In this document: positions 1 to 46,362 of the stretch, piece by piece
How the letters are laid out: each line of letters starts with the position of its first letter
Position numbering within the stretch: the first letter of the stretch is position 1
Virus record (IMG/VR): IMGVR_UViG_3300021962_000187
Span: 1-46,362 of that record
DNA length: 46,362 nucleotides
Source: a virus
Reading direction: 5' to 3' (one strand)
The notes under the pieces: model-generated
Told to the model about the DNA's origin: nothing
Seen by the model: only the letters and a program-made list of their open reading frames with translations
The model's database searches: none
Translations under genes and position numbers: made by a program

Positions 1-84
1 CTGGGCAACAAAGGCTTTTACAATGGGTGGGATGAAGAATACTTGAAAGTTTTGTTTGCTGGCCGCGAAGATCCAAGATCATGA
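1..84 (+). CDS. C-terminal fragment of an unidentified protein (cut by window start)
   Basis: An open frame enters at base 1 and ends at the TGA at 82-84, leaving 27 residues that finish in FAGREDPRS. The stop overlaps the ATG of the next gene in an ATGA arrangement, which supports it as a real gene end with translational coupling. Too little is present to name a family. Confidence 0.6.
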   Translation: MGNKGFYNGWDEEYLKVLFAGREDPRS

Positions 85-521
85 CATACGAATACGCACG
101 TATTGATCTCAGCAAGACCTCATACTACCCTACCACAACGTACAGTTATCTATCGGCTTCTGACGAAAACATAACTCAACTAAACGATATCTATAGAACT
201 TATTGTATCTATAAGCATTTTGGTAGTGTAATGCCTATATTTAAAAGCCAGTACACCGATCCCAATACTGATATACTAGGATACTACGACAACGACGAGT
301 TGGTAGCGTTTAGTTTAATCAAGCTATACGACAAACATAATGCACTATGCGAACAGTTTGCATGGACATATCACCGACCCAAACTGAGATTAGGCATCGA
401 AAGCCTAATAACCGAATGTGCAATTTATAAGGAACGGGGATTCAAGTACCTGTACCTGGACCAAGCACATTTATACAAGCAAGGCCTCCAAGGCTTTGAA
501 CTACTAGGACCAATGATATAA
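81..521 (+). CDS. Small acyltransferase-like (GNAT/arginyltransferase-like) phage protein, function unproven
   Basis: This 146-residue protein has the pattern of a compact acyltransferase fold. A central strand pair (ILGYYDNDELVAFSLIKLYD, about residues 65-84) is followed by EQFAWTY, then a helix rich in LGIESLITECAIYKERG, and it ends in a strand with YLYLDQ and the terminal ELLGP. Those central and C-terminal patterns resemble GNAT and arginyl-transferase C-terminal domains, and I recall similar small proteins in marine T4-like phages. No catalytic residue can be assigned with confidence. The ATG overlaps the upstream stop by four bases and the TAA shares one base with the next ATG, so it sits inside a coupled operon. 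Calling it an acyltransferase is inference; it could be an unrelated small alpha/beta protein. Confidence 0.6.
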   Translation: MTYEYARIDLSKTSYYPTTTYSYLSASDENITQLNDIYRTYCIYKHFGSVMPIFKSQYTDPNTDILGYYDNDELVAFSLIKLYDKHNALCEQFAWTYHRPKLRLGIESLITECAIYKERGFKYLYLDQAHLYKQGLQGFELLGPMI

Positions 522-856
522 TGGCAGACATATACCACATCTGGGCAAACAAAGAAGGCGACATCAGCGACATAGACTGGGTCAACAACATGCGCAGTTT
601 CTTACAACACCTGGTCGATGAACACAAGATGGAATCGTTTAGAATCACCAGATGCAAGATGGGATTTCGCAGCATTGCTGACATGCCAGAGTGGCACATT
701 ATGATGGAGTTCGTTGACATGGCACAAATGGACATGGCCTTCCGAAGAGTTGCACCACTAGAAGGTGAGCTAGAGACAAAACACAAATCATTCAATCAGT
801 TTGTTTCAGGTGACATTCAACATGCACTATTCAGGGATTATCCTGATGACTTGTAA
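521..856 (+). CDS. DUF6614-like small protein
   Basis: This 111-residue protein begins MADIYHIWANKEGDISDIDW and continues with a helix, the stretch ESFRITRCKMGFR, a WHIMMEF strand, and an AQMDMAFRRVAPLEGE segment before FRDYPDDL. The order (Y-x-W start, helix, W/F-R-x-T-R-x-K-x-G-F, [WF]-H strand, helix with AF-x-RVA, terminal RD[FY]P) matches what I remember of the DUF6614 family, a small dimeric alpha/beta-barrel-like fold of unknown role. It starts one base inside the upstream stop (TAATG). It is the last plus-strand gene before a long gene-free stretch, and a strong hairpin begins on its stop codon. No biochemical role is known. Confidence 0.7.
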   Translation: MADIYHIWANKEGDISDIDWVNNMRSFLQHLVDEHKMESFRITRCKMGFRSIADMPEWHIMMEFVDMAQMDMAFRRVAPLEGELETKHKSFNQFVSGDIQHALFRDYPDDL

Positions 857-875
857 GATGTGCTGACGCACATCT
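856..875 (+). terminator. Hairpin at operon end (8-bp stem, 4-nt loop), weak terminator candidate
   Basis: AGATGTGC (856-863) pairs perfectly with GCACATCT (868-875) around a TGAC loop, starting on the last base of the upstream stop codon. No run of T follows, so it would be a poor intrinsic terminator. It may instead stabilise the 3' end of the mRNA or assist termination. Confidence 0.4.
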
Positions 876-1340
876 GTGGTTTCACTTCGTTCACAACATT
901 ATTTTCTTATCTAGTAGTGAACAGAGCAGTTGTACATATCTCATCTAGATTAACTGGCCACACTTAACCCACCGAAGGGTTAAGAAAAAACTGGAACCTC
1001 ATCTGAGTAGCCCAGCCACACTAGCGTTAGAACTATAATGCAAAACATCTACATCGCACAGGCGGTTGTCCGGTACCTGCTCGTTCCGTCTTAATATACA
1101 ACGGTAGTCTGTGTCACACACGCAGTCGTATGCACAAACTCAGGGTTTTTCTCCCTTCTTTTTGCCTTTTTGTCATCTTCAAACAATCAAATCGCAGGTC
1201 TTACTAAGCGATCGTCGTCCTGTCAAGGATAGTGATTGAGTGCTTCTTGCAGCGAGAAGACTTCCATCCCTGCGACTCTCGTCCAGGTTTAGGGCACTCG
1301 ATATGAACCAGTGCTAGTCGTTACTGCCGTTCGTTGCCTG
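857..1340. other. Long gene-free, structure-rich convergent intergenic region
   Basis: This 484-base stretch lies between a plus-strand and a minus-strand operon that converge, and no credible ORF fills it. It holds the hairpin at 856-875 and a perfect 8-bp stem CTTAACCC/GGGTTAAG (963-970 with 977-984). TATAAT occurs at 1034-1039 without a clear -35 box, and a short GGG/CCC hairpin near 1143-1155 precedes T-rich DNA on the plus strand. A nest of pairings lies at 1238-1314: GAGTGC/GCACTC, CGAGA/TCTCG, GCAG/CTGC and the competing GCACT/AGTGC. Segments 1201-1228 and 1321-1346 are imperfect direct repeats, both ending in CCTGTCAA. No tRNA T-loop or tmRNA tag sequence was found. It could encode a small structured RNA, but this is unproven. 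Confidence 0.5.
963..984. repeat. Perfect inverted repeat (8-bp stem, 6-nt loop)
   Basis: CTTAACCC at 963-970 is the exact reverse complement of GGGTTAAG at 977-984, with loop ACCGAA. It is followed on the plus strand by six A. A T-run would therefore precede, not follow, the stem for minus-strand transcripts, so it is not a standard terminator in either direction. Confidence 0.5.
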
Positions 1341-1769
1341 TCAAAGTTTGTTTTTTATGTGTGATCCATGTACACGCACTTGAATGTGACCATTGTAGTA
1401 GTCATCTGATTCCAGTACTCGACGTGAAAATTGTTCACGTGCTTCTATGTACGAGCATTCGGCTTTTGATTTACAGTAGTATAATATTTCGCGTTTGAAA
1501 TTGCTGTTGCCTAGGATGTTGATGTCTTCTGTGAGATTGGGGGAGCTGCCGTAGTATTGTTGCCAGTCTGAGTCTATTTTACTTTTGATTTTCTTTCGCT
1601 TTTTAGTGCCGTTCTTTAATTTTACTACTTTATAAGTGGTCTTTGCAAACTTTGCGAGCTTTTTGCCCACATACATCTTGCCATTGGTAGTATTTGTAAT
1701 CAAATAAACAAATCCAATGGCATCCTCAGGTAGTTCCGAGACTTCTGTTCCATTATAATACCATGTCAT
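1341..1769 (-). CDS. GIY-YIG endonuclease (Seg-like, possible homing nuclease)
   Basis: This 142-residue protein carries the GIY-YIG signature near its start: FVYLI at about residues 20-24 and MYVG at about 32-35, then a lysine-rich linker, WQQYYGSS, and EAREQFSRR with the candidate catalytic glutamate. The family makes site-specific DNA breaks. In T4, free-standing Seg proteins of this class spread themselves and bias marker inheritance in mixed infection. A separate DNA-binding module is absent or reduced to the basic segment KLKNGTKKRKKIKSK. It is the last gene of the minus-strand operon, eight bases after the preceding stop, and faces the unusual gene-free stretch 857-1340. A homing role is inference; a host-DNA-degrading role is also possible. 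Confidence 0.75.
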   Translation of the reverse strand: MTWYYNGTEVSELPEDAIGFVYLITNTTNGKMYVGKKLAKFAKTTYKVVKLKNGTKKRKKIKSKIDSDWQQYYGSSPNLTEDINILGNSNFKREILYYCKSKAECSYIEAREQFSRRVLESDDYYNGHIQVRVHGSHIKNKL

Positions 1770-1777
1770 GCGTATAG

Positions 1778-2188
1778 TTATGATGGATCATGTAATACTT
1801 GCAAATTTCGTAAATGATAAAATGGTGGACAAACAAAATCTATTTTGATTATTCCTTTTTTGTGCATGTATCCATAAGTGTTTTCAATACCAGCATCGGT
1901 GGTATAAACTGCTGTTTTCTTGGCAACGTGTGTGATATCTGTGTTGTCTACAATCAACTGTAATATTTCTACAGCCAAGTCATGTACAATAACATTTTTT
2001 TCATTGACCACGGTGTCATTTTGGCCTTTGTTAAGAAATTCTATCTCCAAGCAGTGTGGCCCAATATCGCAGTGTGAAATTTTCCCCACAGGCACACCGT
2101 CTAGTCGTATCACATACTCTGGCTGTTTGTCAGGCAAAGAATGTTCTTTAAGATTTAGTGATATTGAAAATCTTTTGGGGTTTAGCAT
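1778..2188 (-). CDS. Unknown 136-residue protein, predicted beta-rich
   Basis: I do not recognise a named family. Alternating hydrophobic strands (YVIRLDGVPVG, CLEIEFLNKG, VIVHDLAVEILQLIV) suggest a small beta-sandwich, and the strand-NKG-x-NDT-V-x(n)-IV-x-D pattern recalls small uncharacterised proteins seen beside accessory genes in marine T4-like phages. The C-terminal part ends with GIIKIDFVCPPFYHLRNL. The gene begins inside the 3' end of the radical SAM gene (41-base overlap) and is followed eight bases later by the GIY-YIG gene, so it is very likely co-translated with both. Its position after two radical SAM genes makes a partner or substrate-binding role conceivable, but nothing here proves it. 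Confidence 0.6.
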   Translation of the reverse strand: MLNPKRFSISLNLKEHSLPDKQPEYVIRLDGVPVGKISHCDIGPHCLEIEFLNKGQNDTVVNEKNVIVHDLAVEILQLIVDNTDITHVAKKTAVYTTDAGIENTYGYMHKKGIIKIDFVCPPFYHLRNLQVLHDPS

Positions 2189-3683
2189 CTTTGTACCAGT
2201 CTAGTTGTTTTTTTACTGTATTAATTTTTCTTTGCAAATGATTTATTTGATCCGAATCGTTTTCAAAATCCATACATGTTTCACACAGTTCGATAAATCT
2301 TTTTACTCTGACATCAAAGGTATTAGTGGGGTTGTTGGCACTGACCCAAGCAAATGTTGAGTACCCGTTGACGTTGTCAACGTGCATCTGAAAATGATCT
2401 ACCAAGTTCTGATCCTGAGTCATGGGCACACCGTCCAACAACAGGAAAGTGTTTATTGGTGATATTTTTAATAATCCATTGCTGCGGGGAACCCAGTATC
2501 GGATCAGTTTCATAGTTTCTTGCCAGTCTTTGTCGGTCTCAGCGGGGTAACCAGCAATTATGTTCCAAGATTGATATATGTTGTATTTGATCAGCATGTT
2601 TGTAGTGTAGTCGACATCGTCGGCACTGCTGCCTTTGCCCATGTGCAATCGAATTTGTTCGCTGCCAGATTCCATGCCAATCTGTACACGATGACATCCA
2701 GCTCGTGCCATGGCTTCGAAGTATTTTTCAGGCATGTCGCGCTGTGATCGACAAATCATTTGTGCTTCGTATTTTATAGTGTCAGGTAACCGTTGGGCCA
2801 GTTCATTGTTCATTTCCCAAAAAGGTTTCAACCCACCGTTGATTAAACTGTCAGTAAAACTAAAATAAGTTGCCTGGTATTTTTGATGTAGCTCAATCAT
2901 CTCGTTAGCTACACTGATGCCGCTGCGATATCTGAATCTATTCCAAATGTTCCCTACATCACAAAAATTGCAGTTCTTAACACACCCTTTGCTGGCAGTT
3001 ATTAAAAAAACATGTCCGTCGGAATCAACTCGGGAATCTTTGGCAGAACTCCAGTAACTTCTTAGAGTTTTGGGATACAACTGAAAATTATAATCTGAAT
3101 AGTCAGGCACAGGAACAGCATTGAGTTGTTCGTTAGTAAGTTGAGTCACTGTCAATGTGCCTGTGGTGTTTTCTTTCAGTATCTGACCAAGAGCATATTC
3201 GCCTTCGCCCAGTAAAGCACAATCTGCTAACCCTGAGTCCAGCATTAACTCGTGCCATCTCTTCTGGTACTGAAATAAAAAAATATTAAGACCGCTACCA
3301 CCCAGTATAATTTTAATTTGATTATTCAGCAGTCGCACATGATAGCACAGATCTTCAACAAACCGTTGACTGTTTTGTGTCAGCACAGAAATAGACAGAG
3401 CTGCGGGCTGATATGTTTCGACAATGCGCCGGGCATAACCAACAACAATATCAGTGTACCACTCAAACTCAGCTGTGGATAACTGTAGCTCTGGGGATTG
3501 CATCCACGCTGTCACAGACGAGTAGTTATTGTGTGTCTGATAGTCAAAGTTGAACTCAGCACTTGCGTCCCAAGTACTGCAGGAAAATCCATCTCGTTGT
3601 ACACATGCTTTCAGTAAAGCAGGGGCTAGGCTGGGACCAAATGTATAAGTGAACGGTGCTGTAACCATCAGCAGATCAGACAT
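2148..3683 (-). CDS. B12-binding-type radical SAM protein
   Basis: This 511-residue protein has the two-part layout of cobalamin-binding-type radical SAM enzymes. An N-terminal Rossmann-like part (residues 1-190) starts MSDLLMVTAPFTYTFGPSLA and contains ALSISVLTQN and KIILGGSG. A radical SAM core follows with the cluster motif C234-x3-C238-x2-C241 (KGCVKNCNFCD), which would hold a 4Fe-4S cluster and cleave S-adenosylmethionine. HRVQIGMESGSEQIRLHMGKG-type residues (about 335-355) match the conserved barrel strand of this superfamily. No DxHxxG cobalamin-ligand motif is obvious, so cobalamin binding itself is uncertain. The ATG directly abuts the stop of the upstream radical SAM gene. Possible reactions include methylation or rearrangement of a sugar, lipid, peptide or RNA, and the substrate is unknown. 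Confidence 0.85.
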   Translation of the reverse strand: MSDLLMVTAPFTYTFGPSLAPALLKACVQRDGFSCSTWDASAEFNFDYQTHNNYSSVTAWMQSPELQLSTAEFEWYTDIVVGYARRIVETYQPAALSISVLTQNSQRFVEDLCYHVRLLNNQIKIILGGSGLNIFLFQYQKRWHELMLDSGLADCALLGEGEYALGQILKENTTGTLTVTQLTNEQLNAVPVPDYSDYNFQLYPKTLRSYWSSAKDSRVDSDGHVFLITASKGCVKNCNFCDVGNIWNRFRYRSGISVANEMIELHQKYQATYFSFTDSLINGGLKPFWEMNNELAQRLPDTIKYEAQMICRSQRDMPEKYFEAMARAGCHRVQIGMESGSEQIRLHMGKGSSADDVDYTTNMLIKYNIYQSWNIIAGYPAETDKDWQETMKLIRYWVPRSNGLLKISPINTFLLLDGVPMTQDQNLVDHFQMHVDNVNGYSTFAWVSANNPTNTFDVRVKRFIELCETCMDFENDSDQINHLQRKINTVKKQLDWYKDAKPQKIFNITKS

Positions 3684-4568
3684 TTAAAGTTCAACCTCCA
3701 GTCTCCATTGCTTACTAAAATGAGTTGAGTTTTCATCAGTGGAGCATACAAGTTTGCACGTGGGATGACATTCGGGTGTATTCCAGTGTTGTTTAATTTC
3801 TTCATACTGATCCACAACAGCACCATCGTTGTGTCCTAAGAAACAACAAGGATGCACAATGCCAGCAGCACTCACATATAAACTTTGTTCTTTTTTGGCG
3901 TGGCACATGATTGGGCCAGTGTTGAGCACAGGCGGAACCCAGCCCGCAGGTGGCTGTAGCCAGGCTATTGTATTTTTACGTTTGCTTACTTTTGCTCTAA
4001 ACCAAGAAAATCCCATTTGTCGTGCCACAACCTCAGCAAGATCTACCTGGTGTGAGTTGTAATCATATATCAGCATATCCCATTGTGCATTGCCGCCGGC
4101 CTGTATAAAAGCCGTGGTATTTTTTATGATCTTTTCCCACTGTGTATTCACACGATACAGATGATTGGTATCTTCTAATCCATCAATGCTAAAAATTACA
4201 AAATCAAGAGTATTGGATAATATCCCTGCCAACTCACTCCACCAGGCAGCATTGCGTAAGCTGCCATTGGTATTCATTCCCAATGTGATGTCAGGATTGA
4301 TTTCTCTGAAATAGCGATATATGTCCAAGGTATGAACACCTGCAGCAGGATCGCCGTAGTTGCCACACATGAACATCTTGTCAAGATTTTTAATAAACTC
4401 TGTAGAAAATAATTCTTTTATACGATCCACAGTTAAATGATGTATGTCCTGTTCTTTGTTGAATCTGAAGGGATTCTCTCTAGGACATAGAGGGCAGGCA
4501 GCATTGCACATGGTAGTGGGCTCCAAGTGCAGTACTTTTACTGGATAATGATCAAATGATATCGACAT
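3684..4568 (-). CDS. Radical SAM protein with SPASM-like C-terminal cysteines
   Basis: The radical SAM cluster motif C21-x3-C25-x2-C28 (TMCNAACPLCPR) lies close to the start, followed by GDPAAG and SIDGLEDTNHLYR, both typical of the barrel. The C-terminal third has CHAKK, HPCCFLG and CHPTCKLVC, a cysteine set resembling SPASM/twitch auxiliary cluster domains. Such enzymes usually act on peptides or small cofactors. The frame is open upstream to an ATG at 4640, but that would overlap gp46 by 89 bases. I chose the ATG at 4566-4568 (17-base overlap, 294 residues), just before the conserved core; the ATG at 4592 is the main alternative. No strong ribosome site decides it. It sits between gp46 and the second radical SAM gene in one operon. 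Confidence 0.8.
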   Translation of the reverse strand: MSISFDHYPVKVLHLEPTTMCNAACPLCPRENPFRFNKEQDIHHLTVDRIKELFSTEFIKNLDKMFMCGNYGDPAAGVHTLDIYRYFREINPDITLGMNTNGSLRNAAWWSELAGILSNTLDFVIFSIDGLEDTNHLYRVNTQWEKIIKNTTAFIQAGGNAQWDMLIYDYNSHQVDLAEVVARQMGFSWFRAKVSKRKNTIAWLQPPAGWVPPVLNTGPIMCHAKKEQSLYVSAAGIVHPCCFLGHNDGAVVDQYEEIKQHWNTPECHPTCKLVCSTDENSTHFSKQWRLEVEL

Positions 4569-6315
4569 CGGTATTGTAACTGGTAAACCCATTTTCTTTG
4601 ACCACACGCAAGATATTTTCAACACGTCCAGCCAACTCATCTCTGTGACTGACCAGCCAAATACTCTTGTGGCGTTCCCTGCTCATTTGCTTCAGCAAGG
4701 CCAAGCTGTTTTCTACACCTTGTGTATCTAGCCCTGAGTCAATCATTTCGTCAATGAATAGGACATTGATGGGTTGATACAGGCTTTCAAACACATCTCG
4801 GAAGGCCCAACTCATACTTAGTATAAGTCTGTTGCGTTCACCACGTGACAAGTTATCAAAATCCAACTCGCGGCCCAGTTCTTCAATACTGACAGTGAGA
4901 TCGTTTTGAAATACCACCGTATGCGGCAAGCCAATGCGATCCAAGTAGTGTGTGAGCCTAGCATTTAGATAGCTGAGATTCTGTTCAATGATCTTTTTGC
5001 GTATAAAGCTGTCTTTGCTGGTCAGCAACTTGAGCAAGAAGTCTTGATGATCCTGCAAGCGTGTCAGATCGTTCATGGTGTCATACGTGACTTCTTGCAA
5101 GGCTTGATTCTGCATGTCCACAATCTGTTCACTGTAAGGATCTGTTTCGGCTGATCGTGCGGTCAACTCTTTTCGCAAGGCTTCCAAGCTGTTGCGATGA
5201 TTAAGGGCATCCTCTAAGGTATCGTAAAATACCCTGGGCTGTGCACCAATTTCTCCTAGATCCTCTAGCTCGTTTTCAAGTTCCACGATAGTAACGCCAG
5301 CCAAATCAACTTCGACACAGGCTACATCAAGCTCATTCTGTTTGGTTGCAATAATAGATTCATGCTTGTCATCGTGCAACTCATGCCCACATGCATGACA
5401 TTTGTGTTCTAGTAAAGCAGCAACTTCTTTTGCTATTCGATCTGCAGTTTTCTTTTCGCGATCTTGGTCAAGTCGTGCTCGAGTTAACGACTTGTTAATA
5501 TCAGCACGTTCTTTGACTAGATTGTTGTACTCTGTGAGAGCCTTGTGAGCAGCTAGTTCTGCTTCGATATCAATGTGTTCAAGGCTGGCAATGGCTGATT
5601 CTAACTTGGCAACATCTTCGCTTTGTTTGTTGCCCCACATGCGTTGTCGCTTGCGTAAGCTTTCGATCTGTTCTTCGATACGTTTGTTAGCCTCTTGTAC
5701 AGCACGAATACGGAATTCTTCTTGCTGTATGCTTTCTTTGGTTGCTTTGTTGAGCTCTTTGATCTTGTCAGCACGTTCGCTCAACATGGTAATGCCCAAC
5801 AACTGCTCAATGATGGTGCGTTGATCGTTGGCTTTGAGACTCAAAAATGGCTCAGTATAGGTGTTCAAGGCCAGGATGTGTTTGAACATGTCGTGGCTTA
5901 GTCCTAGAGTACGCTCAATGGCATCTTGTGTTTCTCTTGAGTCGCCTTGTGCATCGTCGGCAATTTCTTGCTCACGGTCGTTGACATAGAATCTCAGCAC
6001 ATTAGGCTTACGTCCACGTTCAATGCGATACTCCTGTCCACCAACTGCAAAATCCAAACTGACCAGCATGTTTTTGCCGTTGGTCTTGTTTACCAGATTG
6101 TCTTTGCGTATGTTGCTGAGGGCCGTGCCGTAAAGTGCATAGCTCAGTGCATTGATGATTGTGGTCTTACCGGTGCCGTTACGACTGCCATCACCGCCTA
6201 GGTCCAAGTTTTCACCCAGAACCAATGTTAAGTCTTGTCGATCAAAATCTACACCTTGTGTGGCATTGCCCACACTCATAAAATTTCTTACTGTAAGATT
6301 CTTAATTTGGATCAA
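4552..6315 (-). CDS. 46: Recombination endonuclease subunit gp46 (Rad50/SbcC-like ATPase)
   Basis: This is the SMC-type ATPase partner of gp47, which together resect DNA ends for recombination-dependent replication. Visible in order: a P-loop ending NGTGKTT (residues 46-52), preceded by the extended loop GENLDLGGDGSR; a Q-loop region; two long coiled-coil arms; the zinc-hook CHAC (about residue 305); the ABC signature LSRGERNRL (about 488); Walker B VLFIDEM (about 518); and the switch histidine in LVSHRDE. The open frame extends to a GTG at 6372, which has no ribosome site and overlaps the upstream gene by 61 bases. A TTG at 6313-6315 has GGAG seven bases upstream and overlaps the previous stop as TTGA, so I chose it (587 residues). 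T4 gp46 is about 560 residues. Confidence 0.93.
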   Translation of the reverse strand: MIQIKNLTVRNFMSVGNATQGVDFDRQDLTLVLGENLDLGGDGSRNGTGKTTIINALSYALYGTALSNIRKDNLVNKTNGKNMLVSLDFAVGGQEYRIERGRKPNVLRFYVNDREQEIADDAQGDSRETQDAIERTLGLSHDMFKHILALNTYTEPFLSLKANDQRTIIEQLLGITMLSERADKIKELNKATKESIQQEEFRIRAVQEANKRIEEQIESLRKRQRMWGNKQSEDVAKLESAIASLEHIDIEAELAAHKALTEYNNLVKERADINKSLTRARLDQDREKKTADRIAKEVAALLEHKCHACGHELHDDKHESIIATKQNELDVACVEVDLAGVTIVELENELEDLGEIGAQPRVFYDTLEDALNHRNSLEALRKELTARSAETDPYSEQIVDMQNQALQEVTYDTMNDLTRLQDHQDFLLKLLTSKDSFIRKKIIEQNLSYLNARLTHYLDRIGLPHTVVFQNDLTVSIEELGRELDFDNLSRGERNRLILSMSWAFRDVFESLYQPINVLFIDEMIDSGLDTQGVENSLALLKQMSRERHKSIWLVSHRDELAGRVENILRVVKENGFTSYNTDVDII

Positions 6316-7139
6316 TGGTTGACTCCGTGTTCGTTTAACATTATAGCAATTTGTTTTGTATTTGTAAACCACTCGCTGTAGTCGTTGTGTGGCACTTCAA
6401 AGTTGTATTCCAACCAAATGTAATAATAAACTATCGCCTGTGTCCAAATATCAGTTGTGTGCAACAAGTCTGAATAGTTTTTGTTTTTTATGTCCAGCAT
6501 GATCTGCCGGGCCGCCTCGATCGGACGGATGTATTTTTGATTGCTGATTTTCCAATCATCCCACAGTGTTTTGAAGTCACTGGTGCTGATTCCCAATGAT
6601 TGCAACTGTTTACAAAAATCGTCGTAACACAGCAAGTGATCAATTTTTAAATACTTGTATTCAGAATCAATCCGCCAGGCCTGCTTTAACGGATTATCTC
6701 TTAAAAATAAAAAATACTTTTCCCTGATTGCCCAATCGCCGGAGTTGGCCCATTCGGGCCCAACCGAAACTACCTGAGAAATATCCATGCCCATGGCCTT
6801 TTCAATCATGGTGTGGGCAACAATAGGCCAGGTATGGTCACTGTAACAAATCTTTACAATACAGGCAGTTGGAAAATATTTAACAAACAAGGTTGATTCG
6901 TCGTTGATTCCATTGTCAATCAGCACTGAGTAATTTAGTGTGCTGTCAAAATCAAAACTGTAGTTGTTGGGATTCTTAAAGAATTTTGGTGCCGCCAGTT
7001 CCAACTGATGGCTATCGCCACTGTTGCTGAATGAATATTGTTGTTTTTTTGGCCTTGCAAAATTTTCTCCGTGCAAGGTCAACACAGCATTGACAAAATG
7101 CCCAAACCCGCCACTGGGGTACCAAACGCAATAGATCAT
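6312..7139 (-). CDS. Possible sulfotransferase-like / P-loop protein inserted between gp47 and gp46
   Basis: This 275-residue protein begins MIYCVWYPSGGFGHFVNAVL. The early YPSGGFGHF loop after a hydrophobic strand is placed like the PAPS-binding loop of sulfotransferases, and the later pattern (IREKYFLFLRDNP, then YLKIDHLLCYDDFCKQLQSLG) resembles the segment where such enzymes finish with a strand, loop and leucine-rich helix. The classical P-loop lysine/threonine is missing, so activity is uncertain and this is a tentative fold call. Its ATG overlaps the gp47 stop by four bases (ATGA) and its stop overlaps the gp46 TTG start, so it is wedged into the nuclease operon with perfect coupling on both sides. 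Alternatively it may be a small nuclease-associated protein of unknown family. Confidence 0.6.
   Translation of the reverse strand: MIYCVWYPSGGFGHFVNAVLTLHGENFARPKKQQYSFSNSGDSHQLELAAPKFFKNPNNYSFDFDSTLNYSVLIDNGINDESTLFVKYFPTACIVKICYSDHTWPIVAHTMIEKAMGMDISQVVSVGPEWANSGDWAIREKYFLFLRDNPLKQAWRIDSEYKYLKIDHLLCYDDFCKQLQSLGISTSDFKTLWDDWKISNQKYIRPIEAARQIMLDIKNKNYSDLLHTTDIWTQAIVYYYIWLEYNFEVPHNDYSEWFTNTKQIAIMLNEHGVNH
6313..6326 (-). promoter_or_regulatory. Ribosome binding site deciding a TTG start for gp46
   Basis: On the minus strand GGAG (6326-6323) is followed after TCAACCA by TTG (6315-6313). The TTG overlaps the TGA of the upstream gene. The longer GTG alternative at 6372 has nothing resembling a Shine-Dalgarno site. 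Confidence 0.65.
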
Positions 7140-8152
7140 AGATTCTGATATATTTTTAATAGGAGTTTGGGATCGTAAAACTCACTTTCGATAGCAGTAA
7201 TCTGATCTGTCACAATCTGATCTACACTTTCAAACTTGATCTCACCTGGTGCCATGTCAGTGTCTACTGCTGAGTTCTTGTTGGGTATCAAGGCCATTTC
7301 TCTTAGATTATAATCGCGCATAAAAGTTTCTTTGATGAAGTTGGCTTCTTCGTAACTGATCTCAATATCTAGCTGGACTCGTACATGCATACCGGGCATT
7401 AATAAATCTTTAGCATTGTCAATTATTTGACTCAACCCGTACACTCTGTAGCGAGGTTGCGCAGGCCAAGCATGATACTCGGGCTCAGCACCCCAATCCA
7501 ATATCATCATGCCACGTGCATCATCACCGGCATCGGCAAAGTTATGCGGAAAGCAGTTGCCAATGTAGTTGATATTGCGTTTCTGCTGTCGTAAATGAAA
7601 GTGCCCGCTAAACACTCGATCAAAGTTGCCAAAATTATCAACTCGGAGTTCGCCATGGTCGGGCATTTCCACCATGGCATTCATTTTGAAATGTGGCAAC
7701 TCAAAGTGTCCAAACATGTACTTGGCACTCAACTTAGAAATGCGTTTATAATCGTCGCCTACTAACCAAGGAGCAATGATCACATCGCCGGATTGGAACC
7801 AGTCATTGCAAATATGCATGTTGGGCAAGTGCGAAGCCCACTCGACTCCGTGAATGTCGCGTCGATCTCTGTAGTAGAGATCGTGGTTGCCAGGAATAAA
7901 GTAAAACTGATCAAATGCAGCTGACAGCTTTTCTAAAGCACGTAAACTAAACTGAAGTGTTTGTAGATTGATACTGGCACGATGATTGTGCCAGTCACCC
8001 AGAAACATTCCAGTTTCGCAGCCGTTTTGTCGAGCAGTGGCAATGAACCAATCCACAAAAGCTTCGCAGTCGCGATTGTGCACCAGGCTGTTGCTTTTGA
8101 GTCCCCAGTGTATGTCGGTACAGACTGCTGCCTTTTTGAACAAATTACTCAT
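7136..8152 (-). CDS. 47: Recombination endonuclease subunit gp47 (Mre11/SbcD-like phosphoesterase)
   Basis: A metallophosphoesterase of 338 residues, essentially the length of T4 gp47 (about 340). The metal-binding motifs are all present in order: D13-x-H15 (TDIHWG), G52-D53-x2-N56-H57, G88-N89-H90-D91, H149 in the FGHFE segment, and G183-H184-F185-H186. With gp46 it forms the phage Mre11-Rad50-type nuclease that trims double-strand ends and drives recombination-dependent replication. A good ribosome site (AAGGAAGC) lies just upstream of the ATG. The stop overlaps the next ATG by four bases. It follows gp55 after a 65-base gap. Confidence 0.95.
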   Translation of the reverse strand: MSNLFKKAAVCTDIHWGLKSNSLVHNRDCEAFVDWFIATARQNGCETGMFLGDWHNHRASINLQTLQFSLRALEKLSAAFDQFYFIPGNHDLYYRDRRDIHGVEWASHLPNMHICNDWFQSGDVIIAPWLVGDDYKRISKLSAKYMFGHFELPHFKMNAMVEMPDHGELRVDNFGNFDRVFSGHFHLRQQKRNINYIGNCFPHNFADAGDDARGMMILDWGAEPEYHAWPAQPRYRVYGLSQIIDNAKDLLMPGMHVRVQLDIEISYEEANFIKETFMRDYNLREMALIPNKNSAVDTDMAPGEIKFESVDQIVTDQITAIESEFYDPKLLLKIYQNL

Positions 8153-8178
8153 AGCTTCCTTATTGTTAGATCACAAGA

Positions 8179-8192
8179 ATACTTACAAGTAT
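8179..8192. repeat. Short palindrome between gp55 and gp47
   Basis: ATACTT (8179-8184) and AAGTAT (8187-8192) are perfect inverted repeats around AC, in the 65-base gap upstream of gp47. It could be a regulator or RNA-structure site; nothing further is visible. Confidence 0.35.
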
Positions 8193-8217
8193 ACAAGACT
8201 ATTTGAGCAAAGTCAAA

Positions 8218-9165
8218 CTATTCGGCTTCTTCTGACAAGTTGTATGTGCTGGGATCGATCATGGTGACCTCTCCTGGCCTGTGCGAAGCCTTGTTTGAGT
8301 TTTGGCGAGTCCAGCTAGGATTGAGTCCGTTCATTTCTAAGATATCATCGCGAATGTTCTGCATCTTTTTCTCAATGTTTAAGATTCGGGTAAAACTGTT
8401 GGTAATGGCTGCGGTGTAATAGGCAAATGGGTTTTGACTTTTGGATTCATCAAACTGTAAACCAATCTGGCTCAGCTGTAGCAGGGCTTGCCCGCGCATT
8501 TCTTCGTTGTAAGTGTAGCCACGCCAGTTTGAGCGGGTAGCGTATCGTTCGCACAGCTTTAAGAACATGCGAGCCAACTCGGGAGTCATTGTTCCGTGTC
8601 CGCGAGAATATTCGCCGTTTAACAAATCTCCTTTCCAGTGACTCTTGCCCACCAGGTACGGGTCTTTGTCTTCGGTTATACGATAGTGATAAAATGGAGG
8701 AAAGTTAACTCGAACGTGAGTGGGATCCAGTACAATTTCGTCTACTATGTCCGCTAAGGGATCTTCTGTAGGTTCTTCCAGATCCAAAATATCCTGTAGT
8801 TTTTTCTTTTTGCCGGTAACCTTGGGCACTTTTTTAGGTGCAATTGGTATGTGTTCCCAACAAGTAATTCTGAACACTAGATCAGTATTGGGAATTTTCT
8901 TTTCGTTATGCACTATTCCGGTCTCTCGTTTGAGACGATCGGCACGATTGCGTCTAGCTTCAGCAATGGTACGTTGGTTGATCTTGTCAACAGATGACAA
9001 AATAATATCATATTGATGATCAGTTTTGGGATTCAAGTATGTGCAATATGTGTTTTTACTTAGATGTATTTGTTTTAATAAATCCCTGTTGTTGAGGTAG
9101 TTTACTTTTGCTGGTGCTTTAATAGGCACTACCTTGGGGGTTGGGGGAGCGGTTGCTGACAACAT
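8218..9165 (-). CDS. 55: Late-transcription sigma factor gp55 with a large insertion
   Basis: gp55 replaces the host sigma factor and directs RNA polymerase to ATAAATA-type late promoters with the sliding clamp. The N-terminal YLNNRDLL (residues 23-30) matches the T4 gp55 start region (YVNNKELL). Residues 193-280 match its core: an ELARMFLKLCERYATR helix, NWRGYTYNEEMRGQ, then FDESKSQNPFAYYTAAITN and RILNIEKK, corresponding to T4 HNFDETKYKNPHAYITQA. T4 gp55 is 185 residues and this one is 315. The extra material is mainly a block of about 140-150 residues (roughly 41-190) placed between the two conserved parts, containing AEARRNRADRLKRETG and a lysine-rich segment. A clear AGGAG ribosome site precedes the ATG. 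Confidence 0.88.
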   Translation of the reverse strand: MLSATAPPTPKVVPIKAPAKVNYLNNRDLLKQIHLSKNTYCTYLNPKTDHQYDIILSSVDKINQRTIAEARRNRADRLKRETGIVHNEKKIPNTDLVFRITCWEHIPIAPKKVPKVTGKKKKLQDILDLEEPTEDPLADIVDEIVLDPTHVRVNFPPFYHYRITEDKDPYLVGKSHWKGDLLNGEYSRGHGTMTPELARMFLKLCERYATRSNWRGYTYNEEMRGQALLQLSQIGLQFDESKSQNPFAYYTAAITNSFTRILNIEKKMQNIRDDILEMNGLNPSWTRQNSNKASHRPGEVTMIDPSTYNLSEEAE

Positions 9166-9186
9166 GTATCTCCTAATAGATTACTT

Positions 9187-9192
9187 ATTATA
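9187..9192 (-). promoter_or_regulatory. Predicted -10 box of the gp55 operon promoter
   Basis: TATAAT on the minus strand (9192-9187) is 22 bases before the gp55 ATG. A TTGCTT element lies 16 bases upstream of it, supplied by the inverted repeat at 9197-9218. This is a host sigma70-type arrangement suited to early or middle expression. Confidence 0.5.
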
Positions 9193-9196
9193 ACAC

Positions 9197-9218
9197 AATG
9201 TTGCAAAAAAGCAACATT
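9197..9218. promoter_or_regulatory. Inverted repeat in the divergent control region (operator or hairpin)
   Basis: AATGTTGC (9197-9204) pairs perfectly with GCAACATT (9211-9218) around six A. It contains the TTGC of candidate -35 boxes on both strands. The plus strand continues TCTTTTTG, so it also resembles an intrinsic terminator, although no plus-strand gene lies just upstream. Confidence 0.5.
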
Positions 9219-9231
9219 CTTTTTGTATAAT
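9201..9231 (+). promoter_or_regulatory. Predicted sigma70-type promoter for the baseplate operon
   Basis: TTGCAA (9201-9206) and TATAAT (9226-9231) are separated by 19 bases on the plus strand. The first gene starts 44 bases further on, preceded by TAGGAT as ribosome site. A weaker late-type GTAAATA follows at 9252-9258. Spacing of 19 is longer than ideal. Confidence 0.45.
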
Positions 9232-9275
9232 GTTAGCCGTTTTCAATCACGGTAAATAACACATAGGATAAAAAA

Positions 9276-12200
9276 ATGGCCGATTTAACTCCAATACCGC
9301 AGGATAGTTCAACTGATCCACAAGTGCCCGGCAACTACCCTGGCACAGTGCAAAATCCCACGCAAGTGCCTGCACCTGTTAGCCCAGCATCTGATCCGGA
9401 AGTTCCACCACTGCCTAACGACGTAGATCCCAACTTTATTCCTAATCCGGCACCGGTTGACAACACTATCAATCCCGAAGTACCACAGCCTGAAGAAAAC
9501 TTCGCCATTAAGAAAAAATTTGATGCTGAACCAGTGGTACCTGTTACAAACCCAGAAGTTCCGCAACCACAAGATTTCGGTTCTGAACCTCCTACTGGAT
9601 TTCCACCCGCACAGGACTTTGGATCTGACCCACAAATAGGTTTACCGCCTGCACAGGACTTTGGCGAAGAAGCCAGAATATCAGATTTTCCACCTGCACA
9701 AGACTTTGGAGTTGATCCACAAGTTCCTGCTGCACAGGACTTTGGTTCTGATCCACGGATAATAGTACCCGATGCACAAGACTTTGGTGTTGATCCACAA
9801 GTGCCAGCAACACCTATTGTACAAAACTACTTTACTGATGCAAACCCGGTTGTTCCTGCCAGCGACACCGGGTTTGACGATTTTTATGGCGAACAAACCT
9901 ATACAGTTAATTACACAGGAACTGCTGACGTTAGACCTGTTTTCCCCGCAGCTAATCCACAGGTACCTAATATATTTTCAAGTATATCTGCACTGTTGTC
10001 TAACCTGTTTGGCATTACACCAACACCTGTGGCACCTGCTGCAAATCCGCAGGTTGCTCAGGCTTTTCCTGTGCCGGCCCCGACTGTGTTTAAACCAACA
10101 CCTATACCGCCTGCGGCAAATCCACAAGTGGTACAACAACCGACTATAGTGCAAAACTACTTTACTGATAGAACTCCTGCAGTAGTAGTACCAGCAGCAA
10201 ATCCACAAGTTCCACTGGCACAAGATTTTGGCTCTGAACCACCCATAGTGGTCCCAACAGCGCAGGATTATGGATCTGATCCACAGATAGGAGTACCTCC
10301 TGCACAAGACTTTGGTTCTGAACCTCCCACGGTAATTCCTCCTGCACAAGATTATGGTTCTGATCCACAGATAGGAGTACCTCCGCCACAAGACTTTGGT
10401 TCTGAACCTCCCACGGTAATTCCTCCTGCACAAGATTATGGTTCTGATCCACAGATAGGTTTACCTCCGCCACAAGACTTTGGTGGAAGAAAAAAAGCTG
10501 ATCCGGATATCGTTGATTCGCCGTCAGAACCAGCTGTACAATCACAGGCTCAAACTCGTATTGAAGGACCAGTCAATCAGGTAGTATTACAACAGTCAAA
10601 TCCTGCTGCGGCTGCCAATTATAATAAAGATTTTTTAGATGCAAAAAATGAGATTGTAACATCTCAAATCAGAGAACTTGAAGCAACCCAAGGTTCTCCT
10701 GCAACCGAAAGACAAATTGCTGGCATTGATGCGTATGCAGATGCACCAGCACGATTCATTGTAAACAACAAATATAAAGATCAAATTGAAGCAGCTGATG
10801 CAGCACAGTCAGTACCAGCCAACACTCCACCGCCGACTATTGTGCCAGCTGATGTAAATGTTCCAGCTCTGCCCAATGATGCGGATCCAAACTTTATTTC
10901 AAATCCAGGTCCGGTTGACAATACCATTGATCCTGAGGTTCCTAGTTCGGCCAATGTCAGAGTAGAAAATGTCAATCAATCTGCGCTGGCACAAAAAGAT
11001 CCTGCGCTGTACCAACAGTGGCAAGAGACTTTTACTGCTCGAGCAGAAAGAGACGCAGCCAACGAAATCAAAGTGGTAGAAGCAGAACTTGGCCGACCTG
11101 TTAGTGCAGAGGAAAGAGCAACAATTGAGTCTGTCGCAGCTTTCCGAGCAAGAAGCGACACCAATGCCATATACAAGGACGAACTGCAGGCAGCAAATGT
11201 TGCCACTGTAGTACCTGCTGATACTCCGCCGCCAACAACCAATCCTGCTACCGTCACAAACAATCCTCAAGTGGTTGTACCCCAAACTAAAATTGTGGCA
11301 GTGTCAACTGAAACATTATTACAAAACGATCCAGAAACAGCACAAGAATACACTGCCTTCAAGGCTGAAACTGCTGCACAGCTTACTGAACAACGCATAG
11401 CCGAAAGAGAAGCTGTAGAAGGCGGTCCAATATCAGTCAGTGAGCAAGTGCAAATTGCTGCTCGATCTGAAATAGATGCCACAGCCGATGCCAATTTTAG
11501 ATACCAAGATCAAATTCAAGCAGCAGGAGCTGGCACCACAGTACCGGCTGATACACCACCTCCGGCACCAGCACCAGTTGCTGTCACAAACAACCCGCAA
11601 GTGGTTGTTCCTCCAACTAGAGTTGTGGCAGTGTCCACTGAAACCCTGTTGCAAAATGATCCAGTTACTGCGCAAGAATATACTGCTTTCAAGACAGAGA
11701 CAGCACAAGAGCTTACCGCACAACGCATTGCCGAACGTGAAGCAGTAGAAGGCGGCCCAATATCGGTCAGTGAACAAGTGCAAATTGCTGCCAGGGCCGA
11801 AATAGATGCCACAGCCGATGCTAACTTTAGATATCAAGATCAAATTCAAGCAGCAGATGCAGGTACTACTGTACCAGCTGACACACCACCGCCTACTGTT
11901 ACAGCACCGCCGGTTGATTCTGCCACTAACCAACAGGTACCAGCTGCTACTGGTAAAATTGAAAATTTCAGTTTCAGTACATTGGCAATTGAAGACCCAG
12001 AAACTGCAAAAGCCTTGATCACTGATCAACGAGCAATACAGCAAGACTTGGCCAATCAACAGGTGGCTGAATATCGTGCAGTTACAGGTACAGCGCCTGG
12101 CACACCAATCCCGGACGAAGAACTTGCTCGAATAACAACGGAATCTGACTTAGCGGCCAAAGCACAAGTACAAACACAATATCAAGATCAAATTGTAGCA

Positions 12201-13805
12201 GCTGGCGCTGGTACACTAATTCCAACTGATACACCGCCACCAAGCGTAGTTCCACCCGCACAGGACTTCGGAGTTGATCCACAAGTTCCAGCAGCGCAAG
12301 ACTTTGGTCAAGAACCTCCAATAGTAGTTCCAGAAGCACAGGACTTTGGAGTTGATCCACAAGTTCCAGCAGCACAAGATTTTGGTGTTGACACGCCAAC
12401 TGTTGCTCCAGCTCCACCGTCGCCTAGCCCGTATGAAATATTTTTAGCTCAAGAGGCAGCCGCAACAGATGCAGCACAAGCAGAAGCCACGGCCAGATTT
12501 AACTCGCAGTTTGATGTTGTTACAGAAGATCCGCAAGTTCCTCTAGCACAAGATTTTGGTCAAGAACCACCCATAGAAGTTCCGGATGCACAGGACTTTG
12601 GTGTTGATCCACAAGCCCAGGACTTCGGCACTGATGCTGATTTTAATATAGGTGAATTCCAGTCAGAGCCAGTGGACATACCCACTATTGACACAGGCTA
12701 CGATGACTTTTATGGCAACGAAGAAGACGTGGGCGAGTTCCAAGCTGAGCCCAGCGATGTAGATTCTGGTGATACAGGTTTTAGCGATTTCAGCGACACC
12801 GGTGGTGGCGATGGCGGTGATTTCTTTGGTGGACTGTTTGGCGGTGTTAAACGCAGCGCCGGTGCAGTTAGTGGCGGCTCTGATCCGTTTGCTGGCATCC
12901 TTGATGGGTTAGGCAGTTCAATCCCGCTTGTAAATCCCAAAACAACACTGTCTCCGCAGCAGTTGGCAGCCAACAGACAAAAAGCAGCCAAGGCCTTGGC
13001 CAAGCAACAAAACATTATTAACCAGCAACAGAAACAGGTCAACGACGGTGACTGGCGTGTGAGGTTGCGTCTAGCCGGCAGTGCCGACTATCTTTACAAT
13101 GCGCCAAATCCTGGAATTCTAGCACCTTTAAGCAAGTCCGGCTCCGATGGAGTAATATTTCCCTATACTCCAGCAATCACCACTGCTTACCAGGCCAAGT
13201 ACAATGCCTACGAATTGACACACAGCAACTACAAAGGATATTTCTATCAAGGTTCCAGCGTAGGCGACATCAGCATCAATGCTACCTTTACAGCGCAAGA
13301 TACCCAGGAAGCCAACTACTTGCTGGCAGTGATACATTTTTTCCGTTCAGTGACCAAGATGTTTTACGGCCAGGATGATTCTGCACATCGCGGAGCCCCA
13401 CCACCTCTGGTATTCTTACAAGGCCTGGGCGAATATCAGTTCAACCGGCATCCTTGCGTGGTCACTAACTTTAATTACACCTTGCCTGCAGATGTGGACT
13501 ACATACGAGCACTGAGTCCCAACAACGACGGTACCAATCTAAGCAACCGCAGAAGTTTACAGTCAGGAGTAACACCTTTTATAAATCCGTCAGTCAGCAG
13601 ATTACAAAACGCAGGACTGCCACAAGGTGGTTTATATACCCCTCCTGCACCGCCTAGTTTGGGAACCAATAGCCCTACCTACGTACCAACCAAAATGGAT
13701 ATACAAATAACACTACTGGCAATACAAACACGCAGTCAAGTCAGCAAACAATTTAGTCTTAAAGAATTTGCTAATGGTAACCTGGTCAAAGGAGGCTTCT
13801 GGTAA
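9276..13805 (+). CDS. gp48-like baseplate/tail-tube cap protein with giant repeat N-terminus
   Basis: This 1509-residue protein has two unlike halves. Residues 1255-1509 (from NDGDWRVRLRLAGSADYLYN, through FPYTPAITTAYQAKYNAYEL, HFFRSVTKMFYG, PPPLVFLQGLGEYQFN and LPADVDYI) match the family that in marine T4-like phages precedes gp53 and is generally called the tail-tube cap gp48; I am moderately sure of that name. Residues 1-1254 are low-complexity. About 20 copies of QD[FY]G appear in Pro-rich units such as PPAQDFGSDPQIG, with repeated ANPQV and DTG[FY]DDFYG motifs. Between them lie five roughly 90-110-residue Ala/Glu/Gln-rich repeats that end in Y-x-D-[QE]-[IL] and [VI]P[AT][DN]TPPP. The gene opens the plus-strand structural operon and its stop shares a base with the gp53 start. 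Confidence 0.75.
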   Translation: MADLTPIPQDSSTDPQVPGNYPGTVQNPTQVPAPVSPASDPEVPPLPNDVDPNFIPNPAPVDNTINPEVPQPEENFAIKKKFDAEPVVPVTNPEVPQPQDFGSEPPTGFPPAQDFGSDPQIGLPPAQDFGEEARISDFPPAQDFGVDPQVPAAQDFGSDPRIIVPDAQDFGVDPQVPATPIVQNYFTDANPVVPASDTGFDDFYGEQTYTVNYTGTADVRPVFPAANPQVPNIFSSISALLSNLFGITPTPVAPAANPQVAQAFPVPAPTVFKPTPIPPAANPQVVQQPTIVQNYFTDRTPAVVVPAANPQVPLAQDFGSEPPIVVPTAQDYGSDPQIGVPPAQDFGSEPPTVIPPAQDYGSDPQIGVPPPQDFGSEPPTVIPPAQDYGSDPQIGLPPPQDFGGRKKADPDIVDSPSEPAVQSQAQTRIEGPVNQVVLQQSNPAAAANYNKDFLDAKNEIVTSQIRELEATQGSPATERQIAGIDAYADAPARFIVNNKYKDQIEAADAAQSVPANTPPPTIVPADVNVPALPNDADPNFISNPGPVDNTIDPEVPSSANVRVENVNQSALAQKDPALYQQWQETFTARAERDAANEIKVVEAELGRPVSAEERATIESVAAFRARSDTNAIYKDELQAANVATVVPADTPPPTTNPATVTNNPQVVVPQTKIVAVSTETLLQNDPETAQEYTAFKAETAAQLTEQRIAEREAVEGGPISVSEQVQIAARSEIDATADANFRYQDQIQAAGAGTTVPADTPPPAPAPVAVTNNPQVVVPPTRVVAVSTETLLQNDPVTAQEYTAFKTETAQELTAQRIAEREAVEGGPISVSEQVQIAARAEIDATADANFRYQDQIQAADAGTTVPADTPPPTVTAPPVDSATNQQVPAATGKIENFSFSTLAIEDPETAKALITDQRAIQQDLANQQVAEYRAVTGTAPGTPIPDEELARITTESDLAAKAQVQTQYQDQIVAAGAGTLIPTDTPPPSVVPPAQDFGVDPQVPAAQDFGQEPPIVVPEAQDFGVDPQVPAAQDFGVDTPTVAPAPPSPSPYEIFLAQEAAATDAAQAEATARFNSQFDVVTEDPQVPLAQDFGQEPPIEVPDAQDFGVDPQAQDFGTDADFNIGEFQSEPVDIPTIDTGYDDFYGNEEDVGEFQAEPSDVDSGDTGFSDFSDTGGGDGGDFFGGLFGGVKRSAGAVSGGSDPFAGILDGLGSSIPLVNPKTTLSPQQLAANRQKAAKALAKQQNIINQQQKQVNDGDWRVRLRLAGSADYLYNAPNPGILAPLSKSGSDGVIFPYTPAITTAYQAKYNAYELTHSNYKGYFYQGSSVGDISINATFTAQDTQEANYLLAVIHFFRSVTKMFYGQDDSAHRGAPPPLVFLQGLGEYQFNRHPCVVTNFNYTLPADVDYIRALSPNNDGTNLSNRRSLQSGVTPFINPSVSRLQNAGLPQGGLYTPPAPPSLGTNSPTYVPTKMDIQITLLAIQTRSQVSKQFSLKEFANGNLVKGGFW
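10221..10490 (+). repeat. 84-bp tandem DNA repeat inside the gp48-like gene
   Basis: Units begin at 10221, 10305 and 10389, with a partial fourth at 10473. The second and third units look essentially identical by eye and the first is diverged. Each encodes 28 residues containing one QDFG and one QDYG motif. The period is a multiple of three, so copy changes would keep the frame. Confidence 0.85.
11253..11912 (+). repeat. 330-bp tandem duplication inside the gp48-like gene
   Basis: The block starting GTCACAAACAA at 11253 recurs at 11583, a 330-base period encoding 110 residues. The translated copies are nearly identical over EREAVEGGPISVSEQVQIAA and the following DATADANFRYQDQIQAA. More diverged copies flank it on both sides (about 10560-10850, 10950-11240 and 11930-12240). 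Confidence 0.8.
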
Positions 13806-14104
13806 TGGCCGTTTACAGTTCAACTAGTCCCTACTACGACACCAACTATACGCAATTTTATCTTGACAACATGGTCAATCGACCTATATCAAGAGAACCT
13901 GACGATTATCTTTTTGTAGTCAATCAAACTTATCAGTTCAGACCTGATCTCTTGGCATTTGACTTGTATAATGATTCGCGCTTGTGGTGGGTGTTTTATC
14001 AACGCAACCCTAATACCCTGACTGCACCACCATGGGATTTCTTAGTGGGTGTCGAAATCTATGTACCAAAAATAACAACACTACGCAATGTGTTAGGATT
14101 CTAA
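13805..14104 (+). CDS. 53: Baseplate wedge protein gp53 (LysM-like)
   Basis: A short gp53 of 99 residues (T4 gp53 is about 196). The core YLFVVNQTYQFRPDLLAFDL, then DSRLWWVFYQRNPNTL, PPWDFLVG and the final I-Y-V-P is the LysM-like domain typical of gp53 in T4-like phages, where the protein joins wedge sectors around the hub. The N-terminal part of T4 gp53 is largely missing. The start codon overlaps the upstream stop by one base (TAATG) and the next gene begins three bases after its stop, so it is tightly coupled to the gp48-like and hub genes. Confidence 0.88.
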   Translation: MAVYSSTSPYYDTNYTQFYLDNMVNRPISREPDDYLFVVNQTYQFRPDLLAFDLYNDSRLWWVFYQRNPNTLTAPPWDFLVGVEIYVPKITTLRNVLGF

Positions 14105-14107
14105 TCA

Positions 14108-17086
14108 ATGTCCACAGTAGCAGAACTTACAAGGCAGCGTGCCTCGTTAGAGCGAGACCTTGCTATTCTAGAAGTAGAATATGCAAAACTTCAGCAACGT
14201 GGTGCAAGTCGTACGGCCATCAACGATGCCAGAATTGCCATTGCTGAAACACGTTCTGAATTGGCATCAAACACAATAGAACTACGACAAGCAACTGCTG
14301 CCGAAAGGCCAGCAGATAATTCTGGCGCCTTGGTTAGAAATGAACAACAAGGTCGAGAAGAAAATGCCAATACCACGCTGCCGGCAGCTCCTAATCTGAT
14401 TCAAACTGGACCTAATGGTCGAGTAGTACCACCTACACCTGCAGTACCTACTAATGCCCGTCGTCCCGGCGCAGAAAATGACGAAGGCACTAATGCACCG
14501 GTGCGTAGCATAACTTCAACACAATCAACCCCGCCGCCCACTGCTCAACCCACCCAACGAGCAAGACCAGATGCCCCCACTGCTGGTCAAAATGCTGGTG
14601 TTGGTGCGCTAGGGCAAGATGCAGCCGGCAGAGCAGGCACATTACAAGGACTCAAAAATGTTTTTGCCGGCAGCGGATCAAAGATTACTCCTCAACCAAA
14701 TGCCTTGGCCAAGTATGGATCTTATACCTATAATCTCAGCCTTTATATCATGTCTCCCAAAGACTACGAAAAAACAGTATTGGGCGGAAGAATTGTAGTT
14801 CCGGGTTCACAACTGTTGATACAAAGTGGAGGCATGCCGTCACCATCATCTACACCTACATCAACCGATTCTCAACTAGATGGCATAACCGGGGAAACAG
14901 CAGGTACTCAGCCCACTGCTGCGGGCCGCAATCAATATTTTCCATTGGATTTTTACATTGATGATTTTACCATCACCAATCTGCAACCAGGCAAGGGTAC
15001 CAGCAGTGCCAATGCTGTCACTAACATGCGATTTAAAATTGTTGAACCCAACGGCATCAGTTTTCTAGACAACCTGTACAGTGCCTGCGAACAATATGTG
15101 GGCAAAAAACAAAATTATGCAGCACAAAATTATCTCATGGTCATTAGATTCTATGGCTACGATGAAAATGGAATGCTAGTTAGACCTGACAACTTGACGA
15201 AAAATGTCAGAACAGATCAATACGCTCTAGTGGAAAAATACATACCTTTTCAATTTACAAAAATTGGATTTCGTGTGGCCAATACCTTGACAGAATACAA
15301 CTGCGAAGCTGTGGTTCCTGGAAATAATCAAGCTTCGGGTCAGGCCCGAGGCATAATACCTTACAACACAGAATTGCAAGCCGAAACCATCGCAGGACTC
15401 TTTGGGGGCAAGGCCTCCTATAACGAAAAAGAACAACAAGATGGCCGAGAACAAATTGCCTCGGAAACCGCACAAGACGGCCCAGGCACATCGCCTCCGC
15501 CGCCCAAGGCCAATGCTGCACCTAAAAAAACCATAACTGGCGGTCTAATGGATGCACTGAACCAATACGAACAAGAACGAGTCAAGGATGGAATATTCAC
15601 AGTCCCTGACCAGTATGAAATAGTATTTCCGGACCCAGTGATTAGCAATGCTAAAACCCAGCCGCCGGGAGTGGTCGACAAAACCAAAGTAGGGCAACCT
15701 ACTCCAACCACAGCAGGTCAGGCCAAAAATCCTGCCACTAACTCAATGAACCCCAATACACAGACCAAACCGTCTGTGGCTGGCATGAGCATAATTCAGT
15801 TTATAGATCAAGCTGTGAGAACCAGCAGCTATATCTACGAACAACAAATAACACAGTACGACGAAGAAGGCAACGAAATCAAAAACGGCAAAGCACCGCC
15901 ATTGACTGCTTGGTATCGTATTGGAGTACAGGCCTTGCCCATCAAGTATGATCCCAAACGTAACGATTATGCCTACAAGATAACTTACAGCGTGAATCCC
16001 TACAAAGTCAATGACCTAAAAAGCGAATATTTTAACGATAGTCCCTACAACGGTACGCATAAAAAATACTACTATTGGTTCACAGGCGAAAACGTCGAGA
16101 TACTGGATTACCAACAAGACTTCAATAATCTCTTTTATATTGTGGTCAACGGCAATCAACCACCCAAGAATGGCCCCATTATAGACTATCGCGAATTGCC
16201 TAAAAAGTCTTATCAAACTCGCAGCCAAGAAAGTGACCAAGGTCAGGATGGAAAGATCAACGAGCCTGCTGCCAACGCAGCCACCAGCTTGTACAGTCCT
16301 GCCGACTTGAGTCGTGTAAAAATAACCATTGTAGGTGACCCGGCATGGATAGCTCAAGGCGAAATAAATCGAAGCATACGTGCTTTCAACTACAGCCCAT
16401 TTTATCCCGACGGTACCATCAATTACGAAATACAACAGCCCCTGTTTGAAATTGGTTGGAACAAACCAGTTGATTACGATTTGACCACAGGTTTAATGAA
16501 TCCCAACCAACGAACCAATGGTGCCAACGAAATTGATTCACTAGGTCCAGGCCCTACACAGAGTAATATTTTCCGTGCTATAAGCGTGACCAGCAGCTTC
16601 AAACAAGGAAAATTCACACAAGACCTTGAAGGACTTCTGGTACAGTTTCCGTCTACTGCTATCAAGAAAAATGATGCTCCGTCAGAATACGAAAATTTTT
16701 CTACGTTAACACCCGGCCCAAACTCCAATGCCAGCCAAGGTCGCAACGGCGAACCTGCTACAACTACACCGCGTCCTGCGGCTGCCACTTACCCGGGCGC
16801 AATAGCAAACCCTGCTGTGATACCTACACCAGTGCAGCCTAGAAATGGTGCACGTCAAATAACTGCGATTGACCCAAAATCTGCTCCTTCTCGATCACCT
16901 GCTACTGCCCCAACAGCCCGAGTCAATCCACAGACAGCACAGCCATTGACCAATCGTGCTCCGGCCAGTGGGGGTCAGCCAGTTGGGGCTGTAACATCCA
17001 ATGCTGGTGGAGCTGCTACAGGTATCATACGAGGTAGAACAGCCCCAGTAAATACACCACCTCAAAACGGAGCCAAGGATTACTAA
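14108..17086 (+). CDS. Large baseplate hub-type structural protein
   Basis: This 992-residue protein lies between gp53 and gp5. It begins with a coiled-coil segment (residues 1-60, rich in E, R and L), then a Pro/Thr/Ala linker to about 190. A folded region starts at TYNLSLYIMSPKDYE and includes FPLDFYIDDFTITNLQPGKG, MRFKIVEPNGISFLDNLY and YLMVIRFYGYDENG, a pattern I recall from structural proteins of marine T4-like phages at this location. A second folded part (about 550-880) contains YRIGVQALPIKYDPKRNDYA. The last 120 residues are again disordered Pro/Ala/Thr. Its position directly before the gp5-like spike suggests it fills the gp27 hub role, but that equivalence is inference. Confidence 0.7.
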   Translation: MSTVAELTRQRASLERDLAILEVEYAKLQQRGASRTAINDARIAIAETRSELASNTIELRQATAAERPADNSGALVRNEQQGREENANTTLPAAPNLIQTGPNGRVVPPTPAVPTNARRPGAENDEGTNAPVRSITSTQSTPPPTAQPTQRARPDAPTAGQNAGVGALGQDAAGRAGTLQGLKNVFAGSGSKITPQPNALAKYGSYTYNLSLYIMSPKDYEKTVLGGRIVVPGSQLLIQSGGMPSPSSTPTSTDSQLDGITGETAGTQPTAAGRNQYFPLDFYIDDFTITNLQPGKGTSSANAVTNMRFKIVEPNGISFLDNLYSACEQYVGKKQNYAAQNYLMVIRFYGYDENGMLVRPDNLTKNVRTDQYALVEKYIPFQFTKIGFRVANTLTEYNCEAVVPGNNQASGQARGIIPYNTELQAETIAGLFGGKASYNEKEQQDGREQIASETAQDGPGTSPPPPKANAAPKKTITGGLMDALNQYEQERVKDGIFTVPDQYEIVFPDPVISNAKTQPPGVVDKTKVGQPTPTTAGQAKNPATNSMNPNTQTKPSVAGMSIIQFIDQAVRTSSYIYEQQITQYDEEGNEIKNGKAPPLTAWYRIGVQALPIKYDPKRNDYAYKITYSVNPYKVNDLKSEYFNDSPYNGTHKKYYYWFTGENVEILDYQQDFNNLFYIVVNGNQPPKNGPIIDYRELPKKSYQTRSQESDQGQDGKINEPAANAATSLYSPADLSRVKITIVGDPAWIAQGEINRSIRAFNYSPFYPDGTINYEIQQPLFEIGWNKPVDYDLTTGLMNPNQRTNGANEIDSLGPGPTQSNIFRAISVTSSFKQGKFTQDLEGLLVQFPSTAIKKNDAPSEYENFSTLTPGPNSNASQGRNGEPATTTPRPAAATYPGAIANPAVIPTPVQPRNGARQITAIDPKSAPSRSPATAPTARVNPQTAQPLTNRAPASGGQPVGAVTSNAGGAATGIIRGRTAPVNTPPQNGAKDY

Positions 17087-19833
17087 TGTCAGAAAATATA
17101 CAACGCAATCGTGGCCGCAGTAAAAACTACAAGTTTGATCGAGGCGGCAATCCCACAGAGTTTGGTCCATTTATAGGCGAAGTCAAGAACAACGTTGACA
17201 ACGTAAGATCTGGACGTCTGCAAGTTTACATAGAACAGTTTGGCGGCGACAACCCCGACGATGAAAGTTTATGGCGCACAGTCAACTACATTCCGCCCTT
17301 TTACGGATCAATATTGCAGAACGGTACAAATAAAGGTACAGGAACATTTGTAGGAAATCCACAAAGTTATGGCATGTGGTTTACGCCGCCTGACATTGGC
17401 ACACAGGTCATTTGTTTTTTTGTAGCAGGCGATCCCAACCAAGGCTATTACATGGGTTGTGTGCCAGACCCTGGCATTGCTCACATGATTCCGGCCATTG
17501 GTGCCAGTAAGAAATTTGACACGCAAAACGCTGAGCAAAAAGAATACTTTAAAAACGCTAAACAGTTACCAGTAACAGAAATCAACAGCGAAAACGATGA
17601 GATTGACAACAATCCTCAATTTTTTAATCAGCCAAAACCGGTACACTCATATCTGGCCGGAGTAATGCTGCAACAAGGTGTCATTAACGACACAGAACGT
17701 GGTCCCATTACCAGCAACAGTCAACGCGAAAGTCCCAGTGCAGTTTTTGGAATCTCAACACCAGGTCGTCCTGTATTTAAAGGCGGTGACGACGACAAGC
17801 AGATCAAGAAAACAGTAGAAAACAAAGATTCTAAACTGGAAAGCGTGAAAGTTGTGGCACGTCGTGGCGGACACAGTATTGTCATGGACGACGGAGACCT
17901 TGAAGGCCTCGACAACCTGGTAAGAATCAGATCCAGCAAAGGCCATCAGATCACCATGAGTGATGACGGCAACTTTTTTTATATCTTACATGCTAATGGA
18001 CAGACTTGGGTAGAGTTGGGCGCAGAAGGTACCATAGATCTTTTCAGTACCAACAGTGTCAACGTGCGCTCTCAAGGCGAAATAAATTTACACGCTGATA
18101 AAAACATCAACATGTATGCTGGTGAAAGTATCAATATCAAAAGCAAAACAGTCAGAATCAATTCTGTCGAATCTCTAGACCTGGCCAGCAAAACCAATAT
18201 ATCCATGTATAGCGAAAGTTCTATTGGTGTGACAGCATCTGGTAGCCTGGGTATTAAGAGTCAGTCTGGCAACTGGGACGGCGGATCCAGTTTAGCCCTT
18301 AAAGGTGGCACAATCAACTTAAACGGCCCAGGGGCAGGCGCTGCATCTATACCAAAACCAGCCTTGTTGGAAGATATACAACTGCCAGATGTGGCCTGGG
18401 TAGAAGGCAAGGGATGGGAAGAAGAAAAAGGCAAACTGATAACCATTGTGAGTCGTGCGCCTACTCATGAACCTTATCCTTATCATAACCGTGGTGTAGA
18501 AGCCAAATCCACTGTGACAGAGTTTACTGCCAGCGGTGGCGCCAGCGGTGACAGTTCTGGTTTTGTAGGCACACCTGCTACAGCTTCTGTAATACCAACT
18601 ACACCTACCACTGCTGCCACGGCCAGCTTGACCAACCTGCCGGTAACAGATGCAGTGAGTCCAGCGCAGATACTCAAACAAGTAGCTGCTACCACCGGCA
18701 TTGGCAGTTTGAATGTACCGCAAGTGACTAGCCTATTAAGTTCAGCTGCTGCTGGTGTAGGCCAGGCAGCCAATGCGTTCAGCGCATTAAAAGGCATTGG
18801 ACAATACGGGTTTTCGCCACTGCAACTTGAGCAACTGGGTTTAATCAAGCCCGGCACTATTCGCAAGTATTTGGGCAATTCAAATGCACTTAATGCTGTA
18901 TTGACCAGCCCTACTATCTGGACTGGCAAGGACGGAGTCAGCAACTTAGGCGGAATATTGACCAATCCCCAGTTACAGACACGCCTGCAACAAGGCCTAA
19001 TGAAAGACGGACTTGTGGCGTTACGCAAAACTGGTGTGCTAAATGGATTAGAAACAGTTCCTCAATTGGGTTCTTTATTACAGTCAGCGGCCAAGTTTGG
19101 ACCTGATGCAGTAAAATCGTGGGCAGCAGGTCAGGCCAATGCATTTGTACAAAATCAAATCAACAAGTTGTCTAAAAATGCTCAAGTGGCAATTAAAGTT
19201 GCCAACAGCATCATTGGTGCTGTGTTTGGTGGATCTAGTGCTCGCGGTCCCATAGCTATTGCTGGTATAGTGGGCACTGTGAATCGTCTACCTGTAACAA
19301 ATGCCATTGCTGGAGTCATTGGGGATAAGAAAGTTCCAGTGCCAGATTACACTGTGACTTCGATTGACATTAGAAAAGGACAGCAGGAAGTAAGAACTGA
19401 AGCGTTCAACAAGGCCATTGCTGAAGGCAAATCTGAACGGGAAGCAGCACGTATTGGCGCTGCTGCTGGTAATGAATGGGGTGCAGCAGAATTGGCAAAG
19501 TTTGGTACAGGAACAGGCACTACTGGCAGCACCGCCGCTGCAGGCACTGCAGGCACAACAGGTAGAACAAGCAGCCTACAAGAATTCCAACAGACGTTTG
19601 GCACACAAACTGCACAATCTGCAGGACAATCAACATTCTTAGGTACAGGGTCAGGTCTGCCAGTATCTGGTGCAGGGTCAAATGCAGATGCAGCATTGGC
19701 ACAAACCAGAGGAACTACAAATGTAAATTACGCTGATTCGCAATTTCAGTCGCAAGCACAAATTGATGCAGAAATTGCACAAGAAGTAAAACTGGCTGCC
19801 AATAAAGACGCTTTGGCACGTTTGGTCAAATAG
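17086..19833 (+). CDS. 5: gp5-like baseplate spike/hub protein without lysozyme domain
   Basis: A central spike protein of 915 residues. Residues 25-130 form the OB-fold domain (FIGEVKNNVDNVRSGRLQVY, then MWFTPPDIGTQVICFFVAGD and GYYMGCVPD), as in gp5/VgrG. Residues about 255-420 show the two-stranded repeat pattern of a spike beta-helix (RRGGHSIVMDDGD, RIRSSKGHQITMSDDG, INLHADKNINMYAGESINIK). The lysozyme domain that T4 gp5 carries between these parts is absent: only about 110 residues, with HSYLAGVM and no lysozyme motifs, separate them. Beyond the helix is a 480-residue Ala/Gly/Thr/Gln-rich extension. The start overlaps the upstream stop by one base. Piercing the outer membrane is the family role. 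Confidence 0.85.
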   Translation: MSENIQRNRGRSKNYKFDRGGNPTEFGPFIGEVKNNVDNVRSGRLQVYIEQFGGDNPDDESLWRTVNYIPPFYGSILQNGTNKGTGTFVGNPQSYGMWFTPPDIGTQVICFFVAGDPNQGYYMGCVPDPGIAHMIPAIGASKKFDTQNAEQKEYFKNAKQLPVTEINSENDEIDNNPQFFNQPKPVHSYLAGVMLQQGVINDTERGPITSNSQRESPSAVFGISTPGRPVFKGGDDDKQIKKTVENKDSKLESVKVVARRGGHSIVMDDGDLEGLDNLVRIRSSKGHQITMSDDGNFFYILHANGQTWVELGAEGTIDLFSTNSVNVRSQGEINLHADKNINMYAGESINIKSKTVRINSVESLDLASKTNISMYSESSIGVTASGSLGIKSQSGNWDGGSSLALKGGTINLNGPGAGAASIPKPALLEDIQLPDVAWVEGKGWEEEKGKLITIVSRAPTHEPYPYHNRGVEAKSTVTEFTASGGASGDSSGFVGTPATASVIPTTPTTAATASLTNLPVTDAVSPAQILKQVAATTGIGSLNVPQVTSLLSSAAAGVGQAANAFSALKGIGQYGFSPLQLEQLGLIKPGTIRKYLGNSNALNAVLTSPTIWTGKDGVSNLGGILTNPQLQTRLQQGLMKDGLVALRKTGVLNGLETVPQLGSLLQSAAKFGPDAVKSWAAGQANAFVQNQINKLSKNAQVAIKVANSIIGAVFGGSSARGPIAIAGIVGTVNRLPVTNAIAGVIGDKKVPVPDYTVTSIDIRKGQQEVRTEAFNKAIAEGKSEREAARIGAAAGNEWGAAELAKFGTGTGTTGSTAAAGTAGTTGRTSSLQEFQQTFGTQTAQSAGQSTFLGTGSGLPVSGAGSNADAALAQTRGTTNVNYADSQFQSQAQIDAEIAQEVKLAANKDALARLVK

Positions 19834-19863
19834 CAGCGGCACGTTATAGGGATAAGTATTTGT
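19834..19863 (+). promoter_or_regulatory. Short gap before gp25 with ribosome site and weak late-promoter-like element
   Basis: This 30-base gap contains AGGGA as ribosome site for the gp25 ATG and GATAAGTA, which matches the late consensus TATAAATA only partly. A promoter here is uncertain. Confidence 0.25.
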
Positions 19864-20238
19864 ATGACCACATTTATTGGATTTAATACTATCAATCAGT
19901 ATAGAAAATTTACTTTGGTTGACTTTGAGTTGATCAAACGTGATTTGTCTAATGCTTTTAATATTCAAAAGGGAGAAATTCCTGGAAGACCTGAATACGG
20001 AACAAACTTGTGGAGCTATGTGTTTGAAAATCAAGCAGTGGACACAACACAAGAAATCCTAGCCGAAGTACAACGTGTAGCTGGTGGTGATCCGCGAGTC
20101 AGCCTGCAAGATGCACAAGTGTACCCACAGGATAATGGCATGTTAATAGAACTGTTTGTTCGTGTGGTAAACGGTTCAGAAGCGCAACTGCTGTCGTTAT
20201 TTCTAGATCAAGAAACTCGCAGAGCCACGTTCATCTAA
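19864..20238 (+). CDS. 25: Baseplate wedge protein gp25
   Basis: A 124-residue protein (T4 gp25: 132) of the gpW/gp25 family, related to the type VI secretion sheath initiator TssE. Diagnostic features are LVDFELIKRDLSNAFNIQKG near the start, GRPEYGTNLWSYVFEN in the middle with the EYGTNLW-type loop, and a C-terminal strand pair ending RRATFI. gp25 joins the wedge to the tail sheath and nucleates sheath assembly. It lies 30 bases after gp5 and 47 bases before gp6, the order expected for marine T4-like phages. Confidence 0.92.
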   Translation: MTTFIGFNTINQYRKFTLVDFELIKRDLSNAFNIQKGEIPGRPEYGTNLWSYVFENQAVDTTQEILAEVQRVAGGDPRVSLQDAQVYPQDNGMLIELFVRVVNGSEAQLLSLFLDQETRRATFI

Positions 20239-20260
20239 AACTACGCTGTTTTTAACTCGA

Positions 20261-20267
20261 ATAAATA
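20261..20267 (+). promoter_or_regulatory. Predicted late promoter before gp6
   Basis: ATAAATA lies in the 47-base gap between gp25 and gp6, 18 bases before the gp6 ATG. It matches the core of the TATAAATA late promoter read by gp55-containing polymerase, and gp55 is encoded in this window. The first consensus base (T) is A here. Confidence 0.5.
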
Positions 20268-20285
20268 CTCTACTGACGAGATGAC

Positions 20286-23200
20286 ATGGCTAAAACTGCG
20301 CGACAAACAGCAATATTTGGAGTAGAAGATTGGAAGCGTCTGTACCAAACCTACAGAGAAGCTGACTTTCAAAGCTACGATTTTGAAACTCTACGCAAGA
20401 GTTTTGTAGACTATCTGCGTTTATACTACCCAGAAACATTCAACGACTACATTGAATCGTCAGAATTCATTGCCCTACTAGATGTTATGGCATTTATGGG
20501 ACAGGCCTTGGCCTTCCGCAATGATCTAAATGCTCGCGAAAACTTCCTAGACACAGCAGAACGCCGAGATTCAGTAGTTCGATTAGCTGATTTAGTTAGC
20601 TATACTCCCAAGCGTAACCAAGCAGCACAGGGCTTTTTAAAAGTTTTTTCGGTTCAAACCACAGAAAGTATTACAGATATCAACGGCATCAACTTGTCAA
20701 ATGTTACTATCAACTGGAACGATCCTACAAATATCAACTGGCAAGAGCAATTTGTCTACATAATCAATGCTGCGCTTGTTGCCAGTCAAAAAATTGGCCG
20801 CCCGGCAAGCAAACAAACAATATTAGGTGTTGAGACTTCTGAATATACTATAAATTTTGCCACAGGATTTTTGCCAGTTATACCTTACACTGCCAACGTT
20901 GATGGTGTCAACATGCCTTTTGAAGCTGTAAATTCTTCAACACAAGGCAAAAATTATGTGTATGAACCAGCTCCACAGCCCAACGGTGAATTCAACATAT
21001 TATTCCGCAACGATCAACTGGGATTTGGATCCAACAACACTGGTTTCTTCTTCTTGTTCAAGCAAGGTGTGCTGCAGAACCAAGACTTCAACTTAGCTGA
21101 AGCTATTACCAATCGCACAGTTGACATCAACATCGAAGGTGTCAACAACGAAGACTATTGGTTGTATCAAATAGACGACGTCGGAACAGTTTCTAGTGAG
21201 TGGGCCTATGCCGAAAGCATTTATGCTGGAGCAGTCGAGCAGTTGCCCCCAAATCAAAGAAAGATCTACAGCATAACCAGCCGTGTAAATGATCAGATCA
21301 CTCTGACATTCGGCGATGGTGTGTTTTCAGAAGTGCCTGTGGGATTTTTCCGCACCTATGTTCGTGCTTCCAACGGATTAGAGTACATTATCAATCCTGA
21401 AGAAATGCAAAGTGTTGTGTTAGAAGTTACCTATGTCAGCAGATATGGACGTAATGAAGTGCTGACATTCAACTGCGGAATTACTAGCCCTGTATCAAAT
21501 GCACAACCTCGCGAAACATTAGAAGAAATCAAACAACGTGCGCCAGCTCGTTACTACACACAGAATAGAATGGTCAACGGCGAAGACTACAACAACTTTC
21601 CGTTTACTCGTTACAACAATATTATCAAAAGCAAGGCAGTGGCACGTTCAGCGACTGGTACCACACGTTACATCGACTTGGCAGATGTAACCGGCAAGTA
21701 TTCCAGCACAAACATTTTTGCCAGCGATGGCATGTTGTACGAACAAAATGCTTTGCTTAGTTTTGAGTTTGATTGGATTAACCGTAACGACATTGTAGAC
21801 ATCATTACAAACTCCATTGAACCGTTGTTAAGTTCCAGACAGATGTTGCAGTTTTATTATGCCAACTTCTTGCGCCCTAGTCTGCTGGTCCTAAATCTAG
21901 CGTGGAATCAAAGTACCACCGTTGTGAACGAAACCACAGGATATTTTTACAATACTGGTAATCTAACACCGCAGAGTATTGGCAGCTATGCCAGCAACAA
22001 TGCCAAATACGTTACTCAAGGATCCTTAGTAAAATTTATTCCACCTGCTGGTTATTTCTTTGATGCCAACAATCGTTTGGTAGCTGGTGTACCAATTCGT
22101 GCTGATGAAAAGTTAGAAATTTGGGCCACTATCAGTGCTGTAGTTTTAGACGGCACAGCATCTGGACTAGGCAACTTGCCCGACGGGTCAGGTCCTGTGG
22201 CACTCAATGTGTTTGTACCAACAGGTGCATTGGCACAGCAAGTCATTCCAAAATTCGTTGACGACATTCCCGCTACAGTAGAACAAAGCATGTTGCAGCA
22301 GATTGAACTGTTTAGAAACTTCGGCATAGGCTACAACAACTTGACCAGCACATGGTATGTTATTACCAGTACCAACCTAGCACAAGACGCACCCTTCAGC
22401 TTGACCAATGCCCAAAACACACAAGGCGTAAATCTTGATGCCAGCTGGTTGGTACAGTTCGTGACTAACGGGCAATCTTATACGGTGTTATCACGCGGAT
22501 TAGATTACATTTTTGCCAGCATCATTGAAACTAGATTTTTCTTTGACACAAGTGAAAAAATATATGACAGCAAGACAGGAAAAGTGATCAAAGACTTTGT
22601 CCGTGTTCTTAAAACCAATTCCAAGCCTGATTCAAACTCACCTTTGCCAGGCGACATATCGATGGAAATTATTGGACAGCCAGTACAAAGCGACGGTTAT
22701 GTAAATGACTTCCAGGTTGTGGTCAGTTATCGCGACAGCGATTCTGACGGAGTTGCTGATAACCCTGACTTCTTCAACGAAATTGTAGCACCAGGTGTAA
22801 ACCCAAATTCCAAGCTGATATTCCTACAACTGACCACCGACGCTAACGACACTGAAAACTATTTGCCAGTGGCGTCAGGCATAGTCAACTCAACCTATGC
22901 TACCAAGGACGCTATCGAGTTGGTAAAAAGTCAATTCATTAATGGCCAGATCTTCTACGCTTACGAAAGTGGCTTGTTTTATGAATTGTTAATTTCCAAC
23001 ATCAACGGAATCATACAGCGTACTATAGTACCACGTGCTGATTTTACTGCACAAGTCGGCCGTCAAGATTTATACTTCCAATATAGACACAACAGCGGAT
23101 TGACCAATGTGATCGATCCTGGTATCACCAATATCATTGACATCTACATAGTGAATCAAGAATACTATACTGCGTATCAAAACTATGTTAAAGACACAAC

Positions 23201-23747
23201 AGACTCTGTGCCAGAACCTGCACCTCCTACTATCAACGAGTTGAGTTTGGCTTATTCTGGACTTAATGATTACAAGATGATATCAGACAACATGATTTTA
23301 AATTCAGTGGTTTTCAAACCTTTATTTGGAGCCAAAGCTGTCCCAGAACTACGCGGAACTATCAAAGTTGTTCGGGCAGCCAAGACCACTGCTAGTATAA
23401 GTGAAATCAAGAGTCGTGTAGTTGCTAGCATCAACGAATATTTTACCATAGACAAATGGGATTTTGGCAATAGTTTTTTCTTCAGCGAACTAGCTGCTTA
23501 CCTGCACAAGGAACTGGGGTCGATTATTAGTTCAGTGGTCCTAGTACCATTAAACCCACTCAAGAGTTTTGGCGATCTTTATGAGATACGGTCTGCCGCC
23601 AATGAAATTTTTGTCAGTGCTGCTACTGTGTCAGACATTGAAGTGATTGACGCCTTAACACAAAGCAATATCCGCAGTCAAACTGCTGTATCTGGATTGT
23701 ATCCAACAGCCGTTAGTCAAGGCACTTCTGCAGGAGTTGGTATCTAA
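20286..23747 (+). CDS. 6: Baseplate wedge protein gp6 (enlarged)
   Basis: A wedge protein of 1153 residues, against about 660 in T4. The N-terminal part carries the gp6/gpJ signature: FETLRKSFVDYLRLYYPETF, DYIESSEFIALLDVMAFMGQ, AFRNDLNARENFLDTAERRD and VRLADLVSYTPKR. The middle has FGDGVFSEVPVG and PRETLEEIKQRAPARYYTQN, typical of the same family, and the C-terminal part has YFTIDKWDFGNSFFFSELAA. gp6 dimers form the continuous ring that holds the wedges together and transmit the contraction signal. Additional length lies mainly between residues 500 and 950. The TAA shares a base with the start of the giant gene (TAATG). Confidence 0.93.
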   Translation: MAKTARQTAIFGVEDWKRLYQTYREADFQSYDFETLRKSFVDYLRLYYPETFNDYIESSEFIALLDVMAFMGQALAFRNDLNARENFLDTAERRDSVVRLADLVSYTPKRNQAAQGFLKVFSVQTTESITDINGINLSNVTINWNDPTNINWQEQFVYIINAALVASQKIGRPASKQTILGVETSEYTINFATGFLPVIPYTANVDGVNMPFEAVNSSTQGKNYVYEPAPQPNGEFNILFRNDQLGFGSNNTGFFFLFKQGVLQNQDFNLAEAITNRTVDINIEGVNNEDYWLYQIDDVGTVSSEWAYAESIYAGAVEQLPPNQRKIYSITSRVNDQITLTFGDGVFSEVPVGFFRTYVRASNGLEYIINPEEMQSVVLEVTYVSRYGRNEVLTFNCGITSPVSNAQPRETLEEIKQRAPARYYTQNRMVNGEDYNNFPFTRYNNIIKSKAVARSATGTTRYIDLADVTGKYSSTNIFASDGMLYEQNALLSFEFDWINRNDIVDIITNSIEPLLSSRQMLQFYYANFLRPSLLVLNLAWNQSTTVVNETTGYFYNTGNLTPQSIGSYASNNAKYVTQGSLVKFIPPAGYFFDANNRLVAGVPIRADEKLEIWATISAVVLDGTASGLGNLPDGSGPVALNVFVPTGALAQQVIPKFVDDIPATVEQSMLQQIELFRNFGIGYNNLTSTWYVITSTNLAQDAPFSLTNAQNTQGVNLDASWLVQFVTNGQSYTVLSRGLDYIFASIIETRFFFDTSEKIYDSKTGKVIKDFVRVLKTNSKPDSNSPLPGDISMEIIGQPVQSDGYVNDFQVVVSYRDSDSDGVADNPDFFNEIVAPGVNPNSKLIFLQLTTDANDTENYLPVASGIVNSTYATKDAIELVKSQFINGQIFYAYESGLFYELLISNINGIIQRTIVPRADFTAQVGRQDLYFQYRHNSGLTNVIDPGITNIIDIYIVNQEYYTAYQNYVKDTTDSVPEPAPPTINELSLAYSGLNDYKMISDNMILNSVVFKPLFGAKAVPELRGTIKVVRAAKTTASISEIKSRVVASINEYFTIDKWDFGNSFFFSELAAYLHKELGSIISSVVLVPLNPLKSFGDLYEIRSAANEIFVSAATVSDIEVIDALTQSNIRSQTAVSGLYPTAVSQGTSAGVGI

Positions 23748-26700
23748 TGGCTACACGTCGCACCGTAGATCTACTACCAGAAATATTTCGCACACAAACG
23801 AATAAACAATTCTTGGGAGCAACACTTGATCAACTGACTCAAGAGCCTGTCATCAAGCGCACACAAGGTTATGTAGGCCGCAGAGTTGGTCCTGGCGTAA
23901 ATCCTGCTGATAACTATGTCACAGAGCCAACTGCTACCAGAAGTGATTATCAACTAGAACCTGGTGTTGCGTTTCTCAAACCAGAAACTAACACAGTTGA
24001 AGATGTTATCACCTATCCTGGTATGATTGATGCCTTAAATCTCCAAGGTGCCGACACTGTTCGCCAAGATGCTTTGTTCCAAAGCGAATACTACGCATGG
24101 GATCCTTTCTGCGACCTGGACAAGTTTACAAACTACAGCCAATATTATTGGTTGCCACAAGGACCTGACTCAGTTGATGTGTTTGGAACTCCCATTGCGT
24201 TAACAGATGCTTGGGAAATCACACGCGGCGAAACAGCTTATACATTCAGCGATCTAGCCGGAAACAATCCCACATTGACACTAGTACGTGGCGGTAACTA
24301 CGAATTTAATGTAAATCAACCAGGTTTTAATTTTTGGATTCAGGCAGCACCTGGAGTCAATGGCCGTATGCCGGCTACACCCAACATTAGCAGCAGAGAT
24401 GTGCTGGGTGTTATCAATAACGGCGAAAGTCAAGGAACAGTGACTTTTAATGTGCCACTCAAAACAGCACAAGATTTTTATTACACTTTGACCAATATTG
24501 GCACTGTGGATCTATTAACAGGCCTCAAGTTTAATCAACTAAACAATGTTTATGTCAGTGAATTTTTAAGCCAGTATCCCGAAGGTATTGATGGTATTAC
24601 CAACCTCGATGGTCGTACTGTAATCTTTACTAACACCACTGCTGATGCCGAGGATGGTGGTTGGCAAGTAACCACACAGTTTGACCCTTTACCGCGCGAC
24701 AACGCTGACAATGGACTGGTTGGCAGTTTTGACACAACCACATTTGATCAAACCACTAACATTGATAGCCAAGCACAACGCTACAGCATTTGGCAAATAC
24801 AATACATTAACGATTTGTCTGGTAATCCTTTTATGCAGCTTACCAGCATTCAAACAATTCCCAACTTCAGCAAGTTTACCATTAACTTTGGCACAATCTA
24901 CGCTAGTACTCAGTGGTACAAAGATGCCGAAGGTTACTTCCAACAGATTCCTCTGCTGACAGCGGTGTTAGACGATCTATACTATCAAGATGGTACCGAC
25001 CCAGAACTGTTTGGCCGTATCAAACTGGTAGATCCAGGCGAAGAGCTGTTTATCGATATCAACGAAATCATTGGTGCCAAAAACTATACCAGCCCCAACG
25101 GAGTGGTATTCACCAATGGACTCAAAGTGCAGTTCCGCGGCCCAATTGAGCCAGCTCGATATCAGAATTTGGAATACTATGTAGAAGGTGTTGGTACCGG
25201 GCCTGGCGAAGAATTTAGAGTGGGCTTTGTTGACGGCGAAGCATATTTTGGTGCTTTCCACACATACCAAGGCCAGTTAATGACTGGAGCTGTACATTCA
25301 ACTACCACTTTCCAGCAGTACATTTATGAAACTGTAGAAGAAAGCCTGCTGAATACAGGAGCCGGTGCTCCCGCAGGTGCTCCACTGTCCAATACCGCAG
25401 TGCCCAGAATTAACATAGGCAACGGTATCAAGTTATTGCTAGTTAGCGAATTTGTAACTCCAGAAACTTATACACGCAGTGCATCTATTCCTTATGACAG
25501 CACTAGCTATGACAGCGAACCTTACGATGCCAGCTTAAATGCACCAACAGTGCCAGACTACATCACTATCAATCGTGCCAGTTGTGATCTCAATGCCTGG
25601 ACACGCAGCAACCGTTGGTTCCACATTGACGTAATTCGCGCCACTGCTACTTACAACAATCAAGTGCAAGTGATTGACAACAATCGTCGTGCCAAGCGTC
25701 CGATCATTGAATTTAGAGCCAACCTTAATCTTTACAACTTTGGAACACAAGGCAAAACGCCAGTCAACGTGGTTGACTTTCAAGAAACAGATGCACTCAG
25801 CAACATCAACGGCCAACGCGGCTATGGTATAGATGGCTATACATTTATCACAGGCAGTCGTGTGATATTTGCTGCTGACCTTGACCAAGAGGTACGTAAT
25901 AAAATTTACGAAGTGCAGTTTATTGATCCCAACAACAGCGGTGTGTTAATCATTGACTTGGTTGAAGTCCCATTAGGAACTGCGTTAGTTAATCAAACTG
26001 TGGTCACACTCAGTGGAAATACCCAACAAGGAAAAAGCTTTTGGTTTGACGGTGTTGACTGGATCCCTGCTCAGGAAAAGACACAGGTAAATCAGCCGCC
26101 GTTGTTCGATGTGTTCGATGCCAACGGTGTTAGTTTCAGTAATCTTGCTGTTTATCCCAGTACCACTTTCCGCGGTAGCCAACTGTTTGGCTATGCTACA
26201 GGATCAACACAAATCATTGATGAATTCTTGGGATTTGCTCTGCGCTATCTTAACATCAACAACGTAGGCGATATTGTATTTCAAAACTATCTTTACACTG
26301 ACACCTTTATCTATGTACGCAATAATGTCAGTTCAGAGTTGGCCATCAGCACAGGTTTCATTAGACAGTATGTGGATCGTGTGACCTTTGGCAGCTTGAT
26401 TGGGTGGCAGCCTGCTGCGGCTGAAAATCGCAGTCGTCAAGTGTTTAGTTTTGTTTATGATCAATCTCCCCTGGTGTTGGACATTGCCATTGACACCGAA
26501 ACAGTATACGCACCAATACAGTTATTTGCAGAAGGCGTTTTTCTGGATCCAACCAACTACACATATACTGTAGGTGCAGAATCTACTACAATAACACTAA
26601 TTGATGAACTGGCCAATGGAGCCATCGTTGAAGTACAAGTTCTCAGTAACCAGACCAGCAGTGTTGGTTTTTATCAAATTCCGTTGAACTTAGAAAACAA

Positions 26701-29700
26701 TCCATTGAACGAAAACAGCAACACATTTACGCTGGGTACTATTCGCACACATTATGAAAGCATTGGTCAAAATCTCAAGACCATTCAGGGTCCTATAGTT
26801 GGAGCAAACAACACACGCGATCTAGGCGACATTATCACTTACGGTGATGTCATTGTTCAACATTCGTCACCCTTGGCTCTAACTGGAGTGTTCTTGAGAG
26901 AACAACAGTTTGAACTATTCAACTCCCTGGAATTCAACAGCAGAGAATATACCAAATTCAAAGCCCTGCTGTTAGATCTCACCACACAAGGTGATTTTGA
27001 AAACCTAACAGCTACCCAAGTGCTTGATACTGTGTTGCAAGAGATCGGTTTGGGCCGCAGCGAAATATCGCCGTTCTACTGGTCTGACATGATCACAGCA
27101 GGTGAAACTTATACAGAGAACACTTACACTTATTCGTTCATCAGCACCCCCGCATTTGATACCATACAGACTTATGATTTCACTGCATCAAATTATTTGG
27201 GTCTATCAGTATTTCTAAATGGTGTTTTACTGACTCGCGGTTATGACTATGATGTAGTACCAGACGCACCAAGTCTTGTTATTACTGCGCCCTTGGCCGT
27301 AGGCGATGTTATTAAAATTCGTGAGTATCCTACCACTTACGGTAGTTATGTGCCCAATACACCAACCAAGATGGGATTGTATCCTGCATTCCGTCCCGAA
27401 ATCTATGTTGATACAACCTATGTTGATCCACGAGCAGTGATACGCGGCCACGATGGATCTATTACACTGGCATTTAACGACATACGGGATCAGGTTCTGT
27501 TGGAATTTGAAAAGAGAATTTTTAACAACCTTAAAATTGTTTCTGCTATTCCGTTAATTTACGAAGATATAGTGCCAGGACAATTCAGAACAACTGAATA
27601 CACACTAGCCCAAGTCAATGATATTCTCAGCACAGACTTTCTGACTTGGGTAGGTTGGAACAAGTTGGATTATACCACGCAGAATTACATTGCCAACAAC
27701 GAATTCACCTACAACTACAGCCAAAGCAGCAATGTATTAAATGCGCAGCCGGTGCCTGTTGGTGCTTGGCGCGGCCTGTACAACTATTTTTACGACACTT
27801 ACACTCCAGATTCAACTCCTTGGCAAATGCTGGGCTTGACTGAAGAACCTGACTGGTGGGCTGCAGAATACGGCACTGGTCCATACACATCAGGAAACAC
27901 AGTTTTATGGGATGACCTGGCTGCTGGCTTGATCAAAGAACCTGGAAACTACCGAGTTGATCCGCGCTTTGTTCGTCCCAAATTGCTGACAGTGTTGCCA
28001 GTCGACTCTGAAGGACAATTAGTCAGCCCGCTGTATTCGGTAATCGGCAATTACAATACTACAAGTTTCCGTCGTAGTTGGACATTTGGCGATGACGGCC
28101 CGGTAGAAAACGCTTGGCGCACCAGCAGTGCTTGGCCGTTTGCAGTCATGCGACTGTTGGCTTTAACAAAGCCTGCTGAATTCTTTAGTTTGTTGTCAGA
28201 TCGCGATCGCTATGTATTTGATGTATCATTGGATCAATATCTTTGGGATGGTCGTTATCGTTTAGACGCTAAAAAATTAACACCCTTGTACGGTAATGGA
28301 AACAGCAAGGCCAGCTACTTAAATTGGATCATTGATTACAATCGTCAACTGGGTATTAATTCAACTGACAATCTCACGCTGACCTTAGATAATATTGATG
28401 TTCGTTTGTGCTGGAGAATGGCAGCCTTTAGTGACAAGAACTATCTCAAAGTTTACACTGAAAGATCTACTCCCAGTAGTCTCAACACAAGTTTGTTACT
28501 ACCAGACGAAAGCTACCAGTTGTTGCTGTACAAGAATCAGCCATTTAATGAAATTACCTACAGCTCAGTTATTGTACAAAAAGTTGAAACAGGATACACT
28601 GTGCTGGGTTACAGCACAAAGAATCCTTACTTTGAAATACTAGAATCTCGCCCCAGCGGTCGCAACACAACTATCTCTGTCAGCGGAACAGAAGTCAGAA
28701 TAGCTCTTGACCACACAACAAATGTTGTTAAAGTTCCTTACGGATTTACATTTACCAATATTGGTGGCGTCTGCGACTTCTTGGTCAGCTACGGCAAACT
28801 GTTGGAAAATCAAGGATTGGTATTTGCTGATAGAGAAAATGGTTACGTACTTGATTGGTTGCAAATGGCACAAGAGTTTGTGTACTGGACTCAACAAGGT
28901 TGGGCAGTAGGCACAATTATCAACTTAAACCCAGCAGCAACCAGCATCAGTGTTGATCAACCACTGAGTGTGGTTGATAGTATCAAGACATACAGTCCCA
29001 CTGATATCATATTGAATCAAAATCGTCAGCCTTTGTCAATAGGCAATCTGGTGATTGACCGTGTAAACAATTTCTTCAAGGTAAACAGCCTAACCAGCGA
29101 CACCATAAACTTCATCAACTTGCGATTTACTGCATTTGAACATGTAATGGTTCTGGACAATCGCAGCATCTTTGCTGACTTGATATACCAGCCAGTGACA
29201 GGCGCACGACAGAATCGTATCTTAGTTTCTGGTAATCTCAGCGGTGATTGGAACGGCACTGTCAATGCCCCAGGCTTTGTACTCAATCAAGACAATATTC
29301 CAGAGTGGATTCCAAATTTCAAGTATGCCAAAGGAGAGATTGTGTTGTTCAAGAACGAGTACTGGTCAGCCAGCACAATCATTCAGCCTAGCCAAGAATT
29401 CAACTATAATCGTTGGATCAAGAGTGACTACGGTGCTATACAAAGAGGTTTGCTGCCCAACGCAGCAACCGCTAGCGATCAGTTGGCAACAGCTTACAGT
29501 GTGTTTGACGCCAACCTGGAATCAGAAGTTGATCTATTCAGCTATGGCTTGATTGGATTCCGTCCAAGAGAGTATATGCAAGCCCTTAACTTAGACGATG
29601 TAAGTCAAGTTAATCTATATCAGCAGTTCTTGGGCAGTAAAGGCACTATTCGTGCAGCAGAATTGTTTAGCTTTGCTGACTTAGGAAAGGAAGTAGCTCA

Positions 29701-32700
29701 ATATGACATTTACGAATACTGGGCAATTTTACGAGGTCAATATGGTGCAACTGCTAACCGCAGTTATTTTGAGTTGAGATTGAACGAAGCCTTATTACCA
29801 AGCGACCCAAGCCTAGTTCAAGTGGTATTATCACAGCAAGAATCTGAAGCTGATCAAGCAATACTGTTGGAGAATGTGTGGAAGTCTAGCACAGTGTTAA
29901 CTTCCCCTGACATACTACCTACCACCACCACGCCTTCGTCAGCAGATGTTGCCTTACCCACAGCCGGATATGTCAACTTAGCCGACGTGGACCTAACCCT
30001 GTTTGAGTTTGATGCTGGCTTTGGTAGCCTGGTGTTAGATGACATCGGACAAGCAACTACAATATGGGTGGCCAAAGTAAATCCATATGACTGGAACGTG
30101 TACCGCACAGAAACTATCTCAGGTGATATTACTACTGTGTCTGACAACCTTGATGGCCGAGCCTTGGTACAGTTCAGCAAACCTCATGGTTTGTCAGTAG
30201 GCGATGTGTTGGTAATCAAGTATTTTGATCCTAGCATCAACGGCATCTATCGTGTACGTGTGGTAACTGATCTAACCAGCTTGTTGATTGATTATGTATT
30301 TACAGGATTCCAAACCACAATAACTGGAACTGGCATAGGTTTTACACTACAAACAGCTCGTGTATCACAAGCAGCTGATGTGGTTGACCTACCATATGCC
30401 CTACAGCTTGTGCCAGGAGCTCGTGTCTGGGTCGACAACAATGGTGATGGTCTATGGGAAGTTATTGAAAAGACAGATCCATTTGGATCACCCACAGAGC
30501 TAACGCCAGAAACACAGTACGAAAATACTCGCTTCGGCGCCAGTGTTGCACAAGGTCTCAGCAATCTCAGTGCTCTGATTGGTGCACCTGGCTACAATCC
30601 CACAGCGTTGGCCACCGCTCCGGGTGCTGTTTATACCTATGTCAAAACACCCGACAACGTCTACGAACAAAACAGCATTTTACAGTTGGGAACCACTGAT
30701 GCTGCTGGCTACGGTAATGCATCTGATATTGGTGATCAAAGTTGGGCCATTGTGGGAGCCAGTGCCAGCTCGTCCGACCGCGGCTACGCTGCTGTCATTT
30801 ATAGAGATCCTGGTTCAAACTTTTTTGAACAAGCGCAGCTATTGGCCATCGATCCTGCTCAATCAATAACTGCCACCGACCGTTTTGGTCACGCTGTTAC
30901 CATGAGTCAAGATGAACGCTGGATCTATGTTGGCGCACCGGGCGGCAATGTAGTTTATGCTTACGGTCGTATTGATTACCAAACTCAATCTACAAAATTA
31001 ATAGCAGGTGCAAGTCAAAACTTATTCTTATACAGCGACAAAATTGTCATAGCTACCGACGAACAACTGGCGGTAGCAGTAGGCGATCAGATACAGACAT
31101 TTGGCACAGACTATACAGTATCTGACAACTATGTTGTGTTCCCTGTTCCGCCAGTCGAAGGTTCAGTAATAACAATTACACGTCGTCCTGCTGCTTCTTT
31201 TGTCGGCGACGGGTCAACTACAACATTTAGTTTAGCCAACATTTATTCAGCTGTCAACAACTATTCTGTTGTAGTTTATGTTGATGGCGCAATACAACGT
31301 CCTGTCATTGACTACAGTGTCAACGGTTTGCAAGATTTGATATTTGCAGTGGCTCCAGCTAGCGATACACAAATCGCAGTAAAAGCACAAACTTACTATA
31401 CCTTAGTGGACACACTAACCGTGCCAGGATTGAGCAGCACTGAACAGTTTGGTTTCAGCGTATCAACAACCACAGATGGCCGACAGGTTATGGTGGGAAC
31501 ACCAGATGTTACAGTTAATGGTATTCCTAGAGCAGGTATTGTGTATGTGTTTGACAGAAGCGTACAGAATTTCCAAGTAACTGATACCAGTGTGCTTGAT
31601 TACACCACTGTCGAATCTCCTGTTGCACCTGTTTCGGTACTGCTGAATGGACAATTTCTAACCAATACCGATGGCAACATTGGTGGTACTTTCTCTGTGG
31701 CTGGCAGCACAGTCACTCTAGACACTACAATCGCTGTAGGTGATATTGTTACAGTAGAAACCAACACATTCGAGTTGATACAAACTATAATATCAGAAAC
31801 TCCTGGCAATAGCGATCAGTTTGGTTATGTAGTTGACCAATGTGTTAACGATTGCAGCGTGTATATTGGTGCACCGTTTGCTGACTCTGAACTTCTACAA
31901 TCAGGCTTTGTAGAATTTGACATTAACCAAGCTCGTGTGTATGGAACTATCACTAGCACCGTTGCCAACCCAACACTGACAGCAGGCAACACTATTCGTG
32001 TGCGCAACTTCTTTGTCACCTTAACTGGAACTACCATTAGTGATCTAGTTAATGACGTCAACGCAGCGTTGGTTCCGAACGTTCAAGCAACATTGACTAC
32101 AGATGTAGAACTGTTGGGCGACGGAACATCAACGGTGTTTGATGTTGGTTCCATATACTCAGCTGCCGCTTCTTATACCACCCGTGTACTAATCAACGAC
32201 GTGGTGCAGATTGCTGGTGTTGATTATGTTTATAACAACACCAATGAAACTGTAACATTTACTACTGCTCCATCTTTTGGCACTATCATAACAGTGGTGT
32301 CGGGCAGAATGACACTGTCAGTTAAGAATTTTGCAGCATCAATTCCGTTGAATAGATTACAGGTTCTGCCTGGAACTGGCACAGCTTTTACTGATGTAGG
32401 ATTTGATATCTATGTACATCAACAGAAGATTGTAGCACCTGTTCCGCAATCTTATGCAAACTTTGGCAAGAAATTGTTTATCAGTGATAATACCACAAGT
32501 TTGTTGATTAGCGCACCCAATGGAGCACTAATAGAGTTTGTGACATTCGACGATCAAACCACAACATTTGATGCTAAAACTACTATATTCAGCGACACAA
32601 TAACTCAAAGCGGTGTAGTGTATCTTTACGATCAACTGCCTGCTGCATCACCGTCAGTTAATAATCCTGCGCAGTTTGTATTTGGTCAACAAATTTTTGA

Positions 32701-35700
32701 CAACTCAATGGCAAGCCTGGACGAGTTTGGTGCAGGCCTTGACTATACCACTGGTACCTTGTTGATTGGTGCTCCCGGTAATGATCAAGGCGACAGCGCA
32801 GCCAACTACGGTCGGGCTGTTTGGTTTAGAAACGACAATCAACTGCCAGCTTGGCAAGTCACACGTTTACAACAACCTGTGGTCGACATCAACCTGTTGA
32901 ATACAGTTTACATGTACGATCGTGTGACTAACAAACCAAAACAATACTTTGATTATTTTGATCCGCTACAAGGTCGCCTGCTAGGTGTAGTAGCACAAAA
33001 CATCAACTACATTGGTGCCATAGACCCTGCTGCCTACAACATTGGTGGACTAAACAATTACGGTGGTAGCTGGACACAAGAACGAGTGGGCGAGATTTGG
33101 TGGAACACCACTGATGCCAGATTCATTGATGTCAATCAAGACGACGTGGTATACGCCAGCCGACGTTGGGGTCAACTGTTTCCGGGCAGCACTATCAATG
33201 TGTATCAGTGGATTGCTAGTTCTGTAGCTCCTGTGGATTACACAGGCCCTGGGATACCTTTGTATGTCAACAGCTATGTTATTTCCAGTTCATTGAGTCA
33301 ACAAGGAATTTTCAATACTGTATATTATTTCTGGGTTAGTGGAATAACCACTGTAAACACCGCAGCCAAGAAAACACTCAGTATAGAAACTATCCGTAAC
33401 TATATCGAAAGTCCCAAGAGCAGTGGGATCAGCTATATTGCGCCAATTAATGCCAGCACCGTTGCTATCTACAATGGTCTAGAGTACATTTCAGCCCAAG
33501 ACACCATTCTCCACGTTGAATACGATCAAACGTTAAACGACGCTGCTGTACACGTGGAATACCAGTTGGTGGTTCAAGACAGAGCCGACGGCTTCCTAGC
33601 TCCCGCACTTTATAACAAACTACAAGACAGTTTCTGCGGTGTAGATGTTACTGGCGCACCCGTACCAGACCCACAAGCACCCATCAGCGAACAATATGGC
33701 GTGGCAACAAGACCGCGTCAGAGCATGTTTGTTAACAGATTCTTGGCACTGAAGAATTATCTAACTCGTGTCAACAGTGTGATATTGCAGCTACCTATTT
33801 CTGAATCTCGTGTGTTTAATTTGTTGAACAGTGCAGAACCAGAACCATCTAGTTACTCGGGTGCCTGGAACAAACGTGTGGCCAACTATGAAGAGTTGAC
33901 TTTTCAAAATCTAGAAGAAGTTGGTGTAGGATACCGATACTTGGTGGCCAGCGATGTAACCAACAACGGTCTATGGACCATATATCAAGTTGCCAATGGC
34001 AATTTACCTGGTGAAAAAATATTGTTGCTGACCAGGGTACAAAATTACGATACCAAGCAGTACTGGAATTATATTAACTGGTATCAGCCCGGATATGATT
34101 CGGCCACCCGTATTTTGATAGAAGTTCCTAACTATTCAGCCTTGGGCACAATTTCAGTTCCTCAGGGCAGCAGCGTTAAAGTAACTGCTAATGCACAAGG
34201 CAAGTGGGAAATTTATCAATTGACAGATGCTGCTGTTCCAACCTGGACCAGAGTAGGTCTGCAAGATGGTACCATAGAATTTTCTGCTACCTTATGGGAT
34301 TACAGCTTAGGACGCTTTGGATTTGACGTTGAAGTATTTGATGCACAGTATTACGACCAAGAACCTGTAATTGAAACACGTAAAATCATACAGGCCATCA
34401 ACGAGGAAATACTAGTAGGCGACCTGTTGATTGAACGTAACCGTGCATTGATCTTGATGTTTAATTACATCTTAAGCGAAGAACAAGCACCTACTTGGTT
34501 GGCCAAGACCAGCTTGATTGATGTCAACCACACCATACGTGAATTGGTGCCATTCCAATCATACCGCCGCGACAACCAAGACTTTGTGTTGAATTACATA
34601 CAAGAAGTCAAGCCTTACCATGTGCAGATCCGCGAATTCAACTTGATTTATAACGGCTTTGATCAGTACAACGGCACAGTCAATGACTTTGACTTGCCAG
34701 CATACTGGGACGCAACAGAAAATCTTTACATAAGTCCAGTGTTAGACAATGCAATTCCTCCAGTGTTGAGCACTACTAGCAGTGTTCCCAGTACCAGTGA
34801 AGTTTGGCAGACACTACCGTGGAATCAGTGGTATCAAAATTACTTGCTGAGTGTTGAGTCAGTTACTATCGCCGACGGCGGAGACGGATATTCAGAACCT
34901 CCAGAAATACTACTAAACGGAGAAACAACTACTGGTTTAGTATGCCGTGTCAATAGTGCTGGATCTGTTGTAGCCATTGATGTAGTTGCTGATCTAACTG
35001 ATTTTGCAACCACTCCCACAATAGAACTTGTAGGCGGATTGCCGGAAGCAGTGCCTTGGGTTGGAAACACACAGGTATTTTCTGGAACAGTATTCCAAAC
35101 ACCGGATGGACTAGTTTATAATGTCACTGTTAGTGGATTCTTAAATGCTGTGCCGCCCATTGCTACCATATCACCTGTGGTTGATGGTACTGCGCTGTTG
35201 AATTACTTGGGTCGCAGAGCTCGCGCTATACCAGTAATGGGCAACGGTCTAGTAAGAAACATTGTGACTACAATCAAATACGATCGATACGAATATCAAA
35301 CTACAATTATTGATTGGGAACCAGATGTCAGCTACGATAACGGAACACAAGTGCGTTATGCAGATCGTGTATGGGCCGCCAACACCGATGACAGTGTCGC
35401 AATACTAAACGCAACATTTGACCCAGATCAATGGACTATTGTTTCAGCCGGTGACCTTAGCGGTGTTAACCGTACAATGGGCTATTATGTGCCTGAAGTA
35501 AATGAACCCGGACTTGATTTAGCCTTGTTGATAACCGGAGTTGATTATCCCGGCGTACAAGTATCTGCACCAAACTTCAGTCAAAACACTGGGTTTGATG
35601 TGGGTAACTTTGATATTAATCCGTTTGATAACCTGGCCTATGGCCCAGAAGGTCGCCCCACATACGATCCTGCTATATTAGATGCCATTTACGAAAGCGA

Positions 35701-37864
35701 ATTTACAGATCCATTCTTGGGTACTTTGCCTGCACCGGCCTATAACGGCGCACCACCTACAACTGGACCTAACCCTATTGTAGTAGCTGGCGGTGCATTT
35801 GTCGACACTTATTCAAGCCATGCACCAGAAGAACTAGTTCCAGGAGCCATGTTCGACACGCTAGACATGCGTGTGTATACTACTCCGGGATCAGATTGGG
35901 ACGTAAACGGACATGGTTTCCCAGTGTCGTCGCGTAGATATCTTTACGCTGCTGCAACCGAAAACTACAGCTGGGCAGGGTTGTTGGCTTACCCAACTGT
36001 TGTGCAAGTTTACAATCTTACAACTGGTATTCAGTTGACACCCGACGTTGATTTTGTATTAGATTGGCCTAATCAGACAGCAACCATTTTGAATGATGTG
36101 TTTGAAGGTAATGTGTTTGTGATAACAGCCTACAGTCTAGGTGGCGGCAACCAGATTCATGTAGAATCTGTCAACGGTACAGATATAACATCAAACAGAT
36201 TGATAGTACCAGTCGAATACAGTCTTGTTGAACAACTAGTAATATTTGTCAATGGAGAGTTGACCACCAACTACACATTTGCAGATTACGATACCTATAA
36301 TATACTGGTCACATTCTCAAGTGCGTATAGCTCAACTGATCAACTCGTTATCTCTGCCATGGGAACCACTGCAGGTGGATACTCGTGGAGTGTTCCACAG
36401 ACACAATACTTTGTAGCTGATGGTGTAAACTTTGCTTATACCCTGACCAACAGCTTGGAAGGTACTAATCCTGCCAACGTGATTGTTGAGAAAAATGGTA
36501 TTAGAGCGAGACCTGCCGAAGGCGTTGAATACATCGACGATGGTTCCAGCTTGCAATACTATCTGCCCACAAACGGCGGATACAGCCAGGCCTTGATTGC
36601 CGATAACGATGTCAGCGTTTACGTCAACAATGAACCATTAATACTAGGTATCGATTTTATAGTGGATCCGTATGATGGCAGTACAGACAGAACTATTACA
36701 TTGACTTCGTCACCACCTGCAGGAGCAACAATCCTGATATCAGTGCGCACTGCTGCCCAGTATTACATCAGCGGCAATACACTGATATGGAAAACGTCTG
36801 GACCATTGATACCAATCGCCGGAGACATTGTGTCAGTAACCACATTTAACGACACTAGTGAACAGAATATTCTTACACAGGTATTTCAGGGCCCTACCAC
36901 ACAAGGTGTATTGATTAGCCAAGCATATGATGACACTGACTTTGACGATGGCACTGTAAACAATGCACCCGGATCGTTTGACTTCAGTACAGGCAGCGTG
37001 ATTCAAACCAACAACTTTGATACTGGGCGCCTAATAGAAAACGTTGAGCGTATCGAAGTTACCTTGGACGGATTCTACTTGTTTGAAGGAATTGGTTATA
37101 CGGTAGAAGGATCAGTTGTTAACATATCTGGTCCAATAATCAATGCTTCGCAAGTGGTCAGTATCACCAGCTACACTTCCAGTGTGGTTCCAGGTGCTAT
37201 TGCCTTCCGCATATTCCAAGACATGCGCGGCCTGCAGACCACATACCGCATTATTCCAAGTACCACAACACAACTGGCATCTACTCTGTCAGCAACAGCT
37301 GATGTAATCTATGTAGATGATGCCAGTGTACTGAGCGAACCAAACTTGCCACAAGGTATCTTTGGTTTGATCACCATTGACGGCGAGCGTATTGCTTACC
37401 GTACAAGAGATACTGTCAACAATACTGTCAGTGGCTTACGACGCGGTACAGCCGGTACAGGCGCAGCCAGCCATGCAGCAGGAGCAGCAGTTTATGACAT
37501 TGGAATAGGAAATAGATTACCACAAGAATATCAAAACTATGTGATTTCTGAAAACTTCTTGGCCAACGGCACAGAAACAACCTTTACCGCAGCTGATATT
37601 TCCGTGGCTAACTTGGACTCGACCGAGCAAGACGAAGCTGTAGAAGTTTATGTAGGCGGAATACGACAAACTGGTGGATATACTATTTTGGACAGCGACC
37701 CAGTGACAATTGTATTTGCTACTGCACCTACTAAGAACTATCAAGTTACTATTTTGGTAAAACGTGCTCTAAGTTGGTATGCACCCGGTTCTGGCACTGC
37801 CAGCAACGGCATTGCACTGCAAGAGCAGGACACAGTGGCAGCAAGGTTTATACGGGGTGAGTGA
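23747..37864 (+). CDS. Giant 4705-residue virion structural protein with FG-GAP-like beta-propeller
   Basis: This single open frame is 14.1 kb, about 30 percent of the window. The N-terminus (VDLLPEIFRTQTNKQFLGAT, QLEPGVAFLK, FTNYSQYYWLPQGPDSVDVF) matches a large structural protein next to gp6 in marine T4-like phages, as far as I recall, possibly the gp7-position wedge protein. Seven FG-GAP-type repeats are visible at about residues 2258, 2325, 2377, 2566, 2688, 2903 and 2990, for example DRFGHAVTMSQDERWIYVGA and DEFGAGLDYTTGTLLIGAPG. Small beta-domains of the type GDGSTTTFSLANIYS...VYVDG are inserted between them. A conserved segment YFDYFDPLQGRLLGVVAQNI follows. The last 900 residues consist of further fibre-like beta-repeats (VNGELTTNYTF, VNNEPLILGIDF). 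It is probably a wedge or peripheral baseplate protein; exact location and ligand are unknown. Confidence 0.8.
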   Translation: MATRRTVDLLPEIFRTQTNKQFLGATLDQLTQEPVIKRTQGYVGRRVGPGVNPADNYVTEPTATRSDYQLEPGVAFLKPETNTVEDVITYPGMIDALNLQGADTVRQDALFQSEYYAWDPFCDLDKFTNYSQYYWLPQGPDSVDVFGTPIALTDAWEITRGETAYTFSDLAGNNPTLTLVRGGNYEFNVNQPGFNFWIQAAPGVNGRMPATPNISSRDVLGVINNGESQGTVTFNVPLKTAQDFYYTLTNIGTVDLLTGLKFNQLNNVYVSEFLSQYPEGIDGITNLDGRTVIFTNTTADAEDGGWQVTTQFDPLPRDNADNGLVGSFDTTTFDQTTNIDSQAQRYSIWQIQYINDLSGNPFMQLTSIQTIPNFSKFTINFGTIYASTQWYKDAEGYFQQIPLLTAVLDDLYYQDGTDPELFGRIKLVDPGEELFIDINEIIGAKNYTSPNGVVFTNGLKVQFRGPIEPARYQNLEYYVEGVGTGPGEEFRVGFVDGEAYFGAFHTYQGQLMTGAVHSTTTFQQYIYETVEESLLNTGAGAPAGAPLSNTAVPRINIGNGIKLLLVSEFVTPETYTRSASIPYDSTSYDSEPYDASLNAPTVPDYITINRASCDLNAWTRSNRWFHIDVIRATATYNNQVQVIDNNRRAKRPIIEFRANLNLYNFGTQGKTPVNVVDFQETDALSNINGQRGYGIDGYTFITGSRVIFAADLDQEVRNKIYEVQFIDPNNSGVLIIDLVEVPLGTALVNQTVVTLSGNTQQGKSFWFDGVDWIPAQEKTQVNQPPLFDVFDANGVSFSNLAVYPSTTFRGSQLFGYATGSTQIIDEFLGFALRYLNINNVGDIVFQNYLYTDTFIYVRNNVSSELAISTGFIRQYVDRVTFGSLIGWQPAAAENRSRQVFSFVYDQSPLVLDIAIDTETVYAPIQLFAEGVFLDPTNYTYTVGAESTTITLIDELANGAIVEVQVLSNQTSSVGFYQIPLNLENNPLNENSNTFTLGTIRTHYESIGQNLKTIQGPIVGANNTRDLGDIITYGDVIVQHSSPLALTGVFLREQQFELFNSLEFNSREYTKFKALLLDLTTQGDFENLTATQVLDTVLQEIGLGRSEISPFYWSDMITAGETYTENTYTYSFISTPAFDTIQTYDFTASNYLGLSVFLNGVLLTRGYDYDVVPDAPSLVITAPLAVGDVIKIREYPTTYGSYVPNTPTKMGLYPAFRPEIYVDTTYVDPRAVIRGHDGSITLAFNDIRDQVLLEFEKRIFNNLKIVSAIPLIYEDIVPGQFRTTEYTLAQVNDILSTDFLTWVGWNKLDYTTQNYIANNEFTYNYSQSSNVLNAQPVPVGAWRGLYNYFYDTYTPDSTPWQMLGLTEEPDWWAAEYGTGPYTSGNTVLWDDLAAGLIKEPGNYRVDPRFVRPKLLTVLPVDSEGQLVSPLYSVIGNYNTTSFRRSWTFGDDGPVENAWRTSSAWPFAVMRLLALTKPAEFFSLLSDRDRYVFDVSLDQYLWDGRYRLDAKKLTPLYGNGNSKASYLNWIIDYNRQLGINSTDNLTLTLDNIDVRLCWRMAAFSDKNYLKVYTERSTPSSLNTSLLLPDESYQLLLYKNQPFNEITYSSVIVQKVETGYTVLGYSTKNPYFEILESRPSGRNTTISVSGTEVRIALDHTTNVVKVPYGFTFTNIGGVCDFLVSYGKLLENQGLVFADRENGYVLDWLQMAQEFVYWTQQGWAVGTIINLNPAATSISVDQPLSVVDSIKTYSPTDIILNQNRQPLSIGNLVIDRVNNFFKVNSLTSDTINFINLRFTAFEHVMVLDNRSIFADLIYQPVTGARQNRILVSGNLSGDWNGTVNAPGFVLNQDNIPEWIPNFKYAKGEIVLFKNEYWSASTIIQPSQEFNYNRWIKSDYGAIQRGLLPNAATASDQLATAYSVFDANLESEVDLFSYGLIGFRPREYMQALNLDDVSQVNLYQQFLGSKGTIRAAELFSFADLGKEVAQYDIYEYWAILRGQYGATANRSYFELRLNEALLPSDPSLVQVVLSQQESEADQAILLENVWKSSTVLTSPDILPTTTTPSSADVALPTAGYVNLADVDLTLFEFDAGFGSLVLDDIGQATTIWVAKVNPYDWNVYRTETISGDITTVSDNLDGRALVQFSKPHGLSVGDVLVIKYFDPSINGIYRVRVVTDLTSLLIDYVFTGFQTTITGTGIGFTLQTARVSQAADVVDLPYALQLVPGARVWVDNNGDGLWEVIEKTDPFGSPTELTPETQYENTRFGASVAQGLSNLSALIGAPGYNPTALATAPGAVYTYVKTPDNVYEQNSILQLGTTDAAGYGNASDIGDQSWAIVGASASSSDRGYAAVIYRDPGSNFFEQAQLLAIDPAQSITATDRFGHAVTMSQDERWIYVGAPGGNVVYAYGRIDYQTQSTKLIAGASQNLFLYSDKIVIATDEQLAVAVGDQIQTFGTDYTVSDNYVVFPVPPVEGSVITITRRPAASFVGDGSTTTFSLANIYSAVNNYSVVVYVDGAIQRPVIDYSVNGLQDLIFAVAPASDTQIAVKAQTYYTLVDTLTVPGLSSTEQFGFSVSTTTDGRQVMVGTPDVTVNGIPRAGIVYVFDRSVQNFQVTDTSVLDYTTVESPVAPVSVLLNGQFLTNTDGNIGGTFSVAGSTVTLDTTIAVGDIVTVETNTFELIQTIISETPGNSDQFGYVVDQCVNDCSVYIGAPFADSELLQSGFVEFDINQARVYGTITSTVANPTLTAGNTIRVRNFFVTLTGTTISDLVNDVNAALVPNVQATLTTDVELLGDGTSTVFDVGSIYSAAASYTTRVLINDVVQIAGVDYVYNNTNETVTFTTAPSFGTIITVVSGRMTLSVKNFAASIPLNRLQVLPGTGTAFTDVGFDIYVHQQKIVAPVPQSYANFGKKLFISDNTTSLLISAPNGALIEFVTFDDQTTTFDAKTTIFSDTITQSGVVYLYDQLPAASPSVNNPAQFVFGQQIFDNSMASLDEFGAGLDYTTGTLLIGAPGNDQGDSAANYGRAVWFRNDNQLPAWQVTRLQQPVVDINLLNTVYMYDRVTNKPKQYFDYFDPLQGRLLGVVAQNINYIGAIDPAAYNIGGLNNYGGSWTQERVGEIWWNTTDARFIDVNQDDVVYASRRWGQLFPGSTINVYQWIASSVAPVDYTGPGIPLYVNSYVISSSLSQQGIFNTVYYFWVSGITTVNTAAKKTLSIETIRNYIESPKSSGISYIAPINASTVAIYNGLEYISAQDTILHVEYDQTLNDAAVHVEYQLVVQDRADGFLAPALYNKLQDSFCGVDVTGAPVPDPQAPISEQYGVATRPRQSMFVNRFLALKNYLTRVNSVILQLPISESRVFNLLNSAEPEPSSYSGAWNKRVANYEELTFQNLEEVGVGYRYLVASDVTNNGLWTIYQVANGNLPGEKILLLTRVQNYDTKQYWNYINWYQPGYDSATRILIEVPNYSALGTISVPQGSSVKVTANAQGKWEIYQLTDAAVPTWTRVGLQDGTIEFSATLWDYSLGRFGFDVEVFDAQYYDQEPVIETRKIIQAINEEILVGDLLIERNRALILMFNYILSEEQAPTWLAKTSLIDVNHTIRELVPFQSYRRDNQDFVLNYIQEVKPYHVQIREFNLIYNGFDQYNGTVNDFDLPAYWDATENLYISPVLDNAIPPVLSTTSSVPSTSEVWQTLPWNQWYQNYLLSVESVTIADGGDGYSEPPEILLNGETTTGLVCRVNSAGSVVAIDVVADLTDFATTPTIELVGGLPEAVPWVGNTQVFSGTVFQTPDGLVYNVTVSGFLNAVPPIATISPVVDGTALLNYLGRRARAIPVMGNGLVRNIVTTIKYDRYEYQTTIIDWEPDVSYDNGTQVRYADRVWAANTDDSVAILNATFDPDQWTIVSAGDLSGVNRTMGYYVPEVNEPGLDLALLITGVDYPGVQVSAPNFSQNTGFDVGNFDINPFDNLAYGPEGRPTYDPAILDAIYESEFTDPFLGTLPAPAYNGAPPTTGPNPIVVAGGAFVDTYSSHAPEELVPGAMFDTLDMRVYTTPGSDWDVNGHGFPVSSRRYLYAAATENYSWAGLLAYPTVVQVYNLTTGIQLTPDVDFVLDWPNQTATILNDVFEGNVFVITAYSLGGGNQIHVESVNGTDITSNRLIVPVEYSLVEQLVIFVNGELTTNYTFADYDTYNILVTFSSAYSSTDQLVISAMGTTAGGYSWSVPQTQYFVADGVNFAYTLTNSLEGTNPANVIVEKNGIRARPAEGVEYIDDGSSLQYYLPTNGGYSQALIADNDVSVYVNNEPLILGIDFIVDPYDGSTDRTITLTSSPPAGATILISVRTAAQYYISGNTLIWKTSGPLIPIAGDIVSVTTFNDTSEQNILTQVFQGPTTQGVLISQAYDDTDFDDGTVNNAPGSFDFSTGSVIQTNNFDTGRLIENVERIEVTLDGFYLFEGIGYTVEGSVVNISGPIINASQVVSITSYTSSVVPGAIAFRIFQDMRGLQTTYRIIPSTTTQLASTLSATADVIYVDDASVLSEPNLPQGIFGLITIDGERIAYRTRDTVNNTVSGLRRGTAGTGAASHAAGAAVYDIGIGNRLPQEYQNYVISENFLANGTETTFTAADISVANLDSTEQDEAVEVYVGGIRQTGGYTILDSDPVTIVFATAPTKNYQVTILVKRALSWYAPGSGTASNGIALQEQDTVAARFIRGE

Positions 37865-37866
37865 GC

Positions 37867-38034
37867 ATGGTAAATAACAACATGAACGAAAAATTAGAAC
37901 CTGTGTCAAAAATAGAACCAGCTGTGGTAAAAAAGCCAACAAAGCCCAACGAAAATGGGGCACTTCATATTGAAGGATTTATAAAGATTTTTGATCCTAA
38001 TACCGAAGAAGTTATAGTGGAGAAAAGAGCATGA
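37867..38034 (+). CDS. 55-residue mini-paralog of the following structural gene
   Basis: This small gene starts two bases after the giant gene's stop, with GGGGTGAG as ribosome site, and its TGA overlaps the next ATG (ATGA). Its C-terminal half, HIEGFIKIFDPNTEEVIVEK, aligns with residues 8-27 of the next protein, MVEGFLKIHDPNSKEVFVDK. The N-terminal 30 residues are charged and Pro/Lys-rich. It looks like a detached copy of the N-terminal strand pair of its neighbour and may serve as a cap, chaperone or alternative subunit. It is short, but spacing, ribosome site and similarity support it as a true gene. Confidence 0.7.
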   Translation: MVNNNMNEKLEPVSKIEPAVVKKPTKPNENGALHIEGFIKIFDPNTEEVIVEKRA

Positions 38035-38636
38035 TGTCGCTAGGGCCAGTGATGGTAGAAGGATTTCTTAAAATCCACGACCCCAATTCAAAAGAAGTGT
38101 TTGTTGACAAACACAACGCTATTCATTATGAAAACATGAGTATAGCATTGGCTGAAAGCATAGCCAACAAAAATATTGGTTATATCTATGCCATGGCATT
38201 TGGCAACGGTGGCAGTTCAGTAGATCCCACTGGGGTCATCACTTATCTACCACCCAACGTGACCGGTCAGAATGCTGACTTGTATAACCAAACTTATCTC
38301 AAAGTAGTGGATGGAAACAGCCCAGCCAATACAGATCCCACACGCAATAATCTCACAGTGTTGCATACCAGTGGAAAAGTTTACACAGATGTATTAGTAA
38401 CATGTTTGTTGGATTACGGCGAACCCGCTGGACAACAGGCATTTGACAACAGCACCAATTTTAACGGTGAATTTGTGTTTGACGAATTGGGACTAAAAAC
38501 CTGGGAAGGAACTTCAGATGATTTGATGTTGATTACCCATGTGATTTTTCACCCAGTGCAAAAAAGCTTGAATAGACAAATTCAAATAGACTATACTGTG
38601 CGTATTCAGACCTTAACGAACCTGAGTGCAGCATAA
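38031..38636 (+). CDS. Tail-associated structural protein, 201 residues
   Basis: The N-terminal strand pair GPVMVEGFLKIHDPNSKEVF is followed by DKHNAIHYENMSIALAESIA, then AMAFGNGGSSVDPTGVITYL and, near the end, GEFVFDELGLKTWEG and LMLITHVIFHPVQKS. This set of motifs recurs, as far as I remember, in virion proteins of marine T4-like phages between the large baseplate gene and the tail fibres. The beta-rich C-terminus suggests a baseplate-rim or fibre-attachment subunit; this is inference. It has GGAG eight bases before the ATG and overlaps the mini-paralog by four bases. Confidence 0.65.
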   Translation: MMSLGPVMVEGFLKIHDPNSKEVFVDKHNAIHYENMSIALAESIANKNIGYIYAMAFGNGGSSVDPTGVITYLPPNVTGQNADLYNQTYLKVVDGNSPANTDPTRNNLTVLHTSGKVYTDVLVTCLLDYGEPAGQQAFDNSTNFNGEFVFDELGLKTWEGTSDDLMLITHVIFHPVQKSLNRQIQIDYTVRIQTLTNLSAA

Positions 38637-38664
38637 ATATGGGTACAGAATTCTACCATAAATA
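38633..38664 (+). promoter_or_regulatory. Two predicted late promoter elements before the fibre gene
   Basis: ATAAATA occurs at 38633-38639 (overlapping the upstream stop) and again at 38658-38664, 24 bases before the fibre ATG. Both have the TATAAATA core with C in place of the leading T. A purine-rich ribosome site GGACGGAG follows. Confidence 0.5.
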
Positions 38665-38688
38665 CTGACAGGACGGAGTGAAAGAAAA

Positions 38689-40047
38689 ATGGCATATACA
38701 ATTAACTTAACTGATGGCACTATTTTTGCTACTATAGCAGACGGTACCATTAACACCACCTCAAGCATGATCCTGGTTGGTAAAAACTACGCTGGATACG
38801 GCGAATTCCTTGATGAAAACTTTATTCATCTTTTAGAGAATGGTTCTAATACCACTGCTCCGGGAGCACCGCTAACAGGACAACTGTGGTGGGACAAGGC
38901 CAATAGCCTGATGAAAGTGTACACAGGTACAGCTTTCAAAACTATTTCGGCTGCCACTGCCAGCGCAACAGCACCAACCGGAAACGTCACCGGTGATATT
39001 TGGTGGGACACGATTAACCAACAGTTAAAAGTCTGGAACGGTACTGCCTTTGTTCTAGTTGGTCCTGCTAGTTCGTCTGGTCAAGGAACATCTGGCGCTA
39101 TTGTCGAAACTGTCACAGATAACGTTGCTGTTGATCACGTTGTTATCAAATTGTATGTGGCCAACACAATTGTTGGTATTATTTCAAAAGATGCAACTTT
39201 TACTCCTCAAGTTGCAATTTCTGGTTTTGCCACTATCAGTCCTGGAATCCAGCTCAGCAGCACAGTAAGCAACAACTTGTTTAGAGGCACTTCCACTGAT
39301 TCTCAATCACTGGGCGGTTTACTCAGCACATCGTTTTTGCGCAGCGACGCCAACGACACAACTAGTGGCACATTAGGTATCCTAAACGACACTGGCTTGA
39401 CAGTGGGTGCTGATCAAGATGCTAAGATTTCAGTTACCACAGCAACTAGCTCCGTTAACATTCAAAACCAAACACAAGATGCCAACATTGCTATTGTTGT
39501 CAACGACGGCGGTGTCACTACTACAGCAATGCTGGTAAATGGTGCCACAAGTCAAGTGGGCGTTCTTGGTATTACTAACTTGAACTCCAGCGGCGTAGGC
39601 AACATTGGTGCTGCCGGCGCAGTGTTCAACACTGTATTTGCCACAGCTACTACAGCACTATATGCTGACGTTGCAGAACGTTTTGCAGCTGACGACGAAT
39701 ACGAAGCAGGTACAGTGGTTGAATTGGGCGGCTCAGCTGAAATTACCAAATCTGTTGATGAATTGAGTGAAAATGTATTCGGAGTGATAAGTACAAGAGC
39801 TGCTTATCTAATGAACTCTGGTGCAGGAACAGATTCAACTCACCCTCCTATCGCAATGACAGGCCGTGTACCAGTTAGAGTAACTGGGTCAATCCGTAAA
39901 GGTGACCGATTAGTAGCAGCAGGCGACGGCCTAGCTCGCGCTGCCAAAACAGGCGAAGCTACAGCGTTTAACGTAATTGGTCGGGCTTTGGAATCCAAGG
40001 AAAGCGAAAGTCTTGGCGTTATTGAAGCAATCGTGACCATCAACTAA
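38689..40047 (+). CDS. Tail fibre-like protein with duplicated WWD/GTAF module
   Basis: This 452-residue protein opens with a virion-attachment-like domain including YGEFLDENFIHLLENGS. Two related modules follow: GQLWWDKANSLMKVYTGTAF (residues 64-83) and GDIWWDTINQQLKVWNGTAF (102-121). The centre is a repetitive Thr/Ser/Asn-rich beta region. The C-terminal domain starts at TTALYADVAERFAADDEYEA, continues GTVVELGG, then GRVPVRVTGSIRKGDRLVAA, a domain common at the ends of fibres of marine myoviruses. Such proteins bind the host surface. Two late-promoter elements and a strong ribosome site precede it, consistent with high late expression. I cannot tell a long from a short fibre. Confidence 0.75.
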   Translation: MAYTINLTDGTIFATIADGTINTTSSMILVGKNYAGYGEFLDENFIHLLENGSNTTAPGAPLTGQLWWDKANSLMKVYTGTAFKTISAATASATAPTGNVTGDIWWDTINQQLKVWNGTAFVLVGPASSSGQGTSGAIVETVTDNVAVDHVVIKLYVANTIVGIISKDATFTPQVAISGFATISPGIQLSSTVSNNLFRGTSTDSQSLGGLLSTSFLRSDANDTTSGTLGILNDTGLTVGADQDAKISVTTATSSVNIQNQTQDANIAIVVNDGGVTTTAMLVNGATSQVGVLGITNLNSSGVGNIGAAGAVFNTVFATATTALYADVAERFAADDEYEAGTVVELGGSAEITKSVDELSENVFGVISTRAAYLMNSGAGTDSTHPPIAMTGRVPVRVTGSIRKGDRLVAAGDGLARAAKTGEATAFNVIGRALESKESESLGVIEAIVTIN

Positions 40048-40062
40048 TTGGAAAAATAAAAC

Positions 40063-41061
40063 ATGACTTATTCAGCAGGCGGATTAATACAAGCAACCGA
40101 TTATAACGGTTTTGTTAGCACCACATCGGGTGCCAATGTTAACGGTATTTGGTCAACTGGCAGTACAGATTCAGGCTACGGCCAATCTGCCCTGGCTACA
40201 GTATCGGCTGCTGGAACGGTTACTGCTACTCAATGGGCCAGTTTAGTTAACACTATCAGCTCAATGGCCAGTCATCAAGGTACCACAATTACCAGCAGAA
40301 CAGCACCGGTAACAGGTAATATTATTACTATCCTTAGTAATCTTAATACTGATTTGACAACACTTACTACCAATCGAGGTAATGCTGCTGCCAATGGTAC
40401 TCAATACGGTACATTTACAGGAACAACATCCAAGACAACTGCAACTGGTTCTGGATCTACTCCATGGACCATTACCTTTACACACACCATTACATTTGCC
40501 AGTGCCAACGCTGCACGGTATTTCTTCAATGCAGGCGGCCGCATCAAGTGGGAAACAAGTAAAACTGCTGATGCGACCGAAGCTGATACAGAATGGAACG
40601 ATCTAGCCAATACCTTAGTTGGTGATATTTACATCACTGGCGGAACTGGAACACAGCAGATTGCCGGTACTGCATATACTGGTACTACCAAAATTGGTGG
40701 AACAGGCACACCTAACACACTGTTGACCACAACTGGTTGGTATGATTTGCTTACAACTGATACCATTATTTACAAACAGTTTGCCGACACTGCTCCGTAT
40801 ACTGGTCAGTTTATACAAATTTCAGCCAAAACAGCAGGAACAGGAACACAGTTGGTACTGACCACAGTTTGGACTGATCCAGGCGGGTCAGGTGCCGGTT
40901 CTACTGATGCTATTTCTGGTGGCACTGGTGTAAGTAGTCCAGCTACCTCAGTCGGTGCTGCCACAGCCCCAACCACTTTGGTAACTTATTTCCCACCTAG
41001 CTCAACATATCTAACAAGCGCAAGTTGGGGAACTCCAACTATTGCTGCCACAGTAGCTTAA
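40063..41061 (+). CDS. Probable tail fibre or virion surface protein, Thr/Gly-rich
   Basis: This 332-residue protein has a strongly biased composition (Thr, Gly, Ser, Ala) and few charges. It begins MTYSAGGLIQATDYNGFVST, a start I associate with phage virion proteins following fibre genes, and contains ARYFFNAGGRIKWETSK, a motif of phage structural proteins (FF-N-x-GG-x-[IL]). The remainder looks like repeated beta strands (TGTQLVLTTVWTDPGGSGAG). It is 15 bases downstream of the fibre gene and is the last gene before the terminator at 41080. It is likely a fibre tip, adhesin or decoration protein; the exact role is unknown. Confidence 0.6.
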   Translation: MTYSAGGLIQATDYNGFVSTTSGANVNGIWSTGSTDSGYGQSALATVSAAGTVTATQWASLVNTISSMASHQGTTITSRTAPVTGNIITILSNLNTDLTTLTTNRGNAAANGTQYGTFTGTTSKTTATGSGSTPWTITFTHTITFASANAARYFFNAGGRIKWETSKTADATEADTEWNDLANTLVGDIYITGGTGTQQIAGTAYTGTTKIGGTGTPNTLLTTTGWYDLLTTDTIIYKQFADTAPYTGQFIQISAKTAGTGTQLVLTTVWTDPGGSGAGSTDAISGGTGVSSPATSVGAATAPTTLVTYFPPSSTYLTSASWGTPTIAATVA

Positions 41062-41079
41062 TCAAACTGCAATAAAACG

Positions 41080-41112
41080 GTAAAGGACTTATTCAAAGTC
41101 CTTTACTTTTAT
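41080..41112 (+). terminator. Strong intrinsic terminator closing the tail operon
   Basis: GTAAAGGACTT (41080-41090) pairs perfectly with AAGTCCTTTAC (41096-41106) around ATTCA, followed by TTTTATCTT. An 11-bp stem with a T-run 18 bases after the last tail gene is a textbook Rho-independent terminator. Confidence 0.9.
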
Positions 41113-41130
41113 CTTCCTTTCCTGTATAAT
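41102..41130 (+). promoter_or_regulatory. Sigma70-type promoter overlapping the terminator
   Basis: TTTACT (41102-41107) and TATAAT (41125-41130) are separated by exactly 17 bases. The -35 box lies within the 3' arm and T-run of the terminator. Start of transcription is expected near 41137, at the first codons of the next gene, which lacks a ribosome site. Confidence 0.65.
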
Positions 41131-41133
41131 CAA

Positions 41134-41442
41134 ATGATGGATACTAACGAACTTGTAGCACAGGCTCGCAGCCGGTTTGATCACGCGGCTGCACGACGAG
41201 TCCTTAAAGAAAAATACGAAGCCAAGATGCTGTTTGCTCATGCTGGTGGCATGTGGCGAGCAGGCCCAGAATTAATAAACATTGTTCTAGCCTGTTCTGG
41301 AACCGAAATGGTATTGTTAGACCTTTATGAAAATCCGGTTAAAGTAACTCGATCAGAGTTATATAGACTAGCTGTTGAAAGATGGCAAGAGCAAATGAAT
41401 GCTTGGTTAATCGAACACGAAGAATTATCTCGGCAACGATGA
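41134..41442 (+). CDS. Conserved phage protein of unknown function, 102 residues
   Basis: A compact helical protein: RSRFDHAAARRVLKEKYEAK, then MLFAHAGGMWRAGPELINIV, VLLDLYENPVKVTRSELYRL and ERWQEQMNAWLIEHEEL. I recall near-identical motif order in small proteins of cyanophage and other marine T4-like genomes, but no function is known to me. It is first in the accessory operon and overlaps the next gene by four bases. Two ATG codons are possible, 41134 and 41137. The predicted transcript would start almost at the second and neither has a ribosome site, hinting at a leaderless message. Confidence 0.75.
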   Translation: MMDTNELVAQARSRFDHAAARRVLKEKYEAKMLFAHAGGMWRAGPELINIVLACSGTEMVLLDLYENPVKVTRSELYRLAVERWQEQMNAWLIEHEELSRQR

Positions 41443-42242
41443 TGCGTGGCGTAGTTATATTTGCTTACAACAGTGGCGATATTGATTACCAGGCAATGGC
41501 AGCTTGGAGTGCCAGGCGCATCGCACAACATTTGAGTTTGCCAACCACACTGATAACTGACAGTGTGCCTGCTGACTCAACTGCATTTGAAGATGTTGTC
41601 TTAACCACTGCCGAGTCGGGCGGTACCAGATATTTTGCCGATATTGGCAACAACGTAACGTGGTTCAATGGTAACCGTATGGATGTATATAACCTAAGTC
41701 CCTACAACGAAACACTAGTGTTAGATGCCGATTATGTTGTCTGTAGCGATCAATTAAACTTATTATTTGAAATGTCACAGGATTTTCTGGCTCCAATTAC
41801 AGCATATGATGTTACTAGCACACGCACATTCGATGACTTAAACTGGTTTGGCAACAATCGTATGCCCATGGCCTGGGCAACAGTAATGAGATTTCGTAGA
41901 TCCCAGTTGAGCAAAAGTGTATTTGACATGATGTCAATGATTCGCGAACACTGGCAACATTATCGCAACCTGTATGGTATTGCTAGATCAACTTATCGCA
42001 ATGACCATGCATTAAGCATAGCGTTGAATACATTGCATGGGCATCAAGGATCATGGCCCACGGTGCCTTGGGCACTGGCCAGCGTAGTGCCGGAACATGG
42101 ATTAAAGCAAATGGGCTACGACAAATTTCAAGTTTCTTATACAACTAGTGACTCAAAACTTCGACACGTTGTTGTTGCGGGACAAGATTTTCATGCCATG
42201 GGAAAAAAGCATTTGGGAGATATCATTGCCAGTACAAGCTGA
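41439..42242 (+). CDS. GT-A-type glycosyltransferase-like protein (paralog 1)
   Basis: This 267-residue protein has a nucleotide-sugar transferase-like layout. The first strand GVVIFAYNSG is followed by a helix, a second strand LPTTLITD, and then NETLVLDADYVV, which carries D96-x-D98, the likely metal and sugar-nucleotide-binding DxD. Later segments include TVMRFRRSQLSKSVFDMM and a STYRNDHALSIAL helix, as in GT-A-fold enzymes that count or pair acceptors. The open frame extends upstream to 41382, but ATG at 41439 gives the four-base overlap with the preceding stop seen elsewhere in this operon. It is a paralog of the next gene. The sugar and acceptor are unknown. Confidence 0.7.
   Translation: MMRGVVIFAYNSGDIDYQAMAAWSARRIAQHLSLPTTLITDSVPADSTAFEDVVLTTAESGGTRYFADIGNNVTWFNGNRMDVYNLSPYNETLVLDADYVVCSDQLNLLFEMSQDFLAPITAYDVTSTRTFDDLNWFGNNRMPMAWATVMRFRRSQLSKSVFDMMSMIREHWQHYRNLYGIARSTYRNDHALSIALNTLHGHQGSWPTVPWALASVVPEHGLKQMGYDKFQVSYTTSDSKLRHVVVAGQDFHAMGKKHLGDIIASTS
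42215..42228 (+). promoter_or_regulatory. Ribosome binding site deciding a TTG start
   Basis: GGGAG (42215-42219) is followed after ATATCA (one base plus five) by TTG at 42226-42228. The longer alternatives would overlap the previous gene by 50 to 95 bases without a comparable site. Confidence 0.55.
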
Positions 42243-43014
42243 ACGCGGATACTTGATTATTGCTGTCAATAATGACACAACAGATTACATTGCCTGTGCC
42301 CAACGTCTAAACGCCAGTATTAAACACTGGATGCCCGCTGCTCAAACCTGCTTGGTAACTGATATTGCAGCAAATCTACCCGAATTTGATTTTGTAGTGC
42401 CTCTGCCCTACGGCGACCAGTCCACTGTCAGTTGGAAACTCGATAATGATTGGCAAGCATTTCGTGCCAGCCCGTTTAGACAAACAATCAAACTAGAAGC
42501 CGACATGTTGATAACAAGTTCTGTCGACCATTGGTGGAATATGTTACAACACAAAGATGTAGTAGTTTCAACTGGTGCTAGAGATTACTATGATCGTCCT
42601 GCTGTCAGCAGACACTATCGTAAAATATTTGATGCAAACAATCTGCCCGACGTGTACAATGCCATAACTTATTGGCGACTTAGTAAAACAGCACAAGAGT
42701 TTTGGTTTTGGGTACAGCGTATATTTAAGAATTGGGCAGACTTTCGAACTCTGTTGACCTACCCCGATGATGACCCTACTACCGATATAGTATATGCTAT
42801 GGCAGCACAAATAATGGGTCCAGAGACAGTTACCATGCCTTTTGCTACCTATCCTCGAATAGTTCATATGAAGCGACACATCATAGGAACTCGCACCCAA
42901 GATTGGACACGCGAGTTAACTTGGGAATACAATAATGGAAGTTTGCAAATCAATACAGTAGCACAAACAGGTGCTGTCCATTACAACATCAAAGACTGGA
43001 ACCCCAATGGATGA
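42226..43014 (+). CDS. GT-A-type glycosyltransferase-like protein (paralog 2)
   Basis: With the TTG start at 42226 this is 262 residues, almost the length of paralog 1. It opens the same way: RGYLIIAVNNDTTDYIACAQ, then TCLVTD, aligned with RGVVIFAYNSGDIDYQAMAA and TLITD of paralog 1. The DxD position is E91-x-D93 (IKLEADMLI), so the first acidic residue is changed. Additional features are STGARDYYDRPAVSRHYRKI, WRLSKTAQEFWFWVQ and PDDDPTTDIVYAM. It overlaps the upstream gene by 17 bases and the next by eight. Tandem duplication followed by divergence is likely. It could have a different sugar specificity or be a catalytically weak partner. Confidence 0.68.
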   Translation: MPVQAERGYLIIAVNNDTTDYIACAQRLNASIKHWMPAAQTCLVTDIAANLPEFDFVVPLPYGDQSTVSWKLDNDWQAFRASPFRQTIKLEADMLITSSVDHWWNMLQHKDVVVSTGARDYYDRPAVSRHYRKIFDANNLPDVYNAITYWRLSKTAQEFWFWVQRIFKNWADFRTLLTYPDDDPTTDIVYAMAAQIMGPETVTMPFATYPRIVHMKRHIIGTRTQDWTRELTWEYNNGSLQINTVAQTGAVHYNIKDWNPNG

Positions 43015-43351
43015 AAACACACGTAACTTTTTAAACTTTTGGAATAACTATACCTGGTCCAAAGTTAAACCTGTATTTTTTAGATTGTATCATGACAACC
43101 AAGGTTATCCTGTTTGCTACTCAATGGAAGATCTTCCCGGACAGTATATTGAGATAACAGCGGAGCAATATGCCGAAAGCAGTGATCGAGTAGTAGTAAG
43201 GAATGGACAACTGATCCGGCTATATCAAGCTAGGACATCAAAACTAATACCGGCAGAATCAGGCACACCTTGCCATCCTACCGATATTACAATAGTAGTT
43301 GATGCAGAACCCAATCAAAAATGGAAGTTAAAGAACTATGACAACAATTGA
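43007..43351 (+). CDS. Conserved phage protein of unknown function, 114 residues
   Basis: The ATG at 43007 (eight-base overlap with the preceding gene, GGA seven bases upstream) was chosen over a GTG at 42971. The sequence starts MDENTRNFLNFWNNYTWSKV, then KPVFFRLYHDNQGYPVCYSM and EDLPGQYIEITAEQYAES, followed by a strand VVVRNGQLIRL. This arrangement recalls small proteins encoded beside glycosyltransferase-like genes in marine T4-like phages. The fold is probably mixed alpha/beta; no catalytic motif is visible. Position suggests it acts with its neighbours. Confidence 0.68.
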   Translation: MDENTRNFLNFWNNYTWSKVKPVFFRLYHDNQGYPVCYSMEDLPGQYIEITAEQYAESSDRVVVRNGQLIRLYQARTSKLIPAESGTPCHPTDITIVVDAEPNQKWKLKNYDNN

Positions 43352-44261
43352 CATTGCCGATTTAGATACAATTTATTTGAGTTATGATGAACCGCAAAAA
43401 GAAGAATTTTGGATCAAGATCAAAAACATGGTGCCCTGGGCCAAGAGGGTGGACGGCGTCAAAGGCTCGGATGCAGCGCACAAAGCCGCTGCCGCTGCCA
43501 GCGACACCGATAGATTTGTTCTCATCGATGGCGATAATCTTCCTGATTCTAGTTTTTTTAATTTGCAGCTGACCTTAGATGATCGTAATCAGGATTGTGT
43601 GTTCCGTTATCGTGCAAAGAATCATATCAACGGACTCATGTATGGCAACGGTGGGTTGAGTATATGGACACAAGATTTTGTTCGTACCATGCGTACACAC
43701 GAAAACACCGACGGTCGGGATGAAACCACTGTGGAGTTTTGTTTTGACCCCAAGTATATTGCCATGCACGACTGCTACTCCACTACCTATCCCAATGGTA
43801 CGCCATTTCAGGCTTGGCGTGCTGGATTCCGAGAAGGAGTCAAAATGTGTTTGAATCAAGGTCGTCGGCCTAACGTAAGCGAGTTTAAAGACCGTGTACA
43901 TCAACGCAACTTAGATCATTTAACCATTTGGCACAACGTAGGTGCCGATGTAGAGAATGGCATGTGGGCTATTGCTGGCGCCAGGCAAGGAACATATCTT
44001 ACTATGCTAACAGATTGGGACTATCGAGTAGTTCAATCGTTTGATGCTCTTTCTGAAATCTGGAAAGAAAATAAAAGTCGCGATCCTGCTGATATCATTA
44101 TGGAATTTCAAGGCCCACTAGGTACACAATTAGACCTACCTATGAGTATACACGGCGCTGAATTAAGCAAGTTTTTCAAGCATCACTATCGTAGTAATTG
44201 GCACAATCTCGGCATTATGGTTTCTGAGATGGATGTAATCAGACGCCAAGAAGGATGGTAA
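43338..44261 (+). CDS. Putative glycosyltransferase-like protein with DGD motif
   Basis: A 307-residue protein starting with IDIADLDTIYLSYDEPQKEE, then MVPWAKRVDGVKGSDAAHKA and TDRFVLIDGDN, where D64-G-D66 ends a hydrophobic strand exactly as the DxD of GT-A-fold glycosyltransferases. IYLSYDEP at the first strand and the G-S-D-A-x-H helix recur, to my memory, in homologues in marine phages where they are annotated as glycosyltransferase family 2 or hypothetical. The C-terminal half (NVSEFKDRVHQRNLDHLTIW, GMWAIAGARQG) has no motif I can assign. It overlaps the upstream gene by 14 bases and shares one base with the next start. Confidence 0.65.
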   Translation: MTTIDIADLDTIYLSYDEPQKEEFWIKIKNMVPWAKRVDGVKGSDAAHKAAAAASDTDRFVLIDGDNLPDSSFFNLQLTLDDRNQDCVFRYRAKNHINGLMYGNGGLSIWTQDFVRTMRTHENTDGRDETTVEFCFDPKYIAMHDCYSTTYPNGTPFQAWRAGFREGVKMCLNQGRRPNVSEFKDRVHQRNLDHLTIWHNVGADVENGMWAIAGARQGTYLTMLTDWDYRVVQSFDALSEIWKENKSRDPADIIMEFQGPLGTQLDLPMSIHGAELSKFFKHHYRSNWHNLGIMVSEMDVIRRQEGW

Positions 44262-44764
44262 TGGCCAGCTGGAGATTGCAACAACTAGAAATGTTCTATG
44301 GTGGAAAAGGAATTATAGAACAAGATCATCGATTGATCGAATTTGTTAAACAAAATCGTATTACAAATTTGACTTTGCTGGGCGATCCTGATCTAGCATA
44401 TTTTCAAGAACGATTACCTGACTGCGCAATCTCCGCAGATCTGCATAGAACAGCTCCGTTTATGTTGGCTGTGTTGAAAACCAATTTGAATATAAACTTA
44501 GAAAATTTTCTAAGAGAAATGCAATCACGAGTGATGGCATACCGCCCACATTGGCTGTACGTGGCCATCAACAAGTATGTGATCGAAACAAATGAAGTGT
44601 GGTCGGATTTAACCGATGATTACGATGCTGATTTGCTAGACATCATTGGCGACAGTTTGCTAGACTACCGTGAACTTTCCCGTCATTACTTGGAAGATCG
44701 TGGCCAGTATTTTAATTTTGCGCACCCAACAACCAATGTATACTATGAACGAATCGATAGTTAA
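44261..44764 (+). CDS. Unknown 167-residue protein
   Basis: No family recognised. It has a start helix WRLQQLEMFYGGKGIIEQDH, an alternating pattern RLIEFVKQNRITNLTLLGDP that resembles the first strand and glycine turn of a Rossmann-like domain, and an acidic C-terminal half (SDLTDDYDADLLDIIGDSLL). ATG at 44261 has GAAGGA five bases upstream and overlaps the previous stop by one base; an in-frame ATG at 44255 would place the ribosome site too close. A methyltransferase-like fold is conceivable but the SAM-binding motif is not clear. Confidence 0.58.
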   Translation: MASWRLQQLEMFYGGKGIIEQDHRLIEFVKQNRITNLTLLGDPDLAYFQERLPDCAISADLHRTAPFMLAVLKTNLNINLENFLREMQSRVMAYRPHWLYVAINKYVIETNEVWSDLTDDYDADLLDIIGDSLLDYRELSRHYLEDRGQYFNFAHPTTNVYYERIDS

Positions 44765-45314
44765 AAATACCAGACCCGATTCGGTTGCTGAGTTTGAAGG
44801 CAACTGGATGCGTTACCAAGCAACACATGCTCTGTCGAGAAACAACGTGGGATTGGCACAGTTTGTCAAACAAAATACATCAACAGGCACAACTGTTTCT
44901 ATTGACAGCTTTGCACCAGCGGTTGCTGCAACTCGTCATTATGAATTCGAACGTAATCGCATTATTTGGGAACACCAGTCTTATGACCCAGTTGAATTTG
45001 TGCAGGTTGCTAACAAATTGCCCCCAGATGTTGGATACAACAATGTAGTATGGTTAGGCGCAGAATCGTTTAAGTACATGACTGTGCCAGAATATTGTGA
45101 ATATGCGTCGAGTGTTTTAGATTTTCAATTGACCACAGGAAATGCCATAGTATGTTTGCCGTTATTGCACTTGCAGTACCATAGATTGCGTTATAATACA
45201 CAACAGATAATAAAACATATTGACAGCACATTTGGGCCTTATCACGTGCAAGATGTTTACTACGACACTAACGAATGTTACCTATCAATAAAAAGAGCCA
45301 GTAATGACAAATAA
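44745..45314 (+). CDS. Unknown 189-residue protein
   Basis: No family recognised. The ATG at 44745 (20-base overlap with the preceding gene) begins MNESIVKNTRPDSVAEFEGN; ATG 44736 is an alternative and the frame runs further back to 44670. NVVWLGAESFKYMTVPEYCE and NAIVCLPLLHLQYHRLRYNT suggest an alpha/beta core. The C-terminus ends DVYYDTNECYLSIKRASNDK. It overlaps the radical SAM gene by 11 bases. The FVKQN motif is shared with the preceding protein, too short to claim common descent. Confidence 0.58.
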   Translation: MNESIVKNTRPDSVAEFEGNWMRYQATHALSRNNVGLAQFVKQNTSTGTTVSIDSFAPAVAATRHYEFERNRIIWEHQSYDPVEFVQVANKLPPDVGYNNVVWLGAESFKYMTVPEYCEYASSVLDFQLTTGNAIVCLPLLHLQYHRLRYNTQQIIKHIDSTFGPYHVQDVYYDTNECYLSIKRASNDK

Positions 45315-46362
45315 AAGTCAGTTTATGAACGCAGCAGAAGAAATGCGGGAAAAGTTAGGCCCTGCACTTTGCTTGGCCAAATGGAAACAAGTAAGCCTAC
45401 ACTTGCCTACTGGTCTCAACAACTCGTGCTACCACCCACCCTTGCACAGTATAGATCCTGGTGTGCTCCGAGACAATCCTGGCGCACTACACAACACTGG
45501 ACACAAGAAACAACAGCGTGTCATGATGTTGAAAAATGAGAAACCATCTGAGTGTAGTTATTGCTGGAACATTGAAAAACACGGTGAGCTGAGTGATCGA
45601 CATTATCGTTCCGGAGAACCATGGGCCGCTGATGCATTTGATACAATTAAAAATAGTAACGGAACAGAGGATATTATACCCAGTTATGTTGAAGTTAACT
45701 TTAATCACGCTTGTAATCTTAGTTGTAGCTATTGTAGCCCTCAATTCAGTAGTTCATGGCAGCAGGAGGTCGAGAGACTGGGCGGATATCCTACTGGAAC
45801 TACTCATAATGATCCTAGCCATTTTGTTGGGCGTAATCGTCCTATCCCTGCCCGAGATCATAACCCTTATGTAGAAGCATTTTGGCAGTGGTGGCCTACT
45901 CTATACCCACAACTGAAGCATTTCCGCATGACCGGTGGTGAGCCACTAATGGACAAGAACACATATCGGGTATTTGACTATGTGCTGGCTCTGCCCAATC
46001 CTGATCTACATTTGAACGTAACGTCAAACTTCAGTGTAGAAGGAGCCTTATTTGTAAAGTATATGGACTATGTAAAAAAGTTGTGCAATACCAATATTGA
46101 ACACTTTATGCAATATGTCAGTATTGATTCAGGCATACCTAAACACGCTGAATATATCAGACACGGTATGAATCATGACCGTGTCATGGGGTATGCTCAT
46201 CACTACTTGTTTGAAATTCCCTACCGCAATAGTCTGACATTTATTATCACAATGAATAACCTCAGTGTGTTGGGACTGCAACGACTTTTAGAAAATGTCT
46301 TAGAAATGAGACGTGCATACAGCACAACCTATCAGCGTGTTTGGTTTGATACACCGTTGTTG
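45304..46362 (+). CDS. Radical SAM protein, twitch-type family (3' end beyond window)
   Basis: The frame is open from ATG 45304 to the last base (353 codons). The radical SAM motif C137-x3-C141-x2-C144 (HACNLSCSYCSPQFSSSW) is followed by the SAM-binding GGEP at 211-214 (FRMTGGEPLMDKNTY). Upstream of the core are SCYHPPLH (residues 41-48) and C84-x2-C87-W (ECSYCWNIEKHGELSDR), typical of the twitch-domain radical SAM proteins often carried by marine T4-like phages; their substrate is not known. It overlaps the preceding gene by 11 bases and is the eighth overlapping gene of the accessory operon. The C-terminal domain lies outside the window. Confidence 0.85.
   Translation, partial: MTNKSQFMNAAEEMREKLGPALCLAKWKQVSLHLPTGLNNSCYHPPLHSIDPGVLRDNPGALHNTGHKKQQRVMMLKNEKPSECSYCWNIEKHGELSDRHYRSGEPWAADAFDTIKNSNGTEDIIPSYVEVNFNHACNLSCSYCSPQFSSSWQQEVERLGGYPTGTTHNDPSHFVGRNRPIPARDHNPYVEAFWQWWPTLYPQLKHFRMTGGEPLMDKNTYRVFDYVLALPNPDLHLNVTSNFSVEGALFVKYMDYVKKLCNTNIEHFMQYVSIDSGIPKHAEYIRHGMNHDRVMGYAHHYLFEIPYRNSLTFIITMNNLSVLGLQRLLENVLEMRRAYSTTYQRVWFDTPLL

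Follow-up and report, generated by a model that had tools for sequence, protein, structure and literature searches.

For the very large proteins whose genes lie next to gp6 in jumbo phages, annotation mostly stops at virion structural or hypothetical protein. One of them, specified by an IMG/VR record of 46,362 nt (IMGVR_UViG_3300021962_000187; the whole stretch that was analysed, called the window here), raised the question whether the middle of such a giant contains a propeller of the integrin type, and what this domain could do in a phage tail. An initial annotation made from the sequence had proposed a propeller of seven FG-GAP-type repeats at 30517-32830, possibly an adhesive or sensing module on the baseplate rim, and had named structure prediction, calcium-binding loops, and an alignment of homologues as suitable checks.

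The window represents a T4-like phage, in which genes for a late sigma factor and SbcC/SbcD-like proteins are followed by a tail cluster with the order hub/lysozyme, gp25, gp6, and giant ORF (Table 1). The giant ORF is uninterrupted over 4705 aa, and its product matches PHROG 10938 (virion structural protein) with 1027 bits. Homology of both flanks of the propeller (blastp/tblastn), together with the position after gp6, identifies it as a giant virion protein of the RaK2/121Q/PA5oct type. Orthologues are found in PA5oct, Atu_ph07, Phosso, 121Q, RaK2, SCTP-2, and Vibrio 2.275.O. A second block of the giant, residues 137-603 (window about 24155-25555), is mostly absent from PA5oct, with about 465 residues between the same flanks here versus about 90 there. 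Downstream of the giant gene, a 452-aa ORF (38689-40047) has a tail-fibre-like PHROG match and, near its C-terminus, a weak match to Peptidase_G2 (self-cleaving chaperone) under the cut-off. Radical SAM matches were obtained for two ORFs, one adjoining the T4-like SbcC gene (3684-4640, minus strand) and the other at the right end of the window (45304-46362, plus strand).

Table 1. Tail-cluster genes and predicted parts of the propeller domain in the window
Feature	Residues	Position (nt)	Strand	Basis or remark
Baseplate hub/tail lysozyme (gp5-like)		17086..19833	+	PHROG 13211
gp25-like baseplate wedge protein		19864..20238	+	Pfam GPW_gp25, 30.2 bits (cut-off 27.2)
gp6-like baseplate wedge protein, 1153 aa		20286..23747	+	PHROG 10646, E 2e-282; PHROG 219
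Giant virion protein, host of the propeller, 4705 aa		23747..37864	+	T4 gene 7 position, directly after gp6
Whole propeller domain with inserts	2226-3042	30422..32872	+	AlphaFold2; Foldseek to integrin alpha heads
Hairpin VWVDNNGDGLWEVIEK, immediately ahead of blade 1		30422..30475	+	Model strands E97-102, E108-113
Blade 1	2258-2316	30518..30694	+	FG at 2263; model strands
Blade 2, degenerate	2317-2374	30695..30868	+	Four model strands; motif F and P missing
Blade 3, strands A-C	2375-2410	30869..30976	+	FG at 2380; strand D after insert, ~2550-2557
Blade 3 C-D loop insert, two beta-sandwich modules	2411-2480, 2481-2550	30977..31396	+	Module HMM
Blade 4, strands A-C	2562-2606	31430..31564	+	FG at 2568; strand D ~2667-2681
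Blade 4 C-D loop insert, one module	2607-2666	31565..31744	+	Model, module HMM
Blade 5, strands A-C	2687-2729	31805..31933	+	FG at 2692; C2699-x3-C2703
Blade 5 C-D loop insert, helix-containing subdomain and one module	2730-2887	31934..32407	+	Model, module HMM
Blade 6	2897-2986	32435..32704	+	FG at 2906; B-C loop extension of ~34 aa
Blade 7	2987-3042	32705..32872	+	FG at 2994; model

The pattern [RQEN]FG-x(8-15)-[IV][GS][AT]P is matched six times, at the FG positions listed in Table 1. When the protein was shuffled 2,000 times, at most one match was obtained (mean 0.005), which rules out a chance origin of the motif. The seventh unit is the degenerate blade 2, GYGNASDIGDQSWAIVGAS, at about residue 2324. 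FG-GAP_2 (PF14312) is the only Pfam family above its cut-off for the propeller (45.2 bits, E 1.1e-11, curated cut-off 23), and this cut-off is also reached by three relatives, L163, L167, and L175. Seven repeats of the FG-GAP type are therefore present, as had been proposed. The accompanying description requires some adjustment. A strand G-x-[VA]-[YW]-x-[YF] was said to follow each repeat; it is clear in blades 1, 4, 6, and 7, only loose in blades 2 and 3, and reduced to GFVEFDI in blade 5. Repeats 2 and 6 were both described as degenerate, which is correct for repeat 2, while repeat 6 retains its FG...AP motif and has merely its VYLY strand displaced by about 34 residues. The domain as a whole is also slightly longer than the interval given initially.

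An AlphaFold2 model of residues 2130-3075, built with 64 sequences, had a pLDDT of 89.3 and a pTM of 0.85, and its strand list is consistent with strands A to D in each of seven units. In Foldseek searches against the PDB, the top 44 matches were all integrin alpha chains, with E values down to 8.7e-11. The best one, 8tcg_A (E 8.7e-11), had a TM score of 0.60, normalised to the 440-residue target, over 847 columns. Matches in a viral structure library included FG-GAP proteins from giant viruses, from S-TIM5, and from Atu_ph07. The rmsd of the better-fitting matches is high, 9-13 Å, which we attribute to the inserts. Closure of the ring is inferred from the fold-search scores and the seven-fold count, and PDB profile searches with flanks and propeller gave no match. 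The predicted structure, the fold search, and the comparison within the family agree on fold and blade count and support a seven-bladed FG-GAP_2, integrin-alpha-like propeller lying centrally within the giant, a structural protein encoded in the tail/baseplate cluster. Calcium-binding loops of the DxDxDG type were searched for in the blades and are absent from all of them. A single DNNGDG occurs ahead of blade 1, at residue 2230, and conservation does not extend to its third acidic residue.

The beta-domains thought to separate blades 3-4, 4-5, and 5-6 are real according to structure prediction and family comparison, and they follow blades 3, 4, and 5. A module HMM detected one and the same beta-sandwich module in the insert stretches 2411-2480, 2481-2550, 2606-2672, and 2784-2855, and again elsewhere in the giant at about 1133-1192, 4158-4204, 4260-4332, 4421-4474, and 4603-4669. 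The extra domains between the blades are thus paralogues of a module used elsewhere in this protein; the other ORFs of the window contain neither the insert module nor a propeller. In the model, all large inserts are placed after strand C and before strand D of blades 3, 4, and 5, so that they should share one face. The hairpin ahead of blade 1 (residues 2226-2243) probably contributes the strand that closes the propeller or lies against it. Its residues W2237 and K2242 are invariant in 81 sequences, and PA5oct and 121Q have a similar VW..W hairpin where the propeller is missing. The most conserved stretch is QDERWIYVGA, in blade 3. The CxxxC of blade 5 (window 31841-31855) has cysteines in 80 and 79 of the 81 sequences, respectively, and the giant contains only eight cysteines altogether; a disulfide or a metal site is a putative role.

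The alignment of homologues likewise supported seven blades. In 81 aligned proteins, the seven FG positions are kept and inter-blade length varies only at set places: the FG-to-FG spacing is 188-352 aa from blade 3 to 4, 147-270 aa from blade 5 to 6, and mostly 88 aa from blade 6 to 7, and the distance from blade 7 to the end is mostly 56 aa. With a blade HMM built without L163, L166, and L172, seven units, some of them weak, were detected in each of these three proteins. None were found in the seven propeller-free orthologues or in shuffled and reversed sequence. In L175, from the deepest clade, all seven units are contained in 410 aa (L175:10215-11468) with inserts almost absent; blades 2 and 3 were read by eye here, the HMM giving four clear units and one weak one. 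This nearly insert-free natural version would be well suited for crystallography and other structure work.

To which phages is the propeller confined? Searching IMG/VR with the domain yielded 308 relatives, including contigs of 200-344 kb. A query with the N-terminal half, which is blind to the propeller, revealed a whole or partial propeller in the best 80 loci wherever the sequence reaches the site; in the six loci without a match, the reading frames end at the contig end. Judged from these searches, the propeller appears common to an entire clade of jumbo phages from the environment, and the giant protein of the seven cultured relatives tested lacks it at this site. FG-GAP propellers, known from integrins, thus also occur within tail gene clusters across many uncultured phages. 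No GenBank phage carries it at E 1e-5; a diverged member as query gave only partial matches there (14% coverage, E 0.8), and L175 none. Among GTDB genomes, 148 pattern matches were obtained and none was confirmed.

The relatives without propeller define its boundary. Between the matched flanks, RaK2, 121Q, and Vibrio 2.275.O have about 110-130 residues and PA5oct about 280, while Atu_ph07 and Phosso have about 1,480-1,500 unrelated residues. Remnants were not detected by the blade HMM in any of these or in SCTP-2. The weak whole-domain HMM scores of Atu_ph07 (19.5 bits) and Phosso (15.4 bits) may result from the repeated module. In Sinorhizobium phage Phosso, two adjacent hypothetical proteins of more than 3,000 aa each (48338-68978; L182:4339-24979) contain most of the 42 FG-GAP_2 matches of that genome, which would fit several propellers in series. 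In a tree of residues 1130-2070, the seven propeller-free proteins are on one side of a single branch with support of 100/100; a single gain or a single loss would fit this tree, which is unrooted and leaves the direction unset.

That the protein belongs to the virion was part of the initial proposal and is borne out for the tail/baseplate cluster by gene order and by mass spectrometry of orthologues, performed by others on phAPEC6 and PA5oct. phAPEC6 gp245 (381.88 kDa, 17 unique peptides), which adjoins the baseplate wedge protein gp244 in the published list (PMC7247149), is taken as an orthologue by size and position. For the PA5oct orthologue, the database record notes detection by ESI-MS/MS. 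A more precise placement on the baseplate rim found no support, since neither T4 gp7 nor any baseplate protein of solved structure was matched by fold or profile. Residues 1-1180 were modelled (AlphaFold2, pLDDT 81) and gave no significant PDB match in Foldseek, and a profile comparison with T4 gp7 (hhalign) returned a probability of 0.25%; homology to gp7 was therefore dropped. Since the N-terminal part lacks a significant fold match, a location on the baseplate is putative.

What could the propeller do there? The preferred interpretation, with a probability of roughly one half, is a rigid docking hub in a giant tail-cluster protein, by analogy to the nozzle of phage SU10. That nozzle has a seven-bladed propeller core, Ig-like domains between blades, and a loop docking the short tail fibre (PMC9509320). 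In the giant, the blades would make a disc, copies of the beta-sandwich module would stand out on one face at the C-D loops of blades 3, 4, and 5, and blade loops or inserts would hold partners, either fibres or other baseplate parts.

Alternatively, the propeller could bind a host-surface ligand, a glycan or a protein, at baseplate landing, as the adhesive or sensing role suggested at the outset would have it. Precedents are the phi11 receptor-binding protein, whose propeller has five blades and a putative GlcNAc cavity, and the seven-bladed propeller of phiKZ gp131C at the baseplate periphery, the role of which is unconfirmed (PMC4901313). Among 13 genomes compared, the propeller shows the lowest identity of four segments of the giant in most pairs, for example 52% with L019 (flanks 72% and 71%) and 58% with L101 (flanks 74% and 73%), and some of the most variable positions lie in the loops between blades. 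This rapid divergence counts against a docking hub and would also fit ligand binding. However, dN/dS ratios between close relatives, which are rough because synonymous sites are near saturation, were 0.034-0.050 for residues 1-2070, 0.035-0.067 for the blades, and 0.083-0.110 for the inserts. Hence, the blades appear to be under strong purifying selection like the structural flanks, the inserts would evolve about twice as fast, and hypervariability as in a fast-evolving host-range adhesin is absent. Host-range adhesins are usually swapped, so the presence of the propeller in virtually every clade member tested also argues against this role. An adhesin for a conserved ligand is possible; taken as a whole, ligand binding at the host surface is rather doubtful. 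Because the blades are strongly constrained and the modular inserts change about twice as fast, the docking hub fits best.

A more far-reaching scenario is also conceivable. The environmental clade of T4-like jumbo phages might have gained an integrin-type propeller once, in the baseplate protein at the gp7 position, and use it as a conserved hub for receptor sensing or fibre docking that couples host contact to tail contraction. In this full form it is unlikely.

The propeller could also be a mere spacer or stabiliser that makes the wedge protein longer or stiffer and has no specific partner, which would agree with its insertion at a site that is just a short connection in RaK2, 121Q, and Vibrio phage 2.275.O and with the wide variation of insert lengths. 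A spacer would not need the almost invariant CxxxC, a blade count of exactly seven, or strong purifying selection, and this explanation is considered quite improbable. Some seven-bladed propellers are enzymes. A function as glycan hydrolase or lyase, suggested for phiKZ gp131C (PMC4901313), is very improbable here, since the fold matches integrins and not glycosidases, FG-GAP_2 stands alone among Pfam families, and no catalytic residue set was identified, although not by systematic search. One internal domain of such a giant now has a clear fold and a testable role.

The fold itself is of a known kind, and its location in a giant phage protein appears to be undescribed; no paper on FG-GAP repeats in phage tails was found in the open-access literature. 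In integrins, the I domain is a domain inserted in a blade loop. The integrin alpha head thus shares the fold, seven blades, the FG...GAP motif, and domains inserted in blade loops with the phage propeller, which differs in its low identity of about 10%, blades devoid of DxDxDG, inserts in other loops, and its occurrence in a phage virion protein. Proteins of the FG-GAP_2 family have the same repeat pattern, whereas the repeats are spaced here by beta-sandwich modules in a tail-cluster protein of 4,705 aa. Cyanophage S-TIM5 gp054 (407 aa, annotated as virion structural protein) and the 'hemagglutinin' of Atu_ph07 (393 aa) have FG-GAP_2 repeats and match the propeller fold, but these are separate small proteins and not parts of a giant at the gp7 position, and tblastn with the propeller domain gave no match to them. 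The phi11 and phiKZ propellers are likewise found at the baseplate of tailed phages; the first has five blades, the second is the C-terminal domain of another protein, and both fall outside the best 50 fold matches. T4 gp7 (1,032 aa versus 4,705 aa) resembles the giant in gene position directly after gp6 (gp25 - gp6 - giant) and not in detectable profile similarity. The nozzles of SU10 and T7 belong to short-tailed phages, have no match in sequence or in a profile search of PDB chains, and are outside the best 50 fold matches, but SU10 offers a parallel in architecture, a seven-bladed propeller as the core of a tail protein with domains inserted between its blades.
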